A stretch of 64,000 nt of DNA, from contig OY754469.1 of assembly GCA_963575645.1 (NCBI GenBank), positions 25,004,001 to 25,068,000 on the forward strand. Reading direction: 5' to 3'. The stretch is from Xanthostigma xanthostigma (taxonomy: Eukaryota; Arthropoda; Insecta; Raphidioptera; Raphidiidae). Shown one piece after another: positions 1 to 64,000 of this stretch; the first letter of the stretch is position 1; each line of letters starts with the position of its first letter. A program made the translations under genes and the position numbers. Below the pieces are notes generated by a model. The model was not told where the DNA came from and made no database searches. It saw only the letters and a list, made by a program, of their open reading frames with translations.

Positions 1-299
1 GCCGAAGATATTTTTTGTAGTAAAATCCGAATCTGCAATAAAAAATACGTGTTTCCATTTAAAATTGCAAAGTTGCCCACCGCCTCACCCGTGTGGTCTC
101 ATTAATTATGTCTCAGAAAAATATTTTTTACGTGTTTTCACGTCTGCGAGTTTTTTCGGGGACTTTTCTAACACCCTGTATAATATTTTAACACTGGGTG
201 GGGGGTGGGTGGTCATGTGTGTTATTAAATAGTTCTCAAAAAAAATATGTTTAACGTGTTTTCACGTTTTTTGATTCCATGCATCGTCTGCGAGATTTT

Positions 300-1135
300 T
301 CGGGGTTCCAGGACATTTCTATAGGAATATAAAGATCCCAGTGAACCAAAATGATACCACTTATAATGCGCGTCAATAGATGGCCGTCTATTGACAAGCA
401 TCTTAAGCTATATTGTTTTAATCTGTGAGTATAGAATATGTAGAGTTTCCGGAGTGAATTGTGCTGGCAACGGTTTGACCATCTAGTTACTAGCATCATA
501 ATTACATCTGCCCTTTAAAGATTATCTTGCGTCATAGGTCTATTGTACAATATCCGGCGGTTATACTTGTTGGGATTTTGAATGATATTTTTTTTGACAT
601 AAATTAATAACTTTAATTAAAATTTTATTTTTAAACTAAGTTCTGATGTTGAGTCAAAAAAATCCGAACAAATATAAATTCAAGAAATATGGTTATGTAC
701 TTCATTTCAATTTATTTTTATTATCTTTCTTAATCAGATGCTCCCATAATAAAATAATTGACATGATCTTCGATGCTACAAAATAATATAAGTCATTCAC
801 GATTGTAGAGTAGCGTAGATCACCAAATTGGACGAAAAATGCATCCTGTATTACATGTATGTTATTTACGTGGCGTTTTTATGGTTTGAAACAAACTGGG
901 AACTGTCGTCACGGAAAACATTAAATTATCACATACGTCAAAAATGAAAAAAAAACATTGACGGTTTTTAACATTATTTATAAACCATCGAGCGAATAAT
1001 TAGGATGAGTGTAGAGGTAGCATTGACAATATCTGAACTGTTAGTTTAACCATAATTTAGGTGGAAACAACATTCAGTTTGTGGGCCAGGGGCATGAAAC
1101 GTAAGAGGTTTACTATATAACATTTTCCGTTATCT
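300..1135. repeat. Partial copy of the P-like element found at 26038-28247
   Basis: Several blocks (about 340-510, 600-780 and 840-1135) match the element in Rpn1 intron 11 in the same order. Examples are AACCAAAATGATACCACTTA, GTTCTGATGTTGAGTC and GAACTGTCGTCACGGAAAAC. This copy lacks the middle with the THAP-like frame. Its ends have decayed. Confidence 0.7.
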
Positions 1136-1599
1136 GGTTAACACTCAGTACAATACCTTACTCAATGGTTATACTAATTTTGGTCAAAATCGACTTCAAA
1201 ATTTTCAATTATTTTATCGTTTTCCCTGAATCCAAGAAACATTTTTGAAAAATGTCCGTGCGTCTGTGAACACGATACAGATCAATTGGGAGAATTTTTG
1301 ATATGCAAATTGAAAACCCCTATTTCCGGGGTATCTTTTTATAATTGTTTATCTAGTCTAGTTCACATGTTTTGATGAATTTCAGTCCTCCTTCACCGAA
1401 AATTATGGTCATCGTGTCATTCGATTCGGAATGACATCTAGAAACTTTTTGAAAAAAATGAAGTGGGAGACGACAAAATTGCAAAAGTTATAAATATTTT
1501 AGTAATTGCAGATATCTGAAATCACAAGAAAGATTCTGAAAGAGCAGGAAATTTCATACAAGAAGTCCCACCTCCCGGAACTCCACCACCAATATTTCT

Positions 1600-1793
1600 A
1601 ATTGCACGTCATACCACTAAACTAGCGGTATGTGCTCTATTATTGCTTTGCGCGTCAGAGCTGACTTTCGTTCATACAAAAAGTTTCATCTAAGTTAATT
1701 TCACATTAAATCCACTCAAATTGTAGCTTTTTGAAAAGAAGAAATTTTGTTCTATAAACCAGAGCCATTTTAGATCGATTCGAGTTCATAATT
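1600..1793. repeat. Dispersed repeat, second copy at 51000-51192
   Basis: About 190 bases starting at a hairpin around the word TAGCGGTAT match 51000-51192 in the same orientation, including GTCAGAGCTGACTTTCGTTC. Sequence downstream to about 2760 ends in GACAGACAGACAGAC plus a G-rich tract and may belong to the same element, but the second copy does not reach that far. Confidence 0.7.
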
Positions 1794-2826
1794 ACTTTGG
1801 ATCTATACTTTAAAAACTAAGAAAAAAAGGTTTATTAAGAGTGCCGTAATTGTAAAATTATCATTTGCACTCGTCAACGTTTGAATCACGTGCCGCTAAT
1901 AAAAGGTCTCACGTTATTTGTTTATCAGAATAGGTTTGACGCGTCCGGCTCTTCGACTATCTGTTTATTTGATACTTTTCAGCTATAATTATTTCAACGG
2001 TGACAATAGATAAAATTTCGAGCAAAGCTTAGATATGTGACTAATATATTATTCTAAAAATTACGAATTTTTTTCGGTACATAACTCAGGTTTATTTCAT
2101 AAATTTTTTAAACGAGGTAGTAAACCGTTCTGAAATTTTGGGTACTTATTGCAGATATATTTAGAAACAAGTTGACAAAATTTTATTCATTTCCTGGTGA
2201 TTTGAGATACCCGTAATACTTGCTTTCCCTTTATTATAATAATTGTCAATATTTTTGAAGTCGGAATGGTCCTGTTGCACAATTGACTGGATTTTTTTCA
2301 TACTATGTTTTACTAGCGGCCCGGTCCGACCTCACTGGAATTTCTAGGTTGCCACCGTTTTTTCGTCGACTTATATTGCAAAATTGATATCCGCGAAAAG
2401 CGTTTAACATTAAAATGGGTATAATAGGCTTATAGTATTCTTAAAAGATAGACATATGCCATCGCAGACTTGTCTGTAGACCTATAAAAGAGGAACAATT
2501 CCACCATACATTGTTTTGTTATATCTCAAAGGGATTAGATAGCGTTTTCGATGAAAGCTCCCAGTCAGCTTGAACTTTTCCGACATCTTCAACAATCAGC
2601 GTCATAATTTTAACCAATTTACACAAAAGATTAATTAATTATACACATAAACGTTTCTCTTGAATCACTCCGTCCATTGATGAAACCATATGAGAAATCC
2701 GTTCGGTAGTTTTTGAGTTTATCGCATTCAGACAGACAGACAGACGCGGTGGGGGGATATTGTTTTATAATATGTAGTGATTGAAACATATTGGAAGTAT
2801 TGTGAAATTGCTATATTTAATTTCAG

Positions 2827-5800
2827 TTTCCTGCAGTGCCGACATGTCCGTCAAACTATGGGATTTTGCGCAAAGCTACGAATGTATCAAGACAATGCAT
2901 GGCCACGATCACAACGTAAGCAGTGTAGCTTTTATGCCTGCTGGAGACTTTGTTATTTCATCTTCTAGAGACAAAACTATTAAAATGTGGGAAGTTGCTA
3001 CAGGGTAAGTTCTTAATTAATAAAGTCACTGAACTTTTTTTATATCAGATATCGTGTCCATCGTGATAATAATAAATAAGAAAATTGCAGGATTGTGGAC
3101 AAATATTAACTTTATTAAATTTACGACGTTTCGTCTATAGATTTAGACTTTTTCAAGTACAGAAAATTAAATAACAATAATTATGAAAAACAACATTAAT
3201 TACTAACCATAGCAATTAACATAAGACAAAAATAAAAACATGGGAACAATTTTATGTTGACTATTAATGTTGTTTTTCATAATTATTGTTATTTAATTTT
3301 CTGTACTTGAGAAAGTCTAAATCTGTAGACGAAACGTCGTACATTAATTAAGAGTTAATATTTGTCCAAAATCCTGCGATTTTATTATTTTTTAAGGATG
3401 TATATAACATTTTTGAATTCAAAGATTTTTGCCTAAATTTAAAATGTGTTATAGAATTAGACCTCCTGCATCGATTAAAACCAAAAAATAGATACCTTAC
3501 CGACCTTATTTATGAAAAAATTCATTTAAAATCACCATTCACTCAATGTTATTTCTACCGGAAGTGTTGAAAATTTTGAGAAGATTAAAACATTTATCAT
3601 TTTATTTCAATGATTTATGATTCAAAAACTTATTATCAGTTTCTTTGTACAATTTGCGATTTTTCAAGCCCAAAAAAACGTGGGGTTACCGGCAATTTCA
3701 CGGAAATATTTTATTTTGAAAGTGATGAAATCAATTCTCCGAATCTTAATCTTAATTAATGGCGGATGTAATGAGACAATGAGGCAACGTCGCGTTCCTG
3801 CATGTTGATAATAAAAATCGCATTTATGAAATGTCATATCACGTGAACCAACTGTCAATATTATTCTGGACCTGTCATTTTTGAGATTTATGTGCATTTA
3901 GAACACAAAATGCGTTTATATGTCGGATAAACGCTGTAATGTAACAAAAGTATGTAAAAGATTTGAGATATTTATTTTTGTTTGGAAAACTAAAATGTTC
4001 GTACAGATTATCTGCAATTAATTTGAAAAAACTTTGCTTTAACAAAAATCTGCCAAAAGTAAACTTTAATTACTGACTTTATGTATCAGTTTATTACTTT
4101 GCGTAATGATAATTGATTTCTTAATCACCACTTTGATTGCTTGATAATAATTCATAATAAAAAAACTTTCTTTGAATTTTGATTTGACATTTTTATTTAT
4201 TATTATTTTTATAGTAGGGGAGAGGGGGGCAGATTTGAACACTTTTTATTCAACTTTTTATAAATAAAATTAGAAGTGATTCCTAAAATTTTTTTTAATT
4301 GCATGCGATACTATAGTTATTGCCCTATAATTTCAAATCATAAATATTCGAAATAATCAATCAGAGAATATATTAAAATTTATTTTTTTTAATGAGGGAA
4401 AATGTTCAAAACTGCCCCATGTGGGGGCAGGTTTGAACAGGCCTGGGGCAGTTTTGAACGCTAAGTATAAATGAAAGAAATTGGATGTCTTTTTTAAAAT
4501 AATATATTTATTTGGCATGTAATAAGTGAGATATTTGACTAAATATATTCGTACGCTTATAAATTACTTATTAACCTAATTTATAAGTGGAAAAGTCAAA
4601 CTTATAAATTATAACTATACACTTCACAAAAGGCTAATAAACAACGCATAAATAAATTCAATTTTTATTCACTAGAACATTATTTATTAATCAACGTTTC
4701 GGCAGAAATTCTTGGCTTCTTCAGGACCTATACCAAATATATAAAACCCTACACATCGACACCATAAACTTGAAATTAAAAAAGAAATTGTACCTATATT
4801 AAATAATTACTTATTCGGCTTACCTTAAAAATCTCTAGTAAAAAGTCATAAAATTAAAAACATAAAATAATTTAAAATCATTATTGTCAAACATTTAAAA
4901 CTTTTCTTAAAATTTATTCATAAATAATAAAAATAATAAAAACTTTAAAAGACCTATTTTAAAAATTATAAAAATATATCCTTTCTTTTTACTAGAGATT
5001 TTTAAGGTAAGCCGAATAAGTAATTATTTGGTATACAAAATTAAAAAATTTTAAGTTTACCTATGTTTTAGATGTGTAGGGTTTTATTTATTTGTTATAT
5101 TTCCTGAAGAAGTAAAGAATTTCTGCCGAAACGTTGACTAATAAATTATGTTCTAGTGAATAAAAATTGTTTTATATTTAGCCTTTTATCCCGTATAATT
5201 TTATAATACCATAATACCAAGGTGTCTTATTTTATTTTGTTAATAAATATAAATTCGCATGAGTTTACAGATTACCTATTATTATGTAGGTATGTTACAG
5301 CAATAATTAATTATTTTATCAGACAAATCTATACCTACTTATACCCTCGAAATAATACCTAGATGAATAAAGACCATTAGTCTAGACCAGCGGTTCTCAA
5401 ACTTTTTTGGTGACGGAACCCTTTTGAAAAGCGAAATACTTGACGGAACCCTCCAATAAAACAAAAATGTCTTTATGTGCATTCTTTATTAATAAGCATA
5501 ATACGAGTAGTTACAATGTAACAGTTACTTATTAAAAAAAATCTAAAGGGATGTATTGTTTTTTTTTTTTTTAATGAAAATAATTAATGTTAACACATTC
5601 AAACATTAAATAATAATAATTTTATTAACTATTCCAGTAAACGAAATCAAAATGTCCTTTAAAATTTTCTTTTAAATAGGCATGAACGTTGTTTTCTTGC
5701 TGGCTGATCAGCTCGCACTGCCTCTTTTGTCGGCGTGCGTATAGCATAATATTAAAAAATATTATACGCAATATTCTTTTTTAATATTTTTCTAAATTCT

Positions 5801-8800
5801 TACGGAGCCCCCACAGGGGTTTCGCGGAACCCTAGGGTTCCGCGGAGCACACTTTGAGAATGGCTGGTCTAGACAATAGAGATATCTAGGGCAAATCCCT
5901 ATGCCGATTTTAGTTATGGGCGCAGGTTTGAAAATGTTCAAAACTGCCCCTTTTGTTTTGTTCAAAGCTACCCCGTTAGTAGTCACAATACTAATTGCAA
6001 TAATTTTGTATTAAAAGTTTTTAAAACGATCAAATCACTATGTTTATTAGATGACTTAAGATATAATTTAGTCATTACACTGTAAATAAATAAAAAAATA
6101 TTACTTGAATAAATTGAAATATGCTTACGTGTTAGAAAACAAAATATCGGCGGAGCACATCCAAAATAACGAACGTTTATAACTTAGGTTTTTTGTGATA
6201 TATTGGCAACCTAACGTTTGTCAGTTGAACCTCTCAGTGTTGCCTCATTAAAAATACTTTCATTACCGGCATTACATAGATTATTTCTTTTATTTTTGCA
6301 ATGTTCAAAGCTACCCCCCTCTCCCCTATCCATAGCTTCAAATTTTTGAGGTCAGAAATTCTATCTCCACGTTATGTTTCCGAGTGTCAGAAGACCACGT
6401 GAACAGCCATGTTGCCTGATTGTTTTTGACTAAAGTCACAGTAGTCAAATTAAATGTTAAATATTTGTTCATAATATTTAATTATAGGAAAATTTTTAGA
6501 AAATCTACCATAAAAAATGATTAAAATTAACACAAAGTCTTCGCAAATGAAAATTTTTATATATTTATGATTTTGAAAATTTAATTAGATGTACTACACA
6601 ATTTGACCTTATACACATCCTTAAATGTAACTGAACATTTTTAGGTACAATATTTTTTTAAAACATAGTAGCAAGTTTAATTTACTGATCAGATAATTTC
6701 CCTACACAATTTTTTGCGTAATGGAATTTGCTAAAAAGCCTATAAATGACACTTAGATAATATTTTTGTTAGTACAAAAACACACAAATTGCGTGTTGCA
6801 AAGCCATGGATTCAATTCGCATCAAAATTAACAGATCTGGAATCCTTACCATATTTCCTTATTGAGACAAACGTCTTGAAAAAAGAATTCACTGATTTAA
6901 AAAATTACACAGCAGACACACACGCGTTCAGCCGCCATGGTGTACACCACTTTTTTTTTACTTTTTGAGGGTAGTGCTGTGAGAGTCTAACGTTATTACA
7001 GACCCAGTGCTGTAACTATCCCTTTACACGCCTGGTGAGAGCATCTATAACTGCGCCTTTGAAAAATGTTTTGATCTTAAAACTTGGTCCAGGTCTGGCC
7101 ATTTCTGCGCCCTGTGCCTGGGCACCGCTGACACTACCCTAGTTACTGTACTCTTCAGACCCTATCATCATTCACTATGCATAGGTATCATTTCCTTATG
7201 GAACATGGAACTAACAAACATATGAAACGAATTATAAAATTCGACTAGTTTTATCATAACAAGAACATCAGATGATATTAAAAAAAATAATAAATGACAC
7301 AAACACATCACACGTTAAGATAACTGATGTTAATTCATTTTATGTTTTTTTTTATTATTATTATTATTAAGCGTATATATTTTTTATATTTATTTGTGTA
7401 GGTACTGTGTCAAAACGTTTACGGGCCATACTGAATGGGTGCGTATGGTACGACCATCACCTGATGGTTCATTAATCGCTTCATGTTCTAACGATCAAAC
7501 AGTGCGTGTTTGGAATATCGTAACCAAAGAGTGTAAAGTAAGTGTAATATTTTTAAGTTTTATTTATTTATTTACTTCACTTCAACATTTTAATCTAAAC
7601 ATAACCGCGTAAAATCTCGATTGTAAAGTTGTTATGTTTGTTTATGGTATAAGGGGTATTACATATGAAATGGACAGGAAAAAAAGGTGAGGTTTTGAAA
7701 TTCGTTTATATTCGGGCTAATTGTACTTCTTGTAGATATGAAAGTGAACACACAATATTTTTTTGTATATGTTTATTTGTCAAGTTATGTGCTTCTAAAA
7801 AATAGTCATAATTGATATTCCGATTTTTTGGAAGTAGTTTTTCGAATTTAAAAAAATTACAATAAACTATTAAACTTAGCGATTTGAATATACAATTTCA
7901 TGTTCTTTTTACAAAAAATCAATCTTGAAAAAAAAATTTTCATTTGTGTAAACATTTCAAAACAAAATTTTGGAAACTTTTTTTTTCAATTTTGCTTAGA
8001 GCATATTTATAATACACTAGAAATTTAAAACCAGGTTGGGCAGGATTATTCGAACTTTAAAATTTATAAAAAAAAAAAATACATGTCGCACTGAGTGTGA
8101 TGTTTGGTCTAACATAATTAATAAATTTGTAAAATTGTAAACATCGTACCCAGTGCGACATGTATGTACATTAAATTGTCTATCTCCTTAACTAATGCAG
8201 ATACCATTTTATAACTTCTAGTGTATTATAAATATATTTAAAAAAAAAAATGGTTGAAGTTTCCAAAACTTTGGTTTCAAATATTTACTTCCGGTTTTGT
8301 AGGTACATAATAAAAAAAAAAGAAATTGTCTATACAATTCGCTAAGTTTAATATTTTATTGTAATTGTTTTCTATTCGAGAAACTATTTCCAAAAGATCG
8401 GAATTTCAATTATGACTATTTTTTAGAAGTCCATAGCTTGACAAATAAACATTATAGAAAAAAAATTATTATGTGTTCACTTTCATATCTACTAGAAGTG
8501 CAATTAGACCGAATATGAACGAATTTCAGAACCTCACTTTTTTTTCCTGTCTACTTCACGTAAAATGCCCCATAATTGAAATTAAAACAAGAATTTAGAA
8601 ATCGACAATATCTTGATTAATTTTATCGTAGTTTTCTCATTTACAATTAAGTAACAAGCAATCTTTATAATAAGGAATGTTGAACTGATATTACTGAATA
8701 ACTAGCTTGCGTAATTTTTATTTATAGAATCGAAAATTAACCATTTCAACATTTGATCGTTTATAGGCAGTGTTGCGCGACCACGACCACGTTGTAGAGT

Positions 8801-9926
8801 GTGTAGCGTGGGCCCCTGAAGCTGCACATTCCGCTATCAACGAAGCGGTCGCATCGAGTGACAACAAGAAAAGTTCAGCTGGCGCTAGTGCTGGTCCTTT
8901 CCTCGTTTCTGGATCGCGAGACAAAACCTTACGTGTTTGGGATGTTTCGACTGGCGTTTGTGCATTTATACTCAACGGCCATGACAATTGGGTGCGAGGC
9001 GTTGCATTCCATCCTGCCGGGAAATTCCTTGTATCGGCCGGTGATGACAAGTCTTTACGTGTTTGGGACCTACGTCACCGTAGATGCATGAAAACACTCG
9101 AAGCCCACAAACACTTCTGCACGTCTGTAGGTGAGTCTTAAAGAAATTTAGTAAACAATTTTTTTGCATTTTTTTGAATATGTAGTGTGTTTAAATGAAA
9201 AAAAAACAATAATTATATTACAATCCAAGGTTATTGTAAAAATTTCTGTTCTAGAACCAAAAATTTCAACCATGTATCATGTTTTCTCCTCGATATTGTG
9301 TTGCGCGGAAAAAATTGACGCGCAAAATTGACGCGCAAAATTGACTCGCAAAATTGACTCGCAAAATTGACTCGCAAAATTGACGCGCAAAATTGACTCG
9401 CAAAATTGACTCGCAAAATTGACTCGCAAAATTGACTCGCAAAATTGACGCGCAAAATTGACTCGCAAAATTGACGCGCAAAAAATGAAATCATGGTTAA
9501 TAATTGACTCGCAAAATTGACTCGCAAAATTGACTCGCAAAATTGACGCGCAAAAAATGAAATCATGGTTAATAAAAATTGACGCGCAAAATTGACGCTC
9601 AAAAAAATTTAGTACCCCAGGGCTAAAACATGATACATGTTAAAAATTAAAATTACTTCGCAAAACACAAGTTGAAAATCGTTAGTTTAGAGTTTAGACT
9701 GTTCGAACGTCTGAAAGGCTATTTTAGTAAGTTCAAAAAATACCTATCCTTAGTTCTGGATTTAGTAACCAGTTGTTTTTCACGTCATATGTTTATTAAT
9801 TACAAGCATAGTTGAACATGTTGTGTTAACACGGTTTTTGAATGTTTTACAGATTTTCATAAGTCACATCCATATGTAATAACGGGCAGCGTCGATCAGA
9901 CAGTCAAGGTATGGGAGTGTCGTTAA
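2827..9926 (+). CDS. Lis-1: Lis-1 (PAFAH1B1 homologue), 3' half, WD40 dynein regulator
   Basis: Four coding exons: 2827-3004, 7402-7537, 8767-9130, 9853-9926, stop TAA at 9924-9926. Together they encode the last 249 residues plus a split first codon. All junctions are AG/GT and phases close. The peptide begins inside the second WD40 blade ([13 protein letters not shown]), continues through blades with typical endings ([49 protein letters not shown]) and ends [11 protein letters not shown], the usual C-terminus of animal Lis1. The N-terminal LisH, coiled coil and first blade must be encoded upstream of the window. In known animals Lis1 binds dynein and NudE and promotes dynein motility, nuclear migration and spindle positioning. 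The introns carry foldback repeats (3081-3386, 4215-6328, 7653-8571) and a 13-bp minisatellite (9305-9605). The family assignment is very secure; only the missing 5' part is unknown. Confidence 0.97.
3081..3386. mobile_element. Foldback MITE in a Lis-1 intron
   Basis: Two arms of about 130 bases (3082-3210 and 3257-3386) are inverted copies. Outer ends read AATTGCAGGATTGTGGACAA and, inverted, AAATCGCAGGATTTTGGACA. The loop is about 45 bases. No coding sequence. Confidence 0.85.
4627..5188. mobile_element. Foldback MITE nested in the 4215-6328 element
   Basis: Left arm begins AAAAGGCTA and includes AACGTTTCGGCAGAAATTCT; the right arm is its inverse, ending TAGCCTTTT. The centre is also partly self-complementary around TAAGCCGAATAAGTAATTA. 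Confidence 0.8.
5398..5866. mobile_element. Non-autonomous hAT element (469 bp) with 8-bp TSD
   Basis: It begins CAGCGGTTCTCAAACTTTTT and ends TTTGAGAATGGCTG, the common hAT MITE terminus. The 8-base target duplication GTCTAGAC is perfect at 5390-5397 and 5867-5874 and is itself a palindrome. Internal sequence is non-coding. Confidence 0.92.
7653..8571. mobile_element. Foldback element in a Lis-1 intron
   Basis: Two arms of more than 300 bases (about 7653-7900 and 8330-8571 match best) are inverted. Termini are GGGGTATTACATATGAAATG and, inverted, GGGGCATTTTACGTGAAGTA. The centre holds a second inverted pair around ATGTCGCACTG (8082 and 8164). No coding frame. Confidence 0.85.
9305..9605. repeat. 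13-bp minisatellite in the last Lis-1 intron
   Basis: About twenty head-to-tail copies of CGCAAAATTGACT or CGCAAAATTGACG. Twice the array is broken by a segment containing AAATGAAATCATGGTTAATA (about 9483 and 9555), showing a higher-order duplication. Confidence 0.95.
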
Positions 9927-11550
9927 ACATTCAGAAGCCAACCGACGAAGATTGGCCGCTTGTGTTGTTTCGTTGAACACTTTCGTTTTATTATTTTGTG
10001 AATGCTTCAGTTTTTGTATTATCATATTCAGTTATATTGTTAGTTGAAGAACTGAAAATTATATTGCGTTATTTTTATTATTACAATGACAACGATATGT
10101 TGAAACAATATTTATATTTTGCCAGGTTCATAAATTGATGATATAGGCTGTGGAGATTTCTATATTCGACGGGATTAGCGAACAATAAACGTCGATTCCT
10201 TCTTGTAGCGTTATAGCTTACGCTAGATACTAAAAATATTCGTCCTCATAGTCGTGATTTCAGTAAAGTTTCAAATACGTCCTGAGATTTCTGAATGATA
10301 TAACTGAAAATGATTTTACAAAATGTGTGTATATATATATATACTGGCAAATGTAACTGAATGTAGATTTTGGTGAACTCTGTTAACAGTTTTCTAAAGT
10401 TCTGAAATAGCATTTTTGAATTTTAAATGAAAATTTAACAGAGGAATGTTGATTTGAGAAATTGATTTATGGACATCAATTTATATCGTTATTAGGATTC
10501 ATAAGAACGCGTATTGATTTCTTGGAAAGAATTTAATAGAACCTGTTTAGAATACTATATATATATATTTTATTTATTTGTAGTTTTTTTGCTCTACATT
10601 ATAAAAAGTTTTTTAAACAGTGGGGAAAATCCTTGATAAGTTTAAAATAAAATAATAATAAAAATTATAAAAGTAGTATAAACATTCTTTAGTAGAAGAT
10701 AATTATTTTAATTGAAGATATCCCAGCAGAAATATTATAGTATGTATATTTTTCATTGATAAGAAGTGTATTAGTTAAAATATATTATTGCCACACACTC
10801 AGTTTTATTGTAGGCGTAGATATTAACAATAATATTTCAATAATTACACGTGATATGCTGTAAGAGTATCGAAGAATCACTGCATTACTTAATTTGCAGA
10901 TAAGTTGGCGTTGCTCGTAATTAAAAACGAAAATATTAAGAAACTATTAAATATCATAAAAAAAATTATGCTTAGAATGCTTTTTAACATTTTTCTGTTT
11001 TGTAATAATCTAAAGAATTTTATTAAAATTATATTTACATTTTAAATTACAATTAAAATGTTTTTAAAGGACATTGTCTTTTTAAGTATGTGCATACAAT
11101 ACTTTTATATATATATATTTTTAAATATTGTGAAGATAATATAAACGCCATTAAATATTATTTTTGTTTTGATTTATTCTACTTTAGTTAGAAGATTGCA
11201 GTGTTTCTTTGATTATCAATTGTGTTTATTCCACAATTCCATTAATGAAAAGTAACTTCAAAGAAGTATCGATAACATCAGTTTTACATTGACTATTATT
11301 TTTTTATGAACTCCTTGAATCTTGATTAGAAAGTATTTCTCATTTCAATAAATGGTTGGAATGCATCAGTACCACATGCTTAACAGATTAGTTAAAAAAG
11401 CAAAACAGTTTGACATTACGTTAATCCCATGCTTTAACGCTTATACCAATCACACTCTGCTCGCTATCTTAAAATGACTATAAAGTATGTGTTTGGTCTT
11501 AATTATATTATTAAATATTAATAAAAACAATAAATAAAATTACATATTGT
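9927..11550 (+). other. Probable Lis-1 3' untranslated region
   Basis: AT-rich sequence without a credible reading frame follows the Lis-1 stop. Overlapping AATAAA signals at 11529-11534 and 11533-11538, followed by a T/G-rich stretch, are a plausible polyadenylation site, giving a 3' UTR near 1.6 kb. Earlier AATAAA hexamers (about 10186 and 11347) could give shorter forms. Short TA runs occur near 10330, 10555 and 11108. The end is inferred. Confidence 0.45.
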
Positions 11551-12390
11551 GAATACACTTATTGTTTTCTGTAAATAAAATATTTGTCTTCATTAGTTTT
11601 ATTTTTTTTTTTTTTTTTTTGTTATATACTTATATTTGCCCTAGCAGTACTGGCATATTATGTTACAAAATTGTTTATTGGCGTATTTATCTATATGGCA
11701 CATACTATGACATAGGTACTTATTTGACTGGATCTAGGGATTGAATCGTAAAATATTGAAGTGTTACACCGTTTTGAACTATTTAGCACCATTTTTGGAA
11801 ATCTATTTAGGTATATAATACCTATATGTGTGTTAGCAGGATAACTCTCCAAATACTTAATTGAACCAATTTAAGAGAGATTGGGTAAGTAATAGACGCT
11901 CCACAACTGAGGTTATTGGTGAGGATAATTTTGGAAAAACACCGGAAAAAATAGCAGAAATGCCTCAAAGTCAAAATTAAACCTTTTAGTAAAGATTAAA
12001 ATTTTATCAAAATCAGGAGATACAACTTGAAACTATCAATTTGCTGAAAGTACATTACCTACAGAAGTTGGTAGATGTATAATTTAGACTATTTAGAGCA
12101 AATATTGATAGCAAATACACTGTTTTGTGACTTTGTCGGCAGAGTTTTGCACTGCGACCTGACATTTTTTTGTTTGGAAGCACTGCAAGTGCAGTTTTGA
12201 AATTGCGCATTCCATTTTTTTGAAATATTGCAAAGTTAACCATCCCCCTTATTTAGTTTCGGGTAGAGAGGGTGTAACCTCTCTACTTTCGGGGTTATGT
12301 TTCATGTTTCCATTGTTAAGAAAGTTGGCCAGTCATTCAGTTGTTATTTGTTAAGATCAGTCTTGTCAAATTTGTTGTCTTTTGGTTAAA
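11551..12390. promoter_or_regulatory. Lis-1/Rpn1 intergenic region with Rpn1 promoter
   Basis: No gene is seen here. Two arthropod initiator-like TCAGT motifs at 12337-12341 and 12357-12361 lie 30 to 55 bases before the Rpn1 ATG, so a short 5' UTR is plausible. No TATA box stands at the expected distance, as is usual for housekeeping genes. A T-run at about 11602-11621 is simple sequence. Confidence 0.35.
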
Positions 12391-15300
12391 ATGAGTTCAT
12401 CAGCCCAAGTTATCAAAAATGTTCCACAAAAGCCAAAAGATGAATTGGTAAGTTTATTGTCTAATAATAATTCGTTATTAATTATTATATTGTTAATATT
12501 TTGATTATTGTAGCCTGAAGAAGATAAAAGTCTGTATGATGAATTGGAAATGTTAGTTGAAAGATTGAATGTAAGTTGAGAAACATAATGTATAAGTAAC
12601 TAAGTGATTCTGCTATTTATTGACTTTTGCAAGCTGTTCGCTGTAAATTAATGTGATTTCATTCATTATGTCAATCTATTTAATTAAGATTACATGTCAA
12701 ATTCGATAATATCTCATTTCGTCACAAGTCCTATGATGATTTTAATAAATAGATAAAATTTTTATTTATTTATATTTACCATCAGATTTTGAATCCAATG
12801 GGTAAGAAATAATTGTTGTTTATTGATGTTTCAATAGTCAGAATCAAATTAATTAAAGATATCAAAGGTAAAATTCTACTGAATGGGCACATGCGAAAAC
12901 GATTATGGGGTATGATGTTAATGCGATGGTGTTTTTGTTGAGCAGTGAAAAGGGGCAAGGGGGAGTTCCTAAAAAAACAATTTCTGATGGGAAAATAATA
13001 TATAATTTTGTTTATAATAAATAATTTGTTACCTATTTAAATTATTCGTGTAGACAGTTTCCTGTAAATCGTAGGTGTCCATTCTGTAGAATGTTACCGT
13101 CTGTAGTTATCATTGCATATCTACCTTGTTTTAAAAGTTGTAATGAAATAGGCAAAACAAAATTAAATTGTGAATTGATTCAAGTGTATTAGTAAATTGT
13201 GTCGATGGGTGCGTCGAAGACAAATATGAACATTTTGGCTCTCTCTGTAGCCTATGTGAACGGCTACAGTGAAACTCTGAAATATGGCTCATGGGCGTAC
13301 CCAGCTTTGGGCTCAGGGGAGGGCAATCAGAAATTTCTTAAGCCGGATCCCCCGCGCTTGTTTTGCCCTTCTCTGCCCTCCCCTGGGTACGCTCATGATG
13401 TGGCTATAATTTCGGTTTCTTAGTCTTCTTAGTGTTTCTCTGAAAATCACTCAGAAACGACTGGACACTATCAGTAATTAATAACCATATTTTAGGTATA
13501 ACGAGCTTTTTACGCAGCTTACCTTGTTTTAAGACAGACGAAAGAAAATTAGTATATAAAAAAAAATTAAACTACTTTTTTTATGCAGAGCACAGATGAT
13601 AATATTTGCAAGCAAACTTTGGAAACTTTAAGTTACTTAATACAAACTGCAACGACTTCAATGACATCTGTGCCAAAACCACTAAAGTACCTCAGACAGC
13701 ATTATAGTAGCATCAAAGAAAATTACAAGCGTATAAAAAATCCACAAATACGGAAGCAGTATGCAGATATCATATCGGTGCTAGCTCTAACCACTGCTGG
13801 TACTCCCGAAGCAAGTAAAAATCGCGATTGTTTGCATTTCTGTTTAGCGGGTACAATGAAACGAGTTGGCGATTGGGGACATGAATATGTGAGGTAAAGA
13901 ATATAAAAACATTGTTTTATTTTTATTGAAATATAGACGTTGCAAAAAATTGCGATTCAAGAATTTTGAATAGTCGAGATTGTTGATATAGGTATATGCG
14001 CGACTCTAGATTATATTATGGTGTTATTGTTTATATGACACAACCAGACTTCGTCTATAACAACCCTTGATTACCGAAGTTCTAATCTGAAAACTGGAAA
14101 AAGTATATATTGGATTTTTAATAATTGTTAAAAATAATTATAAATGAAAAATATTAATTGGTATTAGGCAAAGATGTAGACCTAAAAAATCAGTCAAGTG
14201 CAAGCTATACTTGCACAATTAGTATTCCGTGCCATCGGTCCGCCACTTGTGTGTTCTCTAGCTAAATTTTGGTTAACAATTATGTTGTTTATAACAATTT
14301 ATCGCGCTTGAATATTTCATTCTTGATAATTTTTTTTAATGTAGGTACATCTGATTCTCAAAGTTAATGATTTTTTTTATTTTTCTAAGGGATCGTTTAG
14401 GTAATATGGGTAGGGAACAGCAGTTGTTTTTTCCAGAAAAATACATAAAAAATGAACAAAAAATATACATCATATATACAGGTGAGTCAGACCACCCGTA
14501 TCAGTCGTTTTTTTCGAAAACTTTAAGTCGTAAAGAGTTGTGTCAAAAAAATCTATTATAAAAGCATGAAGAATCGAATGATAATTAATTAGGTAACTAT
14601 AGACTGTAAATGCCGACTTTTAAAATTAAGTTCGTTATGATATTTCAATTTAATAATTTCAAGCAAACATCACTTAAGGAGGTTGATGCGTTACAGTCCC
14701 AATCAAAAGTAAGTCGAATTGTAAATCGGAACTTTTTCAGAATAAATTTTTACAAAAGGTTGTAAGTCGATGATACCAATAAATTATTGTCATAAAGACA
14801 TAAATAAATATATTTTTTTAATATCAATAAATTATTTCAGTATTTTACTTAATGGACTAATTTTTGATTTTTCTGTACAAAGTTAGGTTAGAAAAAATAA
14901 ATTTAAATATCTGTATTTTACATATTTTTTGCAGTAAATAATTAAAAAAAGAAAATTAAATCATTAAAAAGTTGAAAATTCAGTTAAAATTGTCAAGAAT
15001 AAAAGTCCATAATCGAAAAGTGCTAAGGTTTAATATTTTTTTTTATTTATTAAAAGTCTCCTAATTAAATTGGAAAAAAATATTAAAATATGCGTAAGAC
15101 ATCGATGCTTTACATAGTTAGTTTTTGGAACTGCTGACATTATTTGGTTATTTGCAAAAAATTAGAATGTACCGTTTGCATGCTAGGTTGACATATTTTC
15201 CACAAGACTACATGTAAAATTTTTTTTTTTAATTTTTAACTTTATAAATCTAATGATTTTGGATTTTTTACAGACAATTTTGTCATAAAAAAATCTATTA

Positions 15301-18300
15301 AAAAAACTTTATTTCAGATTTTTCTCATTATCTTCGTAAAACGGCTCAGACTTCTTAACAACGGTGGCAGTAATAAAAAAAATGTCCTAAAAACTTGCTT
15401 ATTTTTTAAAGATCTTTTCAACAATACCACTTTCGACCTATCGTGCCATTTAAAATTCCGGAGTTCTGAACATTCTGGAGCAAACTAATAGGGAAGTCGA
15501 CTTTTCCGGGGGAAAAAAAATATCACTATTCGATTCTTTATTAAGGCTTTTATAATACAGATTTTTGACAACTCTCTACGACTAACCGTTTTCGAAAAAA
15601 AAACGACTGATACGGGTGGCCTTACTCACTCTGTCTATTGTTGAATTCGTGCTTCATTCAATAAGCTTTCAATTGAGACCCTACACGATACCCTTGAAAA
15701 AAGTCATTACCTATTTCACCCCCTGAAATTAGCCCCCAGAATTAAAATTCAACTTTTTATAGTTCACGTCTGTGATTGGCCCACCACACTCTATCTCTGT
15801 GCCAAATTTCAATTTTTCACGTCAGATAGTTTCAGAGAAAATCGCCTTACAGACAGACGGACGGACACTGAAGTCATATAAGTGTTTCATTTGCACGGAA
15901 CATTAAAAATAGTGTCAGTGTGCAACTAAAACGTACTAAAAGTATTAAATAATGCAAAATTTTATTATATGAAATTTGAAATTAACAACGAATAACTTTC
16001 AGCCCTTCCAGCTAAAAAAGTGCACACATGCTATTAGGATTATATGACCCTAGCATATAAATAAAATCGAAAAAAATAGTATATTACACCACAAGGGCAA
16101 AAAGTTTGAGATTCTTACACTGCACGTCATTCTTGCACTGCACGGGCATCATGACGCGCAGTTCAAGGCTCTCAAACTTTCTGCCTGTTTTTCTTTATAC
16201 CTCGATCAAAAGTACGTACTTTCTTTATACCTCGGTTGAAAGTACGTATTTCCGGCATCAATTTTAAGACAGAAAGTCTAGCGTGCGTGTATTCCCATCA
16301 ATGCATAAATATTAGACTTTCTGCTTTAAAATTGATGAGGGAAGTATATAATTTCGACCAAAGTATAAAGAAAAATACTTTTAAATGATGCTAACAGTTG
16401 CAGTTTAATAATAAAATTAACTTTACTCAATTAGGCAATTGGAAAGTGAAATTGCCGAGCAGTGGATCGAATATCCCAGCGAAGAAAACCGTTTGCTACC
16501 CTTGGTATGTGATATCATTAAATTTGATACAGAACACCACGCTGACGTACAGGCTTGCGATCTTCTTATGGAAATCGATCGACTCGATTTGCTACATCAA
16601 CATTTAACAAATGACAACTATGCTCGCGTTTGTCTTTACCTTATCGGCTGTGCTAATTACGTCGGAGAATTCGAAGCAGGTAGTTTAATATTTACCTATG
16701 TGGCTCCCGTATAACAGCAAAGTTAATTAAAACACATTCTTTCATATATTATAGTGAAATTCTTGAGGGATGTAGTCCAGTATTACTTAGAGTTTAAGGA
16801 ATATCCGCGAGCTTTAGCCGTGGCAATGAAGCTTAACGAATCTTCATTAATCAACCAAGTATTTTCTGCATGTACTGAACCGTAAGTATCATCTTTGACC
16901 TAATTTTTTGGTTCTATCAAGATTCAGAGGATAATGACATATTCTTCGAAACACCAGATAAAATTACATATTATTAAAAAAAAATTAAACTAAAAATTAA
17001 AAAAAAAAAACCAATGCAAAAATTCAAACCTTTAAAAAGTATGAAATGCTAAATAACTGCTATACCTACTTTATCTAGCTCAGCACACACTATTTCTTCG
17101 TTTGAATGAAATATTTAAGAAGACAAAGGCTTCAAGCCCTTTCTTTTTACACTGAAAGTTAAAAAATATAATAAATAAAAAAATAAAAATAAGAAGTTCG
17201 GAAGATTATCTAACTGAAGTAGTTTCAATCTTATTGAGTAATATTCTCGATTCATTCATTAATAGAAATCAGTGTTGCAAAAAATGCATTATTTTTAAAT
17301 GATACTTAATGTAATGTAATGAGTAATGAATGGAGTTTACATTACTCATTACTTACTTTTTAATGTAGAATCAATACATTTCCATTACATTTTTTGTAAT
17401 GAGTAGGTAATGTATGTTTTTTACATTACTCATTATATTTTTAACGAGTAATGTGAAAACTTCCATTAAATTTTTTTATTGTAATGAGTAATGAAGCTAC
17501 TAATTTTTTAAAATTTTAATGAAGAATGAATAAATATTTCATTAGGTACTCATTATTAATGGACAGTACCGGATTAACCTATAAGCAAAATAAGCAATTG
17601 CTTAGGGCATCATGTCTCAGGGGGCACCAAAAATCACAACTCAGAAATGAAAAGTACCTCACCAGATCGTATCAACATTTTTTTTTCTTTTTGTTATCAA
17701 AAATTTGATCTACTGATATAAAACTGTTTTTAGAAGCATAGAAGTTAGAAATAAATATTACAGTAGAACCTCTGTAAGTCGAACTTCAAAGGAGACGCCA
17801 AAAAAATCGAGTTATAGATTTTTTACTTATAAAGGATTTCGATTTTCGACGTAGGCGGATTTTGTAAGGAAATGTTCGACTTGTAAATATTCATTCTAAT
17901 TAGTTTTGAGTTGCTATATGTTCGACATACAGAGGTCCAATTTATTTTTAGGAGTTATGGAGGGAAAATATTTATCGAAATGGCTTGTAAGGACTCACTG
18001 ATTATTTCGACCTATAGAGGGTTGAGATTTCGAGTAATGAAAGGTTTGGGGCTTGAAGGAAAGGGAACAAAACATTTTTTCGAGTTTTCGAGGTTTTCGA
18101 CTTATCGAGGTTCGACTTATCGAGGTTCGACTTAAAGAGGTTCTTCTGTAATTTATTTTTGAAAATGAAAACGATTTTTTCAACTCTAAAATTTTGTAAC
18201 TTTTTTTCAATTAACTGTATAAAAAATGCCTAAGGACCAATTTTATAGACAGTCAAATATTCAATGAGAACATTGATTGTAAAATACAATTTTTTTCCTA

Positions 18301-21300
18301 AAGTTATGCTTTTTAAGTAATGTAATGTTCTGCATTACTCATTAATCATTTAATGAGTAATCTGATGTTCTACATTACTCATTAATCATGTAATGAGTAA
18401 TGTACTGTTCCACATTACTCATTAAAAAAATAATGAGTAATGCATTACTTTTTACATTAAAATTTTTGCAACTCTGCAGAGTTGCAAAAATCTTAATGTA
18501 AAAGTAATGTAATAGGTACACATTTTTTTTTTCAATGATAATACAGTTCTGAGTAATTAATCATTAAAAAAAATTTAATGAAAAAAAATTGGTTGTCTGT
18601 AAAGTCGGTTTACGGACGATAGTTTTACGTGATAACGTATTCCGTAATACATAACCTAAATTTATATAATAATTATAATAATTCGAATCTATGATATTGC
18701 ATCTTTCGCTTCAAATTTAGGTAAATTTTATTAAGTAGAATAATAAAACACTATAAAAAGTACACTATTATTATATAAAAAACAACTATGGCATGTATCT
18801 CTTTTGCGCATGCGCCGATTTTCCCCAAAAAATTTACAAAAATTTCTAGTAAAAATAGATAGAGTAAAAACCGTTTTAAAAACTATATTATTATTATATA
18901 AAACATCATTATAAGAGATATTTTCTTTTACGCATGCGCCGATGTTCCCCAAAAACAATAGGCCACTTCATATTTGCATATCAAACATCCTCCCAAAATT
19001 TGGTTTCAATCCGCTTATCCTTGGTGTCGGAATGATAAGAAATGTCAAAAGTGACGTTTGCAACTGTCAAATTATTATGTTCTAATAATAATTAGTTATT
19101 CCAATAGTTAACTTAGAAGGCGTTGCATTTCACAAAATACTAATGTCAAAAAATTGAATTAAACATTAGAAATGCAGCCGTTTTCATGTTAAGACAAGAC
19201 ATACGTTATTTTCTAATTTCCATGTACGGCAAACAAAGACGACCGACCGCGTCGCGCGCGCGCCATGCATTAGACAACATTGCATTTATACAGCTATTTT
19301 TCTATATAAATTTGTATAAAAAAACTGTTTAGGCAAATTCTGTTATACGAAATCTGTGTAAAATGTTCTCCTCTTTCGTTTAAGACTGGTTTCAAACCGA
19401 TCTGATTTAAATTGAGCGAGAAATTAGCAAAAAGCACGCACAGGGTCAGGCGGAACGTTACGCGTTACGAACGTTAGGAACGTTACGTTACACTTTTTCG
19501 TGCATGCAGTCGGTGTTTTATCAATTTATAAGATTGGTGATTCATCAATTTATAAGACATTATCACGTCAAAATAATATTTTTATTACTCATATGTGAGT
19601 AGTGTAGAACATTACATTACATACAGCGCAGGTCTGGCCTTAGGGAATACCGGATCTTTTCCCGATGGGCCACTGGTCCACCGTGGGCCGGTCCAGTCTG
19701 GTCCAGATTTTTTTCTTAGTACACGGTCTCGTAGAGGCGTTTGACAACGTTCTCGGTAATTATTTAGGTTCCAGGCCAACCCTGGGACCATACATTACTC
19801 ATTAAAAAAGAAATGTGTAACGAGAGACATTACCCTGTACCCATTAAATAAAAAAAGAATAAATACAGACTGGGGTTAATAGGCCCCTTAAACTTTTTGA
19901 TTCTTACAAATGATTGACATCAAACAAAACTGTATAAAAAATTTATATTAATGAAACGATAGGTAGGAGATGAAGGAGGACACCGATTGATTATAACACT
20001 TATCCCAAAAACCATAAGGGCGTTTAAGAAAAATTTGTCTTTAAAATTCGACGTAATTATGGTCTGTGAGCGTAAAAATGGAGATTTTTTTAAAATTTCA
20101 TTTTTTTTCAGAATTTAACACTTTTTCTTCGAAAATTTTTGTATTTTATTTTATTATTTATTATGAATTGACTTTATCTTGGTGGATTTTTTTTAATTGC
20201 TACGATTGACTTCTCCACATTGTATTCATTTCTCATTAAATTCAAAAACAATGAGAGATGTAAAGTAGCTTCATTACTCATTAACATACCTATATAAAAT
20301 TTTAATGGAACTTTCAAAATACTCATTAAAAATTGAAAATGACAAATGCTAAAAAAATATATTACTCATTGCAAAAAAAATATAATGGAAATTAATTGAT
20401 TGTTCATTACAAAGTAAATAATGAGAAATGAAAATTAAATTAAATTAAAAGTAATAATGAATAATGAAAGTCGAGTAAGTTAAAAAAAATAATACATTTT
20501 TTGCAACTCTGCCCCGCCAACACCCATTTAAAATATTCACGCGCCGCCACTATCTTACGCAAAGCAAAAATTCAATAAATTTACGCTAATAAACGTTTTG
20601 TTCTATATTATAGGCTTGTGCGAAAACAGTTAGCATATATGTTAGGTCATCATCGAATTAATGCTGCGTTGAAAGATGATGTAAATGACAAAGAAGATTT
20701 ACAAATAATTGTATCAAATTGCCATCTAAGTGAAAACTTCCATAATCTTGGAAGAGAGGTAATAAGTTGTGATTGATGAATTCTTGTCCTTAAAATTAAA
20801 TACGTTTAATTTATTTCATCAGCTCGATATTATGGAACCAAAAAGTCCAGAAGACATATTTAAGACTTGGCTTGAACCGGTTGTTCTTAGACCATCATTA
20901 CTATCTGATCCCACATTTGATTCAGCGCGTCAAAACCTTGCGTCGACATTCGTCAATGCTTTTGTTAATGCTGGATTTGGTTCTGATAAACTTCTAACAG
21001 TCGATGGCAACAGGTGGATTTACAAAAACAAAGAGCACGGAATATTGAGTGCTGCGGCATCCTTAGGTCTGATTCATTTATGGGATGTAGATGGTGGTTT
21101 AACTCCCATTGATAAGTATCTGTACACAAGCGATAATTATGTAAGATCTGGAGCGTTGCTAGCGTTGGGAATCGTTAATTGCGGCGTCAGAAACGAATGC
21201 GATCCTGCGCTCGCCCTGTTATCTGACTACGTTCTGAATGCAAATCAGACTCTTCGTGCTGGTGCTATTCTCGGTTTGGGTTTGGCCTATGCTGGGACTT

Positions 21301-24300
21301 GCCGCGAGGACGTCTTGGCCGTCATAGCTCCTGCCATATCATGTAACAAGTCGACTGACGAAGTGATAGGCTTGGCGTGTGTTGCGCTCGGTCTTATCGC
21401 TATAGGCAGATGTCATATGAAAGCCACTGAACCAATTATTCAATATATTGTTGATATGAAAGAAAAAAACATATCGATTATCAATTCACATACAATGTTT
21501 GTGTTCCTCGGGCTTGGTTTGTCCTATCTTGGTAAATATGTTAATGGTTTTGTAGATGATAGTTTTTTTTCTGTAATAGACAAGAGCTCGCGGCCAAAAA
21601 TTTCGTACTACAGTCAGCGATCTGGACCTCTGGCGCCGGGGAGTTTTAAAAGGTGTAAAAAGAAAATAGTGATTTGTAAAAGCTGAAAAGTAGAAGGTTA
21701 ATTTTTAATGAATATAATTTAAGAAAAAAACAGCCATACCTCATTTTGTTAGTAATGGCCTAGTCAGCACTAATGATGTGAGGAGGAATATTTTCCTCCC
21801 CACATCACTTTTTTGGAAAATTTTCCGGAAAACCCACAACTCTTGTCAGCATCCAGTGAAAGTTAAACTTCTATATACCTTTGACTGTGCCAGTTTTATC
21901 ATAATTTACAAATCACTATTTTGTTTTTACACTTTTCAAAACTGCTCCACGCCTGAGGTCCAGATCGTTGACTGTAGTATACAGAGTGCATCACAGAAAA
22001 CCGTACATAGGGAAAATTCCATTGTGCAAATTAGTGAGGATCGACGATTACTTTGGCTACATATGAGAATGGGTACCATCAACCATTCGGAACCCAAAGG
22101 AATGGTGAGACCTCTGGTGAGAAATGCGCCGAACTGTCCTAAGGGGGGTTTTTGACAGGTAAACTATGGAGGCATAAGGTAAACATAAAAGTATATGAGG
22201 TAAACACTGATTTAAAAAAGCATGATGGAGGTTAGGTTAGCCTCCATCATGCTTTTCTAAATCAGTGTTTGCCTGTCAAAAACCCCCCTTAGGATAGTTC
22301 GGCGCATTTCTCACCAGAGGTCTCACCATTCCTTTGGGTTCCGAATGGTAACACTGACTAATCATTATTTAATAATAATAATAGCTAATAATTTATAATA
22401 AGAAAAATCAGTTAAAAAATGAAAATATTTTTATTAATGAAGCAATTTTTTATTGGGAAAATATTTTTGACTTAACGAAACAAACAGTTAAAATAAAAAA
22501 AAGAAAGCAAATGTTCTTAATCGGTTATTAGTTATTGGCCTAACTAGTAGTCAAGTCATTCATAACGTGTCAGCGCGATGTTTTCAGCACGAGTCGTAGG
22601 TGCGCAGGCACGAGCGAAGCGAGTGCATACTGCGCATCGGAGACGACACATCCTTACTCAACCAGAATGCAAGCCAATAACGCCAATGTTGTCGTTAAAT
22701 TAATGTCAAAAGCTTTTGGACAAAGACACATGGTTTTCCTAGCCCCTAGTATAACGAATTGCCTGCAGACATATAAAGATAATCAGAAATGCTGAAAAAA
22801 ATTTAAAAAATGTCTCTGAATGGCCTAGAGCAGTAGGTGAAGATGGTCTAAATGCCAGTTGTAATATACTCATATAATCTCACATAGTATTGTATTCTGT
22901 ATTATTATTAATCTTTTATTTTCTATATTTTAATCTTTTATTACACGTCCAAAACATATATTCCTGTCCTAGCACTGGCTTCTGCCAAGTTGGGCAGGAT
23001 TATTCCAATATTAAAATTTGTATTAAAATACATATCATTATTACAAATATGGAATTAAAATTAAATAAATAAATTATATATATTTACAGGTCAGCGCGAA
23101 AGCGATGCTGTTATCGATGCAACATTGAATGTACTACCGGAGCCCCTATGTTCTCTTGCTCATACCATGTTAACAATGTGTACTTATGCTGGATCGGGTG
23201 ACGTTCTCATTGTACAAGAGCTCCTATATACTTGTTGTGAAGTAAATTTTGCCGAGGTATTTCAAATTTAATGAAGGGTAAATTTTATCGTTAAGGCTTA
23301 GCTCATACGTACCACTTTCCGCCCACAAAACAGTGGTCCTAATGTGGTTGAACTCGACCACTTTCCATCAATAGTTTTGTGGGCACGCAGACGTTGGTGA
23401 AAGTCTAGGGATGTAACGGGTACCCGGTCTACCCGGCCAAAACCAGGTACCCGGCCAGGCAGGCCGGATACCCGGTTTCACCAGGTATCGGGTTACCCGG
23501 CCGGGTACCCGGGTTTTTATTTTGTTTTCTATTTTTGGTAAATTAAAACATAAAAGAACTGAAACAGTGTATTTTTATGATGATAAAAAATACATTAAAA
23601 AAAAAAAACAGTTTTTAAAAGGTTATAACAATAAACTTTGTTAAATAAAACATTTAATAACTAAAATCAATTAATGGCAAATTGTGGTGAAGATAAACTA
23701 ACATTTCACCATTCTCAGAGGATAGTCGGTTTCGGGTTTCTTCATAAATATTACCCGCTTCTGAAAACAACCGTTCACTAAATATTGTTGAGTTAATTGC
23801 TGAAAGAAACTTTTTAGCAAGCTTTGTTAGATTGGGAAATCTCTCTGAATTTATTTTCCCCCACGAAAATGGGCTTGATTGTCTATCAATTAATGGCAAT
23901 GCCAAATAGCACACGCGGCCGACCGGCGCGATGTTGTCAGTAGCTTTCTGCAATATTCCACAAAACCGGGTACCCGGCCGGCTACCCGGTTTTGCCGGGT
24001 CTTAATTGACCGGGTATCCGGTTTGGCCGGATCCTAAAAAGGGCTATCCTTTACATCCCTATGTGAAACCACAAATGAACCACACAGAACTGACAGTACA
24101 GCGATGGATTTCGAAGAGGCAGCATTGGTGTGGCTTTTGTTACGCCAAAGACGACGTGTCGAAAGTATTGCTATCGTCCATTTTTTAATATAAAAAAATA
24201 CAAATACCAAGAGCGCGTCTTGATGCGTCACTGCATACAGAATACTGGCGGCTGGCACGTAAACGTTATGGTAATTCTGTTCAGTCTGTGGTTGGTTAGT

Positions 24301-27300
24301 GGTCGGCGAGTTGCACGTGTGAGCGGGGTTTTCATCATCGACAGGTTTGTTTGTGGGCGATATCATCAACACACGCCGACTGTTGTTGACACTGACCACA
24401 ATTTGTTGTCAGTCTGAGCGCTATCACGACATTATTATGCCGTACTCTCAACCACCGACCACTTTTTTGTGGTTCTAATGTGGGCGGAAAGTGGTACGTG
24501 TGAGTTAAGCCTTAGTCAACTATGTTCTCACTTAAAATATTTACAGGAAAATAAAAATGTCGAAGAGAATAAAACATCGCTCGGAACTGACAAAAAGTCA
24601 CTCACCGTTCTTTTTAATAAAGAGAGCAACAGGAAAATACCAGAACGTCCGAATTCACCTGGATCTGGAAAATGTATAATTCTAAAATTGTTTATTTGAA
24701 CATGGGAAAAAGACACTCTTCTATGATGTGTACATTTTCATTTTAGCAAATTTGAAATCAAAACCACAAACCGAAAAAAAATCAGATGGTAAAAATAAAA
24801 CTGACGCTCGCGTGACATTCATTGAATCAGAAAACGCCGATGATAACGATAAATGTGATATGTCCGTTGTGCAGAGTCTTGCCGCTTTAGCAGTGGCTTG
24901 CATTGCCATGGGTGAAGAAATTGGGTCTGAAATGTGTCAACGAATACTTGGGCATTTGGTAAATTTAGTATCATATTTTCATATCATGTCCAGTACCTAC
25001 TATCTCGTTAATTCGCACTTATGAAAACCAAGCTAGTGTCGGATTAGTGGAAGTGACGGATTACAATGTATACTTACTTTGCGAAGGAAAGAGTAACATA
25101 TTTTGTAACAATAAGTTTATTGAGTAATCGGTATATACTTTTGACGTAATTTTCGGAATTCAGAACATGACATACCTACATGTATTAAATAATTTTGCAT
25201 TGTCTTCAGCTAGTTAAAAAAAATGACTGTTTAAAATGTTTGTTAGATTATCGAGCGACAGATTAAAGAGAGGAGGACTGTACATAATGGCATGTAGATG
25301 ATGAATTTGATAGTTTCCCGTCAATTTTTGGAATTTGGGAATAATAAAATTAACTATTACTTTTTAATAATAATCCTGTTTTAAATAGGCTCGATATGGT
25401 GAACCAGGAGTCCGCAAGGCTGTACCGCTTGCAGTGGCGCTTTGTTCAGTTTCGAATCCACAACCCGTCGTAATTGACGTTTTGAGCAAACATTCACATG
25501 ACTCAGATCTTTTTGTAGCATGCAATGCTATCTTTTCGCTGGGCATTGTAGGTGCAGGAACTAATAACGCTAGACTCGCTGCTATGCTACGACAGCTTGC
25601 CGTTTATCATCAACGAAATCCAAACCATTTGTTTGCAGTGAGACTTGCTCAAGGCTTGACATACGCATCTAAGGGAACCGTGTCGTTTTCACCGTTTCAT
25701 AGCGAGACTCAAATTATGAATCCTGTTGCCATCGGATGTTTGCTTGTAACTCTCGTTGCAATGCTCGATTGTAAAAATAGTAAGTTGAAGACATTTGGTA
25801 TTATGTTATGCTGTGCAAATGGTGTGTGAACACTTTATTAAGTGTAGGAAATGACCAATAAAGCGATTTGAGATAGGAAATCCATAACTGTTGTAATGAA
25901 GCTATGAGGCGTGACACTAGTATACTCGCCAGCAGGTAGGTAACCTATTGCTCACCAGGTGATTGATATCGCGTGAGTCGTGACAATGTGTACCGCAATC
26001 TATTAAGATATATGAGCAGTCACCATAGAGATATTAGCATAGATAAACGTATTATACTTAGGAAGATAAGTATCCTAGTTAACCAAAATGAGACCACTTA
26101 TGATGCTCGCCGCTAGGTGGCCACCTATTGACGAGCATCATAAGCTAAATTTTTTTAATCTGCGAGTGTAGAATATGTAGAGTTTCCATAGTGAATTGTG
26201 CTGATAATGGTTCGGCCGTCTGGTGACTAGCATCATAACTACATATTATGTTTTCCGTAGTGAATTGTGCTGGCAATTTGGTCCTCTAGTGACCAGCATC
26301 ATAACTACATTTGTTCTTCAAAGATCCTCTTCCGTCATTCAACTGTATTGTACAATATCCCGCGGTGACAGTAAGTAAATGAATAACTTTAATTAAAATT
26401 TTATTTTTAAACAAAGTTCTGATGTTGAGTCAAAAAAATCCGAACAAAAATATAAATTCAAGAAATAAGATTATGTATTTCATTTTGAATTATTTTTATT
26501 ATCTTAATTAATTAGATGCTTATACCGACACTGTACTTCTCCCATAATAAAATAATTGACATGATCTTCGATGCTACAAAATAATATGTCATTCACAATA
26601 ATTGTAGAGTAGAATACATAACCAAAGTGGACGAAAAATGCACCCTGTATTACATGTTATAAATTTGTTAAAATCCGTAGGTGAAAAAATATATGATTAA
26701 TTATTTAACGGCCTGACAGTTGAATTTTTTTTAAAGATTTTTCAGAGATGATATTTTTTTTGGTATCTATAGTCCAGAAATATAATAAAGAGAATGTTCG
26801 ACTATTTTTTTTTAAATTCGTATTCATGGTTTTAAAATATAAACAGCCTTATGTATGATTTGAAAAAATTCTGTCGGTACGTTCATAAATTGTGTCAAAA
26901 AATTATTTCTTATTTCATTTCCGAGAATTTTTCAATAATGGCTTGTGTTAGTAATTCGTGCAGTTACGTTAACTGTAAAAATTGTAGACGAAATTCACCG
27001 GGATTAAGTTTTTACAGATTACCTTTAATATGTCTTAAAGTTGAAAAGATCTTTGACGAATAATGAATTTTTTTAAATTATTAAAATGAATTCGTATCCA
27101 TGATTTTGATTAAACTGTGAAACAGACTAAAAAAAACGTTACCACGACTATTCAAAATCAAATTTGAAAATTCAAAAATTTTGAATTATATTTGGTTTTT
27201 TACATTTATTTAGAAATTTAAGTGCCGTTGTTTACGTGGCGTTTCTATGGTTTGAAACAAACTGGGAACTGTCGTCACGGAAAACTGTAAATTATCATTT

Positions 27301-30300
27301 ATCACATAACGTCAAAAAAAAAATAAAATTGATGGTTTTTAACAATTTATAAACCATTGAGCGAGTAATTGGGATCAATTTTTCTGACAATTTTATTATA
27401 TAAATAATAATAAATTATAATTATAATAAATAATAATAATAATAAATTATAATAAATTATCGACCAATTTTTCAGACAATTACCTATATTGACAAAAATA
27501 TATAATTATAATTCAATAAATTTATTGAATTATAATTATATATTTTTGTCAATATAATTATCTGAAAAATTGGTCGATAATTTATTTATTGAAGAGTACT
27601 AATCAGACGTTAATCAAAGATTCAAATATCAAAATGTTTATTACTAGCCATTATACACGTCACTGCACACGTTAGTAGAAATTTTATTTTATTTCTATTG
27701 ACAAAATATGTCAGTACCTATTTGTAAAGTTGAAATGATCCTTGATGAATAATAAATTGTCTTAAATTATTAATTAAAATGAATTCGTATTCATGATTTT
27801 GATTAAAATGTGAAACAGACTAAAAAAACGTTACCACGACTATTCAAAATAAAATTTGAAAATTCAAAAAATTTGAATTACATTTGGTTTTTTTATTTAT
27901 TTTAGAAATTTATTTGTGCCGTTGTTTACGCGGCGTTTCTATGATTTGAAACAAACGGAACTGTCGTCACGGAAAACTAAAATTATCACATACCTACGTC
28001 AAAAATAAAAAAAAACATTGATGGTTTTTAACAATTTATAAACCATTGAGCGCGTAATTAGGATCAGTATAGAGGTAGCTTTAAGATTATCTGAACTTTT
28101 AGTTTAACCATAATGTAGGTGGAAGCACAAAACAACATTCAGTTTGTGGGCCAGGGGTATGAAACGTAAGAGGTTTACTATATAAAAGTGGTCTCATTTT
28201 GGTTAACTAGGTTACGAATCTTCCTAAGTATAATATGTTTATCTATGATATTAGACTAGAGTACGCAAGTGAGCTATGAAAGTGTGTGCAATTCAGAGAA
28301 AGAAAAGCCTTATCTCTATACTCTATAGTAACTAATGATACATCTTTATATATAAAAATTACGTGTCACATGTTTGTCCGCGATGAACTCCTAAACTACT
28401 GAACCGATTTTAAAGATTTGCACACCGTGTGCAATTCGACCCAACTTGAAAGATAGGATAGCTTACATTTCAATTTATAGTCGCAATATTATTTTATTGC
28501 AAATTATTTGTCTATTCCCTGACAGTCATAATTATCTGTTGACTGGATTGAGTGAATATTCAATAGATGGCGCAACGTTTCATATAAGCTACAATTCAAT
28601 AGCATAACCACCACGTGTTACTGAGGTTAAGGTATCGAGCACGACGGCGCAGCCGGAGTGCTCGAAATAGAGCAAGTGTTTTAAAGACCAGTTATCCACG
28701 AATACTTTACGCTATTTTTTTTCGAGCACGACGGCGCAGCCGGAGTGCTCGACATACACACATATACGCCCATGTATATTTAAAAATAGCTAGCAATTAA
28801 TAAAATAGATAGATAGATAGATGTTCCAATTAAATTGTTTTATTATTTCACTTTATACGTAGCGAAGCACGTACAGGGCCGCTAGTTATATTGTTACGGG
28901 TAGATTTTTTTAATAATAAATAAGTAGGTTAAGTTAGTCAAAATCACTCGGTTTTAATTCGTAATAAAAAAAAAATTATAAATGAACATAAAAGTTTACA
29001 TCGATTACATAGAAAAAAAATAATAATATTCTAGTAACACTATATACAAATAATTAATAATTAATGACGTCCTCAAGACGGACAGTTCAATATATTATGG
29101 TCGTTTACGTACGACGGTCAAAATTTAATTTAGTTCTCTCTATTGAGCAGAACGGTCTACGGGCACGGCACGGACAAAATAATATCAAGCTATTATATCA
29201 TTGGACAATTTTCCTACGTTGTGTTTTTTTATTAGGACAGATCATATCGGACGTACATCATACAAATTTAATAGGCCCCACTCACGATCAAACTTCATGC
29301 CACAGTTCAGTGTTCAGTGAAGTTGGACCGATTAATCGAAAGACTGACTGGTACCACACACAGTTCATGCAAACTGCTCATTTTTTTAAATTTTTTATGT
29401 TCAATTTGGTTCAGTTGTTGGCATACACTCGTCGAGTATAGATATATAAAATATATATTATATACATACTATAATATTATACTATAGATTATTATTAATA
29501 AGAAGTAAATGAGTTATTTAAATGGTGAGGATTGGCTGTTCATAGCTATGGGATTGTATTTAAAACAGAGAAATAATTAGAAAAAAGAATATGGGTGAAA
29601 AATTTGTTAGAGATGCGTGATTCAAGAAGTCATGTTTATTTGATTAATGAATTACATCTTGAACCGCTTGATTGGAATAATTATTTACGAATGGATGAAT
29701 TAACTTACAAATTATTATTTACTGGAATTAGTTACCCAATTTATTAAGAACCAGGACACAAATATGCGAAAATCTATTTCTGCACAAGAAAGATTTGCAG
29801 CAACATTGAGATTTTTGGCTTCTGGTTGTACAAAACACAGAACTTCAAAAACTGAACTGAAAAAACCCACACAGACAGCAGTTTACTTGAACACTGAAGT
29901 CGTTCAAAAATCAAGATGCATTTGATGAGTTCATGCCTGACTTCAGTGTTTATTTGTCCCACACATTATCATGCTTCACTGAACTATAAGTTTGAACACT
30001 GAACTGTGGCATGAAGTTTGATCGTGAGTGGGGCCTATAACGGGACATAAGTTCAATGATTGAAGATCTAGCGTTCGTGTGCAGTGGTGTGATGTAACCC
30101 ATTGATGAGGGCGGATCGTCGGAAAACAAACTCATCAACCCTCAAACAGGCGTATGTGGTGTCATGTGTGTGTTTGAGCGGTCGAATTGCAAAACTCACC
30201 CTGTATATATGTATGTGTTAGAGCGGTCGAAATGCAAAACTCACTCTGTATAGTGTATGTGTTAGAGCGGTCGAAATGCAAAACTCACCCTGTATAGTGT

Positions 30301-33300
30301 ATGTGTTAGAGCGGTCGAACTGCAAACTCACTCTGTATAGTGTATGAGTCTAACTCAGCGAACTGTGAAAGACTGATTTTACATTGAAAATCTAGATCAG
30401 ATATCATAGTATACGTACCGCACAATATGCGACCGTCCAATAATAAAAATAAAAAACTTAATCAAACAAAATACTCATGCGACATCTAGTCGCGGAAAGC
30501 CGTTCTAAAAAGAATCTTATTAGGCCAAGAAACAAATTTATAATAACATCATAACTACTATGGTGCGTAGCACTTTTATACAGTTCAAACTTGATGTAAT
30601 TTGTACATCAAGAAACAAGTTCATAATAACATCAAAACTACTATGGTGTGTAGCACTTTTATACTATTCAAACTTGATGTAATTTGTACATCAAGAAACA
30701 AGTTCATAATAACATCAAAACTACTATGGTGCGTAGCACTTTTATACTATTCAAACTTGATGTAGTTGGTATATCAAGAGACAAATAAAAATTATCCATT
30801 GAATATTAATGACTGAAAATTAAAATTCGTAACAATATTATATAATGATACGGAATGTTTGCAGTGTTCTCTCTCTGAACTGCAGACACTTTCACTTATG
30901 GCAAGCATATCCGCTAGCGTACTCTAGTAACTTATATCTTTATGGCAGTCATAAACATGGATCGTTTTATTTGTGCTTACCTAATTTGACAATATACAAC
31001 ATGATTTTTAAGTTGATTCTCTTTTTTAACAGCGCGTAGAAATCAAATACAGAAACAAATATTACAGGTAACTTTTTTATCAAATATAAAGTACGGGTTT
31101 ACAACACAAAATTTCCGGCGGAATTGCGTGTCGCGGCCGACGTTTGACCGGCGCAGCGACGAGAAAGAAATAGAATGTGTTACGTGAGAAAAGGGGAGTC
31201 GCAATTTGGACACGGTATAGTGACGACGTGAACAGTTACGAAATAAATAAATATAGCTGTGTGGGTATTAGATCAGTGCAATTTAAATATAAATTATATA
31301 AATAAATTGGAGTGCGTCGTAAATTTTGTGTTATTGTCTATATGTGGACTTTATATGGACTGTAATAGTGTTATACGGACATTCAGTGTTTTATAGTGTT
31401 GCGCATTTACCCCACAGTGATGCGCCTATGTGAGTTTCTAGAAAAGTCTACACAATACTCGAAGGTCAACTGACAAACAATGAAAGCAGGTAACGGACTT
31501 CCGCCCGTTAGAGACTCCCACGCATGTAAAGACAAGCAACAATGAATGCAGGTAGCCAGCACCCGGCCGTAGAGACTCGCACGCGTGGAGAGGAAATCTC
31601 GATTCGAATATTCTAGAAACATAGACCGAAAACTATAAAAAGGCGAACAGAGGAAAGAAGGGAGCTGAGTCAGTTACAGCGTGTTAACAGTGAGTGGACG
31701 TACAGTCGGTGACAGTTAACTGTGTTACATAAATTGTGCAGTCGGTATAGTAAGATCGAAGTAGCTGTAAATAAATAAATGTTATAAGTCAGTCAGTTAT
31801 TGAAGCTGTTCGTTGCGTTGACACAGTGTTCTGGCATACAACATAAATTCTGTTAATCTGTGGAAATAAATATAACTCTAGTGAGTGGCTTTAAATAAAT
31901 AACTTATAGTGAATAGACAATTGCGCTGATAAACTCTGTGTTGTGTTCCTGTGTGTTGTTAATACTTCTTTGTACATAATTTAGCGATTCTTTATTCTTT
32001 GTTACTTAGGCTACATACGCACTAGGCGGCTACCCGCAAAGCGGCTAGCCGCGCGGCTAGCCGCAAGTAGTAAACTATACGTAAATTCTGTATATATAAA
32101 AAAATGCATACGCACTACGTTGCGGCTGCCCGCCAACCGCTCCGGTCGCTTGGAGCACAGCGGCCGCTTCGACGGCTGGCCGCGCGGTTCGTGTACGCAC
32201 TACGCGGTTTAGTTTGCGGTTAACCGTTACCTGGGTAGTCGTGTATTTTGTAATCTGACAATTTACATTATGAATGTTTTTAATATACTCAATAATTCTT
32301 CAAATGATTTTAAACGCATTCTCATGTAACCAAAAAACTTGTCTTCATATTTTTTGAGGTTTTCAAAAAATATATCAAAATGCCTGGTTTCATTTCGTAT
32401 TTGTAAGAAAGGATGTATCCAGTATTTTTTTTTCTTTTTATTTTTTATGTAGCGATCGTATATATAATAAACAGCTACAACTTCTTCAACGTCCATTGTA
32501 GAAATGGTTCGTTTTGTTTGGTTAAACAAAATCTTTCTGGTAAACAAAATATGTCTGGTTTAAATTAGATTCAACCGCAAATTCAACTGACGTTACATAC
32601 GCACTAGGCGGCTGCCCGCAATGCGGCTAGCCGTCCGGCTGAACGCAGATTCAACCGCACACTGCGGTTATCCGCGCGGCTAGCCGCATTGCGGGTAGCC
32701 GCCTAGTGCGTATGTAGCCTTAGTCTTTTGTTTTATAATCTAGAACTATTAGTTTTATTTCTGTTAACGTTATACGCTCTCGTTTGTGTATTTTTACTGT
32801 TTGTTAAACAGTTAATATTGTAAATAAATAATTTCCGCCACGGACTACAGCAGTTTTGTTACAATAGTGTTGTGTATATATGGATTTTTCGTAGTGGTGT
32901 GCTAGTATATTATAGTAGTGAAGTGTTTTTGTGTACCTACATAAACTATTAGTAGTGACTATAAATTGTATAAATAAGTACTTTTTAATAAATAAAATTA
33001 TCGACCAATTTTTCAGGCAATATATTTTTTTGATCCGGATTTGGATCTTCTTCAGAACGGATCTAAAAATATAAAAAAAATAATTTATAATTAGATTCTA
33101 TTTATTTTTAATGTAATTCGTGAAAGATTTTTTTATAATATAGAAATAAGTACTTTTTAGTTTGTTCATTTGTTATTCGTTTATTGTTTGTGTTTGTGAA
33201 CGTTTTAATAAGTGTGTAATGAAGTGAATATAGTAGAAGGTTATGTGTGCGCGCTCATCAGTTAATAAGTAGCTTTCATGGAGAAGGGTTGTGTTGTGTA

Positions 33301-36300
33301 TGTTGTATTGTTGTAACTGAATAAATGGTGATTAAGTTTGATACAAATAGTTGTGTTTATATTAAATACCTGTGAATATGTTACAAAGTGTAAATAAATA
33401 TTCTTCACCGCAGAAAGAACAGTTTTGTTACAATACTTTTCCATAAGAATAAAGTATGCTAGCAATGCTAGGTACTTTATTTTGAATCTTTACAGTGATT
33501 ACTGATTATACTAAACAAAATTCTCCTATATTTTAAAGGAAAAATACTGCTGAAAATGACAATATATACTTAAAAATGCGAGTAATAACTTACCGAATTA
33601 AAAAAAAGTGTTTCTTATTTGCTCTCTCTTCCCGCAACCTCAGCTTTTGGGTGATGAATGTGAAGTAGCGAGAAGAGAGAAACAAATCGTCCATAAATTT
33701 AATTATTTATTCGAATCTGCACTTAGATTGTAAAACTAGCTATGAAACGTTCAAAAACAACCAAAAATTATTAGCATGTAGCCCAGTCATATTTTACACT
33801 AAAAATCGCTAATCTCGCAAACTAACGTGTAGTTCTGATTTTTTAATATATTGTTAGGACCACTACCAGTAGCGTATATCCAAGTTTGCAGCTTCGAAAG
33901 ACCTGTGCTAACTTTGCAGCACTCAAAAAACTGCGAAATATTCGCACTTTTTTTGGTATTCTCAATATAGGTCTTAAAGTATGCATTTTTTTATAAAATA
34001 TTTTTTATACGTTTTTAAGTAGACTAAAATTGCTACAATCTGAGACAAGAACCAGCTCTGTAGGTTCAATACTTACCGAGATACAGTTTTCCAAAAATTG
34101 ACCAGATTTTTCAAAAAAGTGAAATTTTAAGATTTGGTCAATTTTTGACCCCGATATCGGGGAAAATACTCATTTTAAGGGAAATATCATAGGAACAAAT
34201 ATTGTAGCAAATGTAATTAGCTTTAATTTAAGCAGAGAACGACGTCTGTAGGTCATATAGTTTACTCACAAATTTTAAAAATCCAAAAAATGAGAAAACT
34301 GCATTTTCGCAAATTTAAATTTAATACCTACTAATCGTTATGTAAATCCATTCAGTGCTTTTAATGTGGTTGAGTAACCAAATTGAGTAACATAGTAGCA
34401 TAAACGAGTAACATAATAAAAAAATAACATAATTGATAACATCATAAAAAAATTCTGCAGTTTTTGACAAAATACCGTCGTATTTCAGCCATTTTGTAAA
34501 AAATATTTACAAATTATATTCATAAACCTTCCTCGTTTATCGCTCTTTCTATTAGCGAAAACCATTTCAAAATCCGGTGCGTGGTTTAGAAGAAATGAGC
34601 GGTGAAAAAGACAAAGAAAAAGACAAAGACAGTCTGAGACTCTGATTTTAACTATGTAGCCTTTGCTAAAATTTCGTCGTAGTTCAGTTATTTTGTAAAA
34701 AATATTTATAAATTATATACAGAAACCTTCCTCGTTTATTGCTCTTTCTACTACCGAAAACCATTTTTAGGTCCGGCGCATGGTTTAGAAGAAGTGAGCG
34801 GAGAAAAAGACAGACAGACAAAGACTGTTTTTAACTATGCAGTCTTTGACAAAACACCGTCGGTGTTCTTCTAAACTATGCGCCGGATCTTAAAATGGTT
34901 TTCGGTAATAGAAAAAGCAATAAGCATGGAAGGTTTCTGTATATAATTTGTAAATAGTTTTTACAAAATGCCTGAACTACGACAGTGTTTTAGCTCAGAC
35001 TGCATAGTTAAAAATAGAGCTCCTGTCTGTCTTTGTCTTTTTCTCAGCTCACTTCTTCTAAGCCATGCGCCGGATCTAAAAATGGTTTTCGGTAGTAGAA
35101 AGAGCAATAAACAAGGAAGGTTTCTGTATATAATTTATAAATATTTTTTACAAAATACCTGAACTACGACGGAATTTTAGCAAAGACTACATAGTTAAAA
35201 TCAGAGTCTCAGACTGTCTTTGTCTTTTTCACCGCTCATTTCTTCTAAACCACGCACCGGATTTTGAAATGGTTTTCGCTAATAGAAAGATCAATATTAG
35301 TGGGAGCGATCTGTCGAAAAAAAACCCTGTTTTTGAAGTCGGAAAAAACATTTTTTTTTCCTATATTGTAGTTTAGAGTCTCCTCTATACATTAAAAATA
35401 TTTTTGGTCCAGCAGGTGGTGGGGGAGGGGGGGAAATGACCATGGAAAATATGGGAAAATGAGTTTTTAGACAATAACTTTCTTAGTTGAAGTTGGACGG
35501 GAAAAAAACAATAGGTAAAAATGAAGGGCTCAAAAATACGCATAAACTGGTTTTTTGTTTTTTAAAATCGGTCCAGCGGTTCCCGAGATATCACGATTTG
35601 AATCAGCAAAACGGAGGCTGTACTTTTATGTCGCGTAAGAGCCGTGTTGATTTTTTTTTGCAAGGAAGAAATCGACTTAGGGACTTGAAATTTTTTTCCT
35701 CGGCAGATGGTCGGGTCCAAATGATTGTCTGCAAATTTCAAGTCCCTAACTCGATTAGAAGGGAAGGGGGAGGGGAAATAAAAAAAAAATTTCAAATTGA
35801 CCGACTTTCTTTATTTATCGGCCGATCTCGCACAACCAACGTGACTTTATAAAGGAACATTGGAACTTTAATTTTCAATATTTTTTTTTTATTTTTCGCC
35901 ATAAATAAACAAATTATGGCGAAAAAACCAATTTTTTTTTTTCGAAAAAACGTGTTTTTTTCTGGGAAGGAAGGGGGTGGGGGGAAAAAAATAATGCCAT
36001 TAAACGCGTTTTTTTATTATCTTTAATTTAAGACGCCATGGAATGTAATCTGATGATTAGGAAGGGCGGAGGAGACCCGCAAAGTCTTTGCCCTGTAGCG
36101 GAGCGAGGAAAAGGGTTACGGACTTCAACCTTGGCTTATTTTCAAGGTACATCAATTGGCTTTCTAAATCTTTTAATTCGAAACCGATATCTCGATTAGG
36201 GCATGAAGGAGTGCGTGATAAGCTTATCAATTCGTATGTGCATCGCAGCCGCCGAGCAGCGAGATGCCGGGGGCGGAGCCTAGCGCTCCCTCTCCTTTCC

Positions 36301-39185
36301 TTTCACTTTCACCAATACTTCCCCACTCTGCGCGTCCGTGTGTAGTGCTGAGCGGGAACTTTCAGTTCAAAATTATTTTTGAATATATCGGTCACATCTC
36401 GCTCGTTTTTAACCGATTCACTTCATTTTTTTTTAATATGACCTATACTTCACCGCTAATCTACCCTCACCGTTTTTGGAATATTCTAGTACCTTTTCCA
36501 CGACTCGGTAATAAATTATTGAATAACATCCACGCGAAAACAGAGAGTAGCACTCAAGTATAGTAGCGGTGAAGTATAGGTCATATTAAAAAATGTGACC
36601 GATATATTCAAAAATAATTTTGAACTGAAAGTTCCCGCTCAGCACTACACACGGACGCGCAGAGTGGGGAAGTATTGGTGAAAGTGAAAGGAAAGGAGAG
36701 GGAGCGCTAGGCTCCGCCCCCGGCATCTCGCTGCTCGGCGGCTGCGATGCACATACGAATTGATAAGCTTATCACGCGCTCCTTCATGCCTAATCGAGAT
36801 ATCGGTTTCGAATTAAAAGATTTAGAAAGCCAATTGATGTACCTTGAAAATAAGCCAAGGTTGAAGTCCGTAACCCTTTTCCTCGCTCCGCTACAGGGCA
36901 AAGACTTTGCGGGTCTCCTCCGCCCTTCCTAATCATCAGATTACATTCCATGGCGTCTTAAATTAAAGATAATAAAAAAACCATGGACATATGTCCATGA
37001 AAAAAACGCGTTTAATGGCATTATTTTTTTCCCCCCCACCCCCTTCCTTCCCAGAAAAAAACACGTTTTTTCGAAAAAAAAAATTGTTTTTTTCGCCATA
37101 ATTTGTTTATTTATGGCGAAAAATAAAAAAAAAATATTGAAAATTAAAGTTCCAATGTTCCTTTATAAAGTCACGTTGGTTGTGCGAGATCGGCCGATAA
37201 ATAAAGAAAGTCGGTCAATTTGAAATTTTTTTTTATTTCCCCTCCCCCTTCCCTTCTAATCGAGTTAGGGACTTGAAATTTGCAGACAATCATTTGGACC
37301 CGACCATCTGCCGAGGAAAAAAATTTCAAGTCCCTAAGTCGATTTCTTCCTTGCAAAAAAAATCAACACGGCTCTTACGCGACAAAAAAGTACAGCCTCC
37401 GTTTTGCTGATTCAAATCGTGATATCTCGGGAACCGCTGGACCGATTTTAAAAAACAAAAAACCAGTTTATGCGTATTTTTGAGCCCTTCATTTTTACCT
37501 ATTGTTTTTTTCCCGTCCAACTTCAACTAAGAAAGTTATTGTCTAAAAACTCATTTTCCCATATTTTCCATGGTCATTTCCCCCCCTCCCCCACCACCTG
37601 CTGGACCAAAAATATTTTTAATGTATAGAGGAGACTCTAAACTACAATATAGGAAAAAAAAAATGTTTTTTCCGACTTCAAACCTTGAGTTAGATCGATC
37701 CCACTATATACGAGGAAGGTTTCTGTATACAATTTGTAAATATTTTTTTAAAATGGCTGAAATACGACGGTATTTTGTCAAAGACTGCACAGTTAAAAAC
37801 AAAGTCTCTGTCTTTTTCTCCGCTCTCTTCTACTAAACCACGCACCGGATTTTGAAATTGTTTTCGGTAATAGAAAGAGCGATAAACGAGGAAGGTTTAT
37901 GAATATAATTTGTAAATATTTTTTACAAAATGGCTGAAATACGACGGTATTTTGTCAAAAACTGCATATTTTTTTATGATGTTATCAATTATGTTATTTT
38001 TTTATTATGTTACTCGTTTATGCTGCTATATTACTCAATTTGGTTACTCAACCACATTAAAATCACTGAATGGATTTACATAACGATTACTAGGTATTAA
38101 ATTTAAATTTGCAAAAATGCAGTTTTCTCTTTTTTTGGATTTTTAAAATTTGTGAGTAAACTATATGGCCTACAGACGTCGTTCTCTGCTTAAATTAAAG
38201 CTAATTACATTTGCTACAATATTTGTTCCTATGATATTTCCCTTAAAATGAGTATTTTCCCCGATATCGGGGTCAAAAATTGACCAAATCTTAAAATTTC
38301 ACTTTTTTGAAAAATCTGGTCAATTTTTGGAAAACTGTATCTCGGTAAGTATTGAACCTACAGAGCTGGTTCTTGTCTCAGATTGTAGCAATTTTAGTCT
38401 ACTTAAAAACGTATAAAAAATATTTTATAAAAAAATGCATACTTTAAGACCTATATTGAGAATACCAAAAAAAGTGCGAATATTTCGCAGTTTTTTGAGT
38501 GCTGCAAAGTTATCACAGGTCTTTTGAAGCTGCAAATTTGGATATACGCTACTGGTAGTGGTCATAACAATATATTAAAACATCAGAACTACACGTTAGT
38601 TTGCGAGTTTAATGTTAGATATGACTGGCCTAATGTGCTAAAGGCACAAATAAATAGTATTTAATGCAATAAAAGCTTAAATTTAAAAAGTACCTTTTTT
38701 TCGTGCAAATACTTTATTTTTTCTTATTTATAAGATTATAGATAAGTTATTTTTCTCAAAAAGTTTCAATCCATAACTCAGTGTTAACCTGGTCATCTTT
38801 TAGAAGTTTCTAGCGTAGTTAACATTTTATCTTGTATATTGTCATCTACATTCTATTCTACATATTATATTTTTGCATTGTAGCAATCCTTGGAAAGAAT
38901 CATTATCTTCTCTATACTTTGGCCGGCGCAATGAATCCTAGATGGTTGGTAACATTGGATGAAAGTTTGGAACAAATATCAGTTCCTGTTCGAATTGGTC
39001 AGGCAGTGGATGTTATCGGTAAAGCCGGAACGCCTAAAACAATATCAGGCATTCGCACGCATTCGACGCCAGTTTTGTTAGCTGTTGGAGAAAAAGCGGA
39101 ACTTGCCACGGAAGAATATCAGCCGGTATCTCCTATTATGAATGGTTTTGTCATTGTACGTAAAAAGGAAATAGAAACTGATTAA
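12391..39185 (+). CDS. Rpn1: 26S proteasome regulatory subunit Rpn1 (PSMD2/S2), complete
   Basis: Twelve exons: 12391-12447, 12514-12570, 13589-13893, 16435-16679, 16755-16881, 20614-20758, 20823-21531, 23090-23256, 24547-24673, 24747-24958, 25389-25779, 38884-39185. They sum to 2844 bases, 947 residues plus stop, and every junction is AG/GT in phase. Rpn1 is the scaffold of the proteasome base; it docks ubiquitin receptors, shuttle factors and Usp14. Landmarks: [16 protein letters not shown] (about 22-37), [18 protein letters not shown] (about 60-78), [17 protein letters not shown] at the start of exon 7, proteasome/cyclosome repeats from about 390 to 800 ([50 protein letters not shown]), and the C-terminal domain with [13 protein letters not shown] and [17 protein letters not shown]. 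Residues about 605-690 form a charged, low-conservation insert where other Rpn1 proteins have a Lys/Glu-rich tract. It is slightly longer than human PSMD2 (908) and looks rather divergent between motifs. The last intron is 13.1 kb. Confidence 0.96.
13289..13398. mobile_element. Short palindromic MITE in Rpn1 intron 2
   Basis: Termini TCATGGGCGTACCCAG and CTGGGTACGCTCATGA are 16-base inverted repeats with one mismatch. The interior resembles the terminal segments at about 58852-58945 and 63838-63960. Confidence 0.75.
14473..15637. mobile_element. TIR element, family copy 1 (Rpn1 intron 3)
   Basis: The left end GGTGAGTCAGACCACCCGTA is inverted at the right as GAGTAAGGCCACCCGTA. Inner arms also match (AGTCGTAAAGAGTTGTGTCA versus, inverted, AGTCGTAGAGAGTTGTCAAA). 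A second copy is at 46697-47628. No coding frame. Confidence 0.8.
16099..16379. repeat. Small inverted repeats before Rpn1 exon 4
   Basis: AAAGTTTGAGA (about 16101) pairs with TCTCAAACTTT (ending 16180). A second pair flanks 16205-16379 (CTTTATACCTCG versus ACCAAAGTATAAAG, and ATCAATTTTAAGACAGAAAG versus its near inverse). Origin unknown. Confidence 0.5.
17270..18476. mobile_element. hAT-like element A with CATTACTCATTA subterminal repeats
   Basis: It begins CAGTGTTGCAAAAAATG and ends TTTTTGCAACTCTG. Both flanks are packed with variants of TAATGAGTAATG and its inverse (about 17300-17520 and 18310-18450), as expected of transposase-binding subterminal repeats. A pogo-type MITE is inserted at 17761. 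No clear TSD was found. Confidence 0.65.
17761..18148. mobile_element. pogo/Tigger-type MITE with TA target duplication
   Basis: Ends CAGTAGAACCTCTGTAAGTC and, inverted, CAGAAGAACCTCTTTAAGTC, flanked by TA at 17759-17760 and 18149-18150. The TIR and TA duplication fit the Tc1/mariner/pogo group. Non-coding. A second, truncated copy is at about 48565-48828. Confidence 0.85.
18477..20511. mobile_element. hAT-like element B, butt-joined to element A
   Basis: It begins CAGAGTTGCAAAAATC immediately after element A and ends ATTTTTTGCAACTCTG. TAATGAGTAATG-like words recur near both ends. It carries a nested long copy of the GACGTGATAACGTC repeat family (18588-19573). Between 19630 and 20250 no further feature was recognised. 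Confidence 0.6.
18588..19573 (+). repeat. GACGTGATAACGTC repeat family, copy 1 (long form)
   Basis: Begins ATTGGTTGTCTGTAAAGTCG and ends with ATTATCACGTCAAAA, where other copies have GACGTTATCACGTC. It contains an extra block (about 18654-18985) with two GCGCATGCGCCGAT words that short copies lack. Confidence 0.85.
22077..22352. repeat. Hairpin in Rpn1 intron 7
   Basis: The arms 22077-22163 and 22266-22352 are nearly perfect inverted copies (ACCATTCGGAACCCAAAGGA and its inverse). A second, perfect inner hairpin is centred near 22236 (GCATGATGGAGG and inverse). The left arm carries an extra 45 bases with repeated GGTAAAC. Confidence 0.85.
23406..24061 (-). mobile_element. Deleted hAT transposon nested in a TIR element
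   Basis: Ends TAGGGATGTAA and TTACATCCCTA are inverted. The flanks are rich in the word GGGTACCCGG. The interior keeps only the C-terminal end of a transposase. Flanking 8-mers are similar but not identical, so the TSD has decayed. Confidence 0.75.
23654..23953 (-). pseudogene. hAT transposase C-terminal dimerisation domain (fragment)
   Basis: A 99-residue frame contains [20 protein letters not shown], then [20 protein letters not shown] and [18 protein letters not shown]. The order W, FPxLxxLAxxxL, SERLFSxAG, RxxLS and final LxxNL is the hAT dimerisation region. The zinc finger and catalytic domain are missing, so this is a relic. Its last third is intact and free of stops, suggesting a fairly recent deletion. 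Confidence 0.85.
24959..25388. other. Rpn1 intron 10, nothing recognised
   Basis: Ordinary AT-rich intron sequence without repeat or frame of note. Confidence 0.6.
26938..27063 (+). pseudogene. THAP-domain-like fragment
   Basis: The frame starting at ATG 26938 reads [20 protein letters not shown] followed by PGLSFYRLP. The spacing of Cys residues and the SFYRLP motif resemble the start of a THAP zinc finger, a DNA-binding domain common in P-type transposases. It stops after 41 residues, before the His and C-terminal AVPTIF-like part, so it is a fragment. The same coding tail recurs in the downstream duplication near 27725. Confidence 0.5.
27460..27582. repeat. Palindromic MITE, TTATCGACCAATTTTTCAG ends
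   Basis: A nearly perfect hairpin centred near 27523: TATCGACCAATTTTTCAGAC on the left and its inverse on the right. A half copy starts near 33000. Confidence 0.85.
28343..28885. mobile_element. Non-autonomous Helitron
   Basis: It begins TC (TCTTTATATATAAAAATTAC) after an A and ends GGGCCGCTAG before a T, matching Helitron rules (5'-TC, CTRR-3', insertion between A and T). CGATGAACTCCTAAACTACT and the twice-repeated ACGACGGCGCAGCCGGAGTG (about 28640 and 28728) are typical of insect Helitrons. A GATA microsatellite lies near 28805. No Rep/helicase. Confidence 0.85.
29272..30037. mobile_element. PIF/Harbinger element with TAA target duplication
   Basis: Ends TAGGCCCCACTCACGATCAA and the exact inverse, flanked by TAA at 29269-29271 and 30038-30040. 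The TIR pairing extends over about 45 bases (CTTCATGCCACAGTTCAGTG). Confidence 0.88.
29600..29840 (+). pseudogene. Harbinger transposase N-terminal relic
   Basis: Read with at least one frameshift, this gives [20 protein letters not shown] and then [20 protein letters not shown]. This is the region just before the catalytic domain in HARBI1-like transposases. It is broken by a stop near 29746 and ends at the MITE-like deletion, so it is not functional. Confidence 0.7.
30167..30341. repeat. 44-bp tandem array, four copies
   Basis: Unit contains TGTTAGAGCGGTCGAAATGC and AAAACTCACYCTGTATA; unit starts at 30167, 30211, 30255, 30299. Units differ at a few bases and the last is one base shorter. 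Confidence 0.95.
30526..30774. repeat. 83-bp tandem array, three copies
   Basis: Unit starts at 30526, 30609 and 30692 with CAAGAAACAA and includes ACTACTATGGTGYGTAGCAC. The third unit has changes at its end (TGTAGTTGGTATAT). Confidence 0.95.
31478..31600. repeat. Imperfect tandem duplication upstream of the heat-shock-type promoter
   Basis: Two units of about 62 bases (31478-31539 and 31540-31600) share CAATGAAWGCAGGTA and TAGAGACTCSCACGC, with several differences. Confidence 0.7.
31605..31641 (+). promoter_or_regulatory. Heat-shock element plus TATA box
   Basis: CGAATATTCTAGAAA at 31605-31619 is a perfect three-unit heat-shock element (nGAAnnTTCnnGAAn). TATAAAAA follows at 31634-31641, so a start near 31664 is expected. 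A second, two-and-a-half-unit element (TTTCTAGAAA) lies at 31435-31444. No open reading frame of note follows on the + strand. Confidence 0.6.
32009..32719. mobile_element. PIF/Harbinger element with GC-rich ends and TTA duplication
   Basis: Ends GGCTACATACGCACTAGGCG and the exact inverse, flanked by TTA at 32006-32008 and 32720-32722. The ends consist of repeated self-complementary GCGGCTAGCCGC words, far richer in GC than the surroundings. A direct copy of the 5' terminus occurs again near 32594. Confidence 0.92.
32263..32547 (-). pseudogene. Harbinger transposase N-terminal fragment
   Basis: A 94-residue frame contains [20 protein letters not shown] and then [20 protein letters not shown] followed by ELLSIL. 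The W-[VI]-HP ... KFF-YMRM--SFEELL pattern is the N-terminal segment of PIF/Harbinger transposases. The DDE catalytic part is absent, so the element is non-autonomous. Confidence 0.8.
33776..38641. mobile_element. Giant palindrome (foldback element), 4.9 kb
   Basis: The left arm (33776-36458) and right arm (36564-38641) are inverted copies, separated by a 105-base loop (36459-36563). Outer ends contain GCCCAGTCATAT and, inverted, GGCCAGTCATAT. Central arm sequence differs at only a few positions. The left arm is about 600 bases longer because it holds an inner palindrome (34497-35290). No transposase frame occurs in either arm; matching frames in both arms simply reflect the symmetry. Exact termini and target duplication are unclear. 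Confidence 0.92.
34497..35290. repeat. Inner palindrome and subterminal repeats in the left arm
   Basis: About 34497-34855 and 34862-35290 are inverted. The repeated unit (about 200 bases) includes AGGAAGGTTTCTGTATA, ATGGTTTTCGGTA and words such as CTTTGTCTTTTTC. The right main arm carries two such units (37710-37960), the left carries four. Confidence 0.85.
38642..38883. other. End of Rpn1 intron 11
   Basis: AT-rich intron end with a normal acceptor (TTGTAG) at 38883. Nothing else was recognised. Confidence 0.6.
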
Positions 39186-39344
39186 ATACTATCTTAATTC
39201 ACTAGGCATTAATTGTTCAATGGCATAGAGTCAAACTGGAAATTCCGAGTACACATTGTCGAAAATGAATAAAAAATATATATATATTTGTTAGATCATA
39301 AATTACGTTAGGAAAGTAATATAAATTGTATTTGAATTTAAATT

Positions 39345-39350
39345 AATAAA
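39345..39350 (+). terminator. Rpn1 polyadenylation signal AATAAA
   Basis: AATAAA lies 160 bases after the Rpn1 stop; another AATAAA is at 39268-39273. Either would give a short 3' UTR. Confidence 0.5.
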
Positions 39351-39383
39351 CCAATTAAAAAATATACAGAGGCGGTTTTAGTT

Positions 39384-40399
39384 GAGGAACCAGATCTGAT
39401 TACTTTGAAATTTAAGTGTGTTGTAAACAAAGATTTAAAATATACAAATGGACTTAAACGCTAGTCTCTTTCTGAACACTGTGAACACATAGCCGTGTAA
39501 TTTGGAAGGATATAAAAACGACAATAATATTAGTAATGAGGTTTATAAATTTTATATTGTCATATATTTATGAATAATAGCCATTACCCGCGGATTATCA
39601 CGGCATAGTGACAACAGTAGTGGCACCTTTGGCCCCACCGTATTACAGTCTTGCCTCACGGGTCTGCACCCCGCTCGGTAGCGACAACAGTAGTGAAGCC
39701 TTGGGCGCCACCATATTCCGAGCAACTTTTCCAGTTTTTCTTCCCCCAGAAATCTTATTCGATCTATCACGAGTTTTTCCTAATTTTTACATAGGTATAC
39801 CTATACAAATATATTTTAGATTTGTTAATATGATGATTAGCTGTACAATTGAACAAGGTGTTTCAAAAATACATTGATAATATCAATTTTGTAATAATTA
39901 ATTTTGAACTTTCATTTAGATAGGTAGGTACCAATTATCATGGAACTTTTTCTCAGATTATAGAATTACAAAACGGTTTCTTATTTTATTTCTAGAAAAT
40001 ATATTAAATTTTTTTTAGGCTTCACAGTGAATTCTTATTTTGTTTTGAAATATATTTTTAATTAATGTCAGTTTAATTAACTTTAAATAATGTGATTCTA
40101 TGGGATCATAATCATAAAGATGTTCTCCAAAATTGTCAAGAAGAGATACAGATAAAATCATTGAATTACTTATTTATTAAAATCAAAATGTCTAATAATA
40201 ATTGTTTTGTATGTTTATTAAAAATACCTGTTGTTTTATTCAAAAATATAAAACATTTTTCAGCTTCTTGACAAACGCTGACAATCAATGCTAGGGTTGC
40301 CATTTGTAATGTCAATAAACTAGGAAAAGAAGCTAAAAAAAACACGGATTTTTGAGTTCAAAATCCGGACATAATTTCTAAGGAAAATCCTTTTTTTTA
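39384..40399. other. Intergenic DNA downstream of Rpn1
   Basis: Mostly plain AT-rich sequence. A block at 39604-39720 (GCGACAACAGTAGTGAAGCC) recurs inverted at about 48384-48545, so it is part of a dispersed repeat. Confidence 0.6.
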
Positions 40400-40407
40400 C
40401 TGATGAA

Positions 40408-40749
40408 TAGAGCTGTAACAAACCTTATGTATTCGTTACTGAGTAACGGGTACATCGTCTGACTCGAAGTAACGAATCGTTATTTACAAATTCATTTCAT
40501 TACTCGCATTTGTCTTACCCATGTCAGTTCGACTCGTTTGATGCGGTTATACGTTATATGAACGAAGTCATACAGTATCACGTATGCGACGCGCCTCGAT
40601 GCGATGGTACATGCTTGATGCTGTTACTACACGATTGTATGTAGTATGAAAAGTAACGAGTAACGTAACGATACGAAAGTAATGGGTACTGGTTCTTTAA
40701 GTAACGAATACATACGGGTACACAATTTCTCGTTACTTTTACAGCTCTA
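40408..40749. mobile_element. hAT MITE (342 bp) with 8-bp TSD
   Basis: Ends TAGAGCTGTAACA and, inverted, TAGAGCTGTAAAA, flanked by perfect CTGATGAA at 40400-40407 and 40750-40757. Interior is rich in TAACGAGTAACG-like words. Confidence 0.9.
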
Positions 40750-40856
40750 CTGATGAAATTAAATAATACCTTAATAATACAGAAATAGTATAGATGAATT
40801 TTTTTACCATATTTTGTGCAACTTAACGTACAAAACTTTCTCCGATTTTGATTTAG

Positions 40857-41105
40857 GGGACATTTCATGTGAAGAGGACAAAAAAAAAGTGAGGTTCTGA
40901 AATTTGTTCATATTCAGGCTAATTGTACCTATATACCTTAGATATGAAAGTGAACACAACATTTTTTTTATGATGTTTATTTGTCAAACTATGGGCTTCT
41001 AAAAAATAATCATAGGTAATCGAATTGGAAAAAAAAATTTAAAAAATATAAAACTTAGCGATTTGTATAGACAATTTCCTGTTCTTTTTAAAAAAATCCA
41101 ACTAA
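40857..41105. repeat. Half copy of the 7653-8571 foldback element
   Basis: GGGGACATTTCATGTGAAGA, AAGTGAGGTTCTGAAAT and TAGATATGAAAGTGAACACA match the left arm of the Lis-1 intron element in order. The other arm is missing. Confidence 0.8.
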
Positions 41106-42660
41106 TTGGTCGGCGAGACCATTTCAACTTCAGAAATATTATATTTGACATAAAATATTAAGAAAAATAAAATCTCTGTTAACGCGTGCGGTGACGCGTT
41201 ATCTTTGATTTTAGAAAAAAAATTTGTAGTTGTATTTCGAATGAAACTATACCGGGTGATCCATTTTAATATATATGGGAAATTATTGAGACAAGGCAAC
41301 ATTTTCGGAAAAAAAGTTCAGATAAAAGTTGTTTAGTTTGAAGTGGAACTTCGTTTGGAGACAAATACCACTCCCCATCCACAACCCCTGCGCAGGGGTG
41401 GTGGTGACTTACATTTTTAATAGGAATACCTATTTTTTCCACAAATTATGATTTTTAAAGAAAAAATATGCAACAATTTATTGTCCTAAACATTTTTTTA
41501 TCTGATGCCTCCCTTAACTTCTAAATTCCATATCAAAAATCGGTTTCCCGAAACTCTATTACATTTTTATGCCGAAACAACAGTCTTGCGCAGAAAATTA
41601 CGAGAGGTAAAAGTTGTTTGGTTTGGGAAGGGTCATCGATTAAACATAAAAAAACCACCGCCCCCTTAAAATTGTAGTTTTTTGTAAGGGCCATTTACAT
41701 GTAAATTTAAAAAAATTAGACAATCATGAAAACAGAATATTTTACGATGAATTGTCTCGCAAGAAATTGTTGTATCGATGAATTGGCTATGAGTTGTTTT
41801 GCGATAAATTGACGGGATACTATGAGATACTTAAAATTTCGAAATAAAATTGACTGATAAAAACCTTGTCAAAAATATATTCCACGCTTATGGTAAAATT
41901 TTATGTTTACTTACCCATGATATAACAAATTGGTATAAGTATATTGTGTGATTTCTTACATACATAGCACTGTTTAACCATTTTTAATTATTCTCGAATA
42001 TTGTGAACAGTTAGAAATTTGCCGAAAAAGGCTTAGTTTTTAACAGTAAAATCACGAAAAAATACTATTTTTAGGCGCGATTCAAGCAATAGCTGTCTGT
42101 ACATCTGTGTCATGCTTTTTCGTATCCAGCGTATAGCCCAAACGGCTTAACCAATTTAAAAAAAACCCTCTTTTTTAAATATGTGATGTCATTATACACC
42201 CTATATGGTGAACCAAAAAAGAGGGACAATTATTACAGATTTAGGCGCCAGAAGAACACCGATCAAGTAATTAACTTAATGTTGGTGTGAGAACATCGCT
42301 ACATGTGATAATTTTTCAAACTTCAAAAAACATCGATTTTTGTGCTGCGGGCAGGGGCGAATCTAAGTTTTTCGGGGCTAACATAGCTAACATCAAAATC
42401 AGAGTTGCAACTTGGTGACCTGACCAAACAAATAATTCTGTAAACTCAACAAAAATTGTCAAAATTCACCCATGATAATTTTCACTATACGATTTATAAT
42501 ATTTCATTGTTAATGAAAAAGTACTGAAAATTTATGATAACAGGTAATTCAATTTGACATTAATTGGTGGTCCAGGGCTTAACTCCTTATTTGAGTCCCT
42601 ATTAACAGTATTAACCAAAGCTAGAATGTGATCTCAGTGTGATTATGCTATATTGAAATA
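41106..42660. other. Intergenic DNA, nothing recognised
   Basis: No frame, RNA gene or long inverted repeat was identified between the foldback half copy and the mRpS31 3' end. Confidence 0.5.
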
Positions 42661-42665
42661 TTCTA

Positions 42666-42671
42666 TTTATT
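42666..42671 (-). terminator. mRpS31 polyadenylation signal
   Basis: TTTATT on the + strand reads AATAAA on the - strand, about 77 bases after the mRpS31 stop. Confidence 0.45.
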
Positions 42672-42747
42672 CAATTTTTTACCTTACAAATAAAAAAAAA
42701 ATAATTACAGCAATATTTTATTTTAATTTTCTAATTTTAGAGCATAA

Positions 42748-45700
42748 TTAATCTACTGATTTTTCAGTTTCAATTTTATTTTGGTTAACTGGAAAAGCTC
42801 CTACTTCTTCTAATAATGCTCGTTTGTTTTCAAAATAATTCTTAAACCAATCAATATGATCTTTTTTTTCATAAACGCTCAGGTAATGATTTTTTGATAA
42901 GCCTACACATACAAGCTCCATGAAATGTCTAATAGGACCCTTTTTTGGGCACCAACTGTCCAAATGTTGTTCTAAAAATACATGATCGGTAAATGAAACA
43001 TTTTTTTCTTCATCCATTCCTAGTGAAAAATAAGAAAAAAATACATTTTTATAAAAACAGATACAATATTATTAAGGTAAAAATTAAAACTTTCCAAACC
43101 TTGTTCATTATCAATTGGAAATTTCCATAGTTTCCCTTGCTCTGTCCAAAGAATCATTTGTTGATAATAATTCGTGGGCGGGTGAGTCACAGATAATTTT
43201 AACTCTCTCTGGTAAAGCATTTCCCAGGTATTGAGTTTTGCTAACTTTGCTTCATCTTTCTTCTGTCGTTCGTCAAACTTTTTAAAAATTCCTAATGGTC
43301 TACCACTAAATAAATCCATTCTTTCAGGATCACTGAAATCAAATTGTTATGAAATTAATACACATTCCGATGAGTTGTTCCATGGAGACTAGACAAGAAA
43401 TACGAACTTCATGTGTATAAATAGCCCCCTAATATAAGAGGCCACTAGTGTTCTATATGTACCGAAAATATTGAAAACTCTTCGAAAATTAAATAAATAA
43501 TTTAGGCTGTTTTAATTTAAGTAAACGAATAATGAAAATTTCCATAGCAAAATTAAAAAGACAACTAGAAATCTCTACTAATATCATAAAGAGGTAAAGT
43601 TTGTATGTAGGAGGTAATCATCGAAACTACTATTCCGATTTCAAAATTTTCTCACCAATATTTAGAAAGGACCTTCAGGATGGACATAAGCTATATATTA
43701 TTATGTTAAGATAAAAGCATTTTTCATGGAGACCAATTTTGCAACATAAGTCGACGAAAAACGATGGCAATTTACAAATTCAGGCGAAGCTGGACCGGGT
43801 TGCTGGTTACTTATAAGTTAATTTCACGTCAGTACAAAAGGGAAATTAGAAATGCTAGCGGTAAAAAAAGAAAACGTAATATGTACGATTCAGTGGGCAG
43901 ATTCTATCAATTTCCACCATTTTAGATCGTGTTCCTTGTATTGTAGTCTCCATGAGTTGTTCGCTGTATGCAAGAAACAAAATATAATCAGTACATACAC
44001 AGAAGCCTTGGTAACTTGAGATGTTCTTTGATATCTCTGTGGATAAGAAGAGTTATTTGATCTATTAGTATTTTGAGCTAGTAACTGCCGAACTTGCTCT
44101 GGCCTAGATAAAGATCCGGATTTGTCATTGTCCACTTTCATTTGACCTAACAGATCACTAAAAACACAAGAAAATTAATCTTTAAATAAATTGGCATTTT
44201 TTAGTCTCCACTCTTCCATATCAAAATTGATAAAATGGAACACATGGAATCATCTCGGTGCCTGTCTTTCTTAGAAACCGTTTGATATAAAAAGTTGCAA
44301 CTTGGCAATAGTTGTAGGAAGTGGTGGCCCAATTACAGATGTGAAAAACAAAAAAATAAATTTTGATTGTGGGGAATGCAAGAAGGCAAACAAAATGCTT
44401 TTTTTCTGGTCATCGTATGGGGTATTAATCAAAAGCTTTTTAAAGAGCGAGTAAAAAATATCTATTAATTTTTCTAAAGTAAAGTTTTAACATTTTTCCA
44501 AAAATCCTCTATCCTAGAAGGCATGTGTAGCAAAGTTTGTCTCAGGTGAAGGTGCAATGCCGTTTCAGTCACCAATTTGGATGTTTTAGAAAGTTAGTAT
44601 CATGCGGTTACCAGAAGAAAAAACGAAGCGTTGTGGAGAGACAAAAAAGTAAATTTTCAGGCAATGAAAAATACAGTAGTCTCATCGTCTTCCAGATAAT
44701 AAATTGTTAATTCAGTACAATCGCGAGCACAATATATTAATATTATTAACTGCAGATATGCTACGGATGCCTTATATTGGAACCGAAGTTTTCGATGGAT
44801 CATATCTAAAAGTCAGATATCGTTTCTGATAAAACACGGCTATGTGATATACAGTAAGATGACTTCAAGTAATGATTAACATTTTTATTAATTTTTGTTA
44901 ATTATTTCAGATACAGATTTGAAAAAGTATCGGATTATCTATAAAAACTAAAACGGAGCTCCATAACATTCCTGACTATTATCTTTCAGTTCTCTATTAT
45001 TCATTTATTACATATAACATCGCTTGTATAAATGCAATAATGGTCTTCGAAGAGATTGCAATGTGTTAATAATGTAAATGAGTCACGCACACAAAAATGC
45101 ATTATGCAAGAAGCTCAATGTTAAAAATCGTTATATCTAGATACTCATTTCTTTTTTGAAGAAAATACTTACCCTAGACTGACTTGTTCTGATGTAGTAT
45201 CATTCTTTTGTTCTGTGCCCGTTTCCTTTTCCATATGTGTTAAAAGTCTCATTAGTAACTCAGATTCAGTTTTATTTGTAGCACCACCAATAGATTGGGC
45301 AACGTCTTTTACAGCATGAATTAGTTTTTGTTCTGTAACAATACAATACAAAGTAACATTTTCTTATTCATCAGATAACGCTAGTGGTAAATAATGTATG
45401 CGCCAAACTCTTTAGTCAAACGGCTTGCGTTTGTGGAATGGCTTTTTCGTATGGATAGTATGAAAATTGCGTTAGCATGATTAGGGTGCAATTATAGATT
45501 TGTCTTTTTTGCGATAACAGTTCATCAGTTCTGATTGGCAACTGTCACATAGAACTTTTGATAAAGAGATATATGTTCCATGCTAATATATTGTCGGGAT
45601 AATTAGGGAATTACTTCAAAAAAGAAAACTTTTTGCGCTCTTTGCTGCCTTCATTCACCGCACATTGAGTAAATAGACAATGCTTGGTATAGTAATTATA

Positions 45701-48700
45701 TGTATACCTATGGGTTCTTTGTAATGTACTGACATTTCAATGACATTGACATATATCTCACTTGCCAGTGGCGCTATCAGGTGGCAGAAAATAGCCTGGT
45801 AAGTGGTAGCCTCCATTAACCCAAATAAAATAAAGTAACAATGCTTGTTTTTAATTACCTAAAGTTTCTTTTTCCTTTACTTCTTCTTGGTCTTTTTTCA
45901 ATTTTATCTGACGCTGTCTAGGTTTTGCCAAGTCTAAAATATTTCCTTTATCAGGCTGAAATTTCAAAATATCACAATTACATTTTTTTTGTTATTCTAT
46001 TGATGACCACACTGATACATGGATAATATATGCACATTACTCTTAAAATATAAATTGGCACCGATCTAAAGATTTATTTAAGCTATAGACTAAAATAGAA
46101 TCAAAATAACGTTTGGAGTGGTGCAAAAGTAAAAACACTTTTTCCTTTTTACTTCCAAGCTAGAAAAATTCTAGGAATTAAGATTTTCTCGAAACTCACG
46201 GTTTCCACGATTTATTCGGTTTTCGGTTGTTTTCTTTTTGCTAAAATAGTGGTTCTGATATACTCAAACGGTTTTCAATTGTTTCGGTTTCAATCCTTTA
46301 TTTGCAAATTTCATTAATATTCCGGTCATTAGAGGCGAAATGAACCCAAAATTATTAGTGATTTTTACCTGACTACGGCGAAGCCAAAAGGAAAGGTTAT
46401 GAGTTTAGCAGTCTATGTATGTATGTTTGTATGATGTTCTACAGTAGCGCCTAAACTATTCATCTGATTTTGATAAATAAGGTGTCAATAGATTCGTTGT
46501 TATGACCAGGCAACAGACTACACTTATTTTTGAATTTTGTCCTAGAGGGGAGCAAATTGAAAACAAATAAAAAAATAAGTTCAAAAAAAAAAATAGTTTA
46601 AATAAAAACTAAGTTCAACAACTAAAACCATACTACTGAAAAGTCTGAAACAAGAAAATATTCTCATCTGAGGAAAGCCTGTGGTTGTATGTCATCTCAT
46701 ATACAGAGTGAGTCAGACCACCCGTACCGTTCGTTTTTTTCGTAAACGGTTAGTCGTAGAGAGTTGTGTCAAAAATCTGTATTGTAAAAGCCTTAATGAA
46801 GAATCGAATGGTGATATTTTTTTTCCCCGGAAAGGTCGGCTTCCCTATTAGTTTGATCCAGAATGTTCAGAACTCCAGAATATTAAATGGCATGATAGGT
46901 TGAACGTGGTATTGTTGAAAAGATCTTTAAAAAATAAGTAAGTTTTGTAGGACATTTTTTTTTTGTTACTGCCACCCCTGTTAAGTAAGTAATATTCGTT
47001 TGAAATTATTAAATTAACATGTCATAATGACGAACTTAATTTTAAAAGTCGGCATTTAAAATCTAGTTACCTAATTAAACAATGCCATAAATGCTTAAAC
47101 TGTTTTCCATTTACTTCTAAACACTGATGGACGCTGATGACCTCAGCTGTTGAGCGTCTATAATTTACAATCTCTCTCTCTCTCTAAACACTGATGAGCT
47201 CTTCTAGATATGCTATGGGTACCTCTAAGTATTTTCCGACAAAAAAAAAGAACAATTGCAATTATTAAAAAAATATTGTGACATTTATTATTGTAAGTTC
47301 GTTATTATAACATGTTAATTTAATAATTTCAAACGAATATTACTTAACAGGGGTGGCAGTAATAAAAAAAAATGTCCTACAAAACTTGCTTATATTTTAA
47401 AGATCTTTTCAACAATAGCACTTTCGACCTATCGTGCCATTTAATATTCCGGAGTTCTGAACATTCTGGAGTAAACCAATAGGGAAGCCGACCTTTCCGG
47501 GGAAAAAAATATCACCATTCGATTCTTCATTAGGGCTTTTATAATGCAGATTTTTGCCACAACTCTCTATGACTAACCGTTTTCAAAAAAAAGAACTGTA
47601 CGGGTGGTCTGACTCACCTGTATATGAGGCCCCTCTATATGTTTAGCATGATGCACTTTGGCCTAGAGCTTATGATCGCTTACTACTGTTAAAATGTAAT
47701 GTTTTGTTAGGGTAGGTAATATATGACCACAGCTATCCTCAGATGAGAATATTTTCTTGTTTCAAACTTTTTACTAGTCGGGTTTTAGTTTTTGAATTTA
47801 TTTTTTTTTTTGAGTTATAAATTCCAATTAACTGTTTTTTGGACGTTTTGCAACCCTCTGGAAACACGCACTCGCCCTCAAAGGCGGAAAAAAAAAAGTT
47901 AAGATCATGTTTCTCGACTATCAAATTACAACTTTAGCAAGAAATTCATGTAATAAATTTTTTTTTATCATGCAGAATATTCTGTAAACTGGACAAAATA
48001 CAACAATAAATTAAAATATTTCTTAAGACGTTTGAAATACACAATGGATTTAACCTTGTATATGTATAGATCAGGGATGTTACAGGTATGGGTTTCATTG
48101 ATAGATAGATTGTAAATTATAGACGCTCAACAGCTGAGGTCATCAGCGTCTATTGGGTTTTATTGACATCTGCAGATGCGGATGCGAATTTTTTGATATC
48201 AACATATTGTGCAAATGCCGATATGTAAATAATCTAATACATAAAAATGAATGTTGGTTCGTCTATTCGGGACCTATGCGTTCCTAAAGCATTCATTCGA
48301 TTACGATGAAACTTTGGTGACTTGTGCGCACCCGTAAAGGTTCCTGATAAAAAACATTGTTTTAAAGTGGTACTGTTATTTGGTGGAGCGAAAGGCTTCA
48401 CTACTGTTGTCGCTTTCGAGCGGAGCTAGGTCTCGCGAGGTAAGACTGTAATAGAGTAGAGTCAAAGGCTTCACTACTGGTGTCACAGCCCAGCAGGGCG
48501 CAGTAATACAGTGGAGCCGAAGGCTCTACTACTGTTGTCGCTCCCATGTTTCATCGCAATCGCGTGCGAAACCTGATTAGGTCGAAATAATCAGCGAGTC
48601 CCTACAAGCTATTTCGATACATACTTTTCCTCTGTAACTCGAAAAAATAAATTGGACCTCTGCATCTCGAATATAGCAACTCAAAATCAGTTAGAATTAA

Positions 48701-50179
48701 TCTTAACCTCTACAAGTCAAATATTTCCTTACAAAATCCGCCTAAGTCGAAATCCTTCATAAGTTGAAAATAAATTACTCGAATTTTTTGGCGTCTCCCT
48801 TGAAGTTCGACTTACAGAAGGTCTACTGTATACAATTTTCGTGAAAATAAGCAGAGATTGTAATCTAATATTATTTTTATAAAAAAAAGTCAATATTTTA
48901 ATTACTTAATAATCAAATTTTAGAATTTGTAAAATATATTTGGAGAATAACATTGGATGTATTTAAGGATAAGGGCTATCCGTGTGAAAATTGTTGAACT
49001 ATTCGATTATTAAGATATCTAGAGATGTCTCAAGAGGTTATTCAAAATCAATCGAATGATTTTTATACCCATGAGTCACGATTTATAATACAATCTACAG
49101 TATTAATTTAATATACTATGCTCTTTCTTTACTCTTCAAAACACTGCATGTAATTGTCTGTCTCAGACTGCATTTCATTGAATATGATTACTTACTCTTT
49201 TATCTGCCTCTGTTCTATGAAGCACTTCAGGCAGGTGTATCTCTCAAGTCTAATAATCGAAAATTAGAGCTAATTTCGTTCGTTATAATAATAATAATTA
49301 TATCAAATGCTTCGACAGAATGAAATGTGTTTTCACTTGCATAGTACTTCACCACTCGAGATAATATTAATGTATTGCAGTGTTGAATACGATTACTTAC
49401 GTCTTTTATCTACGTTTGTTCGATGAAGCACTGTATGCCAGTGACTCTTTCAAGATTGACAATAAAAATTGAGAGCAAAATTTATATGAGAATTGAAGCG
49501 TTCATTCTTTCACGAATAGAGTACTGATATACTTATTATTATGATACATCATGGAAGGTATCATTTCAAATGAATCATTCGATTATAAAAATCATTTGAG
49601 TGGCATTCTTTCGATTATCAAAATCATTTGATTATTTTCAATACTGAGGATTAAGGTGATTTCGTAAAGTTTGATATTATATTAAACCCAAATGGCCAAG
49701 TAGTCAAGGAACTTGAGCACGCGTCAAGTGCCAGGCACGTCCCCGATAGTCTTATCCTGAATGGCACCGTATGCGCAAAAGCATCGCAATAACTGTTGCA
49801 AATTTAGGTGTCAAAAATGATGTGATTACCCTGCGGTTGTGAATGTAGACGTCTGCAACAGTCCTAGTACAGAACAATAAAACATATTATTATACTTTAC
49901 CTTAATCATATCATCTAAAAGAGCGTTTAGTTTCTTTAACGCCTGAATATTTGCTTCTTTTTTTTTAATATCCGTTTTTTTATTGTTGTCTAAATCACTC
50001 TGTTTGGAGTCACACAAACAACGCAGGAAGAATTTATTGCCGATTATGGAACCGCGTCTAAAAAGGTTTTCATATTAAGCTAGTTTCTTCTCATAATTAT
50101 ATGTATTAAATAAAAATTATTAAACTATAGTATTTATTTACTACAGGTATACTTACTTTCTTATATGACGTAAAAGCAT
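42748..50179 (-). CDS. mRpS31: Mitochondrial small ribosomal subunit protein mS31 (MRPS31), complete
   Basis: Seven exons in transcript order: 50179-50157, 50057-49901, 45955-45859, 45332-45173, 44157-43999, 43332-43100, 43019-42748. They sum to 1101 bases (366 residues plus stop) and all phases agree. The protein is a component of the mitochondrial 28S ribosomal subunit. The first residues, [20 protein letters not shown], are basic and lack acids, as expected of a mitochondrial targeting sequence. A Lys/Glu-rich, coiled middle (about 40-130) precedes LLGQMKV and FSGRPLGIF. The conserved C-terminal domain has [11 protein letters not shown], then [19 protein letters not shown] and [20 protein letters not shown], matching mS31 of other animals (human 395 residues). 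The 23-base first exon ends in a consensus GTAAGT donor. Exon 5 uses the donor GTATGT two bases after another GT; phase decides this choice. Identification is secure; the poorly conserved N-terminal third is the least certain part. Confidence 0.94.
43572..43806. mobile_element. Decayed Helitron-like remnant in a mRpS31 intron
   Basis: It starts TCTCTACTAATATCATAAAG and ends GCGAAGCTGGACCGGGTTGC then TGGT, where an intact Helitron would end CTAG before T. CGAAACTACTATTCCGATTT is the usual internal motif. Assigned by resemblance only. Confidence 0.5.
44158..45172. other. mRpS31 intron 4, nothing recognised
   Basis: Plain AT-rich intron; no repeat with a second copy in this window was noticed. 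Confidence 0.5.
46697..47628. mobile_element. TIR element, family copy 2 (mRpS31 intron 3)
   Basis: Ends CAGAGTGAGTCAGACCACCC and, inverted, CAGGTGAGTCAGACCACCCG. Both arms contain CCAATAGGGAAGCCGACCTT-like blocks in inverted orientation. Same family as 14473-15637. Confidence 0.85.
48231..48565. repeat. Helitron-like fragment with inverted partner at 39604
   Basis: Starts TCTAATACATAAAAATGAAT and continues CGTCTATTCGGGACC, typical of insect Helitron 5' ends. The block 48384-48545 has three copies of a word like CACTACTGTTGTCGC, matching 39604-39720 inverted. The 3' terminus was not found. Confidence 0.5.
48565..48828. mobile_element. pogo-type MITE, truncated copy 2
   Basis: Ends GTTCGACTTACAGAAGGTCTACTG before TA; interior matches 17761-18148 inverted (AAATCCGCCTAAGTCGAAAT). 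The opposite end is eroded. Confidence 0.75.
48829..49900. other. mRpS31 intron 2 remainder with a short direct repeat
   Basis: About 49176-49262 and 49385-49475 are diverged direct copies (GATTACTTACKYCTTTTATC, GATGAAGCACT). Otherwise nothing recognised. Confidence 0.5.
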
Positions 50180-50622
50180 TTTAAAGAGGAACAAAAAGAT
50201 TTTTTTTATGACAATATAAGGTTAGAATATTGTAGTTCAATATACTACTTGATACCAACGACCTGATATTTATTATCCCTCTATTTGTTGTCTGTTATGA
50301 ACAAATTGTAAATCTATTTAATTTTTAAATGTAATTAAGAGTAGCATAACAAGAATGAAACCACGGTTTTCCCTGAACTGTGACAACCGTTTACCAACTC
50401 ACAAATCACAAGTTTTTGACCTTTTTGACAGTGTGGTGCCGTGCGGTTGTTTTGTTAGCATGCTTCGCTACTCGCTAGTCCATAGTAGAGAACATCCATA
50501 GTTAAATAGTCAAAGGAAATCAGTTATGCATTCCCCAATCCCCATTCTCCAAAGCTTTCCCATTTTACGTCAAATGGAATGTCAAGTATCGCAAAGTAGG
50601 TACTTGTGTTGCTTGTGTTAAA
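50180..50622. promoter_or_regulatory. Bidirectional promoter between mRpS31 and DCTN5
   Basis: The two start codons face away from each other with 443 bases between them, so both promoters must lie here unless an upstream non-coding exon exists. No clear TATA box is seen at a fitting position on either strand. The segment about 50375-50520 is less AT-rich than its surroundings and carries no recognised repeat. Confidence 0.6.
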
Positions 50623-53600
50623 ATGGAGCTACAGGATATATATTTTGACAGAAGTGAATATGTAGAAACGGTATTTATATACTTTGGCATTTGCAATAAG
50701 ATTTTTTTATAGTATTCATTTGAGTTCATTAGTTTTTATAGTTTGAACTGTAAATTATTTATCACTTTTAATATTTGTTATATTTTAGGCCTCAGGTAAC
50801 AAAGTTAGTCGTCAGACAGTATTGTGTGGCTCACAGAACATTGTTTTAAATGGAAAAGTGATCGTACAATCTGATGCTATAATTCGAGGAGATTTAGCTA
50901 ACGTGAGAACAGGACGATACTGCATTATCAGTAAAAATGCTGTAATACGACCCCCTTTCAAGAAATTTAGTAAAGGGTGAGTTGATGTCATTTTAATCGT
51001 AATTGCACATACCGCTAAATTAGCGGTATGTGCTTTATTATCGCTTTGAGCGTCAGAGCTGACTTTCGTTCATATAAGAAGTTATATCTAAGTTAATTTC
51101 ACACGAAATCCATTCAAATTGAAGCTTTTTGAAAAGAGGAGATTCTGATCTATAAAACAAAACCATTTTTAAATCAATTCGAGTTCATAAATACGATTAA
51201 AATTGTAATTGAAAGTTACAAACAGCAGTTGTCGGTTGGTCTGTACATATGTACGAATGTACGTCACGACTCTACAGATCGCAATTTTGGTCGGATTGCC
51301 TTGGGTTATATTTTATTCACTTTGTTTAGTATCAGACCAGAACCCTATTTAAATTCACATAAATGTGTTCAGTAGTTTAATTTTGATAAACAGTTTTATT
51401 TTATTATTTTTGACAGCTAATAGTTAAAATAAAAAACCTTAAAAAAACAAAAAAATACCTATTACTGTTATTGTAATGTAGTGTATTACGTAGAATAACT
51501 GCTCCACTTCTATACCACAATAACAACGCAAGCTGGGATATCAGAATGGCCGAGCGGTTAAACGCGTAGTCCAGTAATAGCAAGGTGCCGAGTTCGATTC
51601 CCGCTGACACTAGTAATTTTTTTTGACGTGATAACGTCTTATAAATTGATGAATCACCAATCTTATAAATTGATAAAACACCGGCTGCATGCACGAAAAA
51701 GTGTAACGTTCCTAAATCCTAACGTTCGTAACGCGTAACGTTCCGCCTGACCCTGTGCCTGCTTTTTGCTAATTTCTCGCTCAATTTAAATCAGATCGGT
51801 TTGAAACCAGTCTTAAACGAAAGAGGAGAACATTTTACATAGATTTCGTATAACAGAATTTGCCTAAACAGTTTTTTAATACAAATTTATATAGAAAAAT
51901 AGCTGTATAAATGCAATGTTGTCTAATGCATGGCGCGACGCGGTCGGTCGTCTTTGTTTGCCGTACATGGAAATTAGAAGATAACGTATGTCTTGTCTTA
52001 ACATGAAAACGGCTGCATTTCTAATGTTTAATTCAATTTTTTGACATTAGTATTTTGTGAAATGCAACGCTTTCTAAGTTAAGTATTGGAATAACTAATT
52101 ATTATTAGAACATAATACTTTGACAGTTGCAAACGTCACTTTTGACATTTCTTATCATTCCGACACCAAGGATAAGCGGATTGAAACCAAATTTTGGGAG
52201 GTTTAGGTTATGTATTACGGAATACGTTATCACGTAAAACTATCGTCCGTAAACCGACTTTACAGACAACCAATTTTTTTCTATTCCATTTTATTTTTAT
52301 TTTTTGACGTGATAACGTCTTATAAATTGATGAATCACCAATCTTATAAATTGATAAAACACCGGCTGCATGCACGAAAAAGTGTAACGTTCCTAAATCC
52401 TAACGCGTAACGTTCCGCCTGACCCTGTGCGTGCTTTTTGCTAATTTCTCGCTCAATTTAAATCAGATCGGTTTGAAACCAGTCTTAAACGAAAGAGGAG
52501 AACATTTTACATAGATTTCGTATAACAGAATTTGCCTAAACAGTTTTTTTATACAAATTTATATAGAAAAAAATTGGATGTCTGTAAAGTCGGTTTACGG
52601 ACGATAGTTTTACGTGATAACGTATTCCGTAATACATAACCTAAACCTCCCAAAATTTGGTTTCAATCCGCTTATCCTTGGTGTCGGAATGATAAGAAAT
52701 GTCAAAAGTGACGTTTGCAACTGTCAAAGTATTATGTTCTAATAATAATTAGTTATTCCAATACTTAACTTAGAAGGCGTTGCATTTCACAAAATACTAA
52801 TGTCAAAAAATTGAATTAAACATTAGAAATGCAGCCGTTTTCATGTTAAGACAAGACATACGTTATTTTCTAATTTCCATGTACGGCAAACAAAGACGAC
52901 CGACCGCGTCGCGCGCGCGCCATGCATTAGACAACATTGCATTTATACAGCTATTTTTCTATATAAATTTGTATAAAAAAACTGTTTAGGCAAATTCTGT
53001 TATACGAAATCTGTGTAAAATGTTCTCCTCTTTCGTTTAAGACTGGTTTCAAACCGATCTGATTTAAATTGAGCGAGAAATTAGCAAAAAGCACGCACAG
53101 GGTCAGGCGGAACGTTACGCGTTACGAACGTTAGGAACGTTACGTTACACTTTTTCGTGCATGCAGTCGGTGTTTTATCAAATTATAAGATTGGTGATTC
53201 ATCAATTTATAAGACGTTATCACGTCAAAAGTTTTTTTAAATTTTTGACGTGATAACGTCTTATAAATTGATGAATCACCAATATTATAAATTGATAAAA
53301 CACCGGCTGCATGTACGAAAAAGTGTAACGTAACGTTCCTAACGTTCGTAACGCGTAACGCATAACGCGTAACGTTCCGCCTGACCCTGTGCGTGCTTTT
53401 TGCTAATTTCTCGCTCAATTTAAATCAGATCGGTTTGAAACCAGTCTTAACGAAAGAGGAGAACATTTTACATAGATTTCGTATAACAGAATTTGCCTAA
53501 ACAGTTTTTTTATACAAATTTATATAGAAAAATATTTTATACAAATTTATATAGAAAAATAGCTGTATAAATGCATTGTTGTCTATTGCATGGCGCGCGC

Positions 53601-55455
53601 GCGACGCGGTCGGTCGTCTTTGTTTGCCGTACATGGAATAGAAAATAACGTATGTCTTGTCTTAACATGAAAACCTTGCATTTCTAATGTTTATTTTTTG
53701 ACATTAGTATTTTGTGAAAGCAAAGCCTTCTAAGTTAACTATTGGAATAACTAATTATTATTAGAACATAATACTTTGTAAGTTGCAAACGTCACTTTTG
53801 ACATTTCTTATCATTCCGACACCCAGGATAAGCGGATTGAAACCAAATTTTGGGAGGTTTAGGTTATGTATTACGGAATACGTTATCACGTAAAACTATC
53901 GTCCGTAAACCGACTTTACAGACAACCAATTTTTTTTATTTATTTAGTAAACGCGCAGCAGCGTGGCTATAAAATTGAATTTATAAAGCTTGATTTCTAT
54001 ATAAATGAGTATTAAGAAAAAAAAAAAAAACTGTTTGGGCAGATTCTTTTTACGGAATCATGTAAAATTTTCTCCTCTTTCGTTTCGAACCGATCTGATT
54101 TAAATTGAGCGAGTAATAAGCGTTTTTTCTTTATTGTTCCCCTTTGGGGCCAACATTAAAAGATCGAGCGACCGTAGGGTTTAATCTACTTGGAGACGAA
54201 TCGAACAAAAAAGTTTTTTAAAAGCGGTTAAGTCGTTCTTGAGTTATAAATGGTGTAACTAAACCGACTTTGTTTTATATATTAAGATAAAAATCAATTG
54301 CCGTGTATTAGTTTTGTAAAAACTCGAAAATGGCGCGACAGATTTAAATAATTTTTTTTTATTTCGTTCGCCCCAATATTGTGGTGATCTAGGAAAAAAA
54401 TTAGGAAAAATCTAAAGGAACAGCTGAAAAATCGAAAAAATCTTTTTGCGACTATCATGAAAATATCGATTTTTTCGATTTTTCGGCTACGCAGGATAAT
54501 AAAAAAAAAAATGAAATAGAAATATTGTTACGTTCAGGAATTGAAATCATAATTACTCATTTTAAAACAGTAACTGAAAAACTTTAAGTCATTTTCAAAT
54601 AGCGATAACTGAACCAAAATGAATATCGGTTTCTGTCCCTGGTTTCTGAGATTTTTTTTAGAGTTTTGTTAAAAATACGACAAAATTCCGTTAAACATTA
54701 TTTATTGGTCCTTTAAATACATACATTCTCTCTCTCTCTTTCTACTGTGATATTATTTCTAAATTCCATTTTTTTGCCGTTTTGTCGCCCCTAAAAATTT
54801 GCCGTTATGGGTCCAGGCCCACATGCCCCCATGCTAAATCCGGCCTTGCATATAGCCCTAGTGTTGATGGCCAAAAAAATGCATTAAAAGTATCGATGGT
54901 ATAAATGCAATCCTTTACTTTTTAGTTGAGCAGCTATTTTTTACACTATTTATTTTTCAGTGTTGCCTTTTTCCCGTTACATATGGGTGATCACGTATTT
55001 GTTGGTGAAAATTCAGTTGTTAATGCCGCAGTTGTTGGAAGTTACGTATATATAGGAAGTAATGTAGTTATTGTAAGCGGTTTTCTTTTAACAGTATTTT
55101 AATTTATTCCTTTAAAATTGTCCATATATATATTTTTTTTTATTTTAGGGTCGGAGATCCGTTTTAAAAGACTGTTGTGTCATAGAAGATAATTCAGTTC
55201 TTCCTCCAGAAACTATAGTACCTTCTTTTATGCGTTACGGTGGTTCTCCAGCTAAATGTATAGGTGAACTAGCGGAATGTTCACAGGATTCAATTATGGA
55301 TTTTACTCGAAGTTATTATGATCACTTTGTGCCTGCAAGAACAGCCGCACAGGTACCTTTATTGTTCTCAAAATATGATAAAAACCAAACAAAAATAACT
55401 CGATTAAATTATTTTTTTTTTACATTTTTAGCTTCAGCAACTACATCAGCAATGA
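50623..55455 (+). CDS. DCTN5: Dynactin subunit 5 (p25), complete
   Basis: Five exons: 50623-50670, 50789-50976, 54961-55072, 55149-55352, 55432-55455. They total 576 bases, 191 residues plus TGA, all in phase. The start [25 protein letters not shown] and [57 protein letters not shown] and [10 protein letters not shown] are the signature of dynactin p25 (human 182 residues). The protein is a left-handed beta-helix of hexapeptide repeats (about residues 25-150) and sits with p62, p27 and Arp11 at the pointed end of the dynactin filament, where it helps bind cargo adaptors. The last exon adds only LQQLHQQ. Intron 2 (50977-54960) holds a tRNA-like unit and a cluster of one repeat family. Confidence 0.97.
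51000..51192. repeat. Dispersed repeat, copy 2 of 1600-1793
   Basis: Opens with the perfect palindrome CATACCGCTAAATTAGCGGTATG core and continues GTCAGAGCTGACTTTCGTTC as in the first copy. Confidence 0.7.
51540..51624 (+). pseudogene. tRNA-like Pol III unit with A box, B box and T-run
   Basis: TGGCCGAGCGG at 51547-51557 fits an A box of class II (Leu/Ser) tRNAs, and AGTTCGATTCC at 51591-51601 fits a B box with one change. Eight T residues follow at 51617-51624. The acceptor, D and T stems pair poorly, so a functional tRNA is unlikely; a SINE head or tRNA pseudogene fits better. Confidence 0.5.
51621..52274 (-). repeat. GACGTGATAACGTC family, copy 2
   Basis: Short form, full length: starts TTTTGACGTGATAACGTC and ends ACTTTACAGACAACCAATTT. 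It directly follows the tRNA-like unit. Confidence 0.9.
52302..52569 (-). repeat. GACGTGATAACGTC family, copy 3 (truncated)
   Basis: Only the palindrome-end half is present; it stops at AATTTATATAGAAAAA, where copy 4 begins in the other orientation. Confidence 0.85.
52572..53230 (+). repeat. GACGTGATAACGTC family, copy 4
   Basis: Full-length short form in inverted orientation to copies 2 and 3; ends GACGTTATCACGTCAAAA. Confidence 0.9.
53242..53930 (-). repeat. GACGTGATAACGTC family, copy 5
   Basis: Full length with a small internal duplication of TACAAATTTATATAGAAAAA. Copies 4 and 5 face each other with about ten bases between. Confidence 0.9.
53931..54960. other. DCTN5 intron 2 remainder
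   Basis: AT-rich sequence; a CTCTCTCT run near 54728. A segment near 54050-54120 weakly resembles the repeat family (TCTCCTCTTTCGTTTCGAAC). Nothing else recognised. Confidence 0.45.
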
Positions 55456-55577
55456 AAATGTATGGTTAAAACATATTATTTTTATAAGTAATTTAGGAAG
55501 ATACATGTAATTTTTTTTAGATATTTTGCATTTTTATATAGAATAACTTTTTTTGTTTGCATATCAAACTATTATAA

Positions 55578-55583
55578 AATAAA
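55578..55583 (+). terminator. DCTN5 polyadenylation signal AATAAA
   Basis: AATAAA 123 bases after the DCTN5 stop, followed by a T/G-rich stretch. Confidence 0.55.
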
Positions 55584-55599
55584 AGTTTCGTGTATAAAG

Positions 55600-56373
55600 C
55601 TTTGTAAGATGGTATATCGTGTAAGTTTTACTTTAAATCACTAAAAACAACTGTTGTCGAAATATGAAACGACAAAATGTAAAATTGTGAAAGAAGTACT
55701 TATTAAAATTGTTTCAACTTTGTGCTTTTTTATTATTTTATCGCCTAGATATCTAAAAGACAACTATCTGAAGTTGTGAAGAAATCGGTTATTAGTTACA
55801 AAAATGAAGTCTGTAACCAGAATACCCAGCTCGAGTGTAGCGATGGACTGATATCTGTCGCATGAACCAATATGGCGTCAGCTATTGGGTAACACACACA
55901 CGTTCATGGCTTACATGTGTGTAGTGTCCATGAAGTTAAACAACTTTGGCAACTATGGCGAAAATCGGTAGAAAAAACTGAAGTTTTCCCAGCGCCATCT
56001 CGCGTGCGCCAGAAAACGGTCCATCTCGAAACACGGCAAGCATAGGAAGCTAGGTCTCCTGGTTACTGGTTACTTTTAATTTGTGAAAATTAGATGTATA
56101 CACGTTCAAGAAGATTTTGTTATTTCAGACGAGTTTTTCTTTTGTATTATTTAAAACCATTACTTATAGAATTTTTTCAAGTGTCTTAATTTCTCTGCAA
56201 CTGTTAGCCACAGCGACTTTTGCACGCTTGTTAAGTAATTTCTACATTATAAAAATTATTAGAATAGGTTAATAAAACACTCTTTTCTCTTTCAAAAACT
56301 AAATTGTTTTTTTTTCTGCTCTGTTGGCCCTGGCTTTAACCTTCAGCCAGTATTCGAATTGAGAACTTTGGTT
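55600..56373. other. Intergenic DNA after DCTN5, nothing recognised
   Basis: No frame or long repeat seen between the DCTN5 polyadenylation region and the hAT element at 56382. Confidence 0.5.
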
Positions 56374-56381
56374 GTTTGTAT

Positions 56382-57467
56382 TAGTGATGTGCCGGATCGT
56401 TAAAAATGTATATCCGCGGATACGGATCTGAATACGGATATTTGGTTTCAAGATCCGCGGATACGGATACGGATCTTAACTTTCTTAGAGTACGCGGCGG
56501 TAAATATTGCACATCGACCTTTGGAAAGAGACTATCTGTTATGGGAAAAAGTTATTGATCTCTTTAAGAGTTAACTCTCATAACAGATTGTCTCTTTCCA
56601 AAGATCGATGTGCAATATCTCATTATAAAGATAGTTTTTTAGTACCTTTGAGTTATGTACTATTGGTATGGTATTCACTACGATAAATGTTTGCATTATA
56701 AAGGTGGCAAATACGATTTTTAAAAATAAAAAATAATCTGAATGGAATTTCACAGTTTTTCATTATTACCTAATTACCTATATACAGGGTGAAAAGTATA
56801 ATTATGTCATGCTCTAGAGGGTGGATAGAGTCGCGGAGACAAGCATTTTTAGTATAAGAACCCATGTCCGGAAATGCACCGTTACGGAGTTAGTGCGCCG
56901 GGTGGGTAGGCAACCCGTCGTCAAGTAGATTTTCATGGTTTACGTAGCAAGACACCAAGGTTATGGCGACAGTACTGCCGACTTACTGCCGCGTCAGGCT
57001 TTGTTCCTTAATTGAAATCGGTTGCACAAAACGTAGCCCGTATGAAACACGCAGGACTGACACTGTCAAACGTCTTTCTCGAACAACGTAGTGCGCTACT
57101 CCTGTGATGCGCGCGACTCACAGCTCGGAAAGCGAGCAACTTACTTACCATTTAATCATGCAGTCGAGTTGCCTACCCACCCGGGTAGAGAAATTCAATC
57201 TACTTGACGGGTTGCCTACCCACCCGGCGCACTAACTCCGTAACGGTGCATTTCCGGACATGGGTTCTTATACTAAAAATGCTTGTCTCCGCGACTCTAT
57301 CCACCCTCTAGAGCATGACATAATTATACTTTTCACCCTGTATATAAAATTTCATCTATGAATTGAAAATTAATAAGGTAAAAGATCCGCCAAAAACTAA
57401 CGGATACAGATACGGATCTTTCTTCTCCCTCGGATATCCGCGGATACGGATATCCGGCACATCACTA
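56382..57467. mobile_element. hAT element copy 1 with nested foldback MITE
   Basis: Ends TAGTGATGTGCCGGATC and, inverted, TAGTGATGTGCCGGATATCC, with perfect 8-base duplication GTTTGTAT at 56374-56381 and 57468-57475. CGGATACGGAT words recur near both ends. No transposase. A MITE (56781-57345) is inserted near the right end. Confidence 0.92.
56781..57345. mobile_element. TATACAGGGTG foldback MITE nested in hAT copy 1
   Basis: Arms of about 150-160 bases (56781-56940 and 57197-57345) are nearly perfect inverted copies beginning TATACAGGGTGAAAAGTATA. The centre is unique. hAT copy 2 lacks it at the matching place. Confidence 0.92.
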
Positions 57468-57489
57468 GTTTGTATATCGGTAGAATTAG

Positions 57490-57650
57490 ATATCGTCGGT
57501 CTAATTTTAAAACCTCGTAAGTCAAAATTTTATGAAATTTATGATTTTAGGCTATAGTGCTTTAGGATTTTAGTACCTACACTTCTGTAAAACCTCGTAA
57601 AAAATAACCAAAATTGACTTACTGGGTTTTAAAATTAGACCGACGATATG
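57490..57650. repeat. Small foldback repeat
   Basis: ATATCGTCGGTCTAATTTTA at the left and its inverse at the right, with CCTCGTAAGTC-like inner pairing. Confidence 0.8.
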
Positions 57651-57859
57651 TAGGAAAAGGAGAGAACTTTATAGTCAAGGGAACCAAAAAATATTATATA
57701 GTCATGGAACTCTATAGTCTAAGAATATAGTAAACTAGAGAGGGTTATGACCACAGATATATAAGTATATACAGGTACTAATAGATAGCGGATGCCTATC
57801 CTTGAGTCATGGATCTATAGTCTATGCCATGGGTCTATGCCTTGAGTATTGTGTGGAAT

Positions 57860-58316
57860 GATACCAATTAGAAGGCCTTTTTACTGTGGGAAACGCTGTA
57901 AAAATCGCACGAGATTCAAAAAGATTAAATATTCTATATTATAATGTTATTTATGAACAGTGATATTTCGCTTCAAAACCTATTTTTATATTGAAACGTT
58001 TCAAAAATTACAAAACTGAACATCAATATCATGAAAAAGCTTCGAACATTGACAATTTGACATAAATGTTATCATGCATCGTATATCATGATGTCACATC
58101 ATGGACATAATATTCCTATGTCCGTGCCCTATTAGAAGTCATTTTGATAATGGGAAACGCCGTAAAAAGCGTGCGAGATTCAAAAATATTAAATATTCTA
58201 TAATATGATTTTATTAAGAAAAACAACAAAATTTACAGTAAACAGTGATATTTCGCTCCAAAACCTAATTTTATACCGAAACGTTTCAAAAATTACAAAA
58301 CTGAACATAAATATCT
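57860..58316. repeat. Diverged direct duplication
   Basis: About 57860-58035 and 58130-58316 share GGGAAACGCYGTAAAAA, AACAGTGATATTTCGCT and CGTTTCAAAAATTACAAAAC in order. Confidence 0.8.
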
Positions 58317-58781
58317 GGCGTTTTTTTTAAAAATGCGTTAATACTACTTTATGTAGCTTCTACTTTATTTTCATGAAAATTAATATTTGAAAATTATTTT
58401 TTGTGTAAAAAAATGCTGTTCAAAACCAAAACACTGTGTATAACAAAATCGACAGTGGAATGAACAATTTTTTCACGATTTACCAATAGGTCATGCATGT
58501 GTTTTTTAAATATTTTTAATAGATTATTTATTCAACCATAATACGGAAAAAATTGATAATCATTTAAAACTGTAATATTATCATTAGAAAAAAATATTAA
58601 ATTTCACATTAAAAACTAGACAGTCGGCCATGTTGGCGGGCTTATGTGACAATGTCCATGTCGTCCATGTAATAGGGACAGGAGACGATACTGTATCCGC
58701 AATCTATTAAATATATATATATATCTATGGTTAAGACAGATAAGTGATTAATCCACATATACTTTTATACTATACTGAGCA

Positions 58782-58945
58782 TAGGAATAAAATCGCAATG
58801 GAACTATTAGGGTGCAAACATATATTTCTTTCTTTTTTACGCCGTAAGCACTAGCGTATCCAGGAGGGCAAAACAAGCACGGGGGACCCGGCTTAAGAAA
58901 TTTCTAATTTGTCTACTCCTGGGCCAAAAGCCAGGTACGCCCATG
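58782..58945. repeat. Left member of an inverted pair with 63838-64000
   Basis: AGGGTGCAAACATAT, TTTACGCCGTAA, GCGTATCCAGGAGGGCAAAA and GGTACGCCCATG appear in inverted order at the window end. The pair may be the ends of a 5.2-kb element. Confidence 0.75.
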
Positions 58946-58974
58946 TTAACGTCATAGAAAAAGTCAAAGTTTTT

Positions 58975-59065
58975 GAAACAGAGATTTTATTCAGATTGAA
59001 TGCAAGTACATCAACCAATCCTATCATCGGAGAAATCAGGAAATTACATCGAAGAAAGAGACGAG
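58975..59065. repeat. Block inverted at 61145-61235
   Basis: GCAAGTACATCAACCAATCC and GGAGAAATCAGGAAATTACA recur, inverted, near 61200. Both copies lie in open frames sharing LHRRKRR. Confidence 0.7.
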
Positions 59066-59209
59066 GTTTCACGAACAAGTACGAACATGAACAAACACGA
59101 ACATGCCGACCAAGATATTCAGGTAGTTTCGTAAACTTCCGCAAACGCAGTTTCTAAAGTAAATACAAATATAAAGATTAGATTGAGTTTGAATAAAGTT
59201 TTTAAGTAT

Positions 59210-59510
59210 GTAGTTGTTTTGAGATAGAGTTTAGGTAAATGTAGAGTAAGGTGAATGTCTGTATGTTAGGGTTTGCGAGTATGTCAGTTATGTCGTCGAT
59301 CTGGGACGCGCCAAGGTTGTGTAATCCGGTAAACGAGGTTGATCTTTGAATATAATAGTTGGGGCACGAGAGAAAGATTTGATTTACTGTTTCTGATTCG
59401 ACGCCACCACAGTCACAAAGGGGCGATTGTGAAGTATAAAATTACAGCTATGGAGATGATCAGTCCTCGAAGGGCGATAACTTTCTTATACCACGTAGTG
59501 GTAGAGACTA
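59210..59510 (-). pseudogene. Non-LTR retrotransposon ORF2 C-terminal fragment
   Basis: Read on the - strand, the frame gives SPLCDCGGVESETVNQIFLS followed by CPNYY. This is the cysteine knuckle near the C-terminus of jockey/RTE-like ORF2 proteins (C-x-C ... ETVNH-x-x-x-x-CP), with Gln in the place of the usual His. It is a short relic interrupted by the hAT element at 59552. Confidence 0.6.
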
Positions 59511-59551
59511 TCGAGTTTATTCCTTGAAATCTGAGTTCGGTTGGTCCATAT

Positions 59552-61044
59552 TAGTGATGAGCCGGATCGTTAAAAATGCATATCCGCGGATACGGATATT
59601 TGGTTTCAAGATCCGCGGATACGGATCTTAACTTTCTTAGAGAACGCGGCGGTAAATATTGCACATCGACCTTTGGAAAGAGACTGTTATGGGAAAAAGT
59701 TATTGACTTCTTTAAGAGTTAACTCTCATAACAGATTGTCTCTTTCCAGAGATCGATGTGCAATATCTCATTATAAAGATAGTTTTTTATTAGTACCTTT
59801 AAGTTATGTACTATTGATATGGTACTCACTACGATAAATTTTTGCAATATAAAGGTGCCAAATACGATTTTAAGAAATAAAAAAAATTGGTTGTCGTAAA
59901 GTCGGTTTACGGACGATAGTTTTACGTGATAACGTATTCCGTAATACATAACCTAAATTTATATAATAATTATAATAATTCGAATCTATGATATTGCATC
60001 TTTCGCTTCAAATTTAGGTAAATTTTATTAAGTAGAATAATAAAACACTATAAAAAGTATACTATTATTATATAAAAAACAACTATGGCATGTATCTCTT
60101 TTGCGCATGCGCCGATTTTCCCCAAAAAATTTACAAAAATTTCTAGTAAAAATAGATAGAGTAAAAACCGTTTTAAAAACTATATTATTATTATATAAAA
60201 CATTATTATAAGAGATATATTCTTTTACACATGCGCCGATGTTCCCCAAAAACAATAGACCACTTCATATTTGCATATCAAACATCCTCCCAAAATTTGG
60301 TTTCAATCCGCTTATCCTTGGTGTCGGAATGATAAGAAATGTCAAAAGTGACGTTTGCAACTGTCAAAGTATTATGTTCTAATAATAATTAGTTATTCCA
60401 ATACTTAACTTAGAAGGCGTTGCATTTCACAAAATACGAATGTCAAAAAATTGAATTAAACATTAGAAATGCAGCCGTTTTCATGTTAAGACAAGACATA
60501 CGTTCTCTTCTAATTTCCATGTACGGCAAACAAAGACGACCGACCGCGTCGCGCCATGCATTAGACAACATTGCATTTATACAGCTATTTTTCTATATAA
60601 ATTTGTATAAAAAAACTGTTTAGGCAAATTCTGTTATACGAAATCTATGTAAAATGTTCTCCTCTTTCGTTTAAGACTGGTTTCAAACCGATCTGATTTA
60701 AATTGAGCGAGAAATTTGCAAAAAGCACGCTCAGGGTCAGGCGGAACGTTACGCGTTAGGAACGTTACCTTTTTCGTGCATGCAGCCGGTGTTTTATCAA
60801 TTTATAAGATTGGTGATTCATCAGTTTATAAGACGTTATCACGTCAAAAATAATCTGAATGGAATTTAACAGTTTTTCATTATTACCTAATCACTTATAC
60901 TACATATATATATAAAATTTCATCTATGAACTGAAAATTAATAATGTAAAAGATCCGCCATTAAACTAACGGATACGGATCTTTCTTTTCCCTCGGATAC
61001 GGATCTTTCTTCTCCCTCGGATATGGATATCCGGCACATCACTA
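59552..61044. mobile_element. hAT element copy 2 with nested repeat
   Basis: Ends TAGTGATGAGCCGGATC and, inverted, TAGTGATGTGCCGGATATCC, with perfect 8-base duplication GTCCATAT at 59544-59551 and 61045-61052. It matches copy 1 but carries a long copy of the GACGTGATAACGTC family (59886-60849) and lacks the foldback MITE. Confidence 0.92.
59886..60849 (+). repeat. GACGTGATAACGTC family, copy 6 (long form)
   Basis: Long form like copy 1, with the extra block 59954-60288. Inserted in an A-run of hAT copy 2. Confidence 0.9.
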
Positions 61045-61514
61045 GTCCATATATTTAATAATAACATATATGAATCATGGCCTATCTACTCAATGTGCGG
61101 TAAGTGTACGCAATAAAGCGTATCGAGAATATATCTGCGTCTCTTTCTTCGATGTAATTCCCTGATTTCTCCGTTGATATGATTGGTTGATGTACTTGTA
61201 TTTAATCTGAACAAAACGTTGAAATTGAAGATACCTACCTCTATTTCATTCAAACAAAATGTAAACAAAGCCTTTGACAGAGCTGCAGTTAATGCAGCAT
61301 TATTGTCATATGGAACCTATTTAATAATAATAAACACAAAAGTGAGCATTTTCATCATTAAAAAAATTTTGTTATTATATCTGGCTGGTGCATATCTATA
61401 AGTTTACTCGAGCGCCTGTCCTTATTACCATAGATACATATTTTTTAATTTACCACATAAATAGATATCTTGAAATGAAGGGCAGAGAATAAAAAGACAT
61501 TCGTAAAATTGAGA

Positions 61515-62200
61515 TTTTGACGTGATAACGTCTTATAAATTGATGAATCACCAATATTATAAATTGATAAAACACCGGCTGCATGTACGAAAAAGTGTAA
61601 CGTAACGTTCCTAACGTTCGTAACGCGTAACGCATAACGTTCCGCCTGACCCTGTGCGTGCTTTTTGCTAATTTCTCGCTCAATTTAAATCAGATCGGTT
61701 TGAAACCAGTCTTAAACGAAAGAGGAGAACATTTTACATAGATTTCGTATAACAGAATTTGCCTAAACAGTTTTTTTATACAAATTTATATAGAAAAATA
61801 TTTTATACAAATTTATATAGAAAAATAGCTGTATAAATGCATTGTTGTCTATTGCATGGCGCGCGCGCGACGCGGTCGGTCGTCTTTGTTTGCCGTACAT
61901 GGAAATTAGAAAATAACGTATGTCTTGTCTTAACATGAAAACGGCTGCATTTCTAATGTTTATTTTTTGACATTAGTATTTTGTGATTTGCAAAGCCTTC
62001 TAAGTTAACTATTGGAATAACTAATTATTATTAGAACATAATACTTTGTAAGTTGCAAACGTCACTTTTGACATTTCTTATCATTCCGACACCAAGGATA
62101 AGCGGATTGAAACCAAATTTTGGGAGGTTTAGGTTATGTATTACGGAATACGTTATCACGTAAAACTATCGTCCGTAAACCGACTTTACAGACAACCAAT
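61515..62200 (-). repeat. GACGTGATAACGTC family, copy 7
   Basis: Full-length short form. It shares the TACAAATTTATATAGAAAAA duplication with copy 5, so these two form a subgroup. Confidence 0.9.
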
Positions 62201-62227
62201 TTTTTATTATAAAACAATTAAAAAAAA

Positions 62228-62545
62228 ATTGGTTGTCTGTAAAGTCGGTTTACGGACGATAGTTTTACGTGATAACGTATTCCGTAATACATAACCTAAA
62301 CCTCCCAAAATTTGGTTTCAATCCGCTTATCCTTGGTGTCGGAATGATAAGAAATGTCAAAAGTGACGTTTGCAACTGTCAAAGTATTATGTTTTAATAA
62401 TAATTAGTTATTCCAATACTTAACTTAGAAGGCGTTGCATTTCACAGAATACTAATGTCAAAAAATTGAATTAAACATTAGAAATTCAGCCGTTTTCATG
62501 TTGCATTTATACAGCTATTTTTCTATATAAATTTGTATAAAAAAA
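62228..62545 (+). repeat. GACGTGATAACGTC family, copy 8 (truncated)
   Basis: Begins ATTGGTTGTCTGTAAAGTCG 27 bases after copy 7 ends, in inverted orientation, and breaks off after TATAAATTTGTATAAAAAAA. Confidence 0.85.
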
Positions 62546-63272
62546 TATATGGTCATACAGTAAGTAGATGAAACTTTGAAGCAGTAATGGGGGTAAAGAG
62601 TAGAATTACTACACCTTGAAACCGAACAGGAAACCGACAATAAGCTTACAGATTGTGGTAGGCTGAAATAGAAATATCAAAAGAAACAACTCACAAATAA
62701 CACAATTAACAGTCGATAAATAAACATTTAATTATTCAGTTCCGAAAGTGCAGTAAAAATTATACAATTGAAAAAAATTAAATCAGAATAACATAAGTAA
62801 ACAGTCGCATATAAAGGCATTTACTGAAAATGCCTGCTATCGACTATATGTAGTACAGCAGCGTAATTTGGGTTGCCTGCATATATTTTTTCACAAAATT
62901 AATAGATTTGTATAATAATTCGAATTTATGATATTGCATCTTTCGATTCAAATTTAGGGTAATTTTATTTATTTAAATCACTTACCATATAATATAATTG
63001 TTTTTTTTAACTTTCTTTCGTATTTAGTTTAAGTCTCAAAGATTAGCTGTCATAATATTTATAAAACAATTGCTTCACTGTTTATAATATAAAATTCCAA
63101 AACCTACTTACAATATTTAAGTATTTTCATACGTCAAAAAATTGATTTTTATAATGATAACATTTGTAAGAAAACGATTTTTTCGAGAGATGAGACCTAG
63201 CTAAAACGATTTTTTGCCCCCCAAAATCCCTTTTCAGTAAATTTCATCCAAATCGTTAGGGCCGTTTTCGAG
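62546..63272. other. Intergenic DNA between repeat copies
   Basis: About 62905-62965 is a fragment of the long-form block of the repeat family (TAATTCGAATTTATGATATT). Nothing else recognised. Confidence 0.5.
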
Positions 63273-63413
63273 AAAAGCACGCACAGGGTCAGGCGGAACG
63301 TTACGCGTTACGAACGTTAGGAACGTTACGTTACACTTTTTCGTGCATGCAGCCGGTGTTTTATCAATTTATAATATTGGTGATTCATCAATTTATAAGA
63401 CGTTATCACGTCA
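63273..63413 (+). repeat. GACGTGATAACGTC family, copy 9 (terminal fragment)
   Basis: Only the last 140 bases remain (GCACGCACAGGGTCAGGCGG to GACGTTATCACGTCAA). Confidence 0.85.
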
Positions 63414-63837
63414 ATAAAATCATAATACACATTTGCCTAAATATAAATAATATTAGACACCTATAGGTACTATCTCCGTAGCATTTATGTAGCTTTATTT
63501 CAGATTTCAGAACACAGAACCGAGATGAGTTTGATATCATAGAAGAGAAATAACAACTTCTTTTACTCATGAGTCATGATTATTATAGCACAAAACCGAT
63601 AATTTAAAATATACAATACACACGTAAAACAACGATTGTACCTAATGCACATCAACATTCTACAAAAACGTACTTTATAAACAACGGCAGCCATGACACA
63701 TCTTTATGTCATCATTATCATAGATATGTCAAACCAGAACTGTAGTCAATAGTATCTCTCTTTTAAAACTTTATGGATATATGACTTTGTCTCTTTTTAT
63801 AGTGTTAAGCCAATCAGAGTCAAGGAGTTCTTACAAC

Positions 63838-64000
63838 CATGGGCGTACCCAGCTTTTGGTCCAAAAGGGGGCAAATTGGAAATTTTTAAGCTAGGTTCTC
63901 CGTGCTTGTTTTGCCCTTCTGGATACGCTAATGGTTACGGCGTAAAAAAAGACAGAAGAATATGTTTGCACCCTTATGGTGCGGTTGCGATTTTGTTTCT
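63838..64000. repeat. Right member of the inverted pair with 58782-58945
   Basis: CATGGGCGTACCCAGCTTTT through GGTTACGGCGTAAAAAAAG; cut by the window end. 63414-63837 before it holds nothing recognised. Confidence 0.75.

What the first reader, a model, noticed from the sequence alone, without database searches (positions are those of the whole stretch)
33776..38641. A 4.9-kb near-perfect palindrome inside the last Rpn1 intron
The two arms (over 2 kb each) are inverted copies with a loop of only 105 bases and no transposase. Near-identity of the central parts implies recent origin or ongoing gene conversion between arms. The whole structure is transcribed with Rpn1 pre-mRNA and could fold into a very long double-stranded RNA, a possible source of small RNAs. 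Its outer TIR did not match any superfamily I could name.
Basis: partly seen in the sequence, partly recalled or inferred. Interest (0 to 1): 0.75.

Follow-up and report, generated by a model that had tools for sequence, protein, structure and literature searches.

The report
Two nested palindromic jumping genes
The long palindrome in this gene's last intron is one hairpin-shaped DNA transposon that later had a second, unrelated one jump into it; relatives of both occur elsewhere in the same genome, so it is a pair of mobile-element insertions rather than a special feature of the gene.

Summary
The inverted repeat is real but is not one 4.9-kb palindrome. It is two nested foldback-type DNA transposons. 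The outer element (33779-38632, ends TAGCCC...GGCCTA) is flanked by a 3-bp target duplication, ATG. The inner one (35298-37706, ends TAGTGGGA...TCCCACTA) is flanked by TAT and lies inside the outer; sister outer copies show the uninterrupted site. The same genome holds 214 exact outer left tips and 18 inner places, 17 with exact tips. Outer copies carry identical 3-bp flanks in 33 of 36 two-ended copies. Of the first 20 outer regions fetched, 14 are 2.6-kb copies and none shows the inner element. An assembly artefact is therefore very unlikely. Arm-to-arm copying is supported for the outer family: 41 variants shared by both arms of a copy against 3.6 permuted, while the outermost 38 alignment columns stay different at the two ends. 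The Rpn1 last-intron location is confirmed (25780-38883). No Pfam domain in 12 of 41 reading frames tested. No autonomous partner was identified; the superfamily is unassigned. Double-stranded RNA is predicted by folding only. Ordinary in kind.

The parts
25780..38883 (+). last intron of the Rpn1 (PSMD2) gene, 13,104 bases, which contains the nested elements
   Evidence: GTAAGT donor, TAG acceptor before CAATCCTTGG; flanking exons PC_rep and RPN1_C, PSMD2
33776..33778 (.). left copy of the 3-bp target duplication ATG of the outer element
33779..38632 (+). outer foldback element including the inner insertion (4,854 bases; 2,442 without the inner element and one copy of its target duplication)
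   Evidence: ends TAGCCC / GGCCTA found in 35 other two-ended copies, one of them (L030) with an altered left end; length
33810..34617 (+). outer left arm (part matched to the right arm)
   Evidence: 97.3% complementary to 37805-38611
34866..35296 (+). tandem 187-base units inside the outer element
   Evidence: direct and inverted copies
35295..35297 (.). left copy of the 3-bp target duplication TAT of the inner element
   Evidence: sister outer copies have ...GATCAATAT followed directly by RCGAGG, without insertion; 3-bp match True
35298..37706 (+). inner foldback element, 2,409 bases, ends TAGTGGGA...TCCCACTA
35332..36397 (+). inner left arm
   Evidence: 96.8% over 1,094 columns with gaps; 3 mismatches in 1,049 aligned bases of the core
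36465..36557 (+). unpaired centre of the inner palindrome
   Evidence: between arms 36429-36464 and 36558-36593; fold
36593..37682 (-). inner right arm
36982..36999 (.). 18-base perfect palindrome CATGGACATATGTCCATG flanked by an 8-base duplication AAAAAAAC, present in the right inner arm and not in the left
37707..37709 (.). right copy of target duplication TAT of the inner element
37805..38611 (-). outer right arm (part matched to the left arm)
38633..38635 (.). right copy of target duplication ATG of the outer element

Best explanation
Two non-autonomous foldback-type DNA transposons lie one inside the other in an intron. An outer element of about 2.4 kb inserted into the last Rpn1 intron and duplicated ATG. 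Later an inner 2.4-kb element inserted into the outer one and duplicated TAT. Both probably moved by cut-and-paste with a transposase supplied from elsewhere (inferred; the 12 of 41 frames tested in this copy show no known domain). Their arms stay alike because sequence is copied between the arms of one element (supported for the outer family, inferred for the inner). The outermost ~38 bp escape this, probably because transposition needs two distinct ends (inferred). For Rpn1 the insertion is probably neutral intron ballast, spliced out (inferred); it could give some double-stranded RNA (untested).
For: Other copies: 41 matches from 40 scored of 650 candidates; 214 exact left tips and 135 exact right tips, reversed-pattern controls 0; inner family 18 places, 17 of them with exact tips, 32 tips in all, control 0. 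Target duplication: 33 of 36 two-ended outer copies share the 3 bases next to the ends (33 of the 35 with TA at both ends; 2.6 expected from shuffled pairing); 9 of 11 inner copies inspected share 3 bases and one shares 4 (one of the nine, L067, counted after allowing for an altered first base). Uninterrupted site of the inner element seen in sister outer copies. A typical outer copy (L009) is 2,613 bp with 1,206-column arms at 98.2% and a 151-bp loop. Arm copying: 41 shared variants against 3.6 permuted, 0 of 5,000 as high. Left and right arm consensus differ in 16 columns, all within the first 38, and in no arm of the 28 copies is more than 1 of these 16 columns of the other type. No Pfam domain in 12 reading frames of the element.
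Against: No autonomous relative was found, and 29 of the 41 frames of 50 codons or more were not scanned. Of 36 two-ended outer copies, L012 has no matching 3 bp, L036 matches at 4 bp instead, and L030 has an altered left end. One inner copy (C8:33.63 Mb) has two right-type ends and no duplication. Most variants found in one copy only are in one arm (83) rather than both (16), so exchange between arms is incomplete. The outer copies studied were those most like the window's left arm, so they are not a random sample; 'found in one copy only' means within the 28 compared.
Confidence: 0.93

Rival explanations
1. A single 4.9-kb palindromic transposon or segment, whose centre is kept younger by gene conversion.
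For: The inverted repeats are roughly centred on one point.
Against: Inner and outer parts occur separately: of the 20 outer regions fetched, none shows the inner sequence in the comparison, and inner tips occur at 17 places; each part has its own 3-bp duplication and sister copies show the uninterrupted inner site.
Confidence: 0.02
2. Assembly artefact: one locus joined to its own reverse complement.
For: Long palindromes are a usual place for mis-joins (general knowledge); no reads could be looked at here.
Against: The outer tips differ at the two ends, outer arms differ at 20 of 799 bases, one arm alone carries an 18-base insertion, and other copies show the same anatomy with duplications.
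Confidence: 0.02
3. The palindrome has been kept as a hairpin-RNA gene that feeds small RNAs, with Rpn1 as its host transcript.
For: The sense strand folds into a hairpin (1,451 nt folded at -1186.6 kcal/mol) and lies inside a transcription unit.
Against: Any intact copy of either family should fold much the same way wherever it lies (inference); nothing found is particular to this locus; no RNA data here.
Confidence: 0.05
4. Arm likeness reflects only recent birth of each copy from identical-armed masters, with no exchange between arms.
For: Outer copies differ little from each other (0.7% between left arms, 1.1% between right arms), and most variants found in one copy only are in one arm (83 against 16 in both).
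Against: Variants absent from the majority occur in both arms of the same copy 41 times against 3.6 by permutation, which needs transfer between arms at some stage, in the copy or in an unsampled ancestor. The inner arms of the window differ by 3 in 1,049 aligned bases, while the inner matches of 550 bases or more in other places are 94-99% like the window's left arm.
Confidence: 0.15

Closest known systems
Tetris, foldback transposon of Drosophila virilis (PMC4079207; abstract and section 10 read)
   Same: Apparently non-autonomous, long terminal inverted repeats containing ~220-bp tandem repeats, variable arm and middle lengths, a shorter relative (DAIBAM) sharing its ends.
   Different: Tetris has 8-10-bp target duplications; here 3 bp. 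Here the tandem unit is 187 bp. No sequence comparison was made.
Tc4 of Caenorhabditis elegans and relatives (PMC11071193, passages read; the original paper seen only as an entry in its reference list)
   Same: Fold-back structure and a 3-base duplication.
   Different: Tc4 inserts at CTNAG and duplicates TNA; here only 5 of 33 outer duplications are TNA.
Galileo and FB (foldback) elements of Drosophila (FB recalled; Galileo papers seen only as search listings)
   Same: Long, variable inverted arms and many non-autonomous copies (recalled).
   Different: Longer target duplications (7-9 bp, recalled).
AcademX and Zator DNA transposons (PMC10045372, passages read)
   Same: AcademX 3 or 4-bp, Zator 3-bp target duplications; here 3 bp, with one 4-bp case among 11 inner and one among 36 outer copies.
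   Different: Membership rests on a transposase, which was not found here; the terminal sequences of these superfamilies were not available for comparison.

Membership tests
Non-autonomous foldback-type DNA transposon (structural class) | Long inverted repeats making up most of the element | tested here: met
   outer copy L009: 1,206-column arms and 151-bp loop of 2,613 bp; inner arms about 1.07 kb of 2,409 bp
Non-autonomous foldback-type DNA transposon (structural class) | Fixed ends with target duplication of constant length | tested here: met
   outer 33 of 36, inner 9 of 11 with 3 bp
Non-autonomous foldback-type DNA transposon (structural class) | Dispersed multiple copies | tested here: met
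   214 exact outer left tips, 18 inner places
Non-autonomous foldback-type DNA transposon (structural class) | No transposase of its own | tested here: inconclusive
   no Pfam match in 12 of 41 frames of the window copy; two long copies of the families could not be read (for the inner one; the outer one was not requested)
Tc4-like | TNA duplication at CTNAG | tested here: not met
   5 of 33 outer duplications are TNA
PIF/Harbinger | TWA target duplication (recalled) | tested here: not met
   5 of 33 outer duplications are TWA
PIF/Harbinger | DDE_Tnp_4 transposase inside a copy with the same ends | tested here: inconclusive
   none of the listed PF13359 matches lies inside the two long candidate copies C1:81618665-81625421 and C1:44599659-44608105; 150 of 264 candidates were scored and the listing is cut
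Zator | 3-bp target duplication | tested here: met
   superfamily value from PMC10045372
Zator | ISAzo13-like transposase | tested here: inconclusive
   PF07592 gave no match, but the control rang nowhere either
AcademX | 3 or 4-bp target duplication | tested here: met
   superfamily value from PMC10045372
AcademX | Academ transposase with nuclease | not tested
Tetris / MULE-like foldbacks | 8-10-bp target duplication | tested here: not met
   of 35 outer copies 33 match at 3 bp, 1 at 4 bp, 0 at 5 or 6 bp

The most novel reading that the evidence does not exclude
Both families could belong to an undescribed transposon lineage marked by TAG...CTA ends and an unspecific 3-bp duplication (not compared with Repbase or Dfam, which are not at hand). 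Its copies would keep kilobase palindromic arms uniform by arm-to-arm copying while the two ends stay distinct, because a transposition complex needs one left and one right end; copies whose ends are made alike would then be dead. One inner copy (C8:33.63 Mb) with two right-type ends and no target duplication fits this but is a single case.
Probability: 0.25. Interest if true: 0.5.

Novelty: new member of a known kind. Interest (0 to 1): 0.32.

Why it matters
It turns a puzzling 4.9-kb palindrome into an ordinary and well-bounded event: two insertions, one after the other, in a house-keeping gene's intron. The outer family is of use beyond that. With 214 exact left tips, clear ends and measurable arm exchange, it lets one measure how palindromic transposons stay palindromic, and whether unequal ends are required for movement.

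Tried and rejected
Single palindrome: rejected by nesting and the uninterrupted inner site. Harbinger/mPing-like reading of the outer end GGCCAGTCAT (resemblance recalled from memory): rejected because the duplicated bases are variable triplets outside a fixed TA, not TWA. Tc4: rejected on target. A 7-bp duplication suspected by eye in one copy (L009): not general, 0 of 35 match at 5 or 6 bp outside the TA. Long inner copy at C5:16.85 Mb as autonomous element: its interior (L069) holds a 120-bp tandem array and other repeats; none of its seven frames of 80 codons or more looked like a transposase by eye, and they were not scanned with Pfam. L025 and L026, left end only, as autonomous copies: L025 has six frames of at least 120 codons, not scanned with Pfam, and L026 has none. 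Recurrent flipping of the outer loop: 8 of 28 copies carry the middle in the other orientation relative to the tips and the fewest changes on the arm tree is 4, but a tree with the 8 held together is no worse (AU p=0.464) and they are not closer to each other than chance (0.225 of samples as close), so only 'at least one inversion' is claimed.

Searches that led nowhere: PF07592 (no match, control empty); PF13359 (151 matches, none of those listed in the two long copies); a paper lookup for AcademH (not held); paper searches for 3-bp duplications, foldbacks and Academ gave no terminal sequence to compare. The 18-base palindrome search did not complete.

Full report
What is there. Self-comparison shows two sets of arms: outer 33810-34617 with 37805-38611 (97.3% over 808 columns) and inner 35332-36397 with 36593-37682 (96.8% over 1,094 columns, gaps included). 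In aligned bases the outer arms differ at 20 of 799 and the inner core at 3 of 1,049. The left side carries 680 bases (34618-35297), largely repeat units of about 187-200 bases in both orientations, against about 95 on the right. So the structure is not one continuous palindrome.

Gene context. The exon ending at 25779 is followed by GTAAGT. The last exon begins at 38884 after a TAG acceptor and encodes the Rpn1 C-terminus (RPN1_C 9.6e-23; PSMD2 1.6e-36). The intron is 13,104 bases and the outer element ends 251 bases before the exon.

Two elements, not one. A search of the same genome with 601 bases of the outer left arm gave 41 matches from 40 scored of 650 candidates; they lie at the window and 39 other places. 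I fetched regions around all 39 (20; 20, one of them overlapping). In the first 20, 14 hold a complete copy of about 2.6 kb, three others have both ends at 2.4, 2.4 and 3.4 kb, one is 0.9 kb and two show only the left end; none shows the inner sequence. With the window that makes 40 sequences; 36 show both tips and 4 only the left. The ends are TAGCCC and GGCCTA, and the three bases just outside are the same on both sides in 33 of the 35 that keep TA at both ends, 33 of 36 overall; shuffled pairing gives 2.6. For the window copy these bases are ATG at 33776-33778 and 38633-38635. Sister outer copies run through GATCAATAT into ACGAGG (GCGAGG in one of the five printed) where the window has the inner element between two copies of TAT. 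The inner element is thus 35298-37706, 2,409 bases, ends TAGTGGGA and TCCCACTA. Its family has 18 places, 17 of them with exact tips; the eighteenth, C1:62.26 Mb, matched by one arm only. Of 11 inner copies inspected at both ends, the window included, 9 have a 3-bp duplication, one a 4-bp, and one none.

Numbers and sizes. Exact left tips of the outer family: 214; exact right tips: 135; reversed-pattern controls 0. On contigs C1-C3, 94 left tips were listed; 59 pair with an exact right tip within 15 kb: 38 of these are 2.55-2.65 kb, 10 are 1-2.55 kb, 8 are below 1 kb (shortest 116 bp), 2 are 2.65-4 kb and one is 6,757 bp. Two neighbouring left tips at C1:33.50 Mb were paired with the same right tip. 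The other 35 have no exact right tip there. Inner copies run from 148 bp to about 8.4 kb. Very short copies with both tips suggest that the ends carry the sequences needed for movement (inference; target duplications of these short copies were not checked).

Arms are alike because they exchange sequence. In 28 complete outer copies (2.59-2.62 kb) the left and right arm consensus differ in 16 columns, all within the first 38 of 874, and no single arm has more than one of these 16 columns of the other type. Beyond these, variants not in the majority occur in both arms of the same copy 41 times, against 3.6 when left arms are paired with right arms at random (0 of 5,000 permutations as high). Of variants found in one copy only, 16 are in both arms and 83 in one, so exchange is incomplete. 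'One copy only' refers to these 28; an unsampled ancestor may have had the exchange. The copies were the best matches to the window's left arm, which probably explains why right arms look more variable. The window copy itself is the most diverged of the 29 compared. The middle of the outer element occurs in two orientations relative to the tips, 20 and 8 of 28 copies. The fewest changes on the arm tree is 4, but one origin is not rejected (AU p=0.464).

Transposase and classification. Twelve of 41 reading frames of the window element were scanned and have no Pfam match (2, 10). The interior of one long inner copy holds a 120-bp tandem array; none of its listed frames looked like a transposase by eye, and they were not scanned with Pfam. 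PF07592 gave nothing, with an empty control. PF13359 gave 151 matches, and none of those listed lies in the two long copies. A 3-bp duplication fits Zator, and 3 or 4 bp fits AcademX, as stated in PMC10045372 (passages read). It does not fit Tc4 (TNA; PMC11071193 passages) or PIF/Harbinger (TWA, recalled), as only 5 of 33 duplications are TNA and the same 5 are TWA. By anatomy the closest described element that I read about is Tetris (PMC4079207, abstract and section 10), which has 8-10-bp duplications. The superfamily is left open.

Function. Shown: insertion into the intron, nesting, arm exchange in the outer family. Inferred: cut-and-paste movement by a transposase made elsewhere, and a need for two different tips. 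Predicted only: a long RNA hairpin. No evidence here says that it affects Rpn1.

Noticed in passing
window 36974-37007: The right inner arm alone carries the 18-base perfect palindrome CATGGACATATGTCCATG between two copies of AAAAAAAC, like a tiny insertion or an excision footprint with an 8-bp duplication (P- or hAT-type length, recalled). A genome search for it did not complete.
   Followed up: partly
G000:C10 about 8.6-16.3 Mb: More than half of the listed matches to DDE_Tnp_4 (PF13359) crowd into this one stretch of contig C10, many with open frames of 200-300 codons: a dense cluster of Harbinger-like genes or copies.
   Followed up: no
window 23657-24001 (minus strand): hAT transposase C-terminal dimerisation domain (E=4.6e-16) inside the Rpn1 gene region: another transposon remnant.
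   Followed up: no
L069 1974-3893 (C5:16.85 Mb): A 120-bp tandem array inside a long inner copy is read by frames of 134, 203 and 243 codons in a row.
   Followed up: no
L063/L064 (C8:33.63 Mb): The only inner copy among the 11 inspected with two right-type tips also lacks a target duplication and a normal right end.
   Followed up: partly
window 18878-19586, 51620-53857, 60175-62442: Related repeats, some with 24-base units, occur several times in the window and also inside the long inner copy L069.
   Followed up: no
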